Below are positions 1-64,000 of a DNA stretch of 64,000 nucleotides, piece by piece. A model generated the notes under the pieces. The model saw nothing but the letters and a program-made list of their open reading frames with translations, was not told where the DNA came from and ran no database searches. Position 1 is the stretch's first letter, and each line of letters opens with the position of its first letter. The stretch is from positions 1 through 64,000 of the forward strand of contig LGRX02035256.1 of assembly GCA_001247695.2 (NCBI GenBank). Reading direction: 5' to 3'. This stretch comes from Cymbomonas tetramitiformis (lineage: Eukaryota; Chlorophyta; Pyramimonadophyceae; Pyramimonadales; Pyramimonadaceae). Both the position numbers and the translations under genes were made by a program.

Positions 1-3000
1 CAAAGCAAACTTGAAGGGGCACTCTCATCTTGGTTGAAGATTCATCACAAAACCATAAACGGGAGAAGTTGGAATGTAGAGGTATCAACGTTCAGACAGC
101 AACTGGATAATCACACATGCGGGATCTGGGTTATCAGAACAGCGGAGAAATGGAGGCAATGGTGTGACAGGAGCGAGCACTTACCATTCTTCACCTATCT
201 AAAGGAAGGAAGCATTGAAGGGGAGCACCACAACTCGGAGGCTACATTACACATTCAGGACCTACAAGAAATAATCCAAGACAGGATCACTCAGCCCAAG
301 GATGAAAGAGGGAACACCAACAAGGACATTACAAAATACAACCCTGTATACAGCAGGAAAGGAGTCATTTCCATAGCCAACATTGAGACACTGTGCTTCA
401 AGCTGAAACTAGACTTCACTTGCACCAACAACAAGCACACCTTTTATGAAATGATAAACGGTAGCCAACAGGAATACAACAATGACATAAACAAACTTCC
501 TCAGACAAAACACCACACCTATATCCTTCATCAAAGTCAGGAATGGACATTGGCAATACACCTGAAACATAAGAACACTGTCCTTTTAATCAAATCCTTC
601 ACAAAAATGGGAAAAGAAGGTCATGACAACAAGACACCAGTATATAAACACTTAGGTCTCAGGTGTGAGATCGATCCCCAAAACAAAGGCCTTCTGGTCT
701 TCCACACAGCAGTCAAAATTCAGGAAATCCTCCAAAATCTCAGATATGCAGGAGAGCACCAGCTAGAAAGAGACATCATAAACAGCATGATCACTTCTAA
801 CATCAAGTATCACCATGGCTTCGGGAAATTCACCAGAAATGAGAAGCTAAACAACAGGGGAGCGGTAGCCATAATCAGGGAGCAACTCAGATATGGGAAT
901 ATAACCCCTGAGGAAATAGCGCAAAATAGAGAATTCCGGGAAAAACAAGTGGTGGTTGGAGGCATTAGAACAGGAAAAGCAATGGCTTCCAATGCCCAGG
1001 GTAAAAGAAATACCCCTAAAACCACGGGCCTGAGGTACCAGGCAGGGAAAAAACTGAGGAGGAAGGTTCAAAATTGTGAGCGGACGGAAAACATCTTTTT
1101 CCACAAAAACCTATACGGAGTGGATGGAAGATGCATCAAGCAAAAGGCTAAGCACTCACGGAATGAGGCGGAAAACATACGGCTGCAGGAACTACAGAGA
1201 GCTCAAGGGAGAAAGGAACACATTATAGTAATGGGAATGAATATGAGAGGACTGAGACACACAAAGGAGGACCAGGATAGTATGATTAAGCTAGAGACCA
1301 TCTGTAACCTAGTGCTGGACAGAAAAGCACACATCATATGTGTCTCTGAGACCAAGATCTCAACCACAAGTATGCCAATGGTTAAGACATTGATGCTCCA
1401 GAAAGGTTTAAACTTTAGAATTTCACACACGGATGAAAAGGCTAGTATAGGGTCCCTCATAGTATGGAACCCCAAAGATATACCGCTGACACCCAATGCA
1501 ACCTATGTGGACGGGGTACAAAAAAGGTCAGTCATGATTCGGTTTACAGGCACAAAGGGTTTCTCATTTTCGGTGGCAAGCGGGTACATGAACGATGCCA
1601 GCCCCAAAGAGGAACAAGAGGACTTCTATAAAACCCTTAAGGATTGGGCAGCCAAGTCAGGAGACAGCAGAAACAAGGCCCACATAGAAATAGGAGACAA
1701 GAATTGCACACTGACCCAAAGCCAAAGGATAACAAAAGGTCAGCAGATGTCATACAAAGATCACCAGACTAAGAACAAACACCTCTTAAGTTACTTCAAT
1801 GATGACAGGACAACATTAACAGAACTTATCACACATATGCATCCAGAATGTAATGAGATATTCACAAGGGTTGTGAACAACAGTTCAAAAGCAAAACTCA
1901 CTCATATAATGGCAAACAAAGGAATGGAAGATAGAACAGCGGCTGCTGGTTGGCTTGAAATGAACCCATACATAGTTTCAGACCACGGTATAGTTTGGGC
2001 TCAAATTGACATCAGAGGAGAGCAGATACACCCTGAAAAACAGAAACATACTCCTACGGAGGAACCGCGCCTGAACGGAGCAAATGACACTACACATGAC
2101 AAGTACCCTGGTTTCCCAGTAAGACTGGAGCACACAGAGACGGTAGGAGGTTTTAGAAAGCTTACAAAGGCTGCGGTAGCCAGAATCTTGGAGAAAAATG
2201 GATACACCATAAAGCATTTAGCAAATGCAAGCACTGAACAAAACAATGCAGCACAAGTAATAAACACCGTCCTAGGAGACACCACAGACTACAGTATGAA
2301 AAAGGAGGATATCCACGGAGACAACCTAAAGGAAGACTCAAGCACATGGAAGGGAAAGCTGACGAGCACAAAAGGTAGCATAAAGTGGCACAACAAGACC
2401 AAAGAATGGTGGATACACATGGACTCACCTTGGAACTCCGCACACATCCGCTCTAGGGGCATTGGCATGCCAGAGGGAGTGACACAGCATGGTTACACAA
2501 AAATTGGTAATCTTTGGAGCTTGAAATTCCCAATCAAGTATGGGAAAAAAGATGTTTTGAAATACCTCAAAACACACTTTCATTTGGGAAACACTGGAGT
2601 CTTAAAACTCGAAGGACCTAAGGAGCATGGAGAAGGGCACATATGGGACATCTGCATGCACCAGAGCCTGCAAGCAGAGCATTGGAGTCATTGCGGCAAA
2701 CCCCTAGCAGCCCTTGACAAAACCAATGCATACAACTTCAAATATGCCACTGGGTGGAAAGCCTATACAGAAAGACTACAAAAGCTAGTAAACAAAAAGC
2801 AAGAATTGGAGGGCAGTAAGGAGAGTATGGATAACTGTAGTCCCCATAAAGAAGATACGGACCACACTTGGGACTTCATCCATGAATCAGCAAACAAAGC
2901 GGCGTGTGCCGCATTTGGAACGAGGGGGAAAAAGATGCACAAAAGGCCGGTTCCATCAGCCACATCAAATTATCTATACAAATGGCTTCAGTCATTGCGG

Positions 3001-6000
3001 AAAGCACGCCGAATGCTGGGAGAGATAGAAAAGGAGAAGGACTTGGAAGCAACAGAATGCCTCGTCAGTACCATTCCTTGTGACAGTCTTTGTAGGAAGC
3101 CACAAGAAACGGCTGAGGCATGGAGTATCAGACTTGAGGCGAGCCTGCCAACAGTTACAAAAGCATTCCAAGAAAGCAGAATCAAGGACATAAGATACTG
3201 GAAGCTCCGGGAGAAGGAAGAGATGCAACATCTGTTTGCAAAGAAAGTTTCAGCCTTCTTGGACAGAGCTTTAGGAAACAAAAAAGGGACGGAAAAGGGT
3301 GCAGCTCCAGAATATGACGACAAAGGTGAGGTATCGCTAACAGCAAATGAAAGGAAGCAAGCCATTTTAAAAGAATACAAAGAAAATAAACTCTTCTCCA
3401 CAAGACCCGAAGCACCCAAGCACCTACCCCCATGGTTGAGATCGATCTTAGAGAACAGCCCCAAACTACCTCAGCATGTCACCGAGCAGCTAGCAGAACC
3501 TATACTCATGAAGGAGTTGGAGGCAGTCTATGGATCATGTGGAGTATCCACAGCCCCAGGCCCATCGGGAATGCATTATGCACAATGGATACAGGGACCC
3601 CAAAATCTCCAGGAATTAATACTTGAAATGTTTAACAACATTCTGAGGACAGGCTCTTTTCCAAGATTAGCCAAAGCGGGCTTCATTCAACCGATCCCCA
3701 AAGATCCAAGCAAACCGTGCACCTCAGATAATTCCAGACCACTCACCATGCTGGAAACAGGCATGAAGTTGTTCAATTCCATCATTGCAAATAGAATAAA
3801 GAAGGCTTTATCCAAACATCCGGTCTTTTTTCCAATCCAAGATGCCTTCTTACCCAATAAAAACATTGAGGATTCGTTGCAAGTCCTAAATGAAGTTATT
3901 TCCGATGCTAACAGATTCGACAAAGAACTGCATGTTGTCTACCTGGACCTTAAACAAGCTTTTGACCGAGCAGAATTTTGGATGAGCAAACTAGCACTGG
4001 AGAAAATAGGATTGCCCGAAAACATCATTACAATCATCTCGGACATCACATCCGAAGCATCCCGATCAGTCCTTACATCTGAAGGCATGACAGATGAATG
4101 GATGCTCGAATGCGGGGTGCCCCAAGGAGAAGTCCTGAGTCCCCTCAGGTTTGTGGCAATTATGGACATATTGGCCATCTGGCTGGCAGAAAGGGCTAAC
4201 GGGAAGAACCCCATGAAACAGACCTACGGGTATGCCCTGGAGAAACCGAGAGATGCTACCAGAAACCCGGGAGCTACTTCACCCCAGAAGAACAGGAAAT
4301 GGCTGAACATGAATTCACCGCCTAACATCTTTGCTAGATTCTTCTGTGATGACATCATACTGATAGGGAAATCAAAAGAGGAAGTACAGGACATGCTCGG
4401 GGTAATCAATGAGTTCATGAGGTTCATAGGGATTCCCATTAACGCAAAAAAATCCAAGTACTCTCACAGGAAACCTGCAAGACAGAGGGGCAAAGCATAT
4501 GAAGGGCATATCGAGTTGGAAAAGAAACTCATGTCCGGAGGTATGCTGAAAATCGAAGACGGAGAGGAAGGGCCCAACACATGGTCCGAATGGCTTCCAC
4601 CCAAGACCCCTGCCTATCTTGAATATAGCAACAGAACTGAGGCAAACCGATACTTAGGGGTTTGGTTTGCGCTGGATGGCGGATGGGAACACCAAAAACA
4701 GATACTCATGGATAAGCTCACCCAAAGCCTGCTGTCAGTTCAAACACAAACCTTAAACTTGAACCAGCTTCGTTACATAATCAATGCGGTTGTTGTACCA
4801 AGAATGGCATATCCCTTAAAAGTTACATCGACCATTAGCACGGAAACAAACAATGTAGCAAAAGAAATTGATGGCACAATAGCAAACTTTGTCTTGAGAT
4901 ACTTAAATTGTCCCATAGACACAAACCATCAATTAGTCTGGACACCGGCCGCACTAGGAGGATTGGGGATTGACAATGTAACAGACATTGCCCATGCTAC
5001 ATGCATCTCGGAAACCTTAATCACACTATGCAATACAACAGAATACGAATATTGGAGTGACCAGATCATACAGGGAACACACGGCACACCGAATGCACAC
5101 CTGTACAGAGACAACAGCAGCACATGGAGCAGAATGGCAAGTTATGTTATGGAAAGAGAAGCGAGGGAACTAAAAATTCAGGGCTCTCCTCTATCCCACC
5201 ACCTCCTTTTCAAAAAAGCCACAGATAAAGGTGGGAACTGGTACAAACGGGTGAGCTACATATTGTCAAAATATGGATACTCTATAGACACAAAGCATTC
5301 AACCCTACAGGACTACGAGGAACTACAGACCTTTCTTTACTCGTCACTCCCGAAGCCTGTGTATGAGAAGATAAGTATGCTAGTTGCAACTCGGAATCTT
5401 AGATACATGGGTTCCTTTCTTCAGTCTTGTGGAGGGCTTATGCTTAGCTGGGAAGAATTAAGGGCAAAGCATAGCCTACAAGGAACAGAACCCCCATCTT
5501 GGTTTTCAGCCCTCCAGACAGAGGTTATATGTGACTCGTCAGGGGCAGAACTACGGAAGGTTAAATCCAAATACAGAGATACACCGCAAGCCCCGGAGGA
5601 GGGCATGATGTGCTGGAAAGGGACAGGAATGGGCCAGGAAGGGATGAAGCTAGTCACAGTTCAGAGACATGACACCGGCTTAGGCACTTTACAACTGAAG
5701 ATGTACACCAAGAATCAAGAAGGGACATACATACCAGACAAAACAGGACTGAAGACCTTATCAGTTAATGAATATCACATATTGCAGGACGGTACAACCC
5801 TAATGCCGGTGAACCAAAACTTTTTGAGAATGCATGCCAATAGTACAGCTAGGATCAACATGAGAGAAGGACCGGAAGCCGAGACATACTTAACATATGT
5901 TGGAGATAGACTCAATGACCTTTTCAGAGCAAGATGCAACAACTCATGTGCAGCGGATAACAGTGAGTTCAGCTGCCCGAGTGCATCAGAGGATGAAGAA

Positions 6001-8559
6001 CAGGGCACACATGACGGAGCAGATAATAGGGTTAGCTTTGACTTTGCAAGTGACGGATCACTCTACAAAAGTTCATCTTTTGCAAGTTGCGGAGCAGCAT
6101 ACATGAGATTTGAGGAGGGAGACTCTACACCGGTCATGAGTAAACATAACATACCAAGGGAAACGCCTATCACTTCACCCACAGCAGGAATCATAGATAA
6201 CATCCATAAACCTAGCTCTACTACTGCAGAAATTTTAGGCCTCAGAAAGTTACTCCAAGATCGGAAGCATGAAATTCTAAACACCATGGTTCCCCTTACC
6301 CATGTAATTGATTCCATGGCAACTATCAATGCTGTAAACCGTGACCCTGGAACCCTAAATGTCAGGGACCTTATGCAAGAGCCAAACAGAAGGGACCTGG
6401 TAGCCATTAGACTGATTCTGGAGGAATTAGGATTTTACAACACAATGGGACAAGCGAAACTCCTGATTAAATGGATCAGAGGGCACAATAACGATAGGCT
6501 TCATGACAAAGTAGATAGGACGGCCAAAAGAGCGGCATTTAGATACAGCGGGAGACAGCTCAGGTTCGACGAAGACGGGGACTTAGATTTTTCTCTCCTC
6601 TTTCATGAACAATCCATAACGGGAGGCATCAGGAACCACATTAGGAGACTCCAAAGATTGAGCCACCACAAAAAGTGGAAAGACATGCATGGACAAGGCA
6701 GGGCACTCAGGCTATTGGAGGAGAATCATGTGAAACCAATCAAGGATGTATCAAAGATTGCATCCAAGTACTTCACAGCTTATAGGTGCAGGGAACTCAC
6801 AGGCCTACATGCATCCCCACATAGAGCACATAGGATGGGAATTGGTGAAAGCCCGACCTGCCGGACGTGTGGCACAACAACACAATGCACCTACACACAC
6901 ATCCAACTGAATTGCCCAGGAGAAGGAAATGAACTACACCAGTTAAGGGAAAACCAGCAGGAGGAAATGAAAGAAACCATCAGAAAAGCCACAGCGGGAG
7001 ACCCGAGACTGATAATAGAAGGCAGTAACACAAGGGGAGGCATCATCAGCCCCTCCGAAATTTTCCCCTTAGCAGAAATAGACAATGACTTAACAGCCTT
7101 TAGACCACTTGCTGCTCTACCAGAGGCTAGCATGTACAGGTTGTCAAATACTAGGAAAGGCACTGTAGCAGTAGCTGCTGCGCCCATAGACACGAACAGT
7201 GATGGCAGTCACAACTTCCAAGACCTTCAGTACATCAAAAAGAAAGAATTCTGGAAGTTAGTTGAGTGGCATAGGCTGACAACTGATACACCTCAGACAT
7301 CGATCAGCAATTACACACAACGGGCCAATGATATTCACTCGGCAATTATAGCATGTAATACTGAGTCGGGTGACCCGAAGAATTGTTATGCGATAAGAAG
7401 AGACCTATTAGATATCATCATAGATGAGAGAGGCCTAGGAAAGGACGGATATGAGCTTTTCTGTAACCCTGTAAACTCCCACCCAGGAATCAAGTCAAGG
7501 AGGTGCATTCCCACGGCGGCTATGAAGGAGGCGTTGAGACCCTTTTGCCACAAAGGGAAGATAGGGTGGGATGGACTTGCAAGAGATGCATATGTCAACA
7601 GTGTCACGGGAAAAGGGAAAAAGGTATATGGGAACCCACCCTTTGATGGGGGGGTTCTCAGGGAAGCATCTGCTGTTATGCAAACGTTGTCCCGTGGCCT
7701 AGAGGCGGCCAGGACTTCGGAGGGATTTGAGGGAATTTGGATTCTACCATTGTCTCCAAAGAACCTCAAAAAGTGGACAGGTAAGGGTTTTAAGTTAATT
7801 TTCAAGTACCCAAGGGGGACCATACCTTTCATTCCACATGATTATTGGTCGGGTAAAGGGCCCTACACAATGCCAGGGGAGGGATGTTACAAAGATAAGT
7901 ACTCAGATGTAGTCATATTGTCCATTGATAGTGAGGGCATGGGGTGTCCTGTTAGTAAGAAACTTGATAATGAGAAAATGCAATACAAGTTGCTTCAATG
8001 GTTCATAAATGTAGTTCCGCATAAAAAGATCACCCCCAAATTGCTCAAAGAAACGGGCCTGCACCCGGATATGATTGAGCAAGCCCTTAGTGAGAAAGAT
8101 TGTCTGTTGCCGCCCCGATTGTGCCCGTGGGTGGGGGGCAGGAATAATGTTGAACAACGAAACCAGTATCCTGGAGCACACTTGGATGGCGGGCACAGGA
8201 ACGCAGGAGGAACCCCCTTCCTTAATGCGGTGGAGTGGCCGGAGGAGCTTGCTCTTATGGGGTACTTACCAGAAGGCTTTGGCAAGGTGCTCAAAGGGAT
8301 CGGGGTTCCACATCGGGGGGTGAAGACACTCTTGAAAAAACTGTCCAGGATGTGTAGGCGTCATGCAAGGGAAAGATGCATATTGCATGAAACGGGAGCC
8401 TTACCTGAAAGTGGCATTGTAGAAGAGGCACCCAGTATTCAGGAGCTCTGCATGGGGGAAAGGAAAGAAACCGAGGCGGTACAGGCAGCAGGGGAAATGC
8501 TAGGCAGCTATGTGAACCCCCACCCTCCCCCCAGCCCCCACGGGGCTGGGGCCCCTTAG
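1..8559 (+). CDS. LINE polyprotein: Ulp1-like protease remnant, APE, RT, RNase H, Dam-like methyltransferase
   Basis: The reading frame is open from base 1; the first in-frame start-like codon is a TTG at 34, so the true start lies upstream. Residues are counted from base 1. Residues 27-50 end in a Gln six residues before a TCG(I/W) cysteine (residue 40), as at the C-terminal end of Ulp1/C48 proteases. Residues 407-670 are an APE-type endonuclease (NMRG, SETK, GDKN and SDHG motifs). Residues 1180-1550 are RT, with YLDLKQAFD, GVPQGEVLSPL and FCDD. Residues 2011-2182 are RNase H (FASDGSL, AEILGL, DSMA, WIRGHNND). A Cys/His cluster (CRTCG...H...C) lies at 2286-2309. Residues 2477-2634 carry GNPPF and PLSP and resemble phage Dam-type adenine methyltransferases. 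The regions between APE and RT and after RNase H are unassigned. Function: target nicking and reverse transcription of the element RNA; the methyltransferase role is unknown. Confidence 0.92.
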   Translation, partial: QSKLEGALSSWLKIHHKTINGRSWNVEVSTFRQQLDNHTCGIWVIRTAEKWRQWCDRSEHLPFFTYLKEGSIEGEHHNSEATLHIQDLQEIIQDRITQPKDERGNTNKDITKYNPVYSRKGVISIANIETLCFKLKLDFTCTNNKHTFYEMINGSQQEYNNDINKLPQTKHHTYILHQSQEWTLAIHLKHKNTVLLIKSFTKMGKEGHDNKTPVYKHLGLRCEIDPQNKGLLVFHTAVKIQEILQNLRYAGEHQLERDIINSMITSNIKYHHGFGKFTRNEKLNNRGAVAIIREQLRYGNITPEEIAQNREFREKQVVVGGIRTGKAMASNAQGKRNTPKTTGLRYQAGKKLRRKVQNCERTENIFFHKNLYGVDGRCIKQKAKHSRNEAENIRLQELQRAQGRKEHIIVMGMNMRGLRHTKEDQDSMIKLETICNLVLDRKAHIICVSETKISTTSMPMVKTLMLQKGLNFRISHTDEKASIGSLIVWNPKDIPLTPNATYVDGVQKRSVMIRFTGTKGFSFSVASGYMNDASPKEEQEDFYKTLKDWAAKSGDSRNKAHIEIGDKNCTLTQSQRITKGQQMSYKDHQTKNKHLLSYFNDDRTTLTELITHMHPECNEIFTRVVNNSSKAKLTHIMANKGMEDRTAAAGWLEMNPYIVSDHGIVWAQIDIRGEQIHPEKQKHTPTEEPRLNGANDTTHDKYPGFPVRLEHTETVGGFRKLTKAAVARILEKNGYTIKHLANASTEQNNAAQVINTVLGDTTDYSMKKEDIHGDNLKEDSSTWKGKLTSTKGSIKWHNKTKEWWIHMDSPWNSAHIRSRGIGMPEGVTQHGYTKIGNLWSLKFPIKYGKKDVLKYLKTHFHLGNTGVLKLEGPKEHGEGHIWDICMHQSLQAEHWSHCGKPLAALDKTNAYNFKYATGWKAYTERLQKLVNKKQELEGSKESMDNCSPHKEDTDHTWDFIHESANKAACAAFGTRGKKMHKRPVPSATSNYLYKWLQSLRKARRMLGEIEKEKDLEATECLVSTIPCDSLCRKPQETAEAWSIRLEASLPTVTKAFQESRIKDIRYWKLREKEEMQHLFAKKVSAFLDRALGNKKGTEKGAAPEYDDKGEVSLTANERKQAILKEYKENKLFSTRPEAPKHLPPWLRSILENSPKLPQHVTEQLAEPILMKELEAVYGSCGVSTAPGPSGMHYAQWIQGPQNLQELILEMFNNILRTGSFPRLAKAGFIQPIPKDPSKPCTSDNSRPLTMLETGMKLFNSIIANRIKKALSKHPVFFPIQDAFLPNKNIEDSLQVLNEVISDANRFDKELHVVYLDLKQAFDRAEFWMSKLALEKIGLPENIITIISDITSEASRSVLTSEGMTDEWMLECGVPQGEVLSPLRFVAIMDILAIWLAERANGKNPMKQTYGYALEKPRDATRNPGATSPQKNRKWLNMNSPPNIFARFFCDDIILIGKSKEEVQDMLGVINEFMRFIGIPINAKKSKYSHRKPARQRGKAYEGHIELEKKLMSGGMLKIEDGEEGPNTWSEWLPPKTPAYLEYSNRTEANRYLGVWFALDGGWEHQKQILMDKLTQSLLSVQTQTLNLNQLRYIINAVVVPRMAYPLKVTSTISTETNNVAKEIDGTIANFVLRYLNCPIDTNHQLVWTPAALGGLGIDNVTDIAHATCISETLITLCNTTEYEYWSDQIIQGTHGTPNAHLYRDNSSTWSRMASYVMEREARELKIQGSPLSHHLLFKKATDKGGNWYKRVSYILSKYGYSIDTKHSTLQDYEELQTFLYSSLPKPVYEKISMLVATRNLRYMGSFLQSCGGLMLSWEELRAKHSLQGTEPPSWFSALQTEVICDSSGAELRKVKSKYRDTPQAPEEGMMCWKGTGMGQEGMKLVTVQRHDTGLGTLQLKMYTKNQEGTYIPDKTGLKTLSVNEYHILQDGTTLMPVNQNFLRMHANSTARINMREGPEAETYLTYVGDRLNDLFRARCNNSCAADNSEFSCPSASEDEEQGTHDGADNRVSFDFASDGSLYKSSSFASCGAAYMRFEEGDSTPVMSKHNIPRETPITSPTAGIIDNIHKPSSTTAEILGLRKLLQDRKHEILNTMVPLTHVIDSMATINAVNRDPGTLNVRDLMQEPNRRDLVAIRLILEELGFYNTMGQAKLLIKWIRGHNNDRLHDKVDRTAKRAAFRYSGRQLRFDEDGDLDFSLLFHEQSITGGIRNHIRRLQRLSHHKKWKDMHGQGRALRLLEENHVKPIKDVSKIASKYFTAYRCRELTGLHASPHRAHRMGIGESPTCRTCGTTTQCTYTHIQLNCPGEGNELHQLRENQQEEMKETIRKATAGDPRLIIEGSNTRGGIISPSEIFPLAEIDNDLTAFRPLAALPEASMYRLSNTRKGTVAVAAAPIDTNSDGSHNFQDLQYIKKKEFWKLVEWHRLTTDTPQTSISNYTQRANDIHSAIIACNTESGDPKNCYAIRRDLLDIIIDERGLGKDGYELFCNPVNSHPGIKSRRCIPTAAMKEALRPFCHKGKIGWDGLARDAYVNSVTGKGKKVYGNPPFDGGVLREASAVMQTLSRGLEAARTSEGFEGIWILPLSPKNLKKWTGKGFKLIFKYPRGTIPFIPHDYWSGKGPYTMPGEGCYKDKYSDVVILSIDSEGMGCPVSKKLDNEKMQYKLLQWFINVVPHKKITPKLLKETGLHPDMIEQALSEKDCLLPPRLCPWVGGRNNVEQRNQYPGAHLDGGHRNAGGTPFLNAVEWPEELALMGYLPEGFGKVLKGIGVPHRGVKTLLKKLSRMCRRHARERCILHETGALPESGIVEEAPSIQELCMGERKETEAVQAAGEMLGSYVNPHPPPSPHGAGAP

Positions 8560-8609
8560 GGCCCCGGCCCTAAGGGGGCACCACCGGCCAGGGGCCGGAG
8601 CACCCCTGG
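8529..8609 (+). promoter_or_regulatory. Three consecutive GC-rich hairpins overlapping the LINE stop codon
   Basis: Stem 1 is 8529-8538 with 8542-8551 (10 bp, 3-nt loop). Stem 2 is 8552-8563 with 8566-8577 (12 bp, 2-nt loop) and contains the TAG stop at 8557-8559. Stem 3 is 8588-8594 with 8603-8609. The block is kept in the minus-strand copy (about 25690-25785), where one change in stem 1 makes a G-U pair. It may be an RNA element for RT recognition or translation; the role is inferred. Confidence 0.7.
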
Positions 8610-8738
8610 GCTTTTCTCACTTCATCATCACCACCGCCCACACCGCCTCCATCTCCATCGTGCATCAGCTCCACGACCTGCTGATGTTTTTTCCGACGCT
8701 GGTGGCAGACACGCTTTCATTAGTGCTTTGTCACCCTT
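8560..8738 (+). other. LINE 3' UTR, first part
   Basis: Non-coding sequence between the LINE stop codon and the LTR insertion. It matches the reverse complement of about 25580-25756 in the second LINE copy. It ends in the target site CCCTT (8734-8738), which is duplicated at 23509-23513. Confidence 0.85.
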
Positions 8739-9254
8739 TGTGCTAGGACAACACACGGTGTCATGCGCGGATGACTCAGCAATGTCATACATGCCAGAAG
8801 TGTCATACGCGCCTTACAGCATTAGCGCCCGAGACCCCTGTTGAGGAAGAGACCCCCCTTATATGGGAGTACACAGTACCACTGTACTGTGTAATAATGT
8901 GACATGTAGAATACTGGCACATCATACTGCATGATAATGTAGTACAAGCATATGATAGGTTGATGAGACTTGGCCATGCTGACTAGGATTACCTCAGAGA
9001 GCTGAGTGAATAAGTAATGGCCAAGGCCAAAGAAACAATTGAGATTTCTAGAGTAAAAACAGCCGCATGGCAAAAAGTCAATATAATACCTAATTCTTAC
9101 TGCAAATATATGCACTGAGTCTGGACATAGTTCCTAAGAATCGACATAGCTTGATTAGTCTTATATAGTGCATAATATAGAACCTTGCACTATATATGAT
9201 CCACAAGTAGTTTCACAGTCACTGTCAAGTAGAGGTTTAGTACTGCCTCCTACA
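8739..9254 (+). repeat. 5' LTR of chromovirus
   Basis: 516-bp direct repeat of 22990-23508, TG...CA termini. It contains two dyads: a 9-bp inverted repeat around 8873-8894 (ACACAGTAC with GTACTGTGT) and TATATAGTGCA / TGCACTATATA around 9165-9200. The latter lies next to TATA-like sequence that could be the promoter. Confidence 0.96.
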
Positions 9255-9257
9255 AAA

Positions 9258-9266
9258 TGGTATCAG
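9258..9266 (+). promoter_or_regulatory. Primer-binding site (initiator tRNA-Met type)
   Basis: TGGTATCAG begins three bases after the 5' LTR. It is the usual complement of the 3' end of initiator tRNA-Met, the primer of many plant and fungal Ty3/copia elements. Confidence 0.85.
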
Positions 9267-10532
9267 TGTGCTACGCACCACCACCACCACCACCGCTTCC
9301 ACAAACTTTTTCTACTTTGAGATTGTAACTTTTCCGTCGAATTTACGTGTGCCTCAGTTTTTCGGATGGAATTTGGGCTCTCGAGTTACTGGCGCGTTAC
9401 ATAGCTTTGAGTCGCAGCACTGGCCAGTAACGTTGTTTACTGCTTCCTTTAGCGAGATGACTTGTGGCGCTGTCAGAATTCTTCTTCAAGTTGCTTGTGA
9501 GACGTAATCTTTCTTCGCGGATTGCTTCATAATGGTTTCTTCGTGCAGCTGCGCGTGCTTCGCAGTCTTATCTGCTGTGAGTGCCTAGTGCGCACGCAGT
9601 TCTTCGCTCGGATGTTCGTTGTGACGTTTGTTCCTCGGCAACAAAAGTTCTTAGAATTGTCGAATGCAGCATATACTTTCTTCGCGCTGTGATCTGTGAT
9701 GGAAAATTTCGGCTCGCCATGGGAGGGCTCCTACTGTGGCACAGTGTGCCACAAATAAAGTAGCCCTGCGCTATCTTTCGTCTTGCGTTCGCTCTGCGCC
9801 TGGGACTTTCAAATTACCTTTACAAATTATGGCAATTTTTGCGGGTGCTGCTTAAATTCGGGTACGTTTGAGAATGGTCGAAATTCTACTTCTGGCTCTG
9901 GCCCTTGAGTTCGCGCTCTGACGCGCTGGTCAACGACTCGTCGTTTTTCTTGCTCACTGGCAGTTTTGCGCCGTTAATTCTTCTCGGGAATTGTGCCAAT
10001 TAGTCGGCGTTTTCCGCGAGATCTTCGTCTACACTACCCTCTGCGATTGGGATGTGTGCGCAATGTTCTTCTTGGGCTCGGAATTGGCGTGATGCAACTT
10101 CAGATTAGCGCTATTCCGCTGGCGTGCGTGTTCTTCGTCGAGTGTCTTTGCGACTGAGTGGGATTACGCAATTTTATGCTTTGGAATTCGAAAATGTTCT
10201 CTGAATTGGCGGATGCGGCTTGCGTTCTTTGCCCTTAGGCTCTGCAGCGCTCTAGCGTTCTTAACAGTGACTAACCCTAAGTGGTATCGCGCTGCAACGT
10301 TGCTTTGGCTTCCGTGGGCCGATCGTTGCCCAATTTTGCTCAATTTGTTTTCATCTTACCTCTTCGAGTTCGCTGGGAAACTTCAATTGGGGTTTGGTAA
10401 CGGCAGTTGCTTATTTGCTGTTGGGCTTCTGCGTCTTCGCTCTTAACACTACACGCCTGTACGGCGGAAGCGCTGGCAGATTTTTCAGAATCAGATTGCT
10501 GCGTTTCTCCACCAGCTTAGGCAACGTTTTCA
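9267..10532 (+). other. Long untranslated leader of the chromovirus
   Basis: About 1.27 kb without a convincing coding frame. It starts with a short CAC microsatellite (9276-9294). It probably holds the packaging and translation-initiation signals of the genomic RNA, but none can be identified by eye. Confidence 0.5.
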
Positions 10533-11065
10533 ATGTCCTCTTCACGGCGGGCTTCTTCGCTGTATGTTCCGCCTCAGCGGCGCTCGGGGGTGGCGGAGGC
10601 TGCTTCTGGGCCCTCCGGGCTCTCTAGCTCGGCCCGGGTGTTTCAGCTCCGGGATGGGCTTGGGGCTTTGGGGCCCACCCCGTACTTTGTCCCGGAGTGG
10701 GAGGCGCCAGCCGGGGCGCGGCGGGGCAGCAGGGGGGGGGAGCAGTACAACGCTCTCTGGAGGGCGAATACGCGCTTTTGGCGAGCGCGCCTCTACCTCA
10801 AGAGGAACGTCGCACCCAAGCATCGCTGCCTGCCACGCCCACGAATTTCCCCGACGGCTCGCGTGACTCTCCTGGGCTGGTATCTGCCGCTGTACGTATG
10901 TCTGGGTGCTACTCTACACCCCAGCAGCGTGCGGGGGGTGCAGGTGCCTCGGGTCTACAACGTAGCCAACCAGCTCTCGAGGAGCTCAACACGGTCGCTA
11001 TAGCCACCGCTCATAATTTGAGATCATCTCCTCATAGCGAAGCTGTAGTTGACCATTTGCCTTAG
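10533..11065 (+). pseudogene. Possible N-terminal Gag extension, frame-broken
   Basis: An ATG-started frame at 10533 (MSSSRRASSLYVP...) runs in frame to a G10 homopolymer at about 10731-10740. Beyond that, the more protein-like frame is the one ending at 11065. The frame of the main Gag ORF is then open from about 11053. One reading is a Gag N-terminus broken by a G-run slip and one further shift; the alternative is that this is leader RNA. I cannot distinguish a sequencing error from real decay. Confidence 0.35.
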
Positions 11066-11154
11066 CACCAGAGCATCACGTTGGAAACCTGACCCATGAG
11101 AGCAACATATTTACGCCTAGGCGTGAAAGTGCACCTCCAAGTGGCGAGCGCGGT

Positions 11155-14100
11155 TTGTCAAGCGTGAACGAGTGGAGCGTCAAGCTGGCACGCCAAGCTG
11201 TAGCAGTGGATATTCTAGCGGTATGTGCATTGCGTAATTGGTGGAGTACTTGGACAGCACGAGTGCTCAGCGGGCGTGTTTCATCTGCACTTACGACATG
11301 GCACCTACGTGCCCGTCTCGCACGCATGCGTGTTTCCCTTACAGCATGGCACGAGCGAGTTCACCGCAAGAACCAGGTCCAACGCAAAAAGCAAGATTTT
11401 GCTGGACACGCAAGTTCACGATTGGCGTCCCGGCTCTTGAGTGCATGGCGAGAAGAACAACGTCGTGTAAAAGAGATCACTCTCGAAATCACGGCGTGCA
11501 ACATCGCCCGGTCCGAGTTCTACGTGAGGAAGTGTATGAAAGCGTGGAAGGCTACCGTGGACTTCGCTTCCAAGTGCACCACCTTTGCGGTCCAGCGTGA
11601 ACAACATGTGAAGCGCGAAGTCCTCCACGAGTGGTCAGCTCTGACGGACACGCCTGACGTGACCCCGAAGCAATGGGCGACCTTGCGTAGACATCTTCGC
11701 CGCCTGTGTGGCCAAGAAGACTCCATCGCTGCAATCACATGGGAGGTGCAGCTGAGAACGAAGAGTGGAGAGCAACGCGTGATCCCATCTCGTGGACTCC
11801 TTCTGTCGCATGTTACCTCAGCAAGCCACCATTATCATCACCTCCACTCTGCACGACCACTCGTCACGACCATCCCAGCCAACCGGCCTGCAAGGCTGGT
11901 GCGGTTGGGAGTGAGCGTCGAGGAGGTGATAAAGACTCTAAGGCGTACAACCACCTTGGGAGCAAGTGTTCAACAGCATGGCGTACAATCTGTACCTAGC
12001 CGCAACCCCTATGGCGTCTTGTCGTCTGAAGATGACTCCACGATCGATGAGGAAGACGTTCATTCCGCTGACTCCGCCCCACAACCACCTCGATCAAAAG
12101 CTTCATCCGCCCCACGACCCACACAACGAGAACGTGCTGTACGTGTCCAGGCTTTGACGGAGTTAGCCCACGAGAAGGAGGTGGCGAAGCAGGAGCGGAA
12201 GCGGCAGAAGTTGGCCAAGCGCAAGCTCGCCAAGGCTCGACGTCGCAGTGACGAAGGTAAACTGATGTACGACTCCACCTCTACGTCCAGTGAGGAGAAG
12301 TCCACACTTTCATCGTGTCAAACATCTTCTACTGAAGCGCTCTCCTCTGACGCCTCGCACACCTCTTCATCAAGGAGCTCTCGGCAAAAGGGTGGACGCC
12401 AACGGCGGCGCCAAGCTCAAGTCACGCGACACGAGCGGCAACTACGAGAGCTGCAAGAGGAGTCCGAACGAGTCGCGTTAGATGCGGCCACTGCGCACCA
12501 AGCGCAGCTCACAGCGTTGCGCATGGACATGCACAATGCCGTGGAGGAAGCAACCCGGATGCATCAGGAGCTCCGCACCACGGTGTGCCAAGAAGCGCGA
12601 CGGGCCGCTCTCGAATCTGCTGAGGAGCAGATAGCGCGCATGCAGCATGCCGCGGACGTTGTCTCGCATCAGCATGAGCAAGCTGTAGCATCGCAGGCGG
12701 AGGAAGCTGCACGTCATCACCAACAACTTCGAGAAATGCAGCGCGCCGCGGAAGAGCAACGCCAGCAACTTGACCAAGCAGCTCGAGAGCAACGACTGCT
12801 GGAGCAACAAGTGGCGGAGAGCAAGATAGTGGTGCAGGCCGCCCTTGAAGCCGCTGACGGACGAGCGCACTCACGGCCAGAACAACCACCTAATACCCCC
12901 GCGAGCTATGCGACCGTCACAAGTGACGCTCAAGAAGCTGAACACGAGGCTCTGATGGTGCCCCCGTCAGCCACGACTGTGGACGTACGGGGCCACAAAG
13001 GCGTGACGTTCGAGGAGGACGCCTCCAAGCGTGCATCTTCCCCCACGAGTGTGCATGACCGCCTAGCCAAAATGGATTGGAGGTCCATTAGTGTGCCTGC
13101 CGTTACCGCTATCCGTGCACACGTGGAGGAGCACTTACCTGGCCACGTGGGCAAGATGGAAGCGGAACGCATGTTCTGTGACGTAGCAAGAAGGTACCGA
13201 GACCATGACCTAGCGTCTGGGTGTGGACCGCCGGTCTCCGAAGCCCCGGCCTCTCAACTTCCTTCACCACCTCTGGCGGGAACGGCGATCGTTTGTTGCG
13301 TGTACGACGAAGTCGCGTCCAGCACGTCCAACGTTCCGTGCTCGAGATGCGCTCGTAGCCCGCAGCCCCCTGTAGCCATATGGAATTGCGGGCTTACAGC
13401 TCTTTCAGACTTGTCGGAAACCACTCAATTCCTGCCGTTGTGTATATATTGCACGCGCGGGGTTTGGCCGGGAGCCTTTGACCGCTTCCCTTCAGTGACC
13501 CCGAGGCCATCCTCAGCAATTGGTGGGACCAGTGGGGGCGGCGGAGGCGACGACGATGGAGGCGATGGTGATGACGACGGTGACGACCCGGGAGGACCCG
13601 GTGGCCATCAAGGGGGGGGGAATGAGCCGCCTGGCGACCCCACTTCTGACGCGCCTAGCGACCCCTCGCGGAATCTTGGAGATGGACGTCGCGGCCATGG
13701 CGGGGGCGGAGGCGGTGACGATCCGCCCGACGATGAGACGTCCTACAGCTTCGGTTCGAGTAGGAGGTCCTCGTACAATGATGGCAGGCAGCAAAGGGAG
13801 GAGTACACGAGGCACTCATATGCCCTCAAGGCCGCGAAGGACATCATGTCCTTGTACTCAGCACCGCTGGAAGGGTCCACGAACCCCTTCGGCCCGCTGT
13901 TGCGGTTCGTGGACGAGTTCGACAGGTGCTTAGCCCTTCCAGTGGTGCTCCTCGCGATGAACACCCCGTGCAACGTGCCCAACGGAGCGTTCGAGCTCGG
14001 AGAGCCGATTCTCTCGGTGCATATCTTGTTGAAGGAGATCACCCAGCATTGCTTCCCTACGCCTAGCTCCGAAGGAACGGAGCTGCGAGGGGTTCTCCTG

Positions 14101-14871
14101 GATGCCGAGGCGGACAAGTCGTTGAACCTTGAGAAGGTCATTGTGCCGCTGGCGAAGCTGATCGTGCCGCTGAAGAGTGAAATGGCCACCTTGGGCTCGT
14201 TCCTACGCCGAGTACGCCAAACTCAAGGACGCATGGCGACACCGCGCAAAGTGCGCGAGTTTTGGGATGGACTGCATCTAGCCCATCGCGTAGTGACCAT
14301 GTTGGCGACACACGAGCTCACCACACCGGTTCCGGAATCCGACCTCCTGGACGTCTTCCTCTCGGGCTTATCCGCGGAGGTACGGAAGGAGGCGTTCGAG
14401 ATTGCAGAGCGGAAGGGGACCCCCTTGATCCTCCTCGACCGCGCCCTTCCAGCCAGTCGACGCCTAGCGCTGGAATACGCCATTGAGGCGGAGTTGCATT
14501 TGAACAACGCGACGAGTAGGAGAGCGCCAGTGCAGCTACTGGCAGCGGTGGAGGTCTCGGAGGAGCTACTAGCTCTAGCCGAAGATCGTCCCGCGGGTGC
14601 AACTCCTACTGGGCAACGTCTGGGCTCCCCGGAGTACACTGGTTGCAGGTTGTGCCAAAGCAAAGAGCACTATGCTCGAGAGTGCCCACAGGCTGCTCTT
14701 CGTAAGAAGGAGTGGGCCAAAGCACTTCTGGCTGAAACTTTGGACATGGTCATGCACGAAGTGGAAACGGATGAATACTGCGACGTGCTCAACGCGGTGC
14801 TGCCAAAGGAACTAATGGATTTTGCCGCGGAGGACTCCCTCGAGCTCGGAGTACCCTCCAAGTCCCAATGA
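11155..14871 (+). CDS. gag: Gag-like polyprotein of chromovirus (Trp-repeat helices, coiled coil, capsid-like region, CCHC zinc knuckle)
   Basis: The frame is open from 11053, the codon at 11155 is TTG and the first in-frame ATG is at 11326, so the start is uncertain. Residues here count from 11155. Residues 25-175 hold spaced motifs such as LTTWH, LTAWHERV, LSAWREEQRR, MKAWK and LHEWS, like Sfi1-type centrin-binding helices. Residues 395-580 are a long Gln/Glu/Ala coiled coil. A Gly/Asp-rich linker lies near 789-830. A capsid-like helical region (about 880-1120) is followed by a canonical C-x2-C-x4-H-x4-C zinc knuckle at 1164-1177. At roughly 1,240 residues it is far longer than usual Ty3 Gag. 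Role: particle assembly and RNA packaging. The stop codon overlaps the next start as ATGA. Confidence 0.85.
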   Translation: MSSVNEWSVKLARQAVAVDILAVCALRNWWSTWTARVLSGRVSSALTTWHLRARLARMRVSLTAWHERVHRKNQVQRKKQDFAGHASSRLASRLLSAWREEQRRVKEITLEITACNIARSEFYVRKCMKAWKATVDFASKCTTFAVQREQHVKREVLHEWSALTDTPDVTPKQWATLRRHLRRLCGQEDSIAAITWEVQLRTKSGEQRVIPSRGLLLSHVTSASHHYHHLHSARPLVTTIPANRPARLVRLGVSVEEVIKTLRRTTTLGASVQQHGVQSVPSRNPYGVLSSEDDSTIDEEDVHSADSAPQPPRSKASSAPRPTQRERAVRVQALTELAHEKEVAKQERKRQKLAKRKLAKARRRSDEGKLMYDSTSTSSEEKSTLSSCQTSSTEALSSDASHTSSSRSSRQKGGRQRRRQAQVTRHERQLRELQEESERVALDAATAHQAQLTALRMDMHNAVEEATRMHQELRTTVCQEARRAALESAEEQIARMQHAADVVSHQHEQAVASQAEEAARHHQQLREMQRAAEEQRQQLDQAAREQRLLEQQVAESKIVVQAALEAADGRAHSRPEQPPNTPASYATVTSDAQEAEHEALMVPPSATTVDVRGHKGVTFEEDASKRASSPTSVHDRLAKMDWRSISVPAVTAIRAHVEEHLPGHVGKMEAERMFCDVARRYRDHDLASGCGPPVSEAPASQLPSPPLAGTAIVCCVYDEVASSTSNVPCSRCARSPQPPVAIWNCGLTALSDLSETTQFLPLCIYCTRGVWPGAFDRFPSVTPRPSSAIGGTSGGGGGDDDGGDGDDDGDDPGGPGGHQGGGNEPPGDPTSDAPSDPSRNLGDGRRGHGGGGGGDDPPDDETSYSFGSSRRSSYNDGRQQREEYTRHSYALKAAKDIMSLYSAPLEGSTNPFGPLLRFVDEFDRCLALPVVLLAMNTPCNVPNGAFELGEPILSVHILLKEITQHCFPTPSSEGTELRGVLLDAEADKSLNLEKVIVPLAKLIVPLKSEMATLGSFLRRVRQTQGRMATPRKVREFWDGLHLAHRVVTMLATHELTTPVPESDLLDVFLSGLSAEVRKEAFEIAERKGTPLILLDRALPASRRLALEYAIEAELHLNNATSRRAPVQLLAAVEVSEELLALAEDRPAGATPTGQRLGSPEYTGCRLCQSKEHYARECPQAALRKKEWAKALLAETLDMVMHEVETDEYCDVLNAVLPKELMDFAAEDSLELGVPSKSQ

Positions 14872-16436
14872 GCTCGGGCCCACATCCCCGCGATGAGCCC
14901 CCCTCCTACCTCTCGGAGCAGCAGTTGCGGGAGAAGTGGAGAAGAGCCCGTCGACGTCAAAGGCGGAGTGCTCCTTGCACAGGATACCTAGACTCCGATG
15001 AGCTCAACATGCTACCCTCGCGGGCGATGACTAGCCCTCCTCCCGCGCCGGAGCGTCAAGTGGTCGAAGCTCGCCTTCGCAAGGAAGCCAAGTCTCCAGT
15101 GTGTACGAGCGAGGACCTCACAGACGACTCCCAGCACGTTGAGAAACGGCACCGACGTACCCTGAAGGTGACCGAGAGCTACCGCGTGCACTTGGAGCCA
15201 ACGGGCCAACCATTGCAAGGTTGGCAATTTCGAGCTGTCCGAGGGCAAGGGACGAGCGCTTTACGCTCCAAAGTGGGCACACGGGGCTTGAGGTCCTCCA
15301 TCAAGGCTCTGGAAACGGACCTTGCACCGCCCCGTACACCTCCGCGGAGCACGAGCCCACCGCTTTGGAGAGCCGGGCATCGACGCAGCAGCCGAGGACC
15401 CACGCGGTCACCAACGCACAGCGCGGTTACCGCCAACAAGCGAGAAGCTCGAGCTCGATCACCCTTACCCGCAGCCCTTAACAAACTTAAAAGGCTGCAA
15501 GAATACCGACGACGACGTCAAGACATCCAGCTTGGGCGTCGACCTCGTACGCCCTCACCTAACGACAGCACGACTGCCGAGGCAACCTCAACCACATGGA
15601 GTGACCGCCCCCGACCATGGCTGTCACCGACCCATGCAGCTCGAGCTGAAGGAGCACCAAGGAGGAGGTGGCTCAGTGGGCTGGAGAAGGTTCGCCAACG
15701 AGAGAAGCTTAAGCGGGATTATGCCAGTGGCCTCCCATATTTGGAGCGGGACTCTCCTATAGACGAAGAGCTACTGCACATCTTAGCCAAGGAACAAGCG
15801 CAAGAGGAAGTAGAAGATGGACTCCTCCAGTACGCAAGTGACTTGGCGACGAATGATATGGCGCGAGCAGCGAAGGACAAGGTCATCCAAGTGGCCTTGT
15901 ACCCACCTGATCACCCACCCAGGGACCTGGTGCAGACAGCCACCGCTCAAGGGCTCTTGGCCGATGCAGGCACCTACGAGTTACCATGGGACTCTGACAT
16001 GGACGACCCTCCTGACCTAGGCGACCCTCATGCCAAGGACGACCCCTTCATATGCCAGCTCAACAGCATCATCGACAGTGGGGACATGAGCCCTGGCTGG
16101 AGTGATCTCTTGGCGGCTGTATCAACATCGCGAGCGCCACCTCGACAGATCAACAATTCCAAGGCCCCCACCTTGTTGTTGTTCTGGGCGTACGTGAACG
16201 GTCGTCGCGTAAAGGTGCTGGTGGACAGTGGGTGCTCCACCGACATTATCTCGGACAAGACTGTACGCAGCATTCCCTCCCTGACGCCTCGACCTCACGA
16301 AAACCCCATGCGAGTGCGAGTAGCTGACGGCGCGTCGTACGATGTCAACACGTGCGTCCATCCGTCCTCGACTGCAAGCAGAGACCACCAAGGGGTTGTA
16401 CGTCAAGCAACTGGAGCTCAGAGTGATGCCCATTGA
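14868..16436 (+). CDS. pol: Pol N-terminal part: basic/proline-rich region and first half of the aspartic protease
   Basis: The ATG at 14868 overlaps the Gag stop (ATGA), a stop-restart arrangement. The first ~400 residues are Arg/Ser/Pro-rich and unassigned. Near residues 439-462 comes VLVDSGCSTDIIS, the retropepsin active-site strand (D-S-G) of a Ty3-type protease. After DGASYDVNTCV (about 16360) the frame loses protease similarity. It resumes in the +1 frame as RLQAETTKGLY...DIILGGPWL. A 4-nt insertion at about 16358-16362 explains the break. The partner is the next ORF. Confidence 0.8.
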   Translation: MSSGPHPRDEPPSYLSEQQLREKWRRARRRQRRSAPCTGYLDSDELNMLPSRAMTSPPPAPERQVVEARLRKEAKSPVCTSEDLTDDSQHVEKRHRRTLKVTESYRVHLEPTGQPLQGWQFRAVRGQGTSALRSKVGTRGLRSSIKALETDLAPPRTPPRSTSPPLWRAGHRRSSRGPTRSPTHSAVTANKREARARSPLPAALNKLKRLQEYRRRRQDIQLGRRPRTPSPNDSTTAEATSTTWSDRPRPWLSPTHAARAEGAPRRRWLSGLEKVRQREKLKRDYASGLPYLERDSPIDEELLHILAKEQAQEEVEDGLLQYASDLATNDMARAAKDKVIQVALYPPDHPPRDLVQTATAQGLLADAGTYELPWDSDMDDPPDLGDPHAKDDPFICQLNSIIDSGDMSPGWSDLLAAVSTSRAPPRQINNSKAPTLLLFWAYVNGRRVKVLVDSGCSTDIISDKTVRSIPSLTPRPHENPMRVRVADGASYDVNTCVHPSSTASRDHQGVVRQATGAQSDAH

Positions 16437-17520
16437 TCTTTGCGTGGATATTATCCTTGGAGGACCTTGGCTAGCCTCTCACTCCCCAGTCACCCTGGAT
16501 TACTCCCGATGGGGTTCCATCCGGTTTGGTTCTGGAAGCAAGAGAGTGGTCATTACAGGCTGCTCTCCGGGAACGCCAGACCCCTCAAGACCCAAGGATA
16601 AGGCCATGGCGCTGGTACAAGGAGTCTTGTTGGACCCCAAAAGAGTACGCAAGGACCTTCGAGCCCTCCAATCTAAGGATGAGTGTGCCTTCGTGGTGTA
16701 CCTAGCACCCGACGGCACCTTCGGGGCGGTCGCCTGTAACGAAGAGACCGACGCCGAGACCAACGCCAAGCCCAGGGACGCTTCGTCCGAGCGTCGCGCC
16801 ACGTCTAGCTCTGAGCAGCAAGACGCCCAAGTCGCGGGCGCCATGGACTCCTCCCAAGCGGATCTGGGTGAGACGGACGCGCCTGCGCTGATGTCCGCGT
16901 CAGACACTGACTCCGAAGCCGAGGACGCTCTACTCCTCCGGGAATCTGTGCGGCCCAGCCCAGGCACCAGTGACGAGGACCACTTGGATAAGGTGTACGC
17001 AACAGTGGAGTCCACCCGCCCACAAAACTTTGACGTGGTCGCGCTGGAGGGTGCTGTTGGCCCGCCGGCGGACAATGCGCCATCCAACAACCTACATCTG
17101 GGGTTCTTCCAGAGCAAGCGCGAAGCTTTGGGAGCATTTGCTTTATTACCTGAGCACGTACGTGCCCAAGCAATCGACGACCACGCGCAAGGGAAACCAC
17201 CCACCTGGCATGCCGAAGCCGCAGCCGCGCTGGAGCAGGGAAGGCGCTTACTCCGCGAACGTCGGCCGCGACGCAAGCGTGTGCGCTGGAGCGACGAGAA
17301 GCCCCATACTGAAGGTTTATCTCAAGAGCAGGCCGCTCCTGTGGCCGAGGAACCACCGTCACCGTCACCGCCGCCCAAGCCCCATGCCATGGAAGCGGAG
17401 GAGCCGGACGAGATTGACGAGACAGTGTCCCCGGAGATATGGCAACAGCTGCGCGACCTTGAGGAGGAGTTCAGGGACGTCATATGTACGGAGCTGCCTG
17501 ACTCCGTCCAAAGCCGCGAC
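16342..17520 (+). CDS. pol: Pol: second half of aspartic protease and protease-RT linker, truncated by MITE
   Basis: It carries the C-terminal retropepsin strand (IDLCVDIILGGPWLA) from about 16432, then a ~330-residue acidic linker. It ends in the pre-RT motif (EEEFRDVICTELPDSV) typical of Ty3 Pol. The frame continues into MITE sequence and stops at 17655; that tail is not native. Removing the MITE plus one TSD (297 bp, 99 codons) joins this frame to the RT frame without a shift. The ATG at 16342 only opens the frame; it is not a native start. Confidence 0.8.
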
Positions 17521-17809
17521 CAGGGTAGAAGTCTTACCGTGGCGGGCCGGCCCGGGGCCGCAGAAGCTCGCTCCGGGCCGAAACCGGGCCGAAGGGGCTT
17601 TCGCCCCCGGGCCGCACAAAAATATGAGCCGGCCAAACTTCGGCCAAAAATATAGGCATTTTATGCCACTTTTTATCAAACCCCCATACTTAATTTCAAA
17701 ATTTCGCGCCTGCGGCGGGCATTGTTCTTCTTTGACCGTTTTGGCCGAAAGCGGGCCAGCGGATATATAGTTTACGGGCCGTAAAGAATTTTGGAAGACT
17801 TCTACCCTG
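17521..17809 (+). mobile_element. hAT-type MITE inserted upstream of RT
   Basis: 289-bp insert with terminal inverted repeats of at least 15 bp (CAGGGTAGAAGTCTT), flanked by 8-bp direct repeats GCCGCGAC (17513-17520 and 17810-17817). CAGGG termini plus an 8-bp TSD are a hAT superfamily signature. It is non-coding: GC-rich short palindromes on the left and AT-rich sequence on the right. It splits Pol but preserves frame. Confidence 0.92.
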
Positions 17810-20064
17810 GCCGCGACTACAAGAACAACATTCGCTTGCGATCCGACTGGAGTGGGCAGCCGCTACATCGGCGTAACTACAAGTTGTCGCAAGAGGAGCT
17901 TCGGCAACTTCGTGCACAACTTGACGAGCTGTTGGCCAAGGGGTACATCCGTCCATCGGCGTCTCCCTGGGGTTGTCCGGTACTTATGGTGCCGAAGCCG
18001 AGCAACCCTAAGGAGTTGCGCTTGGTTATCGACTACAGGTCGATAAATGAGATCACGGTCAAGGACAAGTACCCTCTTCCTGACGTACAAACCCTCCTCG
18101 ATGACCTACAAGGAGCAACCGTCTTCTCCACTGCAGACGCCTTGTGGGGATTCTGGCAAGTTCCCATGGAACAGGAGGACATCGAGAAGACAGCCATGAC
18201 CACCCACTTCGGAGCTTATGAGTGGCTGGTCATGCCTATGGGACTGAGCAACTCACCGAGCACGTGGCAAAGAATGATGACGCAGTACCTCGGACACCTA
18301 CCCTTCTGCAGAGTGTTCGTGGACGACATCATGATTTTCAGTGACACACCTGAGCAGCATGTCGGCCATGTACGAGCTGTATTAGCGGCCTGTCGCCAGC
18401 ACAAAGTATACCTCAAGCGGAGCAAGTTGAAGTTGTGCATGCGAGCAGTACGCTTCCTTGGCCATGTGTGCAGTAAGGAAGGTTGTCGCCCCCAACGCGA
18501 CAAAGTTGCCTCGGTTCGCGACTGGCCGGAGCTCGAGACTGTCACCCACGTGCGCCAATTCCTTGGAATGTGTGGCTTTTACCGGCGGTACATCCAGTCC
18601 TTCGCTCACATTGCCCACCCTCTCACTCGCCTCACGAAGATGGGAGTGCCATGGACTTGGGGCAAGGAGGAGAAAGAAGCCTTCCAACGATTGAAGTCAG
18701 CATTGATTTCAGCACCAATCCTCGCCCTACCGGACCAGCGCTCAGCAGCCGATGGGTCTCGCCCATTTTGCGTGCAGACCGACGCGAGTGCGGTCGCACT
18801 AGGAGGCGTGCTGATGCAAGACCTGGGACGAGGTCTTCAGCCGTTGGCCTTCGAGAGCAGGCAATTCTCCTCGGCCGAGCAGAACTACCACGCTGGGGAG
18901 CGGGAGCTGTGCGCCATCCACCACTGCACCACAGTGACGTGGAGGCATTACCTTATATTCACCGACTTCAAACTCATGGGTGACCACAAACCCTTGCAGT
19001 GGCTCTTCGCGCCGGCTCGGGAGCTGAGTCGACGCCAGGCACGCTGGTATGAAGACTTGGTGGAAGTGGGCGTGCACCAAATGGAGCACGTACCTGGCCG
19101 ATGCCTAGTAGTTCCGGACGCCCAATCCAGACGACCAGACTACAAGCAGTCATCCGCCAGGGAGGGGCTCAAGGAGAAGGGCGTGGTCGACCGGGACACA
19201 GACGAGCCTCGTCAGAGTGTGCCAAGGGAGTCGGCTGAGAGCTCAACCCCCGCCGATCCCACCTCAGTATTCGGTGCAATCGACGAGGACGACACCGACG
19301 AAGAGCCGTCCGAGGAGCCCGCTAAAGTCAAGACCCTTGAAGACCCCATCTCGGTGCTCGACTCCACGTTTGATTACTCCGACTCTGAAGACGAGTCTGT
19401 ACCTCCGGTCAGCCCCCCGTTGGTCGTTGGGGAGCTCACTCATCTGAATGGGCTCACCTGGGTGGAAACCCCCGACCTGTGGGAAGACGCAGCTGAGACG
19501 TTGCACACCGCGGAGCGCGCCTTGCATGAAGCCACCCTTGCGGGCGTCACTACTCGCTCTCGCTCGCAACCGGAGCAAGCCCCCTCTCCAGCCCCCTCAA
19601 CTCCCCTTAGTCCTTCCCCTCCCAGCAAACAAAGTTCCCCTCCCGCGTCAAGCTCCCACTACGATAACGTGGTAGACCGGCAGGACTGGAAACTGGTAAA
19701 GGAGAAGTTCGAAGAGATCTCAGCGCAGTACGGCCCGTTCGACGTGGACGCGTGTTGTGACTCCATGGGCGTCAACCGCCAGGTGGACACCTATTGGACG
19801 GAGTGCCTCAAGCAGCAATGGCGGGGAAAGCACGTCTGGTGCAACCCCCCCTACACCAAGGATAGCAACCTCATTGAGAGGATCCTACGCCACTTTATGG
19901 CTGAGTGGCGCGCCGACCCAGAAAACACGTCGGCGATGTTCCTACTGCCGGACTATGACGACGCGTCCTGGCGCACCCTTATCCAGCCCAAGTACGGCCT
20001 GCACGCACGTGGTCAAGGTGTTCGACCTCAAGGATGCCAAGGGTCACCCTACATGCTTGTTTGA
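17810..20064 (+). CDS. pol: Pol: reverse transcriptase, RNase H and start of Dam-like methyltransferase
   Basis: The open frame begins inside the MITE (TTG at 17791); native sequence resumes at 17810. RT (about 17980-18450) shows LVIDYRSIN, STADALWGFWQV, MPMGLSNSPSTWQ and FVDDIMIF, the Ty3 F/YVDD site. RNase H follows at about 18770-19110 (VQTDASAVALGG, RELCAIHH, DHKPL). A 150-residue acidic Ser/Pro linker leads to a phage Dam-like (PF05869-type) domain from 19675: FDVDACC, WRGKHVWCNPPYTK and FLLPDYDD. The native frame ends near 19997, where a tandem CACG duplication shifts translation; the last ~20 residues are off-frame. An amino-methyltransferase between RNase H and integrase is not part of the standard Ty3 layout. 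Confidence 0.9.
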
Positions 20065-21754
20065 GTCACCAGATGGAGGCCGCCCAGCGCTGCGGTGGCC
20101 CGTGCTGCTGGTGTGGGCGCCAGCGGCCAGCCGGACTCGGCCTCGAGCGAAGAGTGCCCGTGCGCCCGCCGCTCAAGGTGCAAGCGAGCCTATGGTCACG
20201 TCAGGGCCAGCGGCCAAGGCACGCGCAACCAAAGGACCACTGAAAGCATGCCAGTTCGTGAAAGCACTACGCGCGGAGTACGAACGTAGCCCTTACCTCA
20301 CGATGTTAAAGGAAGAGCTTTTAGCCGCCCCGCACCAGCGCACGGACACCTTCCGTATGGTTGACGACATGATCTGGCGCATCGCGGAGGGACGCTACCA
20401 GCTGGTGTTGTCATCCGACTCTCCCCTTCGAGAGATAGTCATGCGTGAAGCGCACGAGTCTCCCGCGGCGGGACACACCGGACGAGATAAGACTCTTGCT
20501 CGGATAGTGCGGCGGTTCTGGTGGCCTCGCATGAACAAAGACGTCACCGACTGGACCCGCTCGTGCTTGATATGCCAGCAGACCCGCCCGAGGAACAGCT
20601 ATCCGGATGGCCAGCTGAACCCCCTCCAGGTCCCGGTCAGGCTGTGGCAGGTGGTGAGCATTGACTTCGTCACAGGTCTGCCGCGCACGGAGCGGGGCTA
20701 CGACGCCTTCGCCACGTTCACGGACAAGTTGTCCAAGATGGTGCACGTGGTCCCCATGCTGTACTCTGACAGTTCCGCTGAGCAAGTGGCACGAATGTAC
20801 TTCGACCATGTTTGGCGACTGCACGGTGCTCCCATGAAGATCGTTTGTGACAGGGACTCTCGCTTCCGTGACGCCTTTCATATGGAGTTGCATCGCCTTA
20901 TGGGGGTGCAGGTGGCCTCCACTACGCCGTACCATCCACAAGGGGACGGTCAAGCGGAGCACACAAACCACACGGTGGAGCGCATGTTGCGCGCCTACGT
21001 TGACGCAAACCAGACAGACTGGGATTTGTGGTGCACCCCGGTGGAGTACGCCATTAACGACTCCAGGTCCGCGGTTACTGGATTCACACCCTTCGAGCTT
21101 TGCTATGGGCATGCCCCAGCGTCGCAGCTCGACTTCTTCGTAGAAGCTGCATTGGCCTCTCGTAGGGGCCGCGCCAAGGGGGGGAGAGGGGACGTCGTGA
21201 AGAAAGGCACGGCCCACGAGACCGCCCGGCAGTTTGTTCAGCAGTTGCAGACTGCTCGCGATAGGTTGCTGGTAGCTCAGCAGCAGCAAGTGGCCCAGTA
21301 TGATGCTCGCCATCGCGCTCGCCGGTACGCAATAGGTGACATGGTGTGGGTGGACGCCACGCATCTCACCCAGCCCGGGGATCGGGGCCTACACAAGAAG
21401 TTGCTGAAGAAGCGCCTGGGCCCGATGGAGGTGCTGGAGGCCTTCCACAGCGACCGGCAGATGGAGCTCGCCACCGAGGACCGAGGGGCCCCCGCGGCTT
21501 ACCGCCTGAAGCTACCACCACAGTGGAAGGTGCACGACGTCTTCACCGTGGATAGACTCACCCCAGTGGAGTCGGGCCAGGACAAGTTCGCGGACAGGAG
21601 TGCGGAGATTCCGCCTCCCCCTGTGGACGTGAGCGGTCGTAAGGAGATGGCGGTGGAGTGCATTGAGAGGTCACGCACGAGGAGACGTAGCGGGCGGACA
21701 TGGACGGAGTACATACATGGTCAAATGGGTAGGTATGCCGCGCTCCGAGAATGA
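19757..21754 (+). CDS. pol: Pol: end of Dam-like domain, integrase and start of chromodomain
   Basis: Native from about 20000 (HVVKVFDLKDAKGHPTCLF), which completes the Dam-like fold begun in the previous frame. The integrase has an HHCC zinc-binding domain at about 20430-20590 (H...H...CLICQ). Its DDE core has Asp in SIDFVTG (about 20660), Asp in VCDRDSRF (about 20845) and Glu in GDGQAEHTNH (about 20957). A GPY-like C-terminal part follows (LKKRLGPMEVLEAF). The frame runs into ECIERSRTRRRSG...EY, the first strand of a chromodomain, then breaks at about 21710 at an ACATACAT duplication. The integrase inserts the cDNA, and the chromodomain normally tethers it to modified histones. Confidence 0.9.
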   Translation: MTPWASTARWTPIGRSASSSNGGESTSGATPPTPRIATSLRGSYATLWLSGAPTQKTRRRCSYCRTMTTRPGAPLSSPSTACTHVVKVFDLKDAKGHPTCLFESPDGGRPALRWPVLLVWAPAASRTRPRAKSARAPAAQGASEPMVTSGPAAKARATKGPLKACQFVKALRAEYERSPYLTMLKEELLAAPHQRTDTFRMVDDMIWRIAEGRYQLVLSSDSPLREIVMREAHESPAAGHTGRDKTLARIVRRFWWPRMNKDVTDWTRSCLICQQTRPRNSYPDGQLNPLQVPVRLWQVVSIDFVTGLPRTERGYDAFATFTDKLSKMVHVVPMLYSDSSAEQVARMYFDHVWRLHGAPMKIVCDRDSRFRDAFHMELHRLMGVQVASTTPYHPQGDGQAEHTNHTVERMLRAYVDANQTDWDLWCTPVEYAINDSRSAVTGFTPFELCYGHAPASQLDFFVEAALASRRGRAKGGRGDVVKKGTAHETARQFVQQLQTARDRLLVAQQQQVAQYDARHRARRYAIGDMVWVDATHLTQPGDRGLHKKLLKKRLGPMEVLEAFHSDRQMELATEDRGAPAAYRLKLPPQWKVHDVFTVDRLTPVESGQDKFADRSAEIPPPPVDVSGRKEMAVECIERSRTRRRSGRTWTEYIHGQMGRYAALRE

Positions 21755-22934
21755 ATGGAAAACTCGCGAGGACCTCGAATTCGATGGAGTTGGCCGAAAA
21801 GGGATACCTAACCGCGCTCTTCAGGAGTTCGAGAAGGTCGAGGCCAAGAGGCAAGAACGTGAAAAGAGTAGAGTCACTCGCAAACGCGAGGAGTCAGCAG
21901 GAGCGATATGGTTGACGGATCCTGAAGAGTTACAGGCGGACGGAATGGCGTGGATCCCGGAAGAACGAGCCGACGACGAGGTGGGCACATTCGCGACGGT
22001 GTCGTCCACTAGTTTCATGCCATCTCAAGGACCTGGTCGAGGAGCGGCACGCCTACAGCCGTCTCGACGCCCAATACGGATCTTGGTGTTGTTTTGTGGC
22101 ACAGGCTCCGTCGAACGACAGTTCAGCAAGCAGTTTCCTGGGTGTGAGGTAGTCTCGGTGGACATCCAGAACCGATGGAAGCCCACTCACTGCGAAAACG
22201 TCCTGCACTGGGACTATCGGCAGTTCTCGCCCAAGCACTTTGACGTCATTTGGGCGAGCCCTCCATGCACGGAGTATAGCCAAGCCAAAACGGTAGGGAT
22301 ACGAAACTTGCGTGGTGCTGACAGACAAGTGCGGAGAACGCTGGAGATCATCAAGTACCTCCAGCCGAGCTTCTACTTCATCGAGAACCCGCGTGGCCGA
22401 GCTCCTCATGGGTTACACACTCGCCGATGCATGCAAGGGTTGCCACCTCCGCATCTGGCTACGTATTGTAAGTATGGTATGCCCTACAAGAAGCCCACCC
22501 ACTTCTGGACCAACGCGCCTATCGCCACTCTGAAGTCTTGCGACCCCGAAAACCCCTGCGACTTCAAACGCCGTTATGGGCGGCACGAGAAGATGGCGCA
22601 GAGCGGCTCCGCCAGCAGAGAGTCGGGCGACCCTAGACCAGGCATGGGAGCTGGATGGCACGTGTATGGCATCCCCGCAGCCTTGCTTAAACAATTATTC
22701 AGCTCTCTACCGGTGGAACAACCCGTGGGGGCAATCGCAGCGGTGTGTGAATACCTAGCGGAGCTGCTTTGGAGAGATGAAAATGAGACAGGTCTCAACG
22801 ATGAAAGAGTCTGCGCTAATCCGGAAGAAGCTGACGAGGAGCCGGTGACCTTGATGCCGGAGTACAGCCCTACGCCGCCACCAGTGATGTCCGACGACAG
22901 CGAATGGGACACCATGGGCTCCGAATCAGCCTAA
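21663..22934 (+). CDS. Pol C-terminus: chromodomain and C5-cytosine DNA methyltransferase
   Basis: Native from about 21715: the chromodomain continues as YMVKWVGMPRSENEWKTREDLE. After a charged linker, residues about 135-355 form a C5-methyltransferase. Motif I is LVLFCGTGSVERQF (SAM site). Motif IV is WASPPCTEYS, whose Cys is the expected nucleophile. Motif VI is FIENPRG. A YCKYGMPYKKPTHFW segment follows, shared with phage-like cytosine methyltransferases. The frame continues from integrase once the 4-nt duplication is allowed for. It ends 39 bp before the polypurine tract. Retrotransposon-encoded cytosine methyltransferases are known from some dinoflagellate and charophyte elements; co-occurrence with a Dam-like domain is the unusual point. 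Confidence 0.88.
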   Translation: MRGHARGDVAGGHGRSTYMVKWVGMPRSENEWKTREDLEFDGVGRKGIPNRALQEFEKVEAKRQEREKSRVTRKREESAGAIWLTDPEELQADGMAWIPEERADDEVGTFATVSSTSFMPSQGPGRGAARLQPSRRPIRILVLFCGTGSVERQFSKQFPGCEVVSVDIQNRWKPTHCENVLHWDYRQFSPKHFDVIWASPPCTEYSQAKTVGIRNLRGADRQVRRTLEIIKYLQPSFYFIENPRGRAPHGLHTRRCMQGLPPPHLATYCKYGMPYKKPTHFWTNAPIATLKSCDPENPCDFKRRYGRHEKMAQSGSASRESGDPRPGMGAGWHVYGIPAALLKQLFSSLPVEQPVGAIAAVCEYLAELLWRDENETGLNDERVCANPEEADEEPVTLMPEYSPTPPPVMSDDSEWDTMGSESA

Positions 22935-22973
22935 CGACTGTGCATCTAAGCACAAGCGAGGACGCTTCCCACC

Positions 22974-22989
22974 TGAAGGGCGGGGGAGT
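22974..22989 (+). promoter_or_regulatory. Polypurine tract
   Basis: Purine-rich GAAGGGCGGGGGAGT-type run directly abutting the 3' LTR, the expected primer for plus-strand DNA synthesis. Confidence 0.85.
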
Positions 22990-23508
22990 TGTGCTAGGAC
23001 AACACACGGTGTCATGCGCGGATGACTCAGCAATGTCATACATGCCAGAAGTGTCATACGCGCCTTACAGCATTAGCGCCCGAGACCCCTGTTGAGGAAG
23101 AGACCCCCCTTATTATATGGGAGTACACAGTACCACTGTACTGTGTAATAATGTGACATGTAGAATACTGGCACATCATACTGCATGATAATGTAGTACA
23201 AGCATATGATAGGTTGATGAGACTTGGCCATGCTGACTAGGATTACCTCAGAGAGCTGAGTGAATAAGTAATGGCCAAGGCCAAAGAAACAATTGAGATT
23301 TCTAGAGTAAAAACAGCCGCATGGCAAAAAGTCAATATAATACCTAATTCTTACTGCAAATATATGCACTGAGTCTGGACATAGTTCCTAAGAATCGACA
23401 TAGCTTGATTAGTCTTATATAGTGCATAATATAGAACCTTGCACTATATATGATCCACAAGTAGTTTCACAGTCACTGTCAAGTAGAGGTTTAGTACTGC
23501 CTCCTACA
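22990..23508 (+). repeat. 3' LTR of chromovirus
   Basis: 519-bp copy of 8739-9254, identical as read except for three extra bases (ATT) near 23113. It is followed by TSD CCCTT at 23509-23513. Confidence 0.96.
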
Positions 23509-23513
23509 CCCTT

Positions 23514-23640
23514 GCTTCCACGCTTTGTGGAATGTTTCCTGCCTTAGCAGACTGTCATGTACTGTATGAGGGGAACAGACTCGAGTAGATCGTTCCGAAG
23601 GCGTTGCCTTACTCATCGACGTAAATGTTTTATTATTATT
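23514..23640 (+). other. LINE copy 1, 3'-terminal part of the 3' UTR
   Basis: Continues the LINE after the LTR insertion and matches the reverse complement of about 25450-25578. It ends in an ATT tail. Beyond it the two LINE flanks differ. Confidence 0.88.
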
Positions 23641-25449
23641 GCAAGATGATCGTAGCACGCTGCAAATGAATTTATGCAATCGGGCGCGCTGCTGATGAAA
23701 AACATATATCGTCGCCATTTATCAGCGCATGATACGAGCGCTGACTTATGCGCGGATCATAAATCCGTCGATAATTGCTATGCCGTATCTCATTCCGAAC
23801 AATTTTCAAATGCGAATCATCCATGCGCGTGCATGTAATTGACGCGCATGCTTATGATTGTGAATCACTTCTGCGAGAACATTTGATTGTCGCGCATGCT
23901 GTCAACTGCGAATCAGTTTCTCGCGCATCGACATATATGATAGCCGTACAGTAAGCGATTTGATGCGATCACGAAAATTGTAATAATGCGCGCTGATGAT
24001 TTCTGCGTCCGCGTCTCATCTGCGAATTTATGTACATCTGCGAATCATATACAGTAATCACTCAGTTATAAGGAACTCCTATGCTAAGGAACCAGCCAGC
24101 CTTTCGGGGGGGTGGGGGGTACCCAAGTTGATGAGAAAAGCTGGCTGGACTTTTTTTGTTATGGAATCACCCTGAAATAAGAAATATGGTGTTGGCTGCC
24201 TATCTTAAGGGGCATTTCATACACTTCATATATATTAAGAAATCTAGGCTGGAAATTTTACCAAAATGGTGTAGGCAAATGCTATTTTTATCAGATTTTT
24301 TAATAAAACTCTGCAAAAATCAAGGCACAGTGCAATATGATGCTTAGGTTCATACGACACTACAACATTATACATTCACCCAGAAAGGCTAAGTCCTGCT
24401 TTAATTCTTTCAACTGTGCACGACTCTCAGGGTCCATTTTCTAGGTTTTGAAAATTTTAAGAAATGTGGCTGGCTATGTACGGATGGCACGTGGATGGCT
24501 ATGGAATATGCTGGCTGGCTTAAAAGATCGCGGTCACTATTCTTAGCAGATTCCATAGGACGCTGGCGCTGGCCAGGGGGGGGGTACCCAAGTTGATGAG
24601 AAAAGCTGGCTGACCTGGAATTTACGGTTTTCTTATAGGTGGGTGATTACTGCGCGTACATCTCATCGCTGCGCGCATGTATGCCGTATGCACACCTTGT
24701 CGCGCAGTATATGTGCGATCAGCTGTATCCTGCGAATGCGATCCTGCGAATGCGACAATTATCTCGCACACTGTCTTCGCTATTGCAGCGGTATATGCGA
24801 TATCAAATATTCGTGCGGATACGACGCCAATTATTGCTCACGCTCCGCAACCTGCATATACAAAATTTTTGATATCTACGCTGCACTCACACTAGAGTTC
24901 TCGTTCTCGCCTTGACGAGCAGAATACCATCTCTTAGGGCTAGATAAGCGAGCCCTCAACATATCATATAAAATACAAGTAAACGCTGCGTTATAGAACA
25001 GTAACACAAGCGTAAGATAATAGCGGGGGATGAGTGCAGTCTCTGTGTGAAGATACTGCTGAAGCACAACGCTTCCTCATCTATACCATACGTCTCCCAT
25101 CGCATAGATGGTACCGCTATTGGGTTGTGAACCCGAGACGTTGGTTGAACGACCAGTATCGTCAGAACGAATAATACGTTCGCTCCATTACTGCGCATGC
25201 TTGTTCCGCACATGCTTAAAGCAAAGATGGTTCTTGTTTGTTACTTCAAGATGTATCTTGCTTTGCCATCTTCGAGTTCGACGTACGACATCTCGATGAC
25301 AGGTCGGTCATTCAAGTCTTTCCTTGAATAATGACAGATGACGTGACTTATCATCTGACGACATGTACAGTCATAGTCGACCGTACTGACGACTGTCATT
25401 ATAATATATGATATGACTCGACATGACATGTCATGGTATGACATGTCTG
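23641..25449. other. Intergenic sequence between the two LINE copies
   Basis: No convincing gene. 23650-24060 is rich in imperfect GCGCATG/TGCGAATCAT motifs, which recur at 24650-24850. 25280-25450 is dense in short GACATGTC-like palindromes. A ~38-bp direct repeat is listed separately. Confidence 0.55.
24113..24617. repeat. Direct repeat pair bounding ~430 bp
   Basis: A G-run followed by GTACCCAAGTTGATGAGAAA and AGCTGGCTG occurs at about 24113-24150 and again at about 24580-24617. The spacer is AT-rich with extra GGCTGGCT motifs. It may be a remnant of a small mobile element; no TSD was found. Confidence 0.45.
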
Positions 25450-28400
25450 ATAATAATAATAATAAAACATTTACGTCGATGAGTAAGGCAACGCCTTCGG
25501 AACGATCTACTCGAGTCTGTTCCCCTCATACATGACAGTCTGCTAAGGCAGGAAGCATTCCACAAAGCGTGGAAGCAGGGGTGGCAAAGCACTAATGAAA
25601 GCGTGTCTGCCACCAGCGTCGGAAAAAACATCAGCAGGCCGTGGAGCTGATGCACGATGGAGATGGAGTCGGTGTGGGCGGTGGTGATGATGAAGTGAGA
25701 AAAGCCCAGGGGTGCTCCGGCCCCTGGGCCGGTGGTGCCCCCTTAGGGCCGGGGCCCTAAGGGGCCCCAACCCCGTGGGGGCTGGGGGGAGGGTGGGGGT
25801 TCACATAGCTGCCTAGCATTTCCCCTGCTGCCTTTACCACATCGGTTACTTTCCTATTTTCCGTGCAAAGTTCCTGAATGTTGGGTGCCTCTTCTACAAT
25901 GCCACTCTCAGGTAGGGCTCCCGTTTCATGTAATATGCATCTTTCCCTTGCATGACGCCTACACATTCTGGACAGTTTTTTCAAGAGTGTCTTCACCCCA
26001 CGGTGTGGAACCCCGATCCCTTTGAGCACCTTGCCAAAGCCTTCTGGTAAGTACCCCATGAGAGCAAGTTCCTCCGGCCACTCCACCGCATTAAGGAAGG
26101 GGGTTCCTCCTGCGTTCCTGTGCCCGCCATCCAAGTGTGCTCCAGGGTACTGGTTTCGTTGTTCCACATTATTCCTGCCCCCCACCCACGGACACAATCG
26201 GGGCGGCAACAGACAATCTTTCTCACTAAGGGCTTGCTCAATCATATCCGGGTGCAGGCCCGTTTCTTTGAGCAATTTGGGGGTGATCTTTTTATGCGGG
26301 ACTACATTTATGAACCATTGAAGCAACTTGTATTGCATTTTCTCATTATCAAGTTTCTTACTAACAGGACACCCCATGCTCTCACTATCAATGGATAATA
26401 TGACCACATCTGAGTACTTATCTTTGTAACATCCCTCCCCTGGCATTGTGTAGGGCCCCTTACCTGACCAATAATCATGTGGAATGAAGGGTATGGTTCC
26501 CCTTGGGTACTTGAAAATAAGCTTAAAACCCTTACCTGTCCACTTTTTGAGGTTCTTTGGCGACAATGGCAGGATCCAAATCCCCTCAAATCCCTCCGAG
26601 GTCCTGGCCGCCTCTAGGCCACGGGACAACGTTTGCATAACAGCAGATGCTTCCCTGAGAACCCCCCCATCAAAGGGTGGGTTCCCATATACCTTTTTCC
26701 CTTTTCCCGTTACACTGTTGACATATGCATCTCTTGCAAGTCCATCCCACCCTATCTTCCCCTTGTGGCAAAAGGGTCTCAACGCCCCCTTCATAGCCGC
26801 CGTGGGAATGCACCTCCTTGACTTGATTCCTGGGTGAGAGTTTACAGGGTTACAGAAAAGCTCACATCCGTCCTTTCCTAAGCCTCTCTCATCTATGATG
26901 ATATCTAATAGGTCTCTTCTTATCGCATAACAATTCTTCGGGTCACCCGACTCAGTATTACATGCTATAAGTGCCGAGTGAATATCATTGGCCCGTTGTG
27001 CGTAATTGCTGATCGATGTCTGGGGTGTATCAGTTGTCAGCCTATGCCACTCAACTAACTTCCAGAATTCTTTCTTTTTAATGTACTGAAGGTCTTGGAA
27101 GTTGTGACTGCCATCACTGTTCGTGTCTATGGGTGCAGAAGCTACTGCTACAGTGCCTTTCCTAGTGTTTGACAACCTATACATGCTGGCCTCCGGTAGG
27201 GCAGCAAGTGGTCTAGAGGCTGTTAAGTCATTGTCTATTTCTGCTAAGGGGAAGATTTCGGAGGGGCTGATGATGCCCCCCCTTGTGTTACTGCCTTCTA
27301 TTATCAATCTCGGGTCTCCCACTGTGGCTTTCCTGATGGTTTCTTTCATTTCCTCCTGCTGGTTTTCCCTTAACTGGTGTAGTTTATTTCCTTCCCCTGG
27401 GCAATTCAGTTGGATGTGTGTGTAGGTGCATTGTGTTGTTGCGCCACACGTTCGGCAGGTCGGGCTTTCACCAATTCCCATCCTATGTGCTCTATGTGGG
27501 GATGCCTGTAGGCCTGTGAGTTCCCTGCATCTATAAGCTGTGAAGTACTTGGATGCAATCTTTGATACATCCTTGATTGGTTTCACATGATTCTCCTCCA
27601 ATAGCCTGAGTGCCCTTCCTTGTCCGTGCATGTCTTTCCACTTTTTGTGGTGGCTCAATCTTTGGAGTCTCCTAATGTGGTTCCTGATGCCTCCCGTTAT
27701 GGATTGTTCATGAAAGAAGAGAGAAAAATCTAAGTCCCCATCTTCGTCGAACCTGAGCTGTCTCCCGCTGTACCTGAAAGCCGCTCTTTTGGCCGTCCTA
27801 TCTACTTTGTCATGAAGTCTATCGTTATTGTGCCCTCTGATCCATTTGATCAGGAGTTTCGCCTGTCCCATTGTGTTGTAAAATCCTAATTCCTCCAGAA
27901 TCAGTCTAATGGCTACCAGGTCCCTTCTGTTCGGCTCTTGCATAAGGTCCCTGACATTTAGGGTTCCAGGGTCACGGTTTACAGCATTGATAGTTGCCAT
28001 GGAGTCAATCACATGGGTAAGAGGAACCATGGTGTTTAGAATTTCATGCTTCCGATCTTGGAGTAACTTTCTGAGGCCTAAAATTTCTGCAGTAGTAGAG
28101 CTAGGTTTATGGATGTTATCTATGATTCCTGCAGTGGGTGAGGTGATAGGTGCTTCCCTTGGTATGTTATGTTTACTCATGACCGGTGTAGGGTCTCCCT
28201 CCTCAAATCTCATGTATGCTGCTCCGCAACTTGCAAAAGATGAACTTTTGTAGAGTGATCCGTCACTTGCAAAGTCAAAGCTAACCCTCTTATCTGCTTC
28301 GTCCTGTGCGCCCTGTTCTTCATCCTCTGATGCACTCGGGCAGCTGAACTCACTGTTATCCGCTGCGCATGAGTTGTTGCATCTAGCTCTGAAAAGGTCA

Positions 28401-30769
28401 TTGAGTCTATCTCCAACATATGTTAAGTATGTCTCAGCTTCCGGTCCTTCTCTCATGTTGATCCTAGCTGTGCTATTGGCATGCATTCTCAAAAAGTTTT
28501 GGTTCACCGGCATTAGGGTTGAACCGTCCTGCAATATGTGATATTCATTAACTGATAAGGTCTTCAGTCCTGTTTTGTCTGGCATGTATGTCCCTTCTTG
28601 ATTCTTGGTGTACATCTTCAGTTGTAAAGTGCCCAAGCCGGTGTCATGTCTCTGAACTGTGACTAGCTTCATCCCTTCCTGGCCCATTCCTGTCCCTTTC
28701 CAGCACATCATGCCCTCCTCCGGGGCTTGCGGTGTGTCTCTGTATTTGGTTTTAACCTTCCGCAGTTCTGCCCCTGACGAGTCACATATAACCTCTGCCT
28801 GGAGGGCTAAAAACCAAGATGGAGGTTCTGTTCCTTGTAGGCTATGCTTTGCCCTCAATTCTTCCCAGCTAAGCATAAGCCCTCCACAAGACTGAAGAAA
28901 GGAACCCATGTATCTAAGATTCCGGGTTGCAACTAGCATACTTATCTTCTCATACACAGGCTTCGGGAGTGACGAGTAAAGAAAGGTCTGTAGTTCCTCG
29001 TAGTCCTGTAGGGTTGAATGCTTTGTGTCTATAGAGTATCCATATTTTGACAATATGTAGCTCACCCGTTTGAACCAGTTCCCGCCTTTATCCGTGGCTT
29101 TTTTGAAGGGGAGGTGGTGGGATAAAGGAGAGCCCTGAATTTTTAGTTCCCTCGCTTCTCTTTCCATAACATAACTTGCCATTCTGCTCCATGTGCTGCT
29201 GTTGTCTCTGTACAAGTGTGCATTCGGTGTGCCGTGTGTTCCTTGTATGATCTGGTCACTCCAATATTCGTATTCTGTTGTATTGCATAGTGTGATTAAG
29301 GTTTCCGAGATGCATGTAGCATGGGCAATGTCTGTTACATTGTCAATCCCCAGTCCTCCTAGTGCGGCCGGTGTCCAGACTAATTGATGGTTTGTGTCTA
29401 TGGGACAATTTAAGTATCTCAAGACAAAGTTTGCTATTGTGCCATCAATTTCTTTTGCTACATTGTTTGTTTCCGTGCTAATGGTCGATGTAACTTTTAA
29501 GGGATATGCCATTCTTGGTACAACAACCGCATTGATTATGTAACGAAGCTGATTCAAGTTTAAGGTTTGTGTTTGAACTGACAGCAGGCTTTGGGTGAGC
29601 TTATCCATGAGTATCTGTTTTTGGTGTTCCCATCCGCCATCCAGCGCAAACCAAACCCCTAAGTATCGGTTTGCCTCAGTTCTGTTGCTATATTCAAGAT
29701 AGGCAGGGGTCTTGGGCGGAAGCCATTCGGACCATGTGTTGGGCCCTTCCTCTCCGTCTTCGATTTTCAGCATACCTCCGGACATGAGTTTCTTTTCCAA
29801 CTCAATATGCCCTTCATATGCTTTGCCCCTCTGTCTTGCAGGTTTCCTATGGGAGTACTTAGATTTTTTGGCATTAATGGGAATCCCTATGAACCTCATG
29901 AACTCATTGATCACCCCGAGCATGTCCTGTACTTCCTCTTTTGATTTCCCTATCAGGATGATGTCATCACAGAAGAATCTGGCAAAAATGTTAGGCGGTG
30001 AATTCATGTTCAGCCATTTTCTGTTCTTCTGGGGTGAAGTAGCTCCCGGGTTTCTGGTAGCATCTCTTGGTTTCTCCAGGGCATACCCGTAGGTCTGTTT
30101 CATGGGGTTCTTCCCGTTGGCCCTTTCTGCCAGCCAAATGGCCAATATGTCCATGATTGCCACAAACCTGAGGGGACTTAGGACTTCTCCTTGGGGCACC
30201 CCACATTCAAGCATCCATTCATCTGTCATGCCTTCAGATGTGAGGACTGATCGGGATGCTTCGGATGTGATGTCCGAGATGATTGTAATGATGTTTTCGG
30301 GCAATCCTATTTTCTCCAGTGCTAGTTTGCTCATCCAAAATTCTGCTCGGTCAAAAGCTTGTTTAAGGTCCAGGTAGACAACATGCAATTCCTTGTCGAA
30401 TCTGTTAGCATCGGAAATAACTTCATTTAGGACTTGCAACGAATCCTCAATGTTTTTATTGGGTAAGAAGGCATCTTGGATTGGGAAAAAGACCGGATGT
30501 TTGGATAAAGCCTTCTTTATTCTATTTGCAATGATGGAATTGAACAACTTCATGCCTGTTTCCAGCATGGTGAGTGGTCTGGAATTATCTGAGGTGCACG
30601 GTTTGCTTGGATCTTTGGGGATCGGTTGAATGAAGCCCGCTTTTGCTAATCTTGGAAAAGAGCCTGTCCTCAAAATGTTGTTAAACATTTCAAGTATTAA
30701 TTCCTGGAGGTTTTGGGGTCCCTGTATCCATTGTGCATAATGCATTCCCGATGGGCCTGGGGCTGTGGA
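25450..30769 (-). mobile_element. LINE copy 2, 5'-truncated, minus strand
   Basis: Homologous to LINE copy 1 from about position 3548 to its 3' end. The junction is at about 30769, at the start of the RT domain. The 3' end (plus-strand left side) carries a longer TAA/ATT tail at 25450-25466. 5' truncation with a simple-repeat tail is typical of target-primed reverse transcription. It lacks the chromovirus. No TSD is evident. Confidence 0.93.
25757..30745 (-). CDS. LINE polyprotein, 5'-truncated copy (RT, RNase H, Dam-like)
   Basis: 1662 codons from the first ATG inside RT (MHYAQWIQ); the frame is open back to the truncation point, so there is no native start. It contains RT (GVPQGEVLSPL, FCDD), RNase H (FASDGSL, WIRGHNND), the Cys/His cluster (CRTCGATTQC...) and the Dam-like GNPPF domain. 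It differs from copy 1 by scattered substitutions only, for example YKR/FKR and GAGAP/GVGAP. It has no frameshifts, so the insertion is young. It lacks APE and the Ulp1-like region and cannot move alone. Confidence 0.9.
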   Translation of the reverse strand: MHYAQWIQGPQNLQELILEMFNNILRTGSFPRLAKAGFIQPIPKDPSKPCTSDNSRPLTMLETGMKLFNSIIANRIKKALSKHPVFFPIQDAFLPNKNIEDSLQVLNEVISDANRFDKELHVVYLDLKQAFDRAEFWMSKLALEKIGLPENIITIISDITSEASRSVLTSEGMTDEWMLECGVPQGEVLSPLRFVAIMDILAIWLAERANGKNPMKQTYGYALEKPRDATRNPGATSPQKNRKWLNMNSPPNIFARFFCDDIILIGKSKEEVQDMLGVINEFMRFIGIPINAKKSKYSHRKPARQRGKAYEGHIELEKKLMSGGMLKIEDGEEGPNTWSEWLPPKTPAYLEYSNRTEANRYLGVWFALDGGWEHQKQILMDKLTQSLLSVQTQTLNLNQLRYIINAVVVPRMAYPLKVTSTISTETNNVAKEIDGTIANFVLRYLNCPIDTNHQLVWTPAALGGLGIDNVTDIAHATCISETLITLCNTTEYEYWSDQIIQGTHGTPNAHLYRDNSSTWSRMASYVMEREARELKIQGSPLSHHLPFKKATDKGGNWFKRVSYILSKYGYSIDTKHSTLQDYEELQTFLYSSLPKPVYEKISMLVATRNLRYMGSFLQSCGGLMLSWEELRAKHSLQGTEPPSWFLALQAEVICDSSGAELRKVKTKYRDTPQAPEEGMMCWKGTGMGQEGMKLVTVQRHDTGLGTLQLKMYTKNQEGTYMPDKTGLKTLSVNEYHILQDGSTLMPVNQNFLRMHANSTARINMREGPEAETYLTYVGDRLNDLFRARCNNSCAADNSEFSCPSASEDEEQGAQDEADKRVSFDFASDGSLYKSSSFASCGAAYMRFEEGDPTPVMSKHNIPREAPITSPTAGIIDNIHKPSSTTAEILGLRKLLQDRKHEILNTMVPLTHVIDSMATINAVNRDPGTLNVRDLMQEPNRRDLVAIRLILEELGFYNTMGQAKLLIKWIRGHNNDRLHDKVDRTAKRAAFRYSGRQLRFDEDGDLDFSLFFHEQSITGGIRNHIRRLQRLSHHKKWKDMHGQGRALRLLEENHVKPIKDVSKIASKYFTAYRCRELTGLQASPHRAHRMGIGESPTCRTCGATTQCTYTHIQLNCPGEGNKLHQLRENQQEEMKETIRKATVGDPRLIIEGSNTRGGIISPSEIFPLAEIDNDLTASRPLAALPEASMYRLSNTRKGTVAVASAPIDTNSDGSHNFQDLQYIKKKEFWKLVEWHRLTTDTPQTSISNYAQRANDIHSALIACNTESGDPKNCYAIRRDLLDIIIDERGLGKDGCELFCNPVNSHPGIKSRRCIPTAAMKGALRPFCHKGKIGWDGLARDAYVNSVTGKGKKVYGNPPFDGGVLREASAVMQTLSRGLEAARTSEGFEGIWILPLSPKNLKKWTGKGFKLIFKYPRGTIPFIPHDYWSGKGPYTMPGEGCYKDKYSDVVILSIDSESMGCPVSKKLDNEKMQYKLLQWFINVVPHKKITPKLLKETGLHPDMIEQALSEKDCLLPPRLCPWVGGRNNVEQRNQYPGAHLDGGHRNAGGTPFLNAVEWPEELALMGYLPEGFGKVLKGIGVPHRGVKTLLKKLSRMCRRHARERCILHETGALPESGIVEEAPNIQELCTENRKVTDVVKAAGEMLGSYVNPHPPPSPHGVGAP

Positions 30770-31301
30770 AAAAATCGAGTGTTTAGTAGGCTTTGTTTAT
30801 GAAGCGAACGGGCATATCATTTTTAATTCCATAATATTACGGAACTTGCTCGCGCAGCCACGATCGCCAACCGTCACTTGAGACCGTACCTACAAGGACC
30901 ACTCCGTCGAATTTATAAATTCGACGGACCCATTTACGTACGACAATCGTACTCTGGTATTCCTTTATTCGATACGACATCCGGAATTATATTCCGAATA
31001 CGCAGACGGGTCATCAAGCGTTTATTTTCCCGTACTCAAGGTCATTGCGCCGGTATTGTAACCACGTGCTCGGAGTGCAACGCTTTATCGAAACTCAATA
31101 CAGCGATTAACCCACTCGGCTAAGACGACGGGAAATGGTATACGGACATTGCACCGGGGATCGATCCAGCACGGTCGAAGTAATATTTCAACTTATTCCG
31201 GCTAGCTATCCACTCGGCTAATCCACCATGGCAATGAATCTGACAGGTATGACATGTATGACATGTATGACACATATGTCATCGGTCATGACCCTGACAA
31301 T
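30770..31301. other. Intergenic segment, no gene seen
   Basis: Flank of LINE copy 2. No repeat is shared with the rest of the window apart from GACATGTATGACA-type short repeats at 31245-31275. No coding frame with recognisable similarity. Confidence 0.5.
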
Positions 31302-31454
31302 ATGCATACAAACTTTGAGGAGCATCGAGGTGTGATAAGTTTTAGACTGATTTATCTTTTTGGGTTTGTGGCGCCATCGCGACCTCTTGGGATTTGGAAG
31401 TCAAGGTTGAGCATGCCAACCTTGCTTGGGTTCGAACCCAACCACATCGAAGTC

Positions 31455-31849
31455 TGAGTCCTTGTCGTGCTTCAGGGAACTAAAATGTGTACATCTTAGC
31501 AATATTTGTGGAAAGTCTCGTGCGCTAGAACAAACGGGAAGCCCTTGGCTGTTCGGCATTGTATTGGGTTTGGGTCCATTCGAGCCCAAACCCAATAAAT
31601 CTGCCAAAGAAATAAACCGATCATTTCGCGAACAATGTATCTCAGTCCTTGAGCTTCAAGAAACTTAAAGAGATATATCTCGAGAATATTTGTGGAAAGT
31701 CTCGTGCGCTAGAACGCACGGGAAGCCCTTGGCTGTTTGGCATGTATTGGGTTTGGGTACATTCGAGCCCAAACCCAATAAATCTGCCAAGGAAATAAAC
31801 TGTTTGTTTCGCAAACAATGTATCTCAGTCCTTGTGCTTTAGGGAACTT
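31455..31849. repeat. 183-bp tandem repeats, copy A (about 2 units)
   Basis: Units begin near TTGTGGAAAGTCTCGTGCGC and each contains the inverted repeat ATTGGGTTTGGG...CCCAAACCCAAT. The same unit recurs about three times in copy B (38149-38720). Confidence 0.85.
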
Positions 31850-32169
31850 TCATGAAGGATACAATCGTGCCGCACAGGCCGCGCGCCCCCAACAGTCGCG
31901 CCGCCCATAGCCGCGCGATGCCCCAACAGAGAGCGCACCGCAACGGCAGATTGGGGGAAAAGTTGTATCCTTCGTGTTTCACTCTTCGCCGCCTACGTGG
32001 CACCGTGGGGAGTCAGTACTCTGTACCGCACCAGAAATCGCCATCATTAGCCAGAGTAGCTCAACGGCAGAGCGCTCGTCCAAAATGCGAGAGGTCACGG
32101 GCTCGATCCCGGCCTGGCTCACCTTTTTCGGGCTTCTGGTCTAGCGGTACAGTTTCTGTTTCCCCATGA
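31850..32169 (+). mobile_element. 320-bp tRNA-like insertion in foldback copy A
   Basis: Absent at the matching place in copy B (near 38720) and flanked by 5-bp direct repeats AACTT (31845-31849 and 32170-32174). Its ends are short inverted matches TCATG...CATGA. An internal 11-bp inverted repeat GAAGGATACAA / TTGTATCCTTC lies near 31855 and 31966. It contains a tRNA-like sequence (32048-32121) and a second A-box-like TGGTCTAGCGG at 32137. It could be a SINE or a MITE that captured a tRNA. Confidence 0.6.
32048..32121 (+). tRNA. tRNA-like sequence with A and B boxes, probably a tRNA-derived pseudogene or SINE head
   Basis: A box TAGCTCAACGG and B box GGCTCGATCCC fit the RNA polymerase III consensus. 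A 6-bp acceptor-like pairing (AGCCAG with CTGGCT), a D stem GCTC/GAGC and an anticodon stem CTCGT/GCGAG are visible. The anticodon loop CCAAAAT lacks U33, the T stem pairs poorly, and there are two extra bases between the acceptor and D stems. A functional tRNA is therefore doubtful. Confidence 0.35.
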
Positions 32170-32533
32170 AACTTGAAGATATATATCTTGGCAAAATATC
32201 AGCGTAGTTTCGTTTGCTAGGAAGCACGGGAAGACCTTGACTGTTTGGCATTTGTTGGTCTGGGTAAATGAAAACCCAAACCCAAAAAGCTCTTTGTCAT
32301 GAAGTGACCTTCTCGTACATACTTGACGACAATCCTTGCGCGCAAGATGGTGAACTAATATTACTCTCAGCAAATTTAGTGCAAAGTTTCGTGCGCTAAC
32401 ACAGAGGACTTCGATGTGGTTGGGTTCGAACCCAAGCACGGTTGGCATGCTCAACCTTGACTTCCACACCCCAAGAGGTCGCGATGACGCCATAAACCCA
32501 AAAAGATAAATCAGTCTCTAACTTATCACACCT

Positions 32534-32789
32534 TACCGGAATATCCTAGTTCACTAGATATCAGAGGGTCCCGAACTGTGTGGATAAAACTCTGATAAGA
32601 TAATAAACCCTAAGCTAGATATACCCGGAACGGTCTCGCAACGGTCTCGGATACTAGCCTACCTGTGACACAGCGTGTGTCACAGCACGAACCTATAGAT
32701 CAGTCAGCGGTCCAGTGTTGGTCCTAGGGGTCTGTCATAGGGGCCTGCACCGGGACTCCCAGTCAGGGCTGCCTATACAGATTCCAGCA
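32534..32789 (-). repeat. 3' LTR of Gag-only element
   Basis: Matches 35796-36049 with a few substitutions and indels. It contains a perfect 10-bp dyad CTGTGACACA / TGTGTCACAG and a doubled ACGGTCTCG motif. The adjacent interior (GGGGTGGTG on the minus strand) is a candidate polypurine tract. Confidence 0.9.
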
Positions 32790-33109
32790 CACCACCCCAG
32801 CACTGTGGGTGGTGACTGTCTAGGAGAGTCAGAATGTTAAGATAAGTTAGGGTAGGAGCTAGGGTGACAAACCTAACTGCCAATTCAACTGTGCCATTCT
32901 GATACACAAATTGAAACCCTCTAGCCGGCACAAGTGCAGAAACACACAGGCATACAGGTCCTGCTAAACTACTGAAAGGCACGGTGCCAGCAAGTCAGAT
33001 TAACGGATATAAGGAGTCAAAGTAAAAGCCAATTGAAGACCATGTTGAGGTCAAAGCACATCTCAGCACACCACCAGAAGGTGGTGCACTGCCAGAACCA
33101 GGAATAAAA

Positions 33110-35644
33110 CTACTCGGGGTCAAAGATCAGAGGAGCACCGTCACCACAACGTCCACCGTAGCAGCCCTCCAGCGGGTCAGGCGGCAGTAGCACTGCCGCA
33201 GCACCCAGGGAGTGCAGCACCGCATCCAGTGTGACGGGGTCCAGCTCGGAGATACCAGAGTAGATGCACAAGTCCCCCCTGCACAGCACAGGCTGCGGAG
33301 CAGCCCGACCCGATACCTGCACAGATCCGACGTCATTGGCCGCCGTGTAGGCGGCGGTCCCCACTCCCATGATAGAAATCAAGAGAATAAAGGAGAGCAC
33401 AAAGGGCATTCCCCACAAGCCAGCGTGGGCAGGGAATCCCCACGGAGGCTTTCCACAGCCGTAGCTGCGGGGAGCACCGGCATGCCAGTCACCCAGAGCA
33501 CCACCAGAGCTAGGTGCTCGGGCTGCGGGCGTCGACGAGTGATTCGCCGAGATGGCCGAGGCCCGCGGCTTCACGACGAAGCTGCCGTCAGCGAGGTCCT
33601 CGTAATCGTCCGTGTCGTACCCCGTGAGATCAACCTGTCCGATGGCGGCGTGGTTCACGGTCTGAACGAACCCAGCGAACTCACCGTCCGCGTCCGCTGT
33701 GGTGGTTACCCGCGCCGATTGAAGTGGCGCGGGCTTCACATCTTCTCCCTGCGAGACAGGCATAGCAGGGGCCGGCACGGCGGATGCCGATGCCGCCGCA
33801 CCACCTGCCGGAACCTGCTCCTCCGGTGTGGCCACCGCTGCGGCGGGACCGCACACCAGAGCCGAAGCCTCCTGCCCGATGCCGGCAGGAGGCGGGAAAG
33901 ATGCGTGAGTGTAATGCACCTGCGGGTTGGCCGCGGAGTGAACCTCCGCAGCAAGATCGTCGAGCCTGCGGAGAATGTCGTCTCCCTCGGAATCCGGCTG
34001 CTGCTCCACGGTGAAGCCGTAGGCGGACACGTCAATGCCGCCCACCGCTCCCGCACAAAGCACCGCGGGCGCCCCGTACGCGGCTGCCGCACGTGCGAAG
34101 GACTCCGCCCCGTCATCCGCCGCCTGCTGGAACAACGCACACATGGCGAGTGCGTGCACCCCCTCTGCGTCCTCCTCGTCGATGGGAACGCAAAATGCCG
34201 CGGCAGAGGTGGGCGGGTGTTGGCGCCCGCCCAACGGGCAGTCGCGGTAGAAGTGATACGCCTCACCTTTGCCCGCCTTCTTGCACCTACCGCAGAACGG
34301 CTTGGCCCGTTGATCGTCGCGGTCGAATCCCACCGGTGGGGCCTTGTGGGTCCCCACACGGAATCCTCGCGGCTGCTGCCCCCTCTGCTGCTGCTGCCGC
34401 TGCTGCACCCGCTCCCGCCGTTGACGCACAACCGGAGCGGCTTCACCTTGTTGCCGCTGAACGAGCTCCTTGAGCTCCGTGATCTTCTGGAGAAGGGCGT
34501 CGTACTCGCTGCTGGAAAGGTGTGCGGAGACGCCATCCGCGCCCGAAGCCACCTTCCCCCCGCCCGTCTGTGCCCAAGCCTGGTAAATTTCCACAACCAT
34601 GGAACGGAGCGAAACCAGTGACACATGAGCCAAGTCAGCGGTCATGGGATAGCGGACCTTCACCGCAGCGTAGAAGGTCGGGTCGAGTCGGGTGTAGAGG
34701 CTCAATTTCCTCGTGGCCTCGGTCGGCGTCCAGTCGGAAGCTCGGTTATCCCGCACCAAACGTTGTTCCTTAGCCAAGATCGGCTGCGGGTCAACGTTTG
34801 CGGGATAACGCAACGCGGCGTGCTCCTCCTGCTGTGACTCTCGTAGTGCCACCGGCACACAACCCTTGATGATGTCGACAAGGGCTCGCCGTCCATCTCG
34901 GTCAGTCGAAGAATCGGTACCAGTGAGCCAGACGTAGGCGTTGCTGTGCTTCTCCACCACGAGAGCCAGAACGTCGTATAAGAGGCCATTCACCTTGTTG
35001 ACCACCGGAGCCAGAGGGTCGTCGAGGTCAAAGGCACACAGTTCCAGTCCGGCCGACTGGAACTCCGTACGCAGCTGCACCACCAGGTCGGACAGAAGGC
35101 CAGCGTCGTCCGCACCGCGGAAATGACGTTTCTTGTCACCAAGAATATCCTCACGGATACTCTTGGCCCAAGCCCGATGGAGTCGCGCTTTGTAGATCTC
35201 GTCGACGAGCTTGGACTGCTCCTGCAGGTAACGCCTGACGGCCACGTCCTCGTCTACGTTTGATGCAGGGTTGGGGGTAGGAACAAAAGGCGTAGCCGCT
35301 GTTGGTGTGTTCCGCACCCCGTCGATCAACCTCAAAGAGGCATCGATGTCACTGTCCCTCGTGAGGGACTTCTTAGATCTTGTTGTCATTCCCATTTCTA
35401 GAAACGCCTGAGGGGAGGCGGTACGCTGCAGCACGTTTGGGTAGGGACGCGGAGAAAATGCGACGTCACAGACACGGAAAGAGCGGCCGGGCCATGCAAG
35501 CGAGGGGCGAAGGAAGATGTCGCCGAAGTCAAAGGTGCCAAGGTCACCAGCCCAAAATACGGCAGCAGGCGGGGCCAGAGCGAGCAGAAAACCGTGAATA
35601 ATGAACATTGCGACGACGAAACCCAATCCAAGCCGGCACCCCAT
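33110..35644 (-). CDS. gag: Gag-like protein with variant zinc knuckle and C-terminal membrane segment
   Basis: 844 codons from ATG at 35644; an internal ATG (MTTRSKKSL, about residue 88) may be the real Gag start. Residues 1-25 are hydrophobic and signal-like. Residues about 100-400 are a helical capsid-like region. A Gln/Arg-rich stretch (about 405-435) is followed by a Cys/His motif C-x2-C-x9-H-x4-C (CGRCKKAG...YHFYRDC). An Ala/Pro/acidic linker leads to a strongly hydrophobic segment (FVLSFILLISIMGVG, about residue 745) and a short Cys-containing tail. No protease or polymerase motif is present. It probably packages the element's own RNA; a membrane-spanning Gag would be unusual. The family assignment rests on the zinc knuckle and on the LTR context. 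Confidence 0.78.
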   Translation of the reverse strand: MGCRLGLGFVVAMFIIHGFLLALAPPAAVFWAGDLGTFDFGDIFLRPSLAWPGRSFRVCDVAFSPRPYPNVLQRTASPQAFLEMGMTTRSKKSLTRDSDIDASLRLIDGVRNTPTAATPFVPTPNPASNVDEDVAVRRYLQEQSKLVDEIYKARLHRAWAKSIREDILGDKKRHFRGADDAGLLSDLVVQLRTEFQSAGLELCAFDLDDPLAPVVNKVNGLLYDVLALVVEKHSNAYVWLTGTDSSTDRDGRRALVDIIKGCVPVALRESQQEEHAALRYPANVDPQPILAKEQRLVRDNRASDWTPTEATRKLSLYTRLDPTFYAAVKVRYPMTADLAHVSLVSLRSMVVEIYQAWAQTGGGKVASGADGVSAHLSSSEYDALLQKITELKELVQRQQGEAAPVVRQRRERVQQRQQQQRGQQPRGFRVGTHKAPPVGFDRDDQRAKPFCGRCKKAGKGEAYHFYRDCPLGGRQHPPTSAAAFCVPIDEEDAEGVHALAMCALFQQAADDGAESFARAAAAYGAPAVLCAGAVGGIDVSAYGFTVEQQPDSEGDDILRRLDDLAAEVHSAANPQVHYTHASFPPPAGIGQEASALVCGPAAAVATPEEQVPAGGAAASASAVPAPAMPVSQGEDVKPAPLQSARVTTTADADGEFAGFVQTVNHAAIGQVDLTGYDTDDYEDLADGSFVVKPRASAISANHSSTPAARAPSSGGALGDWHAGAPRSYGCGKPPWGFPAHAGLWGMPFVLSFILLISIMGVGTAAYTAANDVGSVQVSGRAAPQPVLCRGDLCIYSGISELDPVTLDAVLHSLGAAAVLLPPDPLEGCYGGRCGDGAPLIFDPE

Positions 35645-35795
35645 AGCTGCGGCTCAGCCGCTCACCGCAAGCCGCTCATCTCATAATTCTCTACTAGTGC
35701 CCAAACGCGCTAACGCGCACCACCTCTCCGAGCGGCCGTTTAGCCAATCATGGCCAAACTAGCAAGTGGAATAAAGCGTGGATGGGGCCACGACC

Positions 35796-36049
35796 TACCG
35801 GAATATCCTAGTTCACTAGATATCAGAGGGTCCCGAACTGTGTGGATAAACTCTCATAAGATAATAAACCCTAAGCTAGATATACCCGGAACGGTCTCGC
35901 AACGGTCTCGGATACTAGCCTACCTGTGACACAGCGTGTGTCACAGCACGAACCTATAGATCAGTCAGCAGTCCAGTGTTGGTCCTAGGGATCTGTCATA
36001 GGGGCCTGACCGGGACTCCCAGTCAGGGCTGCCTATACAGATTTCAGCA
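35796..36049 (-). repeat. 5' LTR of Gag-only element
   Basis: 254-bp partner of 32534-32789. On the minus strand the interior begins GGTCGTGGCCCC; this does not match the initiator tRNA-Met primer, so the primer tRNA is not identified. Confidence 0.9.
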
Positions 36050-36608
36050 CACCTCGATGCTCCTCAAACTTTGTATGCATATTCAAACTTTCAAAGTGAG
36101 TTGAATAAAACGTGAGAACAAGGTGGGTCCGATGTGGTTGGGTGTGATCCCAAGCTAGGTTGCCCTAGACTTCCACACCTCAAGAAAGCGCGCCCCTCCT
36201 CGCCATCGGAAAACCTGCGACACAAGCTGCACAAAATGAGTATCGTGAGTTGGCACATATGCATAAACAAACTGAAAAATAGAAGCAGCCAAACACTTCC
36301 GAAATCCCTGTGCATAACACAACAGCCACGACATCGTTCCGCCCATGAGGCGAAGCGAAGGACCGTTGAGAAAATTATGAGCAGTAAATGTTGGTGCGCA
36401 GCTCTTTATCCTTGAGCTAGTCAACGCCAACGGCAATCGTATCCGCGATATCGATGGAAGATAAATAGATGATGATTTAATAATCCTGCAAATTATCACG
36501 ATGACACGCGAGACGATGCGAGACGATATGACCGTCACGCTGGTTCAGAATTTTTCCGGGATTGAGACGGAAACGACGTGTGAATTCCAGCGCGTATAAC
36601 CCTTCCCT

Positions 36609-37458
36609 TTTAAATTTATAGATCACCGTCAAAACTGAAATGGAATCAAATTATATACAAATACAGGACTAAAAATTCGTTTCGCACTTTTCATCTCTAC
36701 GACGCTAAAGATCTTCTCAAATTTATAGATCACCGCGAAATGATTCGCCTCACAATCATATCCACGACCCAACAACTTGATATTTCTAATTTGTAACACG
36801 TGTTTGCTACTGTTCTACCATCATGGTATTCGAGTTGTCTATGGACTGTAAACATTGTAGGCAGTTGACGTCGGTCGAATTGAGAAACATCATACGTCGA
36901 TGTTTGCCAAAAATCTGAAAACTTCTGAAGGGAGTCGTCGATGTAGAAAAATTGTCGATTTTTCTGTGGTTTCACCCTTCATGACAGTGAAAATGTGTAT
37001 AAATAATACTATACGTGGTTACTCGGAATGGGCGTTATATGTATGTATAAACGCTCGAAGCGGCCTTGACGATGAGCTTTTGTCCAGGGTCGATAAGCGC
37101 AATCACGCAATCACGCGAGGTATCGACGTTTTCCCTCTTTGTTGCACGTTTCCAGCCTGTTGCACATTTCCAAATGACGAGGTACCCTAAATATTATAAT
37201 TGAACGCCCCCATGTAAATAAATAAATAATTAAGGATAGTCGTAGTCTAGTCTCTACATAGATTGCATTCATAAATATAAATATAAATATAAACATAAAT
37301 ATATATTAATAATCTACCATACGCCGGAGCCAAGGATATGGCCGCCGTGGCCTATACTGTAGAGCATTTGATGACCAGGACGGTATCAACCACCCGGGGG
37401 GATAAAATATATATAACTTCAACTAAACACAAACATGGTAGGATGATAACCCGTTCAT
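36609..37458. other. AT-rich spacer between foldback copies
   Basis: No gene recognised. AATTTATAGATCACCG occurs twice (near 36615 and 36720). An imperfect ATAAAT microsatellite lies at 37270-37305. Confidence 0.5.
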
Positions 37459-37465
37459 TTCCACA

Positions 37466-39634
37466 AGGGAAGGGTTATACGCGCTGGAATTCACACGTCG
37501 TTTCCGTCTCAATCCCGAAAAAATTCTGAACCAGCGTGACGGTCATATCGTCTTGCATCGTCTCGCGTGTCATCGTGAATTTAATTTCCAGGATTATTAA
37601 AACAGATAATCAATTTATCTTCCATCGATATCGCGGATACGATTACCGTTGGCGCTGGCGTTGACTAGCTCAACCATAAAGCGCTCGCTGCGACAATTAC
37701 TGCTCATAATTTTCTCAACGTTCCTTCGCCTCATGGCCGGAACGGTGTTCACTGTGACTGCTGTGTTATGTGCAGGGATTGCGGAAGTGTTTGGCTGTTT
37801 TTATTTTTCAATTCGTTTATTGCATATATGCGAACTCACGGCATTCGGTGTGTGCAGCTTGTGTCGCAGGTTTTCCGATGGCGAGGAGGGACGCACCTTT
37901 TTGAGATGTGGAAGTCTAGGGCAACCTAGCTTGGGATGATACCCAACCACAACGGACTTACTTTGTTTTCATATTTTAATCTACTCACCTTGCATATGCA
38001 TACAAACTTTGAGGAGCATCGAGGTTTGATAAGTTTTAGACTGATTTATCTTTTTGGGTTTGTGGCGCCATCGCGACCTCTTGGGATGTGGAAGTCAAGG
38101 TTGAGCATGCCAACCTTGCTTGGGTTCGAACCCAACCACATCGAAGTCTGAGTCCTTGTGCTTCAGGGAACTAAAATATGTATATCTTAGCAATATTTGT
38201 GGAAAGTCTCGTGCGCTAGAACGCACGGGAAGCCCTTGGCTGTTTGGCATGTATTGGGTTTGGGTCCTTCGAGCCCAAACCCAATAAATCTGCCAAAGAA
38301 ATAAACTGATCATTTCGCGAACAATGTATCTCAGTCCTTGAGCTTCAGGAAACTTAAAGAGATATATCTCGATAATATTTGTGGAAAGTCTCGTGCGCTA
38401 GAACGCTTGGGAAGCCCTTGGCTGTTTGGCATGTATTGGGTTTGGGTACATTCGAGCCCAAACCCAATAAATCTGCCAAAGAAATGAACTGTTCGTTTCG
38501 GGCACAGTGTATGCCAGTCCTTGAGCTTCAGGGAACTTAAATGTATATATCTCGACAATATTTGTGGAAAGTCTCGTGCGCTAGAACGCACGGGAAGCCC
38601 TTGGCTGTTTGGAATATATTGGGTTTGGGTACATTCGAGCCCAAACCCAATAAATCTGCCAAGGAAATAAACTGTTTGTTTCGCAAACAGTGTATCTCAG
38701 TCCTTGCGCTTTAGGGAACTTGAAGATATATATCTTGGCAAAATATCAGCGTAGTTTCGTTTGCTAGGAAGCACGGGAAGACCTTGACTGTTTGGCATTT
38801 GTTGGTTTGGGTACATGAAAACCCAAACCAAACCCAAAAAGCTCTTTGTCATGAAGTGACCTTCTCGTGCATACTTGACGACAATCCTTGCGCGCAAGAT
38901 GGTGAACTAATATTACTCTCAGCAAATTTAGTGCAAAGTTTCGTGCGCTAACACAGAGGACTTCGATGTGGTTGGGTTCGAACCCAAGCAAGGTTGGCAT
39001 GCTCAACCTTGACTTCCACACCCCAAGAGGTCGCGATGACGCCATAAACCCAAAAAGATAAATCAGTCTCTAACTTATCACACCTCGATGCTCCTCAAAC
39101 TTTGTATGCAGATTCAAAGTGAGTTGAATAAAACGTGAGAACAAGGTGGGTCCGATGTGGTTGGGTGTGATCCCAAGCTAGGTTGCCCTAGACTTCCACA
39201 CCACAAGAAAGCGCGCCCCTCCTCGCCATCGGAAAACCTGCGACACAAGCTGCACAAAATGAGTATCGTGAGTTGGCACATATGCATAAGTAAACTGAAA
39301 AATAGAAGCAGCCAAACACTTCCGAAATCCCTGCGCATAACACAGCAGCCACGACATCGTTCCGCCCATGAGGCGAAGCGAAGGACCGTTGAGAAAATTA
39401 TGAGCAGTAATTGTTGGTGCGCAGCTCTTTATCCTTGAACTAGTCAACGCCAACGGCAATCGTATCCGCGATATCGATGGAAGATAAATTGATGATGATT
39501 TAATAATCCTGGAAATTAAATTCACGATGACACGCGAGACGATGCGAGACGATATGACCGTCACGCTGGTTCAGAATTTTTCCGGGATTGAGACGGAAAC
39601 GACGTGTGAATTCCAGCGCGTATAACCCTTCCCT
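37466..39634. mobile_element. Foldback element copy B, complete
   Basis: 2169 bp. The left arm is 37466-38148 and the right arm 38959-39634, inverted copies of about 680 bp starting AGGGAAGGGTTATACGCG. They are flanked by candidate 7-bp TSDs TTCCACA (37459-37465 and 39635-39641). The centre (38149-38958) holds tandem 183-bp units. It has no transposase ORF, so it is non-autonomous. Each arm also contains the perfect palindrome TTGGGTTCGAACCCAA, which includes a Pol III B-box-like core. Confidence 0.82.
38149..38958. repeat. 183-bp tandem repeats, copy B (3 units plus a divergent one)
   Basis: TTGTGGAAAGTCTCGTGCGC recurs at about 38197, 38379 and 38562 (periods 182-183 bp). A diverged fourth unit covers about 38721-38958. 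Each unit has a GGGTTTGGG / CCCAAACCC hairpin and a weaker one around TTCGCAAACA. Confidence 0.85.
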
Positions 39635-39641
39635 TTCCACA

Positions 39642-40304
39642 AATGTGATAAGTGGGCACACCTGTCCTGTGTGAAGACACCTTCGACTGTTCACAAAGTC
39701 CCCAAGCGATCAAGCATACAATACACATATATTCAATGAAGAGATATAAACCAAATTATAAAATTGTAAAATCTCAAAATGTATGCAAAAATGTTCAGGA
39801 TGCAAATCTGACCAGCACTTGGGACACTGGTAGTACGTTTAAAAGTATTATATACGCAAAGTATATATATATATAATATTTTTTCTACATTTATTTATAC
39901 GGTAGATTGATTAGTAAGTAATTGTCCATTTGGAAATCCAAGAATCAGAACGAAATCTGGCTGAATCATCCTCTTACGAAAGTTGTTCCTTGTCGTTAGA
40001 TATGTCCGATCTACGATGTGTCTGTGAGCACCATCGATCGACACATCCACAGCACAGCGCAAAACACGAAACAGATTCAGCTCGCACGGCACCAGGACCA
40101 GCTTTTAAGATTAACCGAAAAGGAAAACTGAAAAGCGGGCGACTAACAACATTCGGTTTCGGACTGAAAAACTTGGTGTGATGCTGATTGCACGTGCACT
40201 GATAGATCAGGCGAAGTTTGAAGTTTAAAAATCGTACCGTCTGTAGTTTCTTGATTTCTTACACTACGGCCAGCAGGGTGCAGGGTGCCAGGTTCAAAAT
40301 CGTT
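39642..40304. other. Upstream region of the protease gene
   Basis: AT-rich at 39850-39900 (TATATA run), becoming mixed. No recognised gene or certain promoter. It is presumably the 5' flank and UTR of the gene starting at 40305. Confidence 0.45.
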
Positions 40305-40558
40305 ATGAGACATAATAACGTGTTTTGCGTATGCCTGGCGCTGGGGCTTTTCGTGCCCAGTGTGTGCGCTCAAAGTGATTCAGAAGCGAGCTGGACAATA
40401 ATGGTCTATGGCGCAGGAGATAATGACCTCGAGCCGTTTCTACTGCGGGATATGGAAGAGATGGCGGATGGTTTAGGTTCATCAAAAGATGTTAACGTCG
40501 TCGTTCTCGCAGATCGTTCGGAATCCTACGGCTACGACTACGACCGCTGGGATGACTG
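40305..40558 (+). CDS. Exon 1: signal peptide and N-terminus of C11 protease
   Basis: ATG at 40305. Residues 1-23 form a classic signal peptide (hydrophobic core VFCVCLALGLFVPSVCA), predicted cleaved near CAQ. Then WTIMVYGAGDNDLE, the first strand of clostripain-family peptidases, and VNVVVLADRSE. The donor at 40559 (GTACAC) splits a Trp codon and fits the next exon (TG plus G). Confidence 0.85.
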
Positions 40559-43500
40559 GTACACCTCCTCTTTCGTCGGAGCCCTCCTTCACATGCGCAC
40601 GTCTTTCGTCGGCCGTGCCGTTTTAGTCGGAGTTCATGTTCTCCTGAGCGACAGCAATCAGCGATGCTAGGTCGAGATATTTGAAGTTTACACTACAAAC
40701 TGACGTTCACAAGCTTTTTGAACATTACCATCCAAATTGCACCTTCCTGTACACTTTAATCCGTGTGGGTCTTTTTGTGCACTAGCATCCTTTCGTACGT
40801 GAACGTGCGAGGCAGTGTCATGGGGACAACTATTCGGAAACTTCCCCAGGGCTCTTCTCGTTGGTGAGGCAGTAGCAGAAATGAATCAATAGTGGGAGCT
40901 CCTGAGGGCCCGTAGTTGCAAGTGCTTGCGTACCGGGTTTGGTAGATTGAGGTTGAGTTGCCTTAAACTCCGTCCAGGTTTCTAAGTGTTTTTCTTTGTA
41001 CTATGTGGGCCCGTGGTGTAGAACTTGAGTTCGAACCCTTTCGCTGCATAGTTTTCGCAGTTATACAATTAACATTGTACTCCTAGGACCGATACAGTTA
41101 ACATTGTACTCCTAGGACCGAAACGTCCTGGAATTTTGGAAAGCCTATTATGAGCTATTCTTATTATGAGCTATTGCACTTCGGTCGCACAACAGCAGTC
41201 TTCAGCCTCACTCACTGGGGTTGAAACTTATCCAAGAGCCAAGGCCTATCATTCCTCCTTTTGGTGCAGGACATCAACGAAAGAGATCTTGGTGGAGAAT
41301 GGTGACTTTACGGAGATCAAGGATCATGGCGAGCTGGATATGACGTCGCAGAGTACGTTGACGGAATTCATCGTTCGGAGCTTCACGGACTTCCCCGCGA
41401 AGCAATACTTCCTCGTAATGTGGAATCATGGTGCTGGCTGGACTGGGTAAGACTTGTCTGCTAACCGGATATCAGAACTCTCGCTAGGCAGTCGTCACCC
41501 ACAACCAGTCCTCCCAGATCTCTCGTGTCCCTTCAACCTCTCGCTGCTAGTCGTATTTTATCGCGATAACCCGCAGCGCTTTTGTGAGCCTCCAGTCACG
41601 GTTCCTTCGCTTAGAGCATCATAAAAGCACAGGCATGCTTAACACTATATGTTGATAATCTTTATGACGATCCGTGGCCCTGTGGGTATGGTATACCAGA
41701 TTTGGTGGCGATGAAACATCTTCTCGGTCTCTTATGTCACTTCACGATGTCCGGGATGGTGTCAAGGTGCGACCGTAACATGAAACTTGCAAACCATCCG
41801 TGCACCTTGCAGTGTTTTTTTCCCCGTGGCTTGCTCGAGTAGCACAATTCACGAGGTGTGGCAGCTTAGAGCTCAGCCCACTTGGGTATAGTTGCTATTC
41901 AAGTGAGCCCAAATTTGTCAGTCCAACTGTATATTCAGGCAAACGGGCTTCAACGGGAAACAACTCCCAAAGAAAAGGGGGCTTCAACGGGAAACTTGTT
42001 TGGGTAACTCCCAAAGAAAAGGGAAAGACAGCGCACGTGAGCGCACAGGTTGGGTGAAGGTGATAGAGGGCGCATACCTCCAATAGTCGGTGACTTGGAC
42101 GGATGCAAGATCTCACAGAGTTTAAACATGAAGCTTTAAGACAGCACCCCTTTGAAAGTTATTAATCTGGACGAGCAGTCTTCTAATAATTTGATGCATA
42201 ATTGGAGGCGAGAAATGTGATCGTTCTCCTAACCGTATGACAGCTGTCCTATGGATGCATGTTTTTATTTTATGCAGGCGGCGCTTGATCGAGTGGATGT
42301 GGAGGCGTTCGATCTGCTCGGCTTCGATGCATGTTTGATGCAGTCATATAGTGTGCTCGCCAACATGAGGGACACTGCTAAGTATTTCGTGGCAAGCGAG
42401 GATCTGGAGCCTGGGCATGGCTGGGACTATAAGGCGACTCTTGAAGAGCTTGTGAAAGATCCTGATCTTCACCCTACCGCACTTAGCAAGGCAATCGAGG
42501 TGCGTCCCTATGACTTACAAGTGTGCACCACTGCACATGTACTATGGTTGACAGTAGTAACGGTCGTTATCATGAACACGTCAAGCCTAGCTAAGCTCAT
42601 TAAGTGTAACAATTTGCAATAGTATCCTCTTGTGCGCTTAGCCAGTTGAAGATACTACGCTTTAAAAAGAATTGCAGGCGAATGACTCTCTTACAGTGTT
42701 TGACCCCTTTAGACTGACCCCAAAGCTGGTGTTGTCAAAGCTTTAAAAGTTAAAACGCTGAAAGTATGTTTTCAAAAGCCCCTATTGTGTCTTAAATGGT
42801 TTGGATTCCTTTCTATATTATGCTCCAATGTAATATATACAGGAACGTACCCGGCATGTTACGTTGTTACCCACTAAGACTGTTCTTTGAGAAGGTTATA
42901 ATCGAATTGCTTGAAAGTTGTTGGGACTAGCTTTTTCAGCTTAATAATTTTTATTCGACCTCAGACAAACATCGAAGAACTTGTTATATATATTTATATA
43001 TAAATATTTACTGTCAGGTGTATATAGATATATTATGATACTATGATATCCAACGTGACCAAAATTGAATCCCCAGTATGACAATGATATTTAATAGTCA
43101 AATACTTAGGAGCACCAACGGTGGCTGGGTGTTGTTCAATCGTCACTATCATTTTGAGGGTCTTGCGATGATGCAAAGAGTCTTATGGTGCGTTCTGAAT
43201 TTGGGTCGTTTGTGGTCAAATTCTGTGACAACTTATAGATGAGCCGAAAAGAGTACGCACTTTTCAGAAGGTTCATAGCTACAGCACTTTGCACTTTATA
43301 TAACGAACTCAAAACCCTTTAGAAGTGCTCTTCATTTGTGGATTTTTACATGATGCCACACCTATGACGTTTGACCCATGCACTTTGTAATTATTTGGCC
43401 AATTGTCATTACCTTAGTGAAAATTGTTTCGCTGGATTTGGAGTCACGTCAATACGGATTAAGAGCGAGAATGTTTGCAGCGCGAATTAAAAAAGCCCTT

Positions 43501-46500
43501 TCCATAGGGACCCCGGTGAGTTGTAAAAAAAATGCATTTGCGTGAATTAAAAAGTCTTTTCCTTAGGGACCAGGCTGATGACTTCTAAAAAAATGCATCC
43601 GACATCACATGATTCTTCACAAGAAGCGATCAATTTCCACTGACGACCATGTGATTGAGATTTATCAGGGATAAATCCTACTCAAATCGCCATCAGTGGG
43701 CAACCACTGGCTTGGCACCCACTGGCAGATTGAAGTACCGGGATGAAAGTCACATATTGTACCAACTGAATTTACATTGTTATAGAACTCGAATATCTGT
43801 ATAACATTCTTTAAGCTACACCCTTATTCCCCGGGGGACAAGCTACATCACAGCAAAGTTGGGTTCTACAGGTCTTAACGCTGGCGCGCTCGGACATGAC
43901 TGTTCCAAACATAGGTGCACCTTGTCTTTCACTACTTAGGCCTTTTGCACCGGCGGGTAGATCGCTGTCGTTTTGGCCACTTCTTGGTAGGAAGATTTAC
44001 CAGGGTTAAAGTGGCATCATGTGTAATAAGTATGCGCAACAATCATTGGCAAGGCACCCTATTGGCAGCTCGGAGATTCCACTGGGATCCTAGCCATATA
44101 CTACTGTAATAATGGTTACAATTATTCGTTGGCTTTACTTGAAACTTGAAATCTGTAGAGATCTCCCAACTACTGACATACTTCCACTTGTAAGCGCGAG
44201 AATCGCAGTGAAGCTGGATCCTATCAGAGCTAGGCATAGTAATGCGTATTCAGTCGAGCGGATTAGGTGTACATAGGTATATATGTTTCCTATCATCGCG
44301 GCACCTCTACAGTCAATTACACGTAAGTGGGAAGATTTGTGCAAATGACAAGGAGCAGCGTGCTCAGACATCTTGGAGTTGGACATCTTGGAGGAGAACT
44401 GTGATGCACGCACTCAATATGTGTCAGATGTTTGGGTGTGTTGATAACGGCTGCCAGGTTTGGCTGCGAGGATCCGTGAGGATACGCATTTTCATAGGCT
44501 AACGTGCCTGAACGGGCAGGCTTTGTGCCTAACTATCTTTATCCGAGAAGCCTGTTTCAGGCGGGCTTCGGGCGTGTATCAACATCCGAGGCTCTGCCAG
44601 GAGGAGATAGATAGTCGTGGTTGGCAGCCTCCAACGGACGGAGAGGGTCTCTCAGGCTCCGTTGTCAGCAATCAGTGAGTGTCATTTGTAATCAGGTGAC
44701 TTGGCTCAATATGTATGGATCTTGTGCAACTTTGGCAGGAGAGCTTCAGCAAGTCTAACCAGCGTCCGCTGACACTCTCCACGATAGACGTGCAAGGCTT
44801 TGAGACGTTCACCGCATCCTTCACCCACCTGGTGGAGGCCATCGAAGCCGACCTTGCCCGCATCCCGTACGGAACTTCTGTGGAGCTATACAAGTACTGC
44901 TGCCAACCTCTTATTATGCCTGCACTGTAGCCTCTGCTGCCTGGCATCATGTTCCCATCATTGGGCTTGAGCGAGCCTAGCCTCGCTCCTGTCCCGCCTT
45001 TTCCACTGTATGTGCCTACGTAGGCTGCTGGTTGGCTTCCATCGTGCTTCAGGCTCCCATCCCCCGTCCATACATTTATGTTTTTTTTTTTTTGGTACTA
45101 TCTGAACTCCCACCTGGTGTCGCTCTTGTCTTTGTTTCTCTCACGTGGGTACTCGATGATGCTCTAACTGAGGTTACTTCTCAGGAAACTCGAGTTCAGG
45201 CTGGTCTTGCAGTTTTTTGTTTCTTGAAAGTCGCATATACCTGGTGTGACCCAGCAAGTAACAGGACAACAGTGCCGCCGGGCGCGGCAATCTTTGCTCA
45301 ATTGTCACAGTGGTCAGTTGGGAAATTGGCGCACTTATGAGTCACACATACGCGCGTGATAGGAGGGGGGGCTCGGGTGCGCAAATTGGCTGCAGGATAA
45401 TTCTCAAAGTGCGCTCGTCCCGCAAAATGGCAGTTTTGGACTATGGATCAGGTAAATTGCTGCTGCTGCCCTCACTTCTAGGCTTGAGAGGACGCAGTGA
45501 GGTAATACGGCAGTCACGTGTGCCACGTCCCCACATCTGAAAGCCTGGATGGGCACGACATAATCCAGCTGCTGAGTGATGAAGGTGGGGAGGAGCCTTC
45601 TGATGCCCGGAGGCAGCAAAGTGATTTGACAATGGGAGGCAATGGGAGGTGGCAGATTTGGAGCCATTGATTGATCTGGGCACATTCCTGTACGAGCTTG
45701 TTGAGGCCCTGGATGACATACCAGAAATCAAGTCACTCGCAGGCACTGCAGCACAGTACTACCGGAACGCCGTGCTGAGCTACACCAGGTACAGTGCGGC
45801 AGAGCCCTCCCTGGCGATTGACAATCAAACTCCATCGTCCTTTCACATGCCATACAGCCACCTCTTGCCCTACAAGGGCATAGTGATAGACAATAATCGA
45901 TGCATGAACTGGGCCCCAAACATGGAGCGAGGTGAATTGGGGTGTGAATATGGCGGCAATGAGCTGGACTGTGAACATGGACGTGATCAGGGCAGTGATC
46001 AGTTAGGCCAATGACGCGCACTAAGCAATTTCATACCCCTTGCTCTCGCGTCGGTTTGCATGGCTGCGGGTGGCTCACGGGATTCTGAGGTAAAGTGGTC
46101 GGTGTCAGTTCCAAGAGGGGCAAAAAGGAAATAGGGGTACGTGGGGGATGGGGTCAAGGGTTGTAGTCCTTGGTAAGCATGGGAAGAGAAAGAAGCGGGA
46201 CTTAAAACATGCAGAAGGAGATGGGGGAAACAGAGAAGAGTCCTGGCAAACCGATCCTGAAAGGCACCACTTTGGGATGTGGGGCCGGCGGGGGCGGGGG
46301 TGTGGGGGAGGCAGTCCTCCGGAAGCGCCTGGGAATACTGGGATGGGCATATGGTTCCCAAAGACGAAAAGTGACCTGGATGATCTGAACGAAGAGGCGG
46401 CTTATAACGTTGGCACCACCTTCGACCAGCTTGACAATTTGGATGCATGGTGCTTGCCCCCTTTTTTCCCCTAGCTCGCCCGAATTCTGGCAAGTCCGGA

Positions 46501-49500
46501 TTTATGGTGCTTGCTCCTTGGCCCCAAATTGTTACGTTCGACCAGCTGGGGAATATGGAATCGTCCTACTTGCCCCCACCTTGGCCCGAGGTACCCCGCA
46601 GCATTGCATTTGCGGGTACCTACGTAGTACAGTAGTCACTATGGCTAGCAGCAGGACGCAGTTTTGTTCACTGTTGCATTTCTACTGCTCACCGTAAAGC
46701 GATCAACCGGTCTCAGACAATCCACCTGTCGACGTGCGAACAAACCAGGAAATGTGGGTTGGGGAGCCCTCTTCCAGGCACCGGTTTTTGACATCAATCT
46801 ACGATGCGTCCTTCAAGTGCCGGGCTGGATGCACTCCAGCTGCCGACCCGGACGTGCCACCTTCGCCCCCTCCTCCTTCCCCTGCAACCTCTCCCCCACC
46901 CTCACCCCCTCCACCACGCCCACCTCCTGGAACACAAGCTCCTCCACCCGCCACCGAGAAGCCGCCAAGCCCTCCTTCGCCACCTCCCTCACCGTCACCC
47001 CCTCCTTACCCAGCATTCACCATTGCCTTCGAAGAGAATGGTGTACCTATGGAAAGCCTGCGAATCGAAGGTGTGGTCAATGTTGATTTACACCCCAGAA
47101 CACCCCGCCCACTTGCCAAGCCCTTCCAAGCCGCTCTCCTCCGTAGGCATCTCGCCCGCCCAGCAAGCTCCTCCAATCCGGTTCCCTGATCTCTGAGCCC
47201 GCCACCTGCCCGCCCCAAGGGCGCCCCCATCCTTCCAGGCTCTCTGTAAGAGGCGCTTCAGATGATTATGCACCTCCCACATGCTCGCTTGTGCAGCTGC
47301 CCTGCATGAGGTCACATCAGTCAGGCATTGATGGAGGAGTCACAGGCTCGAGGAGGAGTTGAGGGCTTGCTGCCGAGGAATTGAGGGAACTGTGCTGCGC
47401 CCTCATATATTGGTATGTCTGTTTCCGTAATTTGGTGGAAACGAGCTATCTCTGCAGAGGACGTACGGCGGTAGGGAGGTGGGTGTCGCCTTGCATGACC
47501 TCTCAACTCCTGTCAGGATGGCCCCGCTCAATCCCCGCCCATGCCATCCCAACTTGATGGTGGAATTTCGTGAGCGCTGATTGGTTGACAGGTTTGCCTC
47601 GTGGATGTGTGGGGCTTTGCCTTCGCTGACCATCCATGGCTCACGCTCGAGGCATTTTGCTGGGTGGGCGAGCTATAGCAGACGTGGCCAGCGCCTCCTC
47701 CTCCGGCAGGTGGCTCAAAAGCGCGGCGGGTAATTGTCTTGTGGCAGATTCGTGGATTGAGGAGAGCTATAGCGCGGAATGGCCTGGATACTACCGCTTC
47801 CAAGGCACCGTGAACACGGAGGCAATTATCGACCACAAAATATACCTGGGCTTCACCACAGCGGCCGGAGACACGTACCTACAATCGGCAGAGCAGGCCT
47901 ACATCTCCAACTCCTCAAACAACAGAGCACTTGTTACAGGCGAGACTGACGGCCTTGTACTTGCAATCGAGGGCTATGTCAATGAATCAGCCTACGTGAG
48001 CGCCCCGGTGTTCAGTCTCTACGAGGAGCACTATGACGATGACACTTTGACGGTGTCATACACGGTAAGCCCCGCATGTGACACATGGATGCCCCAATCA
48101 TGCCAAGGCCGTGTGGCTGGCACGGCCTCCAGCAGAGCGGCAGGGCTCTCGGAGAGCATAGCTCTTGTTTGAGTTGAATGGCTTTGAGGTTTGCAGCTGG
48201 GATCTTGTGGCGAGGTAGGTTCATGTGCACTACTATGACGAGGAGAACGCCGCACCAAAGCGAGGCCAACTGTTGATCACAGCAGAATATCATTCGTGGG
48301 ATGATATCTTACATGACGATCTGTCAGACTCAGACCATTACCTCGACTCCGACGATATGCATGAAAACCTACGTGACTCCGACTCTGATTCCGACTCCGA
48401 CTCCAACTCCGACTCCGACTCTGATTCTGACTCTGATTCCGACACCGACCATGACCATAAACTTGACTCCGACTCCGACTCCGAATGCTTCTGGGTCAGC
48501 TTTTCATGCACAGAAGAATTGGGTGCAAGAACCTATTTTCTGGATGATAGTTGCTCTGGGAGTGCTGTGCACGAGGAGACTGCACCCACTGGGACTTGTA
48601 TTGAAGATGACGACACCTCATTCATGATCACCTGCGAAAAGGGATCAGCCACTGAGCACATTTTTGCAGATGCGGAATGCACGAATCTCAAAGAGTCCAA
48701 CATGCTCAATGGGTGTCAACGAGTATGTTTTGACTCAGACTCCGATGATCTTGACTCCGACTCCGACTCCGACTCCGACTCCGACTCCGACCGACCGGCC
48801 CCGACTCCGACTCCGACTCCGACTCCGGCCCCGACTCCGACTCCAATGATTGTGCCCAGACGTGTGAGCGGGACCCGACGACGTGCGAGGAGTTCCATGA
48901 AATGGCGGAGGGTTGCGCCTCCGACTGTTCGGAGGAGGTTCTCGCACGCTTCGAGGCGGAGTATTGCGGAGAAGCAGGTGCGCACATGCTCGAACGTGCT
49001 GCGACGAGCCTGCCCCTCCACACGCGTGTGACTCTGACGGGGGGCTGAAGCACTGCGACGAGCCTGCCCCTCCACACGCGTGTGACTCTGACGGGGGGCT
49101 GCAGTACTGCGATGAGCCTGCCCCTCCACACGCGTGTGGCTCTGACGGGGGGCTGGAGCACTGCGACGAGCCTGCCTCTCCGCACGCGTGTGACTCTGAC
49201 GGGGGGCTGAAGCACTGCGACGAGCCTGCCTCCACACGCGTGACTCTGACGGGGCTGAAGCACTGCGACGAGCCTGCCTCGCACGCGTGTGACCTGACGG
49301 GGGGCTGAGCACTGCGACGAGCCTGCCCCTCCGCACGCGTGCTGCTCTGACGGGGCTGAAGCACTGTGACGAGCTCCGCCTTCCCGCACGCGTGACCCTG
49401 ACGGGGGGTTGGAGCACTGCGACGAAGCCTGCCCGCATGCGTGTGTCTCTGACGTGGGGCTGAAGCAATGCGACGAGCCTGGCTCCTCCGCACGCGTGTT

Positions 49501-52500
49501 GCTCTGACAGGGGCTGAAGCACTGTGACGAGCCTGCCCCTCCGCACGCGTGTGTCTCTAACGGGGCTGAAGCACTGCGACGAGCCTGCCCTCCACACGCG
49601 TGTGACTGACGGGGGCTGAAGCACTGCGACGAGCCTGCCCTCCACACGCGTGTGACTCTGACGGGGGGCCAAGCACTGCGACGAAGCCTGCCCTCCACAC
49701 GCGTGTGGCTCTGACGGGGGCCAGCCACTGCGACGAGCCTGCCCCGCACGCGGTGGCTCTGACAGGGGGCTGGAAGCACGACGAGCCTTCGCCCTCCGGA
49801 CGTCGGTGTTGCTCTGACGGGGGCTGAGCACTGCGACGAGCCTGCCCTCCGCACGCGTGTGGCTCTGACGGGGGCTGCCACTGCGACGAGCCCGCCTCCG
49901 CACGCGTGTGACTCCCTGACGGGGGGCTGGAGCACTGCGACGAGCCTGCCCCTCCGCATGTGCAGGTTCTGACGGGGGCTGAAGTTAATTGCGACGAGCC
50001 TGCCCCTCCGCACGCAGTGTTGCCTGACGGGGCTGAAGCACTGTGACGAGCCTGCCCCTCCGCACGCGTGTGGCTCTGACGGGGGGCTGGAGCACTGCAA
50101 CGAGCCTGCCCCTCCGCACGCGTGTTACTCTGACGGGGGGCTGAAGCACTGTGACGAGCCTGCCTCTCCGCACGCGTGTGACTCTGACGGGGGGCTGGAG
50201 CACTGCGACGAGCCTGCCCCTCCACACGCGTGTGGCTCACGCGTTGCTCTGACAGGGCTGTGCCACTGCGACGAGCCTGCCCCTCTGCACGTGTGGCTCT
50301 GACGGGTGGGGCTGGAGCACTGCGACGAGCCTGCTCCTCCGCACGCGTGTGACTCCTGACGGGGCTGGAGCACTGCGACGAGCCTGCCCCCTCCGCATGC
50401 GTGTGTCTCTGACGGGGGGCTGGAAGCACTGCGACGAGCTCTGCCCTCCGCACGCGTTGCTCTGACAGGGGGCTGGAAGCACCAGATTTGAAGCTCTCGC
50501 CCTCCCCGCACGCGCGTGTTACTCGACGGGGCTGAAGCACTGTGACGAGCCTGCCCCCCTCCGCACGCGGTGACTCTGACGGGGGGCTGGAGCACTGCGA
50601 CGAGCCTGCCCTCCACACGCGTGCAGGGCTCTGACAGGGGCTGAAGCACTGCGACGAGCCTGCCTCCCCACACAGACTTGGACGGGGGGCTGAAGCACTG
50701 CGACCAGCCTGCCCCCTCCACACGCGTGACTCTGACGGGGGCTGAAGCACTGGCACGAGCCTGCCCCTCCACACGCGGTGGCTCTGACGGGGGGCTGAAG
50801 CACTACCAGCTCACCACGTGTGGCTCTGACAGGGCTGAAGCACTGCGACAGCCTGCCTCTCTCGCACGCGGTGACTCTGACGGGGGGCTGAAGCACTGCG
50901 ACGAGCCTGCCCCTCCGCACGCGTGTGGCTCTGACGGGGGGCTGAAGCACTGCGACGAGCCATCCCCTCCGCACGCGTGTGACTCTGACGGGGGGCTGGA
51001 GCACTGCGACGAGCCTGCCCCTCCGCACGCGTGTGGCTCTGACGGGGGGCTGAAGCACTGCGACGAGCCTGCCCCTCCGCACGCGTGTGACTCTGACGGG
51101 GGGCTGAAGCACTGCGACGAGCCTGCCCCTCCGCACGCGTGTGACTCTGACGGTGGGCTGGGGCACTGCGACGAGCCTGCCCCTCCGCACGCGTGTGACT
51201 CTGACGTTGCAGGCGGTGTGCTCTTTGCGTCATGACTCCCATTCAGACTCAGACAGCTTTGACTCCGACTCCGACTCCGGCTCCGACTCCGACTCCGATG
51301 ATTGTGGCCAGATGTGTGAGCGGGACCCGACGACGTGCGAGGAGTTCCAAGAAATGGCGGAGGGCTGCGCCTCCGACTGTTCGGAGGAGGTCCTCGCACG
51401 CTTCGAGGCGGAGTATTGCGGAGAAGCAGGTGCGCACGTGCTCGAACATGCTGCGACGAGCCTGCCCCTCCGCACGCGTGTGACTCTGACGGGGGGCTGA
51501 AGCACTGCGACGAGCCTGCCCCTCCACACACGTGTGGCTCTGACGGGGGGCTGAAGCACTGCGACGAGCCTGCCCCTCCGCACGCGTGTGGCACTGACGG
51601 GGGGCTGGAGCACTGCGACGAGCCTGCCCCTCCACACGCGTGTGGCTCTGACGGGGGGCTGAAACACTGCGACGAGCCTGCCCCTCCACACGCGTGTGGC
51701 TCTGACGGGGGGCTGAAGCAATGCGACGAGCCTGCCCCTCTACATGCGTGTGGCCCTGACGGGGGGCTGGAGCACTGCGACGAGCCTGCCCCTCCGCACG
51801 CGTGTGGCTCTGACGGGGGGCTGAAGCACTGCGACGAGCCATCCCCTCCGCACGCGTGTGACTCTGACGGGGGGCTGGAGCACTGCGACGAGCCTGCCCC
51901 TCCGCACGCGTGTGGCTCTGACGGGGGGCTGAAGCACTGCGACGAGCCATCCCCTCCGCACGCGTGTGACTCTGACGGGGGCCACAATGCGACGAGCCTG
52001 CCCCTCCGCACGCGGTGACTCTGACCGGGGCTGGAGCACTGCGACGAAGCCTGCCCCTCCGCACGAGTGTGACTCTGACGGGGGGCTGAAGCACTGCGAC
52101 GAGCCTGCCCCCGCACGCGTGTGGCTCTGACGGGGCTGAAGCACTGCGACGAGCCTGCCCCTCCACACGCGTGTGACTCTGACGGGGGGCTGGGAAGCAC
52201 TGCACGAGCCTGCCCCTCCACACGCGTGTGACTCTGACGGGGGCTGAAGCACTGCGACGAGCCTGCCCTCCGCACGCGTGTTGCTCTGACGGGGGCTGAA
52301 GCACTGCGACGAGCCTGCCCCTCCGCACGCGTGTGGCTCTGACGGGGGGCCAGCACTGCGACGAGCCTGCCCCTCTCGCACGCGGTGACTCTGACGGGGG
52401 GCTGAAGCACTGCGACGAGCCTGCCCCTCCACACGCGTGTGACTCTGACGGGGGGCTGAAGCACTGCGACGAGCCTGCCCCTCCACACGCGTGTGACTCT

Positions 52501-55500
52501 GACGTTGCAGGCGGTGTGCTCTTTGTGTCATGACTCCCATTCAGACTCAGACAGCTTTGACTCCGACTCCGACTCCGTCTCCGACTCCGACTCCGACTCC
52601 GGCTCCGACACCGACTCCGATGATTGTGGCCAGATGTGTGAGCGGGACCCGACGACGTGCGAGGAGTTCCATGAAATGGCGGAGGGCTGCGCCTCCGACT
52701 GTTCGGAGGAGGTTCTCGCACGCTTCGAGGCGGAGTATTGCGGAGAAGCAGGTGCGCACGTGCTCGATCATGCTGCGACGAGCCTGCCCCTCCGCACGCG
52801 CGGTGACTCTGACGGGGGCTGAAGCACTGCGACGAGCCTGCCCCTCCGCACGCGTGTGACTCTGACGGGGGGCTGAAGCACTGCGACGAGCCTGCTCCTC
52901 CGCACGCGTGTGACTCTGACGGGGGGCTGAAGCACTGCGACGAGCCTGCCCCTCCGCACGCGTGTGACTCTGACGTTGCAGGCGGTGCGCTCTTTGTGTC
53001 ATGACTCCCATTCAGACTCAGACAGCTTTGACTCCGACTCCGACTCTGTCTCCGACTCCGACTCCGACTCCGACTCCGGCTCCGACTCCGACTCCGATGA
53101 TTGTGGCCAGACGTGTGAGCGGGACCCGACGACGTGCGAGGAGTTCCATGAAATGGCGGAGGGCTGCGCCTCCGACTGTTCGGAGGAGGTCCTCGCACGC
53201 TTCGAGGCGGAGTATTGCGGAGAAGCAGGTGCGCACGTGCTCGCCGAGGTCGGGGTTGCCACGTCGCCCGCACCAAACCTGCGTCGAAAGAGAGAAAGAG
53301 GGAGCAGCGTTGATGACGCCATGGCTGACTGGTCTTGGGCATGGAGCCTGTGGACCGCAGCCGCTGATCGGGGGCGGCTTTGCGACCCCTCCGTGGCCAT
53401 GCTGGAACATGTTGAGCAGTGATAGGGGGCGCCTCATAACACAGCTCAGAATCCAGGAAACCCCCCTTCCTGAGTGAAACCATTTTTTGGTCAGGAAACA
53501 TTGATACCTTGGTACAGCTTTCTTAAGGAACGCTCCGTGTTACACCTAATGGAAGCCTTGTTGGTGCGCTCGAGCAAACCTATGGTTCAGTACCTTAACG
53601 AGTGTAGCAAGGAACCTGAACGATTTGTCGCTCGTCAAGCAAGGAGCGAGCTGCAAACCTATGCTTCAGTACCTTAACTAGTACTATATATATACAACGT
53701 ATGTATATATATATATATATATATATATACTTAACTAGGAAGTATATATTCACTTAAATCATAGATAGAGCATCAAGGCCAGAAATAAATACGCTCAAAC
53801 GCCCGGAGGGCATAGCTTGTTTTTTTCTTTCTTCAACATATGACCTAATCATATGACCGTATTGTTGCATTATAGGGATCCCCGTCTCAAAACACCTGTT
53901 ATCACGCATTTTAACAGCGCCGCTTTAACCGCCATGCACGGCGGCTCCCCATTTCAATAGTTGCTTTGCTGCGTTGCAGGGCTGCCCGACTCTGACACCG
54001 ACTACGCTGACACCGAATACGCTGACACCGAATACGCTGACACCGACTACGCTGACACCAAATACGCTGACACCGAATACGCTGACTCCTTGGACATAAG
54101 CGGGAAGCGACGGAGTTTGATCGAGCGCCTGTCAGCGTGCCACTCCGTGCACCTCACGGCACCTTTGCCTGACCCACTAGCTTGTGCTGACTGGGCGGCG
54201 CTGTGGTCTCGCATTGCCGAGCATCCACTGCAGCCCGTGGCTGTATACGCTCAGGTGACTGCAGCACTCTCTGGCATTTCCCCGCCATTTAATGCTCCCT
54301 CCAGCACCCGACGCAGAGTCTGCGTGACGCGCCATAGGCTCTGAATTGCGCTCAGTGCTGACGCTGTTGTCCGGATCTCAACCATGGAAAAGGCGGTTGC
54401 AAGTCTGGCAAAGACCTGATGTCCACCAAGGGGTACCGAGCACTGACGCGTTGTCCGAAACGGTGTCCAGACTATTTGCGGCACATCATGGATAATCTGG
54501 ACCATGCTGAATGTGTGGCACATGGCATTGCATGCGAGCTGTTTTTGCATGACAGCGGACATCTGAACTGTAGGGTTGCCCAGCTTTGATTTAACGGCAG
54601 ATGGCACTCATCAGATGGCGCACTCCCTGCAATGCATGATCCTTGGCAGCGGTGAAAGAAGGGAGCCCCCGGAAGTTCAACAGTAGAGATGAATGCCACA
54701 AAGGCACTGCGCACGAAGGTTTGCGTAGTGCAACAATTTATTAGGGGTGCACGTTACAAGAAGTTTGGGGCTCTGGTATTATATGTGCCTAGGCATTGGG
54801 CATAGCTAATACCCGAGCGCCGCGTAATTGTGGCGACTCAAACATTCATGCTTCAGGCTCCTTGGACTCCATTCATACAGCACGAGGAGGCCGGAGAGGG
54901 TGGCATTGCGTTTAGCAAGACATTGTGAGAGACTTGCATTTAGAAATGGCTTATGACTTACAGTTCTGTTTTACCACTGCTCATGAATTTTCCCCCCTCA
55001 CATCTTCCCTCCTTGGCGAAGCAAGTTCAGATTTTGTGCTCGGAAGCCAGCAGCCTCAGTGCTAGCCGGGAGGGGGGGACGGGGGAGGGGGGCTTGCCAC
55101 GAGTTGCCGCAGGCATGCAAAGGGGAATGCAGCCGCGCGCACATCGGCCACCTCAGCGAGGCCTCAAGCCAAGGGTGCCTGCCGGCCGGCGCAGACAGCT
55201 CCAACGCTACTGTCAGCCTGCCTGCAGCCAAGGCCGTGTGCTCGAGCGCCGGCGGAGCTTTCTGTTGGGTTAGTCATACCGCTCCCCTTCCCTTATGACT
55301 CTCGCCTTCAGCCCCCAACCAATCAGGTGTATATGCCTTCAAGTTGCAGTGCTCGCCATCCTCGTCCAGCAAGGCGAACTTCAAGCCGACGGGGCCGATG
55401 CACGGATTCCTGCAATCCCCGTGTGGCAGCAGGTGGGATCGAGGGAGTGCGCGAATGCAGCGAGTGTGTGGGCTCCCTAACTCCGCGATGGCTGAAATCG

Positions 55501-58500
55501 TTTCCTTGTAGGCAGAACAGGCCCGCCCTTGCCGATAAGAACGGAGCCGCGCTGAAGTCGCTCGCGCCAGCCTCATTCCGTGCGAGTCATTGGGAGCATG
55601 CACGCATACAGGCGCCGGCTGGCACACGCTGCTCAGCACAACCCGTTGGCTGGCACAAGCCGCTCAGCACAACCCGTTGGCTGGCACACGCCGCTCAGCA
55701 CAACTCGTTGGCTGGCACATGCCCCTCAGCACAACCCGTTGGCTAAAGCCAGCCACGCGCCTCTAAGTGCTGCCAATGGATTTGCGTTGTCCGAGGCTGC
55801 GGGCTCCGGGATCCTGCTGCTGTTTGGTGCAGAGCAATGCCGCACATACCACGCCTCTGGGAGGAACAGCGGTGATGGGGCGGGAGATCCGCAGTTGAAT
55901 TTGGCAACGCTGCAAGATATTTGAAAGGGGGGGGTTGCATGGCGAGAAGTGAGAGATGCAATCCGCATTTGCGATGGCTGATTTCACACGAGTGGGGGTG
56001 CTGGTGGTTGGGGAGCGGGGGATGCAGTCGAAGTTAGCGGCGGTGACAGATCTGGTGAGGAAGGGAGAAAAGTACTGCAGTGCCGTACAGAAGGTGCTTC
56101 CCCGGTGCTGGCGCTTCCCCCCGAGGGATGTCACTCAAGAGCCGCATAGCGCAGATCGCCCGCAAATGCTGCGTGAACGGACACGGCCACCTTGGGTGGG
56201 GGGAACGATCGCGGCACCCCCAGCATTTACATGCGGTGAAGCGTGGGCGAGTGCTGAATGTTAGGAGGGCTGTGACTCTAGGCGGGCCAATGCCCCATTT
56301 TGCCTAAAGTGGTGGAGAGTGTCATTTTGGACTCTTCGGGGCGGTTCAGGGCTGAGGGTGTGATGGGGGAGGGGGGCGGAGAGCCGCTCGCAGGTAGGCA
56401 TGTCCCTGGAATGCTACTACGCACTAGTACCAAATTTGAAGGCGATGGGCGAGGTCCGTTCCTCAGCATTCCCGATTCTGACCTCGATTCCGACCTGCGT
56501 GCTGGAAAGCTGGCGGACGAGGCGGACCCCGGCAGCATGAGGGCGGTTCTGTGGATATTCGTTGGCTTGGGTGGCGATGCGGAGGACCACATGGGGCGCT
56601 GCCTTCTGTTGCTGCTTGTTTCCTCCTGCGCCATCTATCAGTACCCAACCGCGAAAAGTTCCCACAGCTCAAGACCAGACGAGTTGCCGGAGTGCAAACA
56701 TTGGCGGGAGGCGGGCTGATGAACATCCATCAGATTGCAGGCTTGCCGGCGACCTCCATTCCACACCTGAAGGGCGCTCTGAGTGCAGTTGTCCCTCCTC
56801 GATTCTGGAATCACTCGAAATAAGCGATATGTATAGGGCACTGGCCGCTCCATCAAGGATGCTTATTGGGGTGTGAGGGCGGGAGCGTGGACACGTTGGT
56901 GGCAGATGGAGCGAGTGCAAGATCTTGAGCGCCATAAGGCTTGCTTTGCTTCACCCCGGTCGCTAGCTGCACGAGTGTTCAAGAAGCTTGGGCAAAAATT
57001 GAGCACTGCATCACCCCGACAGACGGCACAGATGGTGCAGGCCCGGCCGGTAGGCGTTATTCGCAGAGCCGCACAAGAGAAGGAGAGCCCTTCCAGCGAC
57101 TCGGAGGTTGACTGGTCCTCGGAATACCAGTCGTCCGAGTACTCGGAGTCAAAGTGGTACACGGACGCAGAGTTGGACTCGGACTCGGACTCGGACTCGG
57201 ACTCGGACTCGGACTCGGACTCGGACTCGGAGTCGGACGGGCACGACTGGTACGACTGGCACTCAGACTCGGACGGGCATAACTACGATGATACGGACGA
57301 GGACTCATCAACGGAGTGGACCATGACGCTGTATGCCGATGACGGTTTTGGCATCGCAGAAATCCCTCACTCCGCAGGTGCTCCACGCATCTTAGAGATT
57401 TGGTGTCCCCCTACTAGTCCTGCAGCGCGCCATCGGGAGGCATCGATCCCAGGCTAGTGAAGCGGAGATGGAAGTGCTTCTGAGTTGAAGGCCATGGCAC
57501 GGCAGGCGGACTGCAGCTTCCCAATGCGCCGCACAGCGTCTCTCAACCGCGCGTGGTCCTGCCAGCATGTCCCTTAGGGAGATGGGTCAAACGCTGGATG
57601 TGGGCGGCTGCAGAGACCTTGCCGTGGCTCCGTCTTTATCAGGTCACGCGGTGCGACACGCTGAGGTGATCATCGGCATGTGGGTCAGCAGGCCGATGTT
57701 GGAGGTGTCTCCGGGAGGTTGCGGGGGGAAAGTGGGGCAGTGAGGTGCTGAAGCGGGGTGTGGTGGGCAGGAGGAACCATTGTGCCGATCATGTACCGCG
57801 TATTGGAGGGTGGCGAGCTGGAGGAGGAGCCGGGGCAGACCGCGTTTCCGTGGAACTCCGACGTGATCGTGTGGTCACACCACATCCGGCAAGGCGCTCA
57901 GTTGGATGAAGCTTGTGCTGATATCCCAGGATTGTGTGTGGATGAAGGGGAGGGCCGCAACGAGGAGGATCTGCACATGATGCTGATTGTGGAAGATGCC
58001 GTTGGGGACTCTGCCAGTCTGCTCTCTGAGGTGCCTCTGCTTCCATGAGAGACGCCCTCCACACCCATCAAGTGCAGGCCCGAGGGGCACCCGCAAATAC
58101 GCCCGCAGACTGCACGTAGTAGGGCCTCTCATCATCTCCCTCAGCCTGCTGTATGAAAACCTGAGAATCCCCCAAAACCCTAAGCTCCTGGGAATAATGA
58201 TAATAATGAAATACAGGACCCCCGATGACCCTCAGGACCCATTTGACCCTCAGGACCCGGCATCGGCGGCAGTGGAGAAGACCCACCGCGGAGCAGGCGT
58301 CTTGCAGGCGACTGGCTGGCACATCTCGGGCATGGAAAAGGGTGCAAATGATGGAGATTGACACCTGTGAGGAGGGCACAGGGGGTGGTAGACGGAGAGG
58401 CATCTGAACTTGTTGATGACAGCGATTCAGATTCGTGGTGGGACTCTGACTGGTCCTACTTCGACTCAGACGACTCAGACGCTGCTGCCGCAGAGGCGGA

Positions 58501-61500
58501 GCTTACTGATTGGCTCTGCAGTCTGAGCTACGAAGAAGCGGAGCTCTATTTCGGTAGCTAGCCCTCCAGCAGTGCCCGTGCCCACCTTTCCAGCTCTGCC
58601 ATCTTAGCCTCCCATCCTTTAGCTCGGAGAATATGCCCTGACCGTGCACAAGGATTACTTATGCAGTCAGGGTGGTGCACTCGCGCGGTGCTGCGTATAA
58701 TTAGGGATGCGCATCGAGGGCGCTGTCTGTATGAATGGCCGCTGAAGGATGCGCATCGAGGGCGCTGTCTGTATGAATGGCCGCTGAGGGATGCGCATCG
58801 AGGGCGCTGTCTGTATGAATGGCCGCTGAGGGATGCGCATCGAGGGCGCTGTCTGTATGAATCGAGGGCGCTGTCTGTATGAATGGCCGCTGAGGGATGC
58901 GCATCGAGGGCGCTGTCTGTATGAATGGCCGCTGAGGGATGCGCATCGAGGGCGCTGTCTGTATGAATGGCCACTGAGGGATGCGCGAGGCTGAGGCTCT
59001 CTCTTGGAGGAACGTTTTGAAGTGTTGCTATTTTCAGCACCCGGTGATGGGCGCTACTTATGTTGCAGGCGATGACACGCAAGAGTACATGGATGAGCTG
59101 TGCCCGGCCAGCCCTCCCATGTACGTCTGGCTGGAGGGCGAGTGGGGCGACTGCTCGACCTCCTGTGGGGGCGGCATTCAGGTCGGCCCAACAAGCACAG
59201 CCCTTGCGAGAAAGCCGGCGTTGCAGAAGGTGGCTCGAGCGCGCGCTTCTGCGTGTCTGCGCAGCCCTGAAGAGGGCAGTCGCCCGCCCGCGATCCCGCT
59301 CCTGCTCCTGCGCCTGCGCCTGATCAGGGCTTGCGGCGTCCTCATGAGCCAATTGTTTTTGCCGTCTCACCCTCAGAGCTCATTGCACCATGCACCAGGT
59401 CGCCGCGTGAGCCATATGAGGTCAACCGGTGCGTGCGATGCATTACGGCAAGTGCTGTGTGTGACGCATGCGGGCAGGCTCCTGGTCGCTAGGCGCACGT
59501 GGAATATGGCAGAGGACCTCTGGTCACGGGTGCCGCCGATCCGCCGGCACAGGGTGTCCGTTCTTACGGATGGAAGATGTCAGATGTAATTCGGAGCCTG
59601 GCGCAGCGCGTGGCATATTGCGGGCCCTGCTACACGGTGCAGTGAGGCGTCCTCTGCACACTTGTCGGGATTTGTTAGGGTGGCGCCGCGCGTGCGCGTA
59701 CCGCCAGGTGCCATGCACTGCTGCACTAGGGCTGCGGCCAATGGGGCGCTCAGCAGCATGCCGTGGTGGTGCGCAGGAGCGCGAAGTGGTGTGTGTCGAA
59801 GACTATAATGCCTCCCGACCCGTGGACAGCTCTCTGTGCGATCCCGCTGCAGAGCCTGCCGTCGAGCAGTCCTGCAACACCCTCTCCTGCGCCACTCTCG
59901 AGGTTTACCTCGGCCCGTGGGGGGACTGCAGCAAGACGTGCGGGGGTGGAGAGCGGTCCCGCACGGTGCAATGCATCAGCGGCGCGAACATCGGAGCGTC
60001 CGAGAATGTGCCAGTGATCGAGTGCGCAGATTTGCACACCGTGTCCACGACGAGCACCACAGCGCTCTCTGCGAAGGTGGGGCCTCGAGACCCGCCTCTG
60101 CTGGTGTGGGGGTGGCTAGCAGCATGTGTACCCTTGCAATGCGCGCCGTGTAGATGTGACAAGCTCGCGGTGGTGAGCATGGGATTGAAGACGGAACACG
60201 TGGAAAGGGAGGTACCGGGGTTTTGGGAGAGAGGGCCCTAAGGGAGCGCGCCATTGGGGGGGCTGGAGGTGAGCAAGAGGGGCAGTTGACAGAAGGCTGT
60301 GAGCGAGTGCGATGGGGGGCTGGAGGTGAGGAAGAAGGGCAGTTGACAGAAGGCTGTGAGCGAGTGCGATGGGGGGCAGGAGGTGAGGAAGAAGGGCAGT
60401 TCACAGAAGGCTGTGAGCGAGTGCGATGGGGGGCTGGAGGTGAGGTAGAGGGCAGTTAACAGAAGGCTGTGAGCGAGTGCGATGGGGGCAGGAGGTGAGG
60501 AAGAAGGGCAGTTAACAGAAGGCTGAGCGAGTGCGATGGGGGGGGGCTGGAGGTGAGGAAGAAGGGCAGTTGACAGAAGGCTGTGAGCGAGTGCGATGGG
60601 GGGCAGGAGGTGAGGAAGAAGGGCAGTTAACAGAAGGCTGTGAGCGAGTGCGATGGTGGGGGCAGACGCGAAAGGTTTCGAGGTTCATGTGCAGACACAC
60701 CAAGCGGGTAAAGAGGGAGGCACAAGGTAGAGCGGAGCCAGCAACGAGGGGGGCATGACGGAGTAAAGGCGATGGTTGGCGTCGTATGTGCCAGGAGTAC
60801 GAGGAATGCGCCACTGAGGCTTGCCCACAGTATTACTGGAGCACCGGCAGCTACGGCCGCTGCAACCAAACCTGCGGTGCGCGTACTTTGCGCCGTCCAC
60901 GGGACCCAGGCTCCCTGCGCCCGTTCCCACCCGCCCTCCCTAACAGGCTCATCCATTTTCCTTCCCTCATATGATGCCCCCCCCATCATCGGATTGTCCT
61001 CTCTCATCTGACGGCTCTCTGTCACCCGCCTACCCTCTCTCACCCGAAAGCCCCATCCCGTCCGATACCTCTCTCGCATGCGACTCTCGCACATCTGCGT
61101 GTGAGCTCGCCTGCTTTCATCCTTGACGCTGCGCTGCACCCTCAAACTCATTTGCCAACCTCCCTGAACGCTGAACCAAAGGTTTCTCCTTGCAACCAGG
61201 CTCCAGCCCAGGCCGCCTGGGGGAGTAGAACAGTGCAGGCGGCGGGTGGCTGGCGTGGGCATGATGGGAGCGAGGTGGCGCGCCACAGGGGGCGGAGTGA
61301 AGACCCGTAGTGTGACATGCATCGGAGAAGATGACGCGACAGCAGATGAGGTACGAAGGCGCTCCCGATTATGGCGCGTTTGTGGGGGGGGGGCAGCAAG
61401 GCGCCACACAACACGCTACATGACATATCGGGGCGGCGGCAGAGCGTTACATGATTCCAGTGGATGCGAGAGACGGCGCACCTGATTTTACCATCCCTTG

Positions 61501-63039
61501 GGCCCTTGCCGACATCGCCATGTGGGAAAAGGCAACACAACACACCTGGACAGAGAGCAGGATTTCGGACGCCCTCAGACGCCCGCTCCCATATATCGGC
61601 CCTCTCTATTGCGCACACCCACATCCGTGCTGCCTTGACTTGCCATGACAAGGTGGATATGCCTCGGTCAGCCCTGAGAGGGTCTGAACCGCTGGGTTAA
61701 GACGAACTTGTTTTGCGTGTTGTATAAGAAGATGGTTTTCAGCTGAGCGCTCGGTGATTCCAGGCCCCCTCGGCTGAGTCTGCAGTCCGATGGCTGCGGC
61801 TTCTCCCTCGGGGGGGGCGCGGCAAGCGGCCTACGTACCCCACCAGGCTGGGCACAGTGCGCACGGCCATTGGTGCCATCAGCCAGTGGTTGTGCCGCTC
61901 TTGCACCCTACGTGGCAGCGAAGAGAGGATGGCGATGCACAATGCGTCTGTATCATTATGGCTGTATCATTATGACTGGTGGGTGGCAATCTGGGGGCAG
62001 GCTCTGTGCGACGCTGGAGAGAGGCCAGCGGCGCAGCACCAGTGCAACACCGGGGAGTGCACCACCTACACGTGGTCGGTCGGACCTTGGAGCTCGTGCA
62101 GCCGAGACTGCGATGGTGGAGAACAGCAACGCGATATCACGTGCATTGGGTGGCCCCCCAGCTCCATGGCGCACTTGACCCCCCTGCAATCCCTGCGATG
62201 CCATGCTCTTCCTCTCCGACGCCACATCCCTTGACAGGCGGACTCCTTTCCTGGCGTCCTGAGGGGCGGGGCGGGTGAGGTGGGGCGATCATTACCATAG
62301 ATCGGACGGTTCAGAGGCTGCTGCCGGGAACTGCAGCGCTTCGAGCCCGGCCACGGAGCAGAGCTGCAACACAGATCTGTGCCAGTTCTGTACGGGCAGC
62401 AGCACCGACTGCAACGCGCGCGGCGACTGCTCGGAGGAGACGCGGTCCTGCAACTGCTTCGAGGTACCTCCCCGGGGACAAGCCGCATGGCAAGCCTCCA
62501 CACCCCTAGCACCCCTAGCACCCCTAGCATCCCTAGCACTCACAGATCCACACACAAAGCCCCTACCCGCTCTCTCAAAGAGGACGGAACCTCTTAGCTC
62601 TCACCGGAAAGCTGAGGGGCCCTGCGACCCGGGCCGGGCGCGGAGGAGTCCCATATACAAGTCGCAGTCAAGACAGACTGGCCAGGGTTAAGCTTTTCCG
62701 TGCTACCACAGATAGAGTACGTTACGACGTACGTACGATAGAGTGGAGCTGACGGAGGAGAAGCGCCACTGACTGGCACCAAGCGCATGTCTGAGGAAGG
62801 CGCTGGGGGAGGGAGGGGAGGTGCAGGGGTATTCGGGGACACTGTGCGGCGAGCAGGAGGAGGGATGCACGGGTGGGGTGGTGCTGGGAGATGGGAGCTG
62901 CTGCGAATCAGGCGTGATCGACGCAACGGGAAGCTGCTGCGCGGGCGCCAGTGGTGCTGGCGTTACGCTTGATGCAGACGGCGCCTGCTGCGCAGGCGGC
63001 CAGCTGGACGTGTGCGGGACCTGCGGCGGCAACGCCACG
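40305..63039 (+). CDS. Multi-exon secreted C11 (clostripain-like) protease fused to Asp/Ser-rich Cys modules, TSP1 repeats and EGF-like domain; 3' end beyond window
   Basis: Gene-level entry; exons are listed separately. The model is built from homology blocks plus GT-AG sites whose phases agree at nearly every join. Domain order: signal peptide, clostripain catalytic domain, Pro-rich stalk, beta-rich region, Asp/Ser-rich linkers with six-cysteine modules, acidic repeats, five TSP1-like repeats, EGF-like domain, CC-rich domain. A secreted or cell-wall protease-adhesin is inferred. Uncertain parts: the join between 44880 and 45656, the segments 54255-57050 and 59182-59710, and a 1-nt frame break near 48795. 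It could be two neighbouring genes, but the continuous phases and repeated Asp/Ser linkers favour one. Confidence 0.75.
41270..41446 (+). CDS. Exon 2: C11 protease, catalytic His region
   Basis: The acceptor TTGGTGCAG restores W-TSTKEILVENG. It encodes HGELDMTSQSTLTEFI and YFLVMWNHGAGW, where the His of NHGAGW is the catalytic His of clan CD peptidases. The donor is GTAAG at 41447. Confidence 0.88.
41700..41766 (+). CDS. Exon 3: C11 protease, GFGGDET segment
   Basis: Short exon completing the Gly codon from exon 2 to give WTGFGGDETSS...SLHDVRDGVK, as in the family. Acceptor ATACCAG, donor GTGCGA, ends in phase 0. Confidence 0.8.
42278..42499 (+). CDS. Exon 4: C11 protease, catalytic Cys region
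   Basis: AALDRV...FDLLGFDACLMQSYSVL contains the catalytic Cys (FDACLM). ASEDLEPGHGWDY and HPTALSKAIE follow. Acceptor TTTATGCAG; 222 nt, phase 0 at both ends. Confidence 0.9.
42500..44738 (+). other. Intron 4, 2.2 kb
   Basis: AT-richer sequence with TATATA runs at 42985-43035. No exon is needed here, because exons 4 and 5 join in phase to a continuous family alignment. Short ORFs at 44242-44678 show no similarity. Confidence 0.6.
44739..44879 (+). CDS. Exon 5: C11 protease, LTLSTID segment
   Basis: After TTTGGCAG it reads ESFSKSNQRPLTLSTIDVQGFETF, continuing exon 4. The 3' boundary is uncertain; a GTGGAG donor at 44880 is proposed. A further small exon before 45656 is possible. Confidence 0.7.
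45656..45788 (+). CDS. Exon 6: C11 protease, C-terminal helices
   Basis: DLEPLIDLGTFLYELVEAL...IPEIK matches the conserved YxDLGxF region of the family. The donor at 45789 (GTACAG) leaves AG, completed as Ser in exon 7. The upstream boundary (45649 or 45656) is uncertain. Confidence 0.72.
46315..46449 (+). CDS. Exon 7: C11 protease, GMGIWFP segment
   Basis: Reads S-PPEAPGNTGMGIWFPKTKSD...FDQLDNLDAW. GIWFP is the last conserved block of clostripain-like proteases. The donor at 46450 splits Trp. Confidence 0.8.
46778..47070 (+). CDS. Exon 8: end of protease and proline-rich stalk
   Basis: WHRFLTSIYDASFKC closes the protease domain. It is followed by a ~45-residue SPPPPSP-type stretch like the hydroxyproline-rich glycoproteins of green algal walls, then a short strand-like tail. 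Acceptor CTCTTCCAG, donor GTGTGG, ends in phase 1. Confidence 0.78.
47071..47747 (+). other. Intron 8
   Basis: No repeat or gene recognised; the acceptor is CTTGTGGCAG. Confidence 0.5.
47748..48064 (+). CDS. Exon 9: beta-rich extracellular domain of unknown family
   Basis: D-SWIEESYSAEWPGYYRFQG...VSAPVFSLYEEHYDDDTLTVSYT. Alternating hydrophobic strands and several Asn-Ser/Thr sites (SNSSNN, VNES) suggest a glycosylated beta-sandwich. The donor is GTAAG at 48065. No family recognised. Confidence 0.72.
48219..48977 (+). CDS. Exon 10: Asp/Ser repeat, cysteine-rich segment and first six-Cys module
   Basis: HVHYYDEENAAPKRG is followed by a (DS)n run encoded by GACTCC hexamers and an eight-cysteine segment (CFWVSFSC...CEKGSATEH...CQRVCF). 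A second (DS)n run and the module DDCAQTCERDPTTCEEF...EYCGEA come next. The frame changes inside the second (DS)n run (about 48791-48801, 11 bp where 12 are expected). This is either a 1-nt loss or a sequencing error. It ends in phase 1 at GTGCGC. Confidence 0.65.
48978..51246 (+). repeat. 54-bp minisatellite array 1 (about 41 units) in an intron
   Basis: Unit GCGACGAGCCTGCCCCTCCG-CACGCGTGTG... of 54 bp, with many 1-2-nt indels between 49200 and 50900. In the frame of the preceding exon the array hits a stop in its first unit (GGGGGCTGA). The flanking GT and CCCATTCAG sites join adjacent exons in phase 1. It is therefore best read as intronic. Confidence 0.8.
51247..51429 (+). CDS. Six-Cys module exon, copy 2
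   Basis: 183 nt, phase 1-1. (DS)n linker, then DDCGQMCERDPTTCEEF, MAEGCASDCSEEV and EYCGEA: six cysteines in about 45 residues. Near-identical to the modules ending at 48977, 52751 and 53228. The acidic linker suggests calcium binding; function unknown. Confidence 0.78.
51430..52544 (+). repeat. 54-bp minisatellite array 2 (about 20 units) in an intron
   Basis: Same 54-bp unit as array 1, more regular in its left half. It ends GACGTTGCAGGCGGTGTGC, shared with the ends of arrays 1 and 3. Confidence 0.82.
52545..52751 (+). CDS. Six-Cys module exon, copy 3
   Basis: 207 nt (69 codons), phase 1-1. Differs from copy 2 mainly in (DS)n length. Confidence 0.78.
52752..53015 (+). repeat. 54-bp minisatellite array 3 (about 4 units) in an intron
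   Basis: Shortest array, with the same start (GTGCGCACGTGCTCG) and end as arrays 1 and 2. Confidence 0.82.
53016..53228 (+). CDS. Six-Cys module exon, copy 4
   Basis: 213 nt (71 codons), phase 1-1. The donor GTGCGC is kept, but the following intron is unique sequence without a 54-bp array. Confidence 0.78.
53229..53979 (+). other. Intron with TA microsatellite
   Basis: Contains an (AT)n run at about 53695-53735 and a duplicated motif TATGGTTCAGTACCTTAAC / TATGCTTCAGTACCTTAAC at 53580-53680. No exon recognised. Confidence 0.55.
53980..54254 (+). CDS. Exon with Tyr-Ala-Asp-Thr-Glu acidic repeats
   Basis: G-LPDSDTDYADTEYADTEYAD..., six five-residue repeats, then SGKRRSLIERLSACHSVHL. The acceptor GCGTTGCAG is in phase 1, matching the modules. 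The donor at 54255 is tentative. Confidence 0.65.
54255..55112 (+). other. Probable intron, no feature recognised
   Basis: No repeat array and no similarity seen in any frame; boundaries depend on the tentative neighbouring exons. Confidence 0.4.
55113..55268 (+). CDS. Probable cysteine-rich exon
   Basis: ACKGECSRAH...SSQGCLPAG...AVCSSAGGAFCW, five cysteines, phase 0-0, with a strong donor GTTAGT. Fits the phase of the preceding exon. No family recognised. Confidence 0.5.
55269..57050 (+). other. Unresolved stretch of the gene (introns, possible small exons)
   Basis: A possible exon at about 55328-55430 (YAFKLQCSPSSSS...SPCGSR) does not fit phase. A 31-bp minisatellite (GGCTGGCACACGC-type, four units) lies at 55616-55744. 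The rest shows nothing recognisable. Confidence 0.4.
57051..57377 (+). CDS. Exon with Asp/Ser repeat and start of a beta domain
   Basis: SSDSEVDWSSEYQSSEYSES, a (DS)n run from GACTCG hexamers, then DGHDWYDWHSD and WTMTLYADDGFGIAEIPHSA. The 5' boundary is uncertain (57051, 57067 or 57085). The 3' donor GTGCTC at 57378 is in phase 1 and fits the next exon. Confidence 0.68.
57771..58030 (+). CDS. Exon continuing the beta domain
   Basis: G-GTIVPIMYRVLEGGELEEEPG...VIVWSHHI...DEACADIPGLCVDEGE...SASLLSE. Acceptor GGTGGGCAG, donor GTGCCT; 260 nt, phase 1 to 0, matching both neighbours. No family recognised. Confidence 0.72.
58382..58553 (+). CDS. Acidic Asp/Ser/Trp exon before the TSP1 region
   Basis: GVVDGEASELVDDSDSDSWW...DSDWSYFDSDDSD...LCSLSYEEAELYF. 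The donor GTAGCT at 58554 in phase 1 joins G-DDTQEYMDELC in the next exon. Confidence 0.7.
58706..58985 (+). repeat. 42-bp minisatellite in intron
   Basis: Six full units and one partial of GATGCGCATCGAGGGCGCTG-TCTGTATGAATGGCCGCTGAGG. Long minus-strand frames through it are artefacts. Confidence 0.88.
59069..59181 (+). CDS. TSP1 repeat 1 (first half)
   Basis: GDDTQEYMDELCPASPPMYVW...GEWGDCSTSCGGGIQ: the WxxCSxxCGGG signature of thrombospondin type-1. Acceptor TATGTTGCAG. The matching second half is not placed with certainty. Confidence 0.8.
59182..59710 (+). other. Intron or unresolved exons between TSP1 repeats 1 and 2
   Basis: A frame with EDVRCNSEPGAARG at about 59572-59615 could supply part of repeat 1, but the splice sites are not convincing. 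No minisatellite here. Confidence 0.4.
59711..60076 (+). CDS. TSP1 repeats 2 and 3
   Basis: Repeat 2: RSAACRGGAQEREVVC...LCDPAAEPAVEQSCNTLSC; its first Trp reads Met. Repeat 3: YLGPWGDCSKTCGGGERSRTVQC. The 5' boundary is approximate. The donor GTGGGG at 60077 in phase 0 joins EYEECATEAC, which closes repeat 3. Confidence 0.78.
60240..60670 (+). repeat. 57-bp minisatellite in intron (about 8 units)
   Basis: Unit GAAGAAGGGCAGTTGACAGA-AGGCTGTGAGCGAGTGCGATGG... with alternating CTGGAG/CAGGAG variants and small deletions. Confidence 0.85.
60795..60876 (+). CDS. End of TSP1 repeat 3 and first half of repeat 4
   Basis: EYEECATEACPQYYWSTGSYGRCNQTC, ending in phase 1 (donor GTGCGC), so repeat 4 is split after CNQTC. 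Confidence 0.82.
61289..61350 (+). CDS. TSP1 repeat 4, second part
   Basis: GGGVKTRSVTCIGEDDATADE. The acceptor CGCCACAG restores CGGG. The donor is GTACGA at 61351. Confidence 0.82.
62001..62149 (+). CDS. End of TSP1 repeat 4 and repeat 5
   Basis: ALCDAGERPAAQHQCNTGEC closes repeat 4. TYTWSVGPWSSCSRDCDGG and EQQRDITCIG form repeat 5. Phase 0 to 2, both joins consistent. Confidence 0.84.
62301..62463 (+). CDS. End of TSP1 repeat 5 and first part of EGF-like domain
   Basis: SDGSEAAAGNC...TEQSCNTDLC, then QFCTGSSTDCNARGDCSEET and RSCNCFE. The donor GTACCT is in phase 0; the next exon supplies GYSGTLC. Confidence 0.84.
62496..62546 (+). repeat. 9-bp CACCCCTAG repeat in intron
   Basis: Five imperfect tandem copies directly after the EGF exon. 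Confidence 0.75.
62827..63039 (+). CDS. EGF-like C-terminus and CC-rich domain; last exon in window
   Basis: GYSGTLCGEQEEGC finishes the EGF-like domain. CCESGVIDATGSCCAG, GACCAGGQLDVCGTCGG are cysteine-pair repeats seen in algal extracellular proteins. The donor GTGCGG at 63040 indicates that the gene continues past the right edge. Confidence 0.8.
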
Positions 63040-63249
63040 GTGCGGAGCCCTCACTTGGTGCCGCTGCCCGATGAAGTTGAACGTTGTCCCGACCTTAATG
63101 CGCCCAATTCTGCAAACGAAACAGAAAAAAGAAAAGAAAAAGAAAAAGAGACACCCTTTCCGGGGTGTGGGGCTTATAGTCCCCAAGACTCTTCACAAAT
63201 CTGCACACGTGGCGGAGCTCATCGCACAGCACCTCAATCCATGGAATCA

Positions 63250-64000
63250 TAACGGAAGGTGAGACCAATGGGATCGAAAAGAAGGGGATGAATGAGACCC
63301 GGAAAGGGGTGAGCAAGGAAGGAGAGGCCCCGCAAGACCCGGACAGGTGTAGAGCAAGAGGAAAAGGAGGCCCCGCAAGATCCGGACAGGAGTGAGCAAG
63401 GAAGGAGGCCCAAGACCCGGAACAGGAGACGGAAGGAAGGAGAAGAGGGGCCCTGGAGCAAGACAGGGACAAAAGGAAGGAGAGGCCCCGCAAGACCCGG
63501 ACAGGAGTGAGCAAGGAAGAGGCCCCGCAAGACCCGGACAGGAGTGAGCAAGGAAGGAGAGGCCCCGCAAGGCCCAGACAGGAGTGAGCAAGGAAGGAGA
63601 GGCCGCAGACCCGGACAGGAGTGAGCAAGGAAGGAGAGGCCCCGCAAGACCCGGACAGGAGTGAACAAGGAAGGAGTGACAGGAAGTAAGGAAGGAAGGA
63701 GAGGCCCCGCAAGACCCGGACAGGAGTGAACAAGGAAGGAGTGACAGGAAGTAAGGAAGGAAGGAGGCCCCATAGAGACCCGGACAGGAGTGAGCAAGGA
63801 AGGAGAGGCCCCGCAAGACCCGGACAGGAGTGAACAAGGAAGGAGAGGCCCCGCAAGACCCGGACAGGGGAAGGCAAGGAAGGAGAGGCCCCCAAGGCCC
63901 AGACAGGAGTGAGCAAGGAAGGAGAGGCCCCGCAAGGCCCAGACAGGAGTGAGCAAGGAAGGAGAGGCCCCGCAAGACCCGGACAGGAGTGAGCAAGGAA
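63250..64000 (+). repeat. 40-bp purine-rich minisatellite, runs off the window
   Basis: About 18 units of AGGAGTGAGCAAGGAAGGAG-AGGCCCCGCAAGACCCGGAC with deletions. The plus strand is almost all A/G outside the CCCCGC core. An A-rich GAAAAAG run (63120-63150) precedes it. Minus-strand frames across it are artefacts. Confidence 0.88.

Follow-up and report, generated by a model that had tools for sequence, protein, structure and literature searches.

Transposons usually stand on the receiving end of DNA methylation. Several described retroelements encode methyltransferases of their own, and among those closest to the element reported here is KnitGypsy-Dnmt3 of Klebsormidium nitens, which has a gypsy-type Pol with a C5-cytosine methyltransferase (C5) in the polyprotein, retains the catalytic residues and is under purifying selection (Ka/Ks < 0.2; de Mendoza et al. 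2018, PMC5890265). Its enzyme belongs to the Dnmt3 family, its repeats are DIRS-like in structure (Fig. 4 legend of that paper) and the available text describes no Dam domain. SymbioLINE-Dnmt and SymbioDIRS-Dnmt3 (PMC5890265) are likewise retroelements through which C5 enzymes have been amplified in the genome of an alga, but they are built on LINE and DIRS backbones, and the available text describes for them neither an integrase-chromodomain nor a pair of Dam and C5. Dam domains have been known in DIRS elements since 2001 (as cited in the accessible part of PMC6338049). In Cymbomonas tetramitiformis itself, chromodomain, RNase H and cytosine DNA methyltransferase sequences were reported on three scaffolds with >10,000x coverage, and the authors linked them to retrotransposons (PMC5741210); in the available text these pieces are not joined into an element and Dam is not mentioned.

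We analysed a 64,000-nt stretch of C. tetramitiformis DNA (henceforth referred to as ‘the window’), which contains a complete Ty3/gypsy LTR element of 14,770 bp with near-identical LTRs and the domain order gag-PR-RT-RNaseH-Dam-IN-chromo-C5 (PR, protease; RT, reverse transcriptase; IN, integrase). Compared by description with KnitGypsy-Dnmt3 as presented in the accessible part of its paper, this element differs in having ordinary LTRs, a C5 domain that is phage-like by sequence, a chromodomain and a Dam-like domain. It shares with DIRS elements that carry a Dam/N6-adenine methyltransferase the position of the Dam-like domain directly behind RNase H (host loci L083 and L106), whereas those elements have a tyrosine recombinase in place of the integrase-chromodomain; NPPF is found in 11/11 DIRS-type loci of the host, and C5 gave no match in the stretches of the host DIRS-Dam elements that were examined. 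Dam-only DIRS elements and C5-only retroelements are thus already known, and our literature search found no published retroelement with both. Taken as a whole, the explanation we prefer, with a probability of roughly 0.55, is a Ty3/gypsy family whose Dam-like and C5 methyltransferases mark its own nucleic acid or copies.

Anatomy of the window element

The element lies on the forward strand. Its 5′ LTR (8739..9254, 516 bp, TG...CA) and 3′ LTR (22990..23508, 519 bp) are direct repeats that are the same apart from 3 nt in length, and they are flanked by the target-site duplication CCCTT, immediately 5′ of the 5′ LTR (8734..8738) and directly after the 3′ LTR (23509..23513). Right behind the 5′ LTR lies the primer-binding-site-like sequence TGGTATCAGTG (9258..9268), which we take to resemble the initiator-tRNA-Met type, and right ahead of the 3′ LTR the polypurine-tract-like sequence GAAGGGCGGGGGAG (22975..22988). 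Together with a gag gene followed by PR-RT-RNaseH-IN, in which IN is downstream of RNase H, the paired LTRs, the duplication and the two priming sites identify a Ty3/gypsy LTR retrotransposon. A DIRS identity was ruled out, as an integrase is present where DIRS elements have a tyrosine recombinase and the LTRs are simple direct repeats. The observed/expected ratio of CpG is 0.40 in the LTR (TpG 1.49) compared with 0.96 in the internal part, and is likewise low (0.39) in a LINE-like stretch upstream.

The gag open reading frame (11155..14871, with a mechanical TTG start and its first ATG at 11326) contains a CCHC zinc knuckle (14644-14685; neither zf-CCHC_2 at 0.0011 nor zf-CCHC at 0.0041 reaches the cut-off), and its stop overlaps the start codon of the protease frame (14868..16436), which has VDSGCS at 16221 and scores slightly under the Pfam cut-off (Asp_protease_2 8.2e-5, 23.7 bits vs 24.3). 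Our own profiles and Pfam place the reverse transcriptase at 17920..18495 (RVT_1 1.3e-32; VFVDD at 18313), RNase H at 18796..19143 (RT_RNaseH 9.3e-28) and the integrase, with H2C2 zinc binding and core, at 20453..21142 (Integrase_H2C2 1.6e-22, SH3_Tf2-1 8.3e-9; core rve 2.6e-5, under the Pfam cut-off). Between RNase H and IN lies the Dam-like N6-adenine methyltransferase domain (19675..20125, profile stretches 19675-20010 and 19997-20125), with FDVDAC at 19738-19755 and CNPPY at 19840-19854. The chromodomain (21653..21791) is split by a frame change into two profile stretches in two frames and stays below cut-off (Chromo 7.9e-4, 19.7 bits vs 25.1); it is followed by the C5 domain (22077..22706), with LFCGTGS at 22089-22109, SPPC at 22257-22268, FIENP at 22377-22391 and KPT. 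All motifs quoted in the earlier note are therefore present, and the order RT-RNaseH-Dam-IN-chromo-C5 that it had read from the letters was borne out by Pfam and our own profiles. The described arrangement, a predicted Dam-like methyltransferase between RNase H and IN and a compact C5 domain behind the IN-chromodomain, is almost certainly correct.

Frame changes occur in the protease (~16,360-16,410), around 17,541-17,791, in the Dam-like domain (~20,005) and in the chromodomain (~21,710), so that the window copy lacks one continuous polyprotein. Judged by its sequence, it is a recently inserted, frame-broken copy of a Cymbomonas Ty3/gypsy LTR retrotransposon family. The four breaks are present despite an LTR difference of only 3 nt, an observation that counts against the explanation we prefer. 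A programmed frameshift at the Dam and chromodomain breaks is unsupported because relatives pass both sites in one frame (P0121 across Dam; P0122, P0129 and P0131 across Dam and chromodomain); Dam is also unbroken in P0192, which is near-identical to the window (99% over RT-RNaseH-Dam) but is a gene model and hence not proof.

Conservation of the methyltransferase pair

The pairing recurs well beyond this copy. Using our own profiles, Dam, C5 and IN were found together in 25/230 retrieved proteins, 24 of them in the window order that the earlier note had proposed to search for, and the same order is repeated in the host genome, which excludes chance or an annotation artefact as its source. In P0131 a single protein carries Dam (6.9e-8), chromodomain (9.6e-7) and C5 (8.5e-6), all over the Pfam cut-offs; the chromodomain C-terminal to IN is also above cut-off in P0122 (5.9e-7), whose C5 falls slightly under (21.4 vs 22). 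Among 33 gypsy-type Dam loci of the host with at least 2.5 kb downstream, mostly from a sister family of the window element, IN follows in 30, a chromodomain in 27 and C5 in 26, and ten have Dam-IN-chromo-C5 in one open frame; 7/33 are without C5 downstream. Two long relatives have less than the full set by our own profiles, with neither Dam nor C5 detectable in P0162 and Dam but no detectable C5 in P0167, which indicates that the pair is dispensable. A worn C5 suspected at either C-terminal end is unsupported, since the profile scores (0.1 and 0.9 bits, respectively) are at the level of reversed controls (0.0, no hit) and of an unrelated P0162 stretch (0.2).

Elements with Dam and/or C5 come out together in the integrase tree, in one clade (SH-aLRT 97) in which 18/19 rows have one or both domains, as opposed to 0 of the other 42 rows. 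The tree unites this clade with a group that includes elements from Volvox, Helianthus and Podarcis (SH-aLRT 98 for the 29 rows). The label chromovirus, given in the earlier note, is supported by the chromodomain C-terminal to the integrase, and the tree places the element among rows that include no named chromovirus reference.

Both methyltransferase domains exceed the Pfam cut-offs in the window: Dam (PF05869) with E=6.9e-10 and 39.3 bits against a gathering cut-off of 28.1, covering model positions 8-78 of 169, and C5 (PF00145) with E=4.6e-6 and 26.7 bits against 22, covering positions 2-112 of 324. The catalytic motifs SPPC and ENP are present in the window C5, and the catalytic residues of the methyltransferase domains are among the invariant alignment columns. 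SPPC is found in 54/55 and ENP in 51/51 gypsy proteins, and the host's own loci retain NPP[YF] in 37/37 and SPPC in 26/28 cases. Significant matches and motifs kept in host copies are the opposite of what the earlier note had named as speaking against it, namely no methyltransferase match or loss of the catalytic residues from all copies. Nei-Gojobori counts gave pN/pS values of 0.19 (0.14-0.26) for Dam in 27 copies, 0.21 (0.16-0.27) for C5 in 22, 0.10 for IN in 26 and 0.30 for the chromodomain in 25, in a sister-family sample drawn from the 150 best Dam scores, with the domain required to be open and pairs non-independent, and hence biased toward intact copies. Synonymous sites between the window and the sister family are saturated or nearly so. 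As read from these sequence comparisons, both methyltransferase domains are under purifying selection in the sister family of the same genome.

This conservation bears on the possibility that the domains are weak or dead and would act within Pol by binding nucleic acid or as structural modules, by analogy with some DIRS adenine methylases; for DIRS1-type elements, an N6-adenine methylase described as ‘catalytically inactive’ is on record (in the accessible part of PMC3537659). NPP[YF] is retained in only 26/33 gypsy proteins, some of which are gene models, so that seven depart from it, and P0167 ends in a stretch that resembles a worn C5 by eye, without PPC or ENP and at a non-significant score. 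Set against the invariant catalytic residues, the near-complete retention of SPPC, ENP and NPP[YF] and pN/pS values of ~0.2, we regard such a loss of activity as improbable.

Possible substrates and roles

The earlier note had read the pair as writers of two DNA marks and had suggested structure prediction as a check. For C5 the prediction agrees, as the model aligns over its whole length with DNMT3A/B and M.HaeIII. For the Dam-like domain it is equivocal: in structure comparison the closest solved fold is that of PCIF1, a cap-specific adenosine N6-methyltransferase acting on mRNA, which is nearer than E. coli Dam, and both DNA and RNA are therefore possible substrates. The two-mark interpretation thus stands as to the retention of both domains and their catalytic motifs, and is weakened as to the substrate of one. 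The nearness of this fold to an RNA enzyme counts against the explanation we prefer. Sequence searches against solved structures returned weak matches.

The Dam-like domain might accordingly be a PCIF1-like RNA adenosine methyltransferase that modifies the element RNA (cap-proximal or internal m6A/m6Am), with C5 alone acting on DNA. The likeness to PCIF1 is confined to the catalytic domain, at ~11% identity, and a shared fold says nothing of substrate. By sequence, 6/6 members examined match PF05869 and 6/6 match the phage N-6-adenine-methyltransferase family TIGR01712 (best 1.2e-12), although the P0122 domain, at 27.7 bits, stays below the curated equivalog cut-off of 97.05; the PCIF1 model PF12237, on the other hand, gave no match over its cut-off, with 1/6 members at E 0.048 and P0051 at 0.0081 (16.2 vs 31.1 bits). 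An RNA substrate for this domain is, in our view, unlikely.

Phage-like relatives of both domains (phrog_757, 3.2e-18, for the window C5; phrog_111, 3.2e-12, for the P0131 Dam) could be taken to favour a role in defending the host cell or the particle, in which the enzymes would label element DNA as self to guard it from a methyl-sensitive nuclease, or would target competing DNA viruses. An anti-viral role of retrotransposon methylases has already been proposed in general (in the accessible part of PMC6338049). We consider such a role highly improbable. In a tree of the N-terminal part of Dam, 23 gypsy and DIRS Dams grouped apart from 44 viral and two other rows with a support of 86, too weak to settle their origin; when coverage of at least 0.75 was required, one viral row was left.

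For marking of the element's own nucleic acid or copies, the explanation we prefer, a route can be proposed tentatively, at somewhat below even odds. Inside the particle, the Dam-like domain would modify adenines in the element's own nucleic acid, and the IN-chromo-C5 part would remain with the cDNA throughout integration. The position of C5 behind the IN-chromodomain would favour action on integrating DNA, and the enzyme may then methylate cytosines either in the new copy or in chromatin read by the chromodomain. The new insertion would thereby be pre-marked like resident DNA, so that the cDNA would be shielded or the chromatin state of the copy set to the element's advantage. The idea of self-methylation is that of de Mendoza et al. 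(2018, PMC5890265, as far as its text is available), extended here to two enzymes; in the same paper KnitGypsy-Dnmt3 showed no activity in yeast, a result that was inconclusive by the authors' own control (section 10) and that counts against the explanation we prefer.

Coupling of Dam and C5 also occurs in other orders in proteins resembling retroelement parts (IN-C5-Dam in P0059; protease-like, Dam, C5 and an RT-like end in P0071), which would make paired adenine and cytosine marking a general strategy of retroelements. We think it rather unlikely, on present sequences, that an old retrotransposon lineage has coupled an N6-adenine and C5-cytosine kit to a histone reader in this general way; taken furthest, this reading would have the adenine enzyme mark RNA of the element itself and the cytosine enzyme its integrated DNA, a dual self-label over both phases of the life cycle.

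One element thus encodes two predicted methyltransferase domains and a chromatin reader, and copies of its sister family keep the methyltransferases under selection. The PCIF1-like fold raises the possibility that retroelement ‘Dam’ domains act on RNA. If the domains are active, two marks could be written by one element on its own copies or RNA, and the purpose of retrotransposon methylases would become a directly testable question, for which the DIRS-Dam elements of the same host, without C5 in the stretches examined, would provide a natural comparison within one cell.

The element in the window and its two methyltransferase domains

The window contains a complete LTR element (8,739-23,508; 14,770 bp) bounded by LTRs of 516 and 519 bp (8739-9254 and 22990-23508) that begin with TG, end with CA and differ solely by 3 nt of length. 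A TGGTATCAGTG site is located directly 3' of the 5' LTR, a purine tract directly 5' of the 3' LTR, and the 5-bp duplication CCCTT is present on both flanks. Since the LTRs are near-identical and the flanking duplication is present, we infer that the insertion is young. The 5' LTR is CpG-poor (o/e 0.40) and TpG-rich (1.49), with a CpG o/e of 0.96 in the internal part; this deficit is possibly the result of old 5mC decay, or of composition alone. The internal part comprises a gag ORF carrying a zinc knuckle (knuckle match below the Pfam cut-off), a protease (Pfam match slightly under the cut-off) and, detected with Pfam and our own profiles, reverse transcriptase (RT), RNase H, a Dam-like domain (Dam), integrase (IN), a chromodomain and a C5-cytosine methyltransferase (C5). 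The earlier note had proposed that one element encodes both methyltransferases; the motifs it quoted lie in both domains where it had placed them, and both domains score above the Pfam curated cut-offs. Two long ORFs on either side of the LTR element, at 1-8559 on the + strand (2,852 aa, open-ended at the window edge) and at 25757-30745 on the - strand (1,662 aa), each contain one RVT_1 match and no further Pfam match at 0.01, and are probably LINE-like elements.

The window element was analysed with its frame breaks left unrepaired; the frame changes at four places: within the protease, in the interval from about 17,541 to 17,791, within Dam (about 20,005) and within the chromodomain (about 21,710). 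The retrieved protein P0121 reads through the Dam break in one frame, and P0122, P0129 and P0131 read through both the Dam and chromodomain breaks. A further relative, P0192 (a C. tetramitiformis gene model with 23 member sequences), matches the window at 99.05% over 738 residues of RT-RNaseH-Dam and has an unbroken Dam domain. Because relatives cross the Dam and chromodomain breaks and the Dam of P0192 is intact, the sequences indicate that the window copy is broken and that the clade as such is not.

Retroelements with Dam or with C5 have been reported (PMC6338049, PMC5348765, PMC5741210, PMC12477816, PMC7824862; further PMC11673190, PMC3537659, PMC9998398, PMC11244446, PMC5890265), and no report of both in one retroelement was found in the open-licence papers searched.

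Relatives and origin of the two domains

Our own profiles, which were built partly from these same sequences and are less strict than the Pfam cut-offs, placed Dam, C5 and IN together in 25 of the 230 retrieved proteins, 24 of them in the window's order. Other combinations were Dam with IN (16), C5 with IN (23, some of which start within IN so that Dam could not show) and IN alone (55); many of the retrieved proteins are Cymbomonas gene models. The order RT-RNaseH-Dam-IN-C5 is kept in the long polyproteins P0157 and P0160, of which the former has a PHD finger (precomputed PF00628) placed by eye between Dam and IN. A PHD-like cysteine stretch was seen by eye between the same domains of P0160, and these stretches may give some lineages an additional chromatin reader. 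In the integrase tree (61 rows), all rows with Dam and/or C5 fall in one 19-row clade (SH-aLRT 97), the sole other member of which, P0162, has neither domain; this pattern fits one old acquisition of both domains with some losses, the tree being a quick one and no proof.

The pair also occurs in other arrangements, in proteins not placed in the integrase tree: P0059 (IN-C5-Dam) and P0056 (C5-Dam), in which GNPVY replaces NPPY and Dam is under the Pfam cut-off; P0051 (C5-Dam, both domains over the cut-off); P0071, where Dam and C5, both over the cut-off, stand between an aspartic protease and an RT-like end (both by eye); and P0064 (Dam-C5, C5 under the cut-off). Because these proteins were retrieved by a C5 search, they are uninformative on the frequency of the pair. 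The same kind of C5 stands ahead of an aspartic-protease-like stretch in P0063, P0081 and P0105 and is joined to a viral-packaging-ATPase-like stretch in P0054 from Symbiodinium microadriaticum (all by eye), and among 80 viral contigs retrieved for their Dam (L109-L188), four (L125-L128) also have a C5 match inside the retrieved stretch.

The window C5 matched the phage methyltransferase family phrog_757 at 3.2e-18, better than all Pfam/PDB sequence profiles tried. In the C5 tree (105 rows), the domains of gypsy type form a group of 26 (SH-aLRT 91; 24 of them 96), which takes in the C5 of P0059 and stands with nine proteins showing no other domain, separate from 31 viral rows. In the Dam tree, gypsy and DIRS Dams fall on one side and 44 viral plus 2 other rows on the other, with a support of only 86. 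The position of Dam behind RNase H in both gypsy-type and DIRS-type elements suggests that an RNaseH-Dam stretch was exchanged between them.

Copies in the host genome and selection on their domains

C. tetramitiformis is a prasinophyte-type green alga with a genome estimated at 850 Mb-1.2 Gb, in which three scaffolds of >10,000x coverage were noted to carry a chromodomain, an RNase H and a cytosine methyltransferase (PMC5741210); these are probably fragments of the window element's clade. A PF05869 (Dam) search of the assembly (851.7 Mb, 25,745 contigs) returned 7,257 loose first-look candidates, the best 150 of which were scored, the window's own copy being absent from the 150. All 150 were above the cut-off without internal stops, the longest open frame reaching 3,110 residues, and DIRS elements were among them. 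We annotated 48 loci, 8 returned by the search (L081-L088) and 40 selected from the 150 (L089-L108, L189-L208), of which 37 are gypsy-type and 11 DIRS-type (L081-L086, L090, L092, L106-L108), the tyrosine recombinase having been identified by direct reading in just L083 and L106, with the other nine grouped by similarity. For 33 gypsy-type loci, 2.5 kb or more of sequence was available downstream of Dam; in it, IN was found in 30 of them, the chromodomain in 27 and C5 in 26 (absent in 7), and Dam-IN-chromodomain-C5 lay within one open frame in 10. Integrase DNA was 97-100% alike among 12 of the annotated loci that have a full integrase. When six gypsy-type loci were compared with the retrieved proteins, five were 95-97% identical to P0129 and L202 was P0150-like. 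Because the compared loci are mostly P0129-like and P0129 shares about 56% identity with the window in the integrase part, the locus counts are, as judged from these comparisons, those of a sister family and not of the window's own.

Pooled Nei-Gojobori pN/pS between sister-family copies with an open frame across 90% or more of the domain (95% codon bootstraps; pairs not independent) was 0.19 for Dam (0.14-0.26; 27 copies), 0.10 for IN (0.08-0.14; 26 copies), 0.30 for the chromodomain (0.17-0.49; 25 copies) and 0.21 for C5 (0.16-0.27; 22 copies). NPP[YF] is kept in 37/37 gypsy-type and 11/11 DIRS-type loci, and the loci with a C5 match (one of which, L104, has C5 on the opposite strand) keep SPPC in 26/28 and ENP in 24/28. 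Among the gypsy proteins, SPPC was present in 54/55, ENP in 51/51, NPP[YF] in 26/33 and FDVDAC in 27/37. The form in all 11 DIRS-type loci is NPPF, unlike the DIRS1 methylases, which PMC3537659 describes as inactive.

A possible role for the paired methyltransferases

Domain order, conservation and selection are shown by the sequences; the mechanism that follows is a proposal. In the particle, the Dam-like domain would be kept beside RT and RNase H, where it would meet RNA, cDNA and the RNA:DNA hybrid. For its part, the C5 domain would be tethered to integrase and chromodomain, and would therefore accompany the cDNA to its target. De Mendoza et al. showed that SymbioDIRS enzymes methylate CG sites when tested in yeast; for the gypsy-type enzyme they saw no such methylation, a negative result that is inconclusive (PMC5890265). 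The simplest reading is that a new copy would be marked by the element's own methyltransferases, a self-marking that the same authors proposed for retrotransposon DNMTs (PMC5890265).
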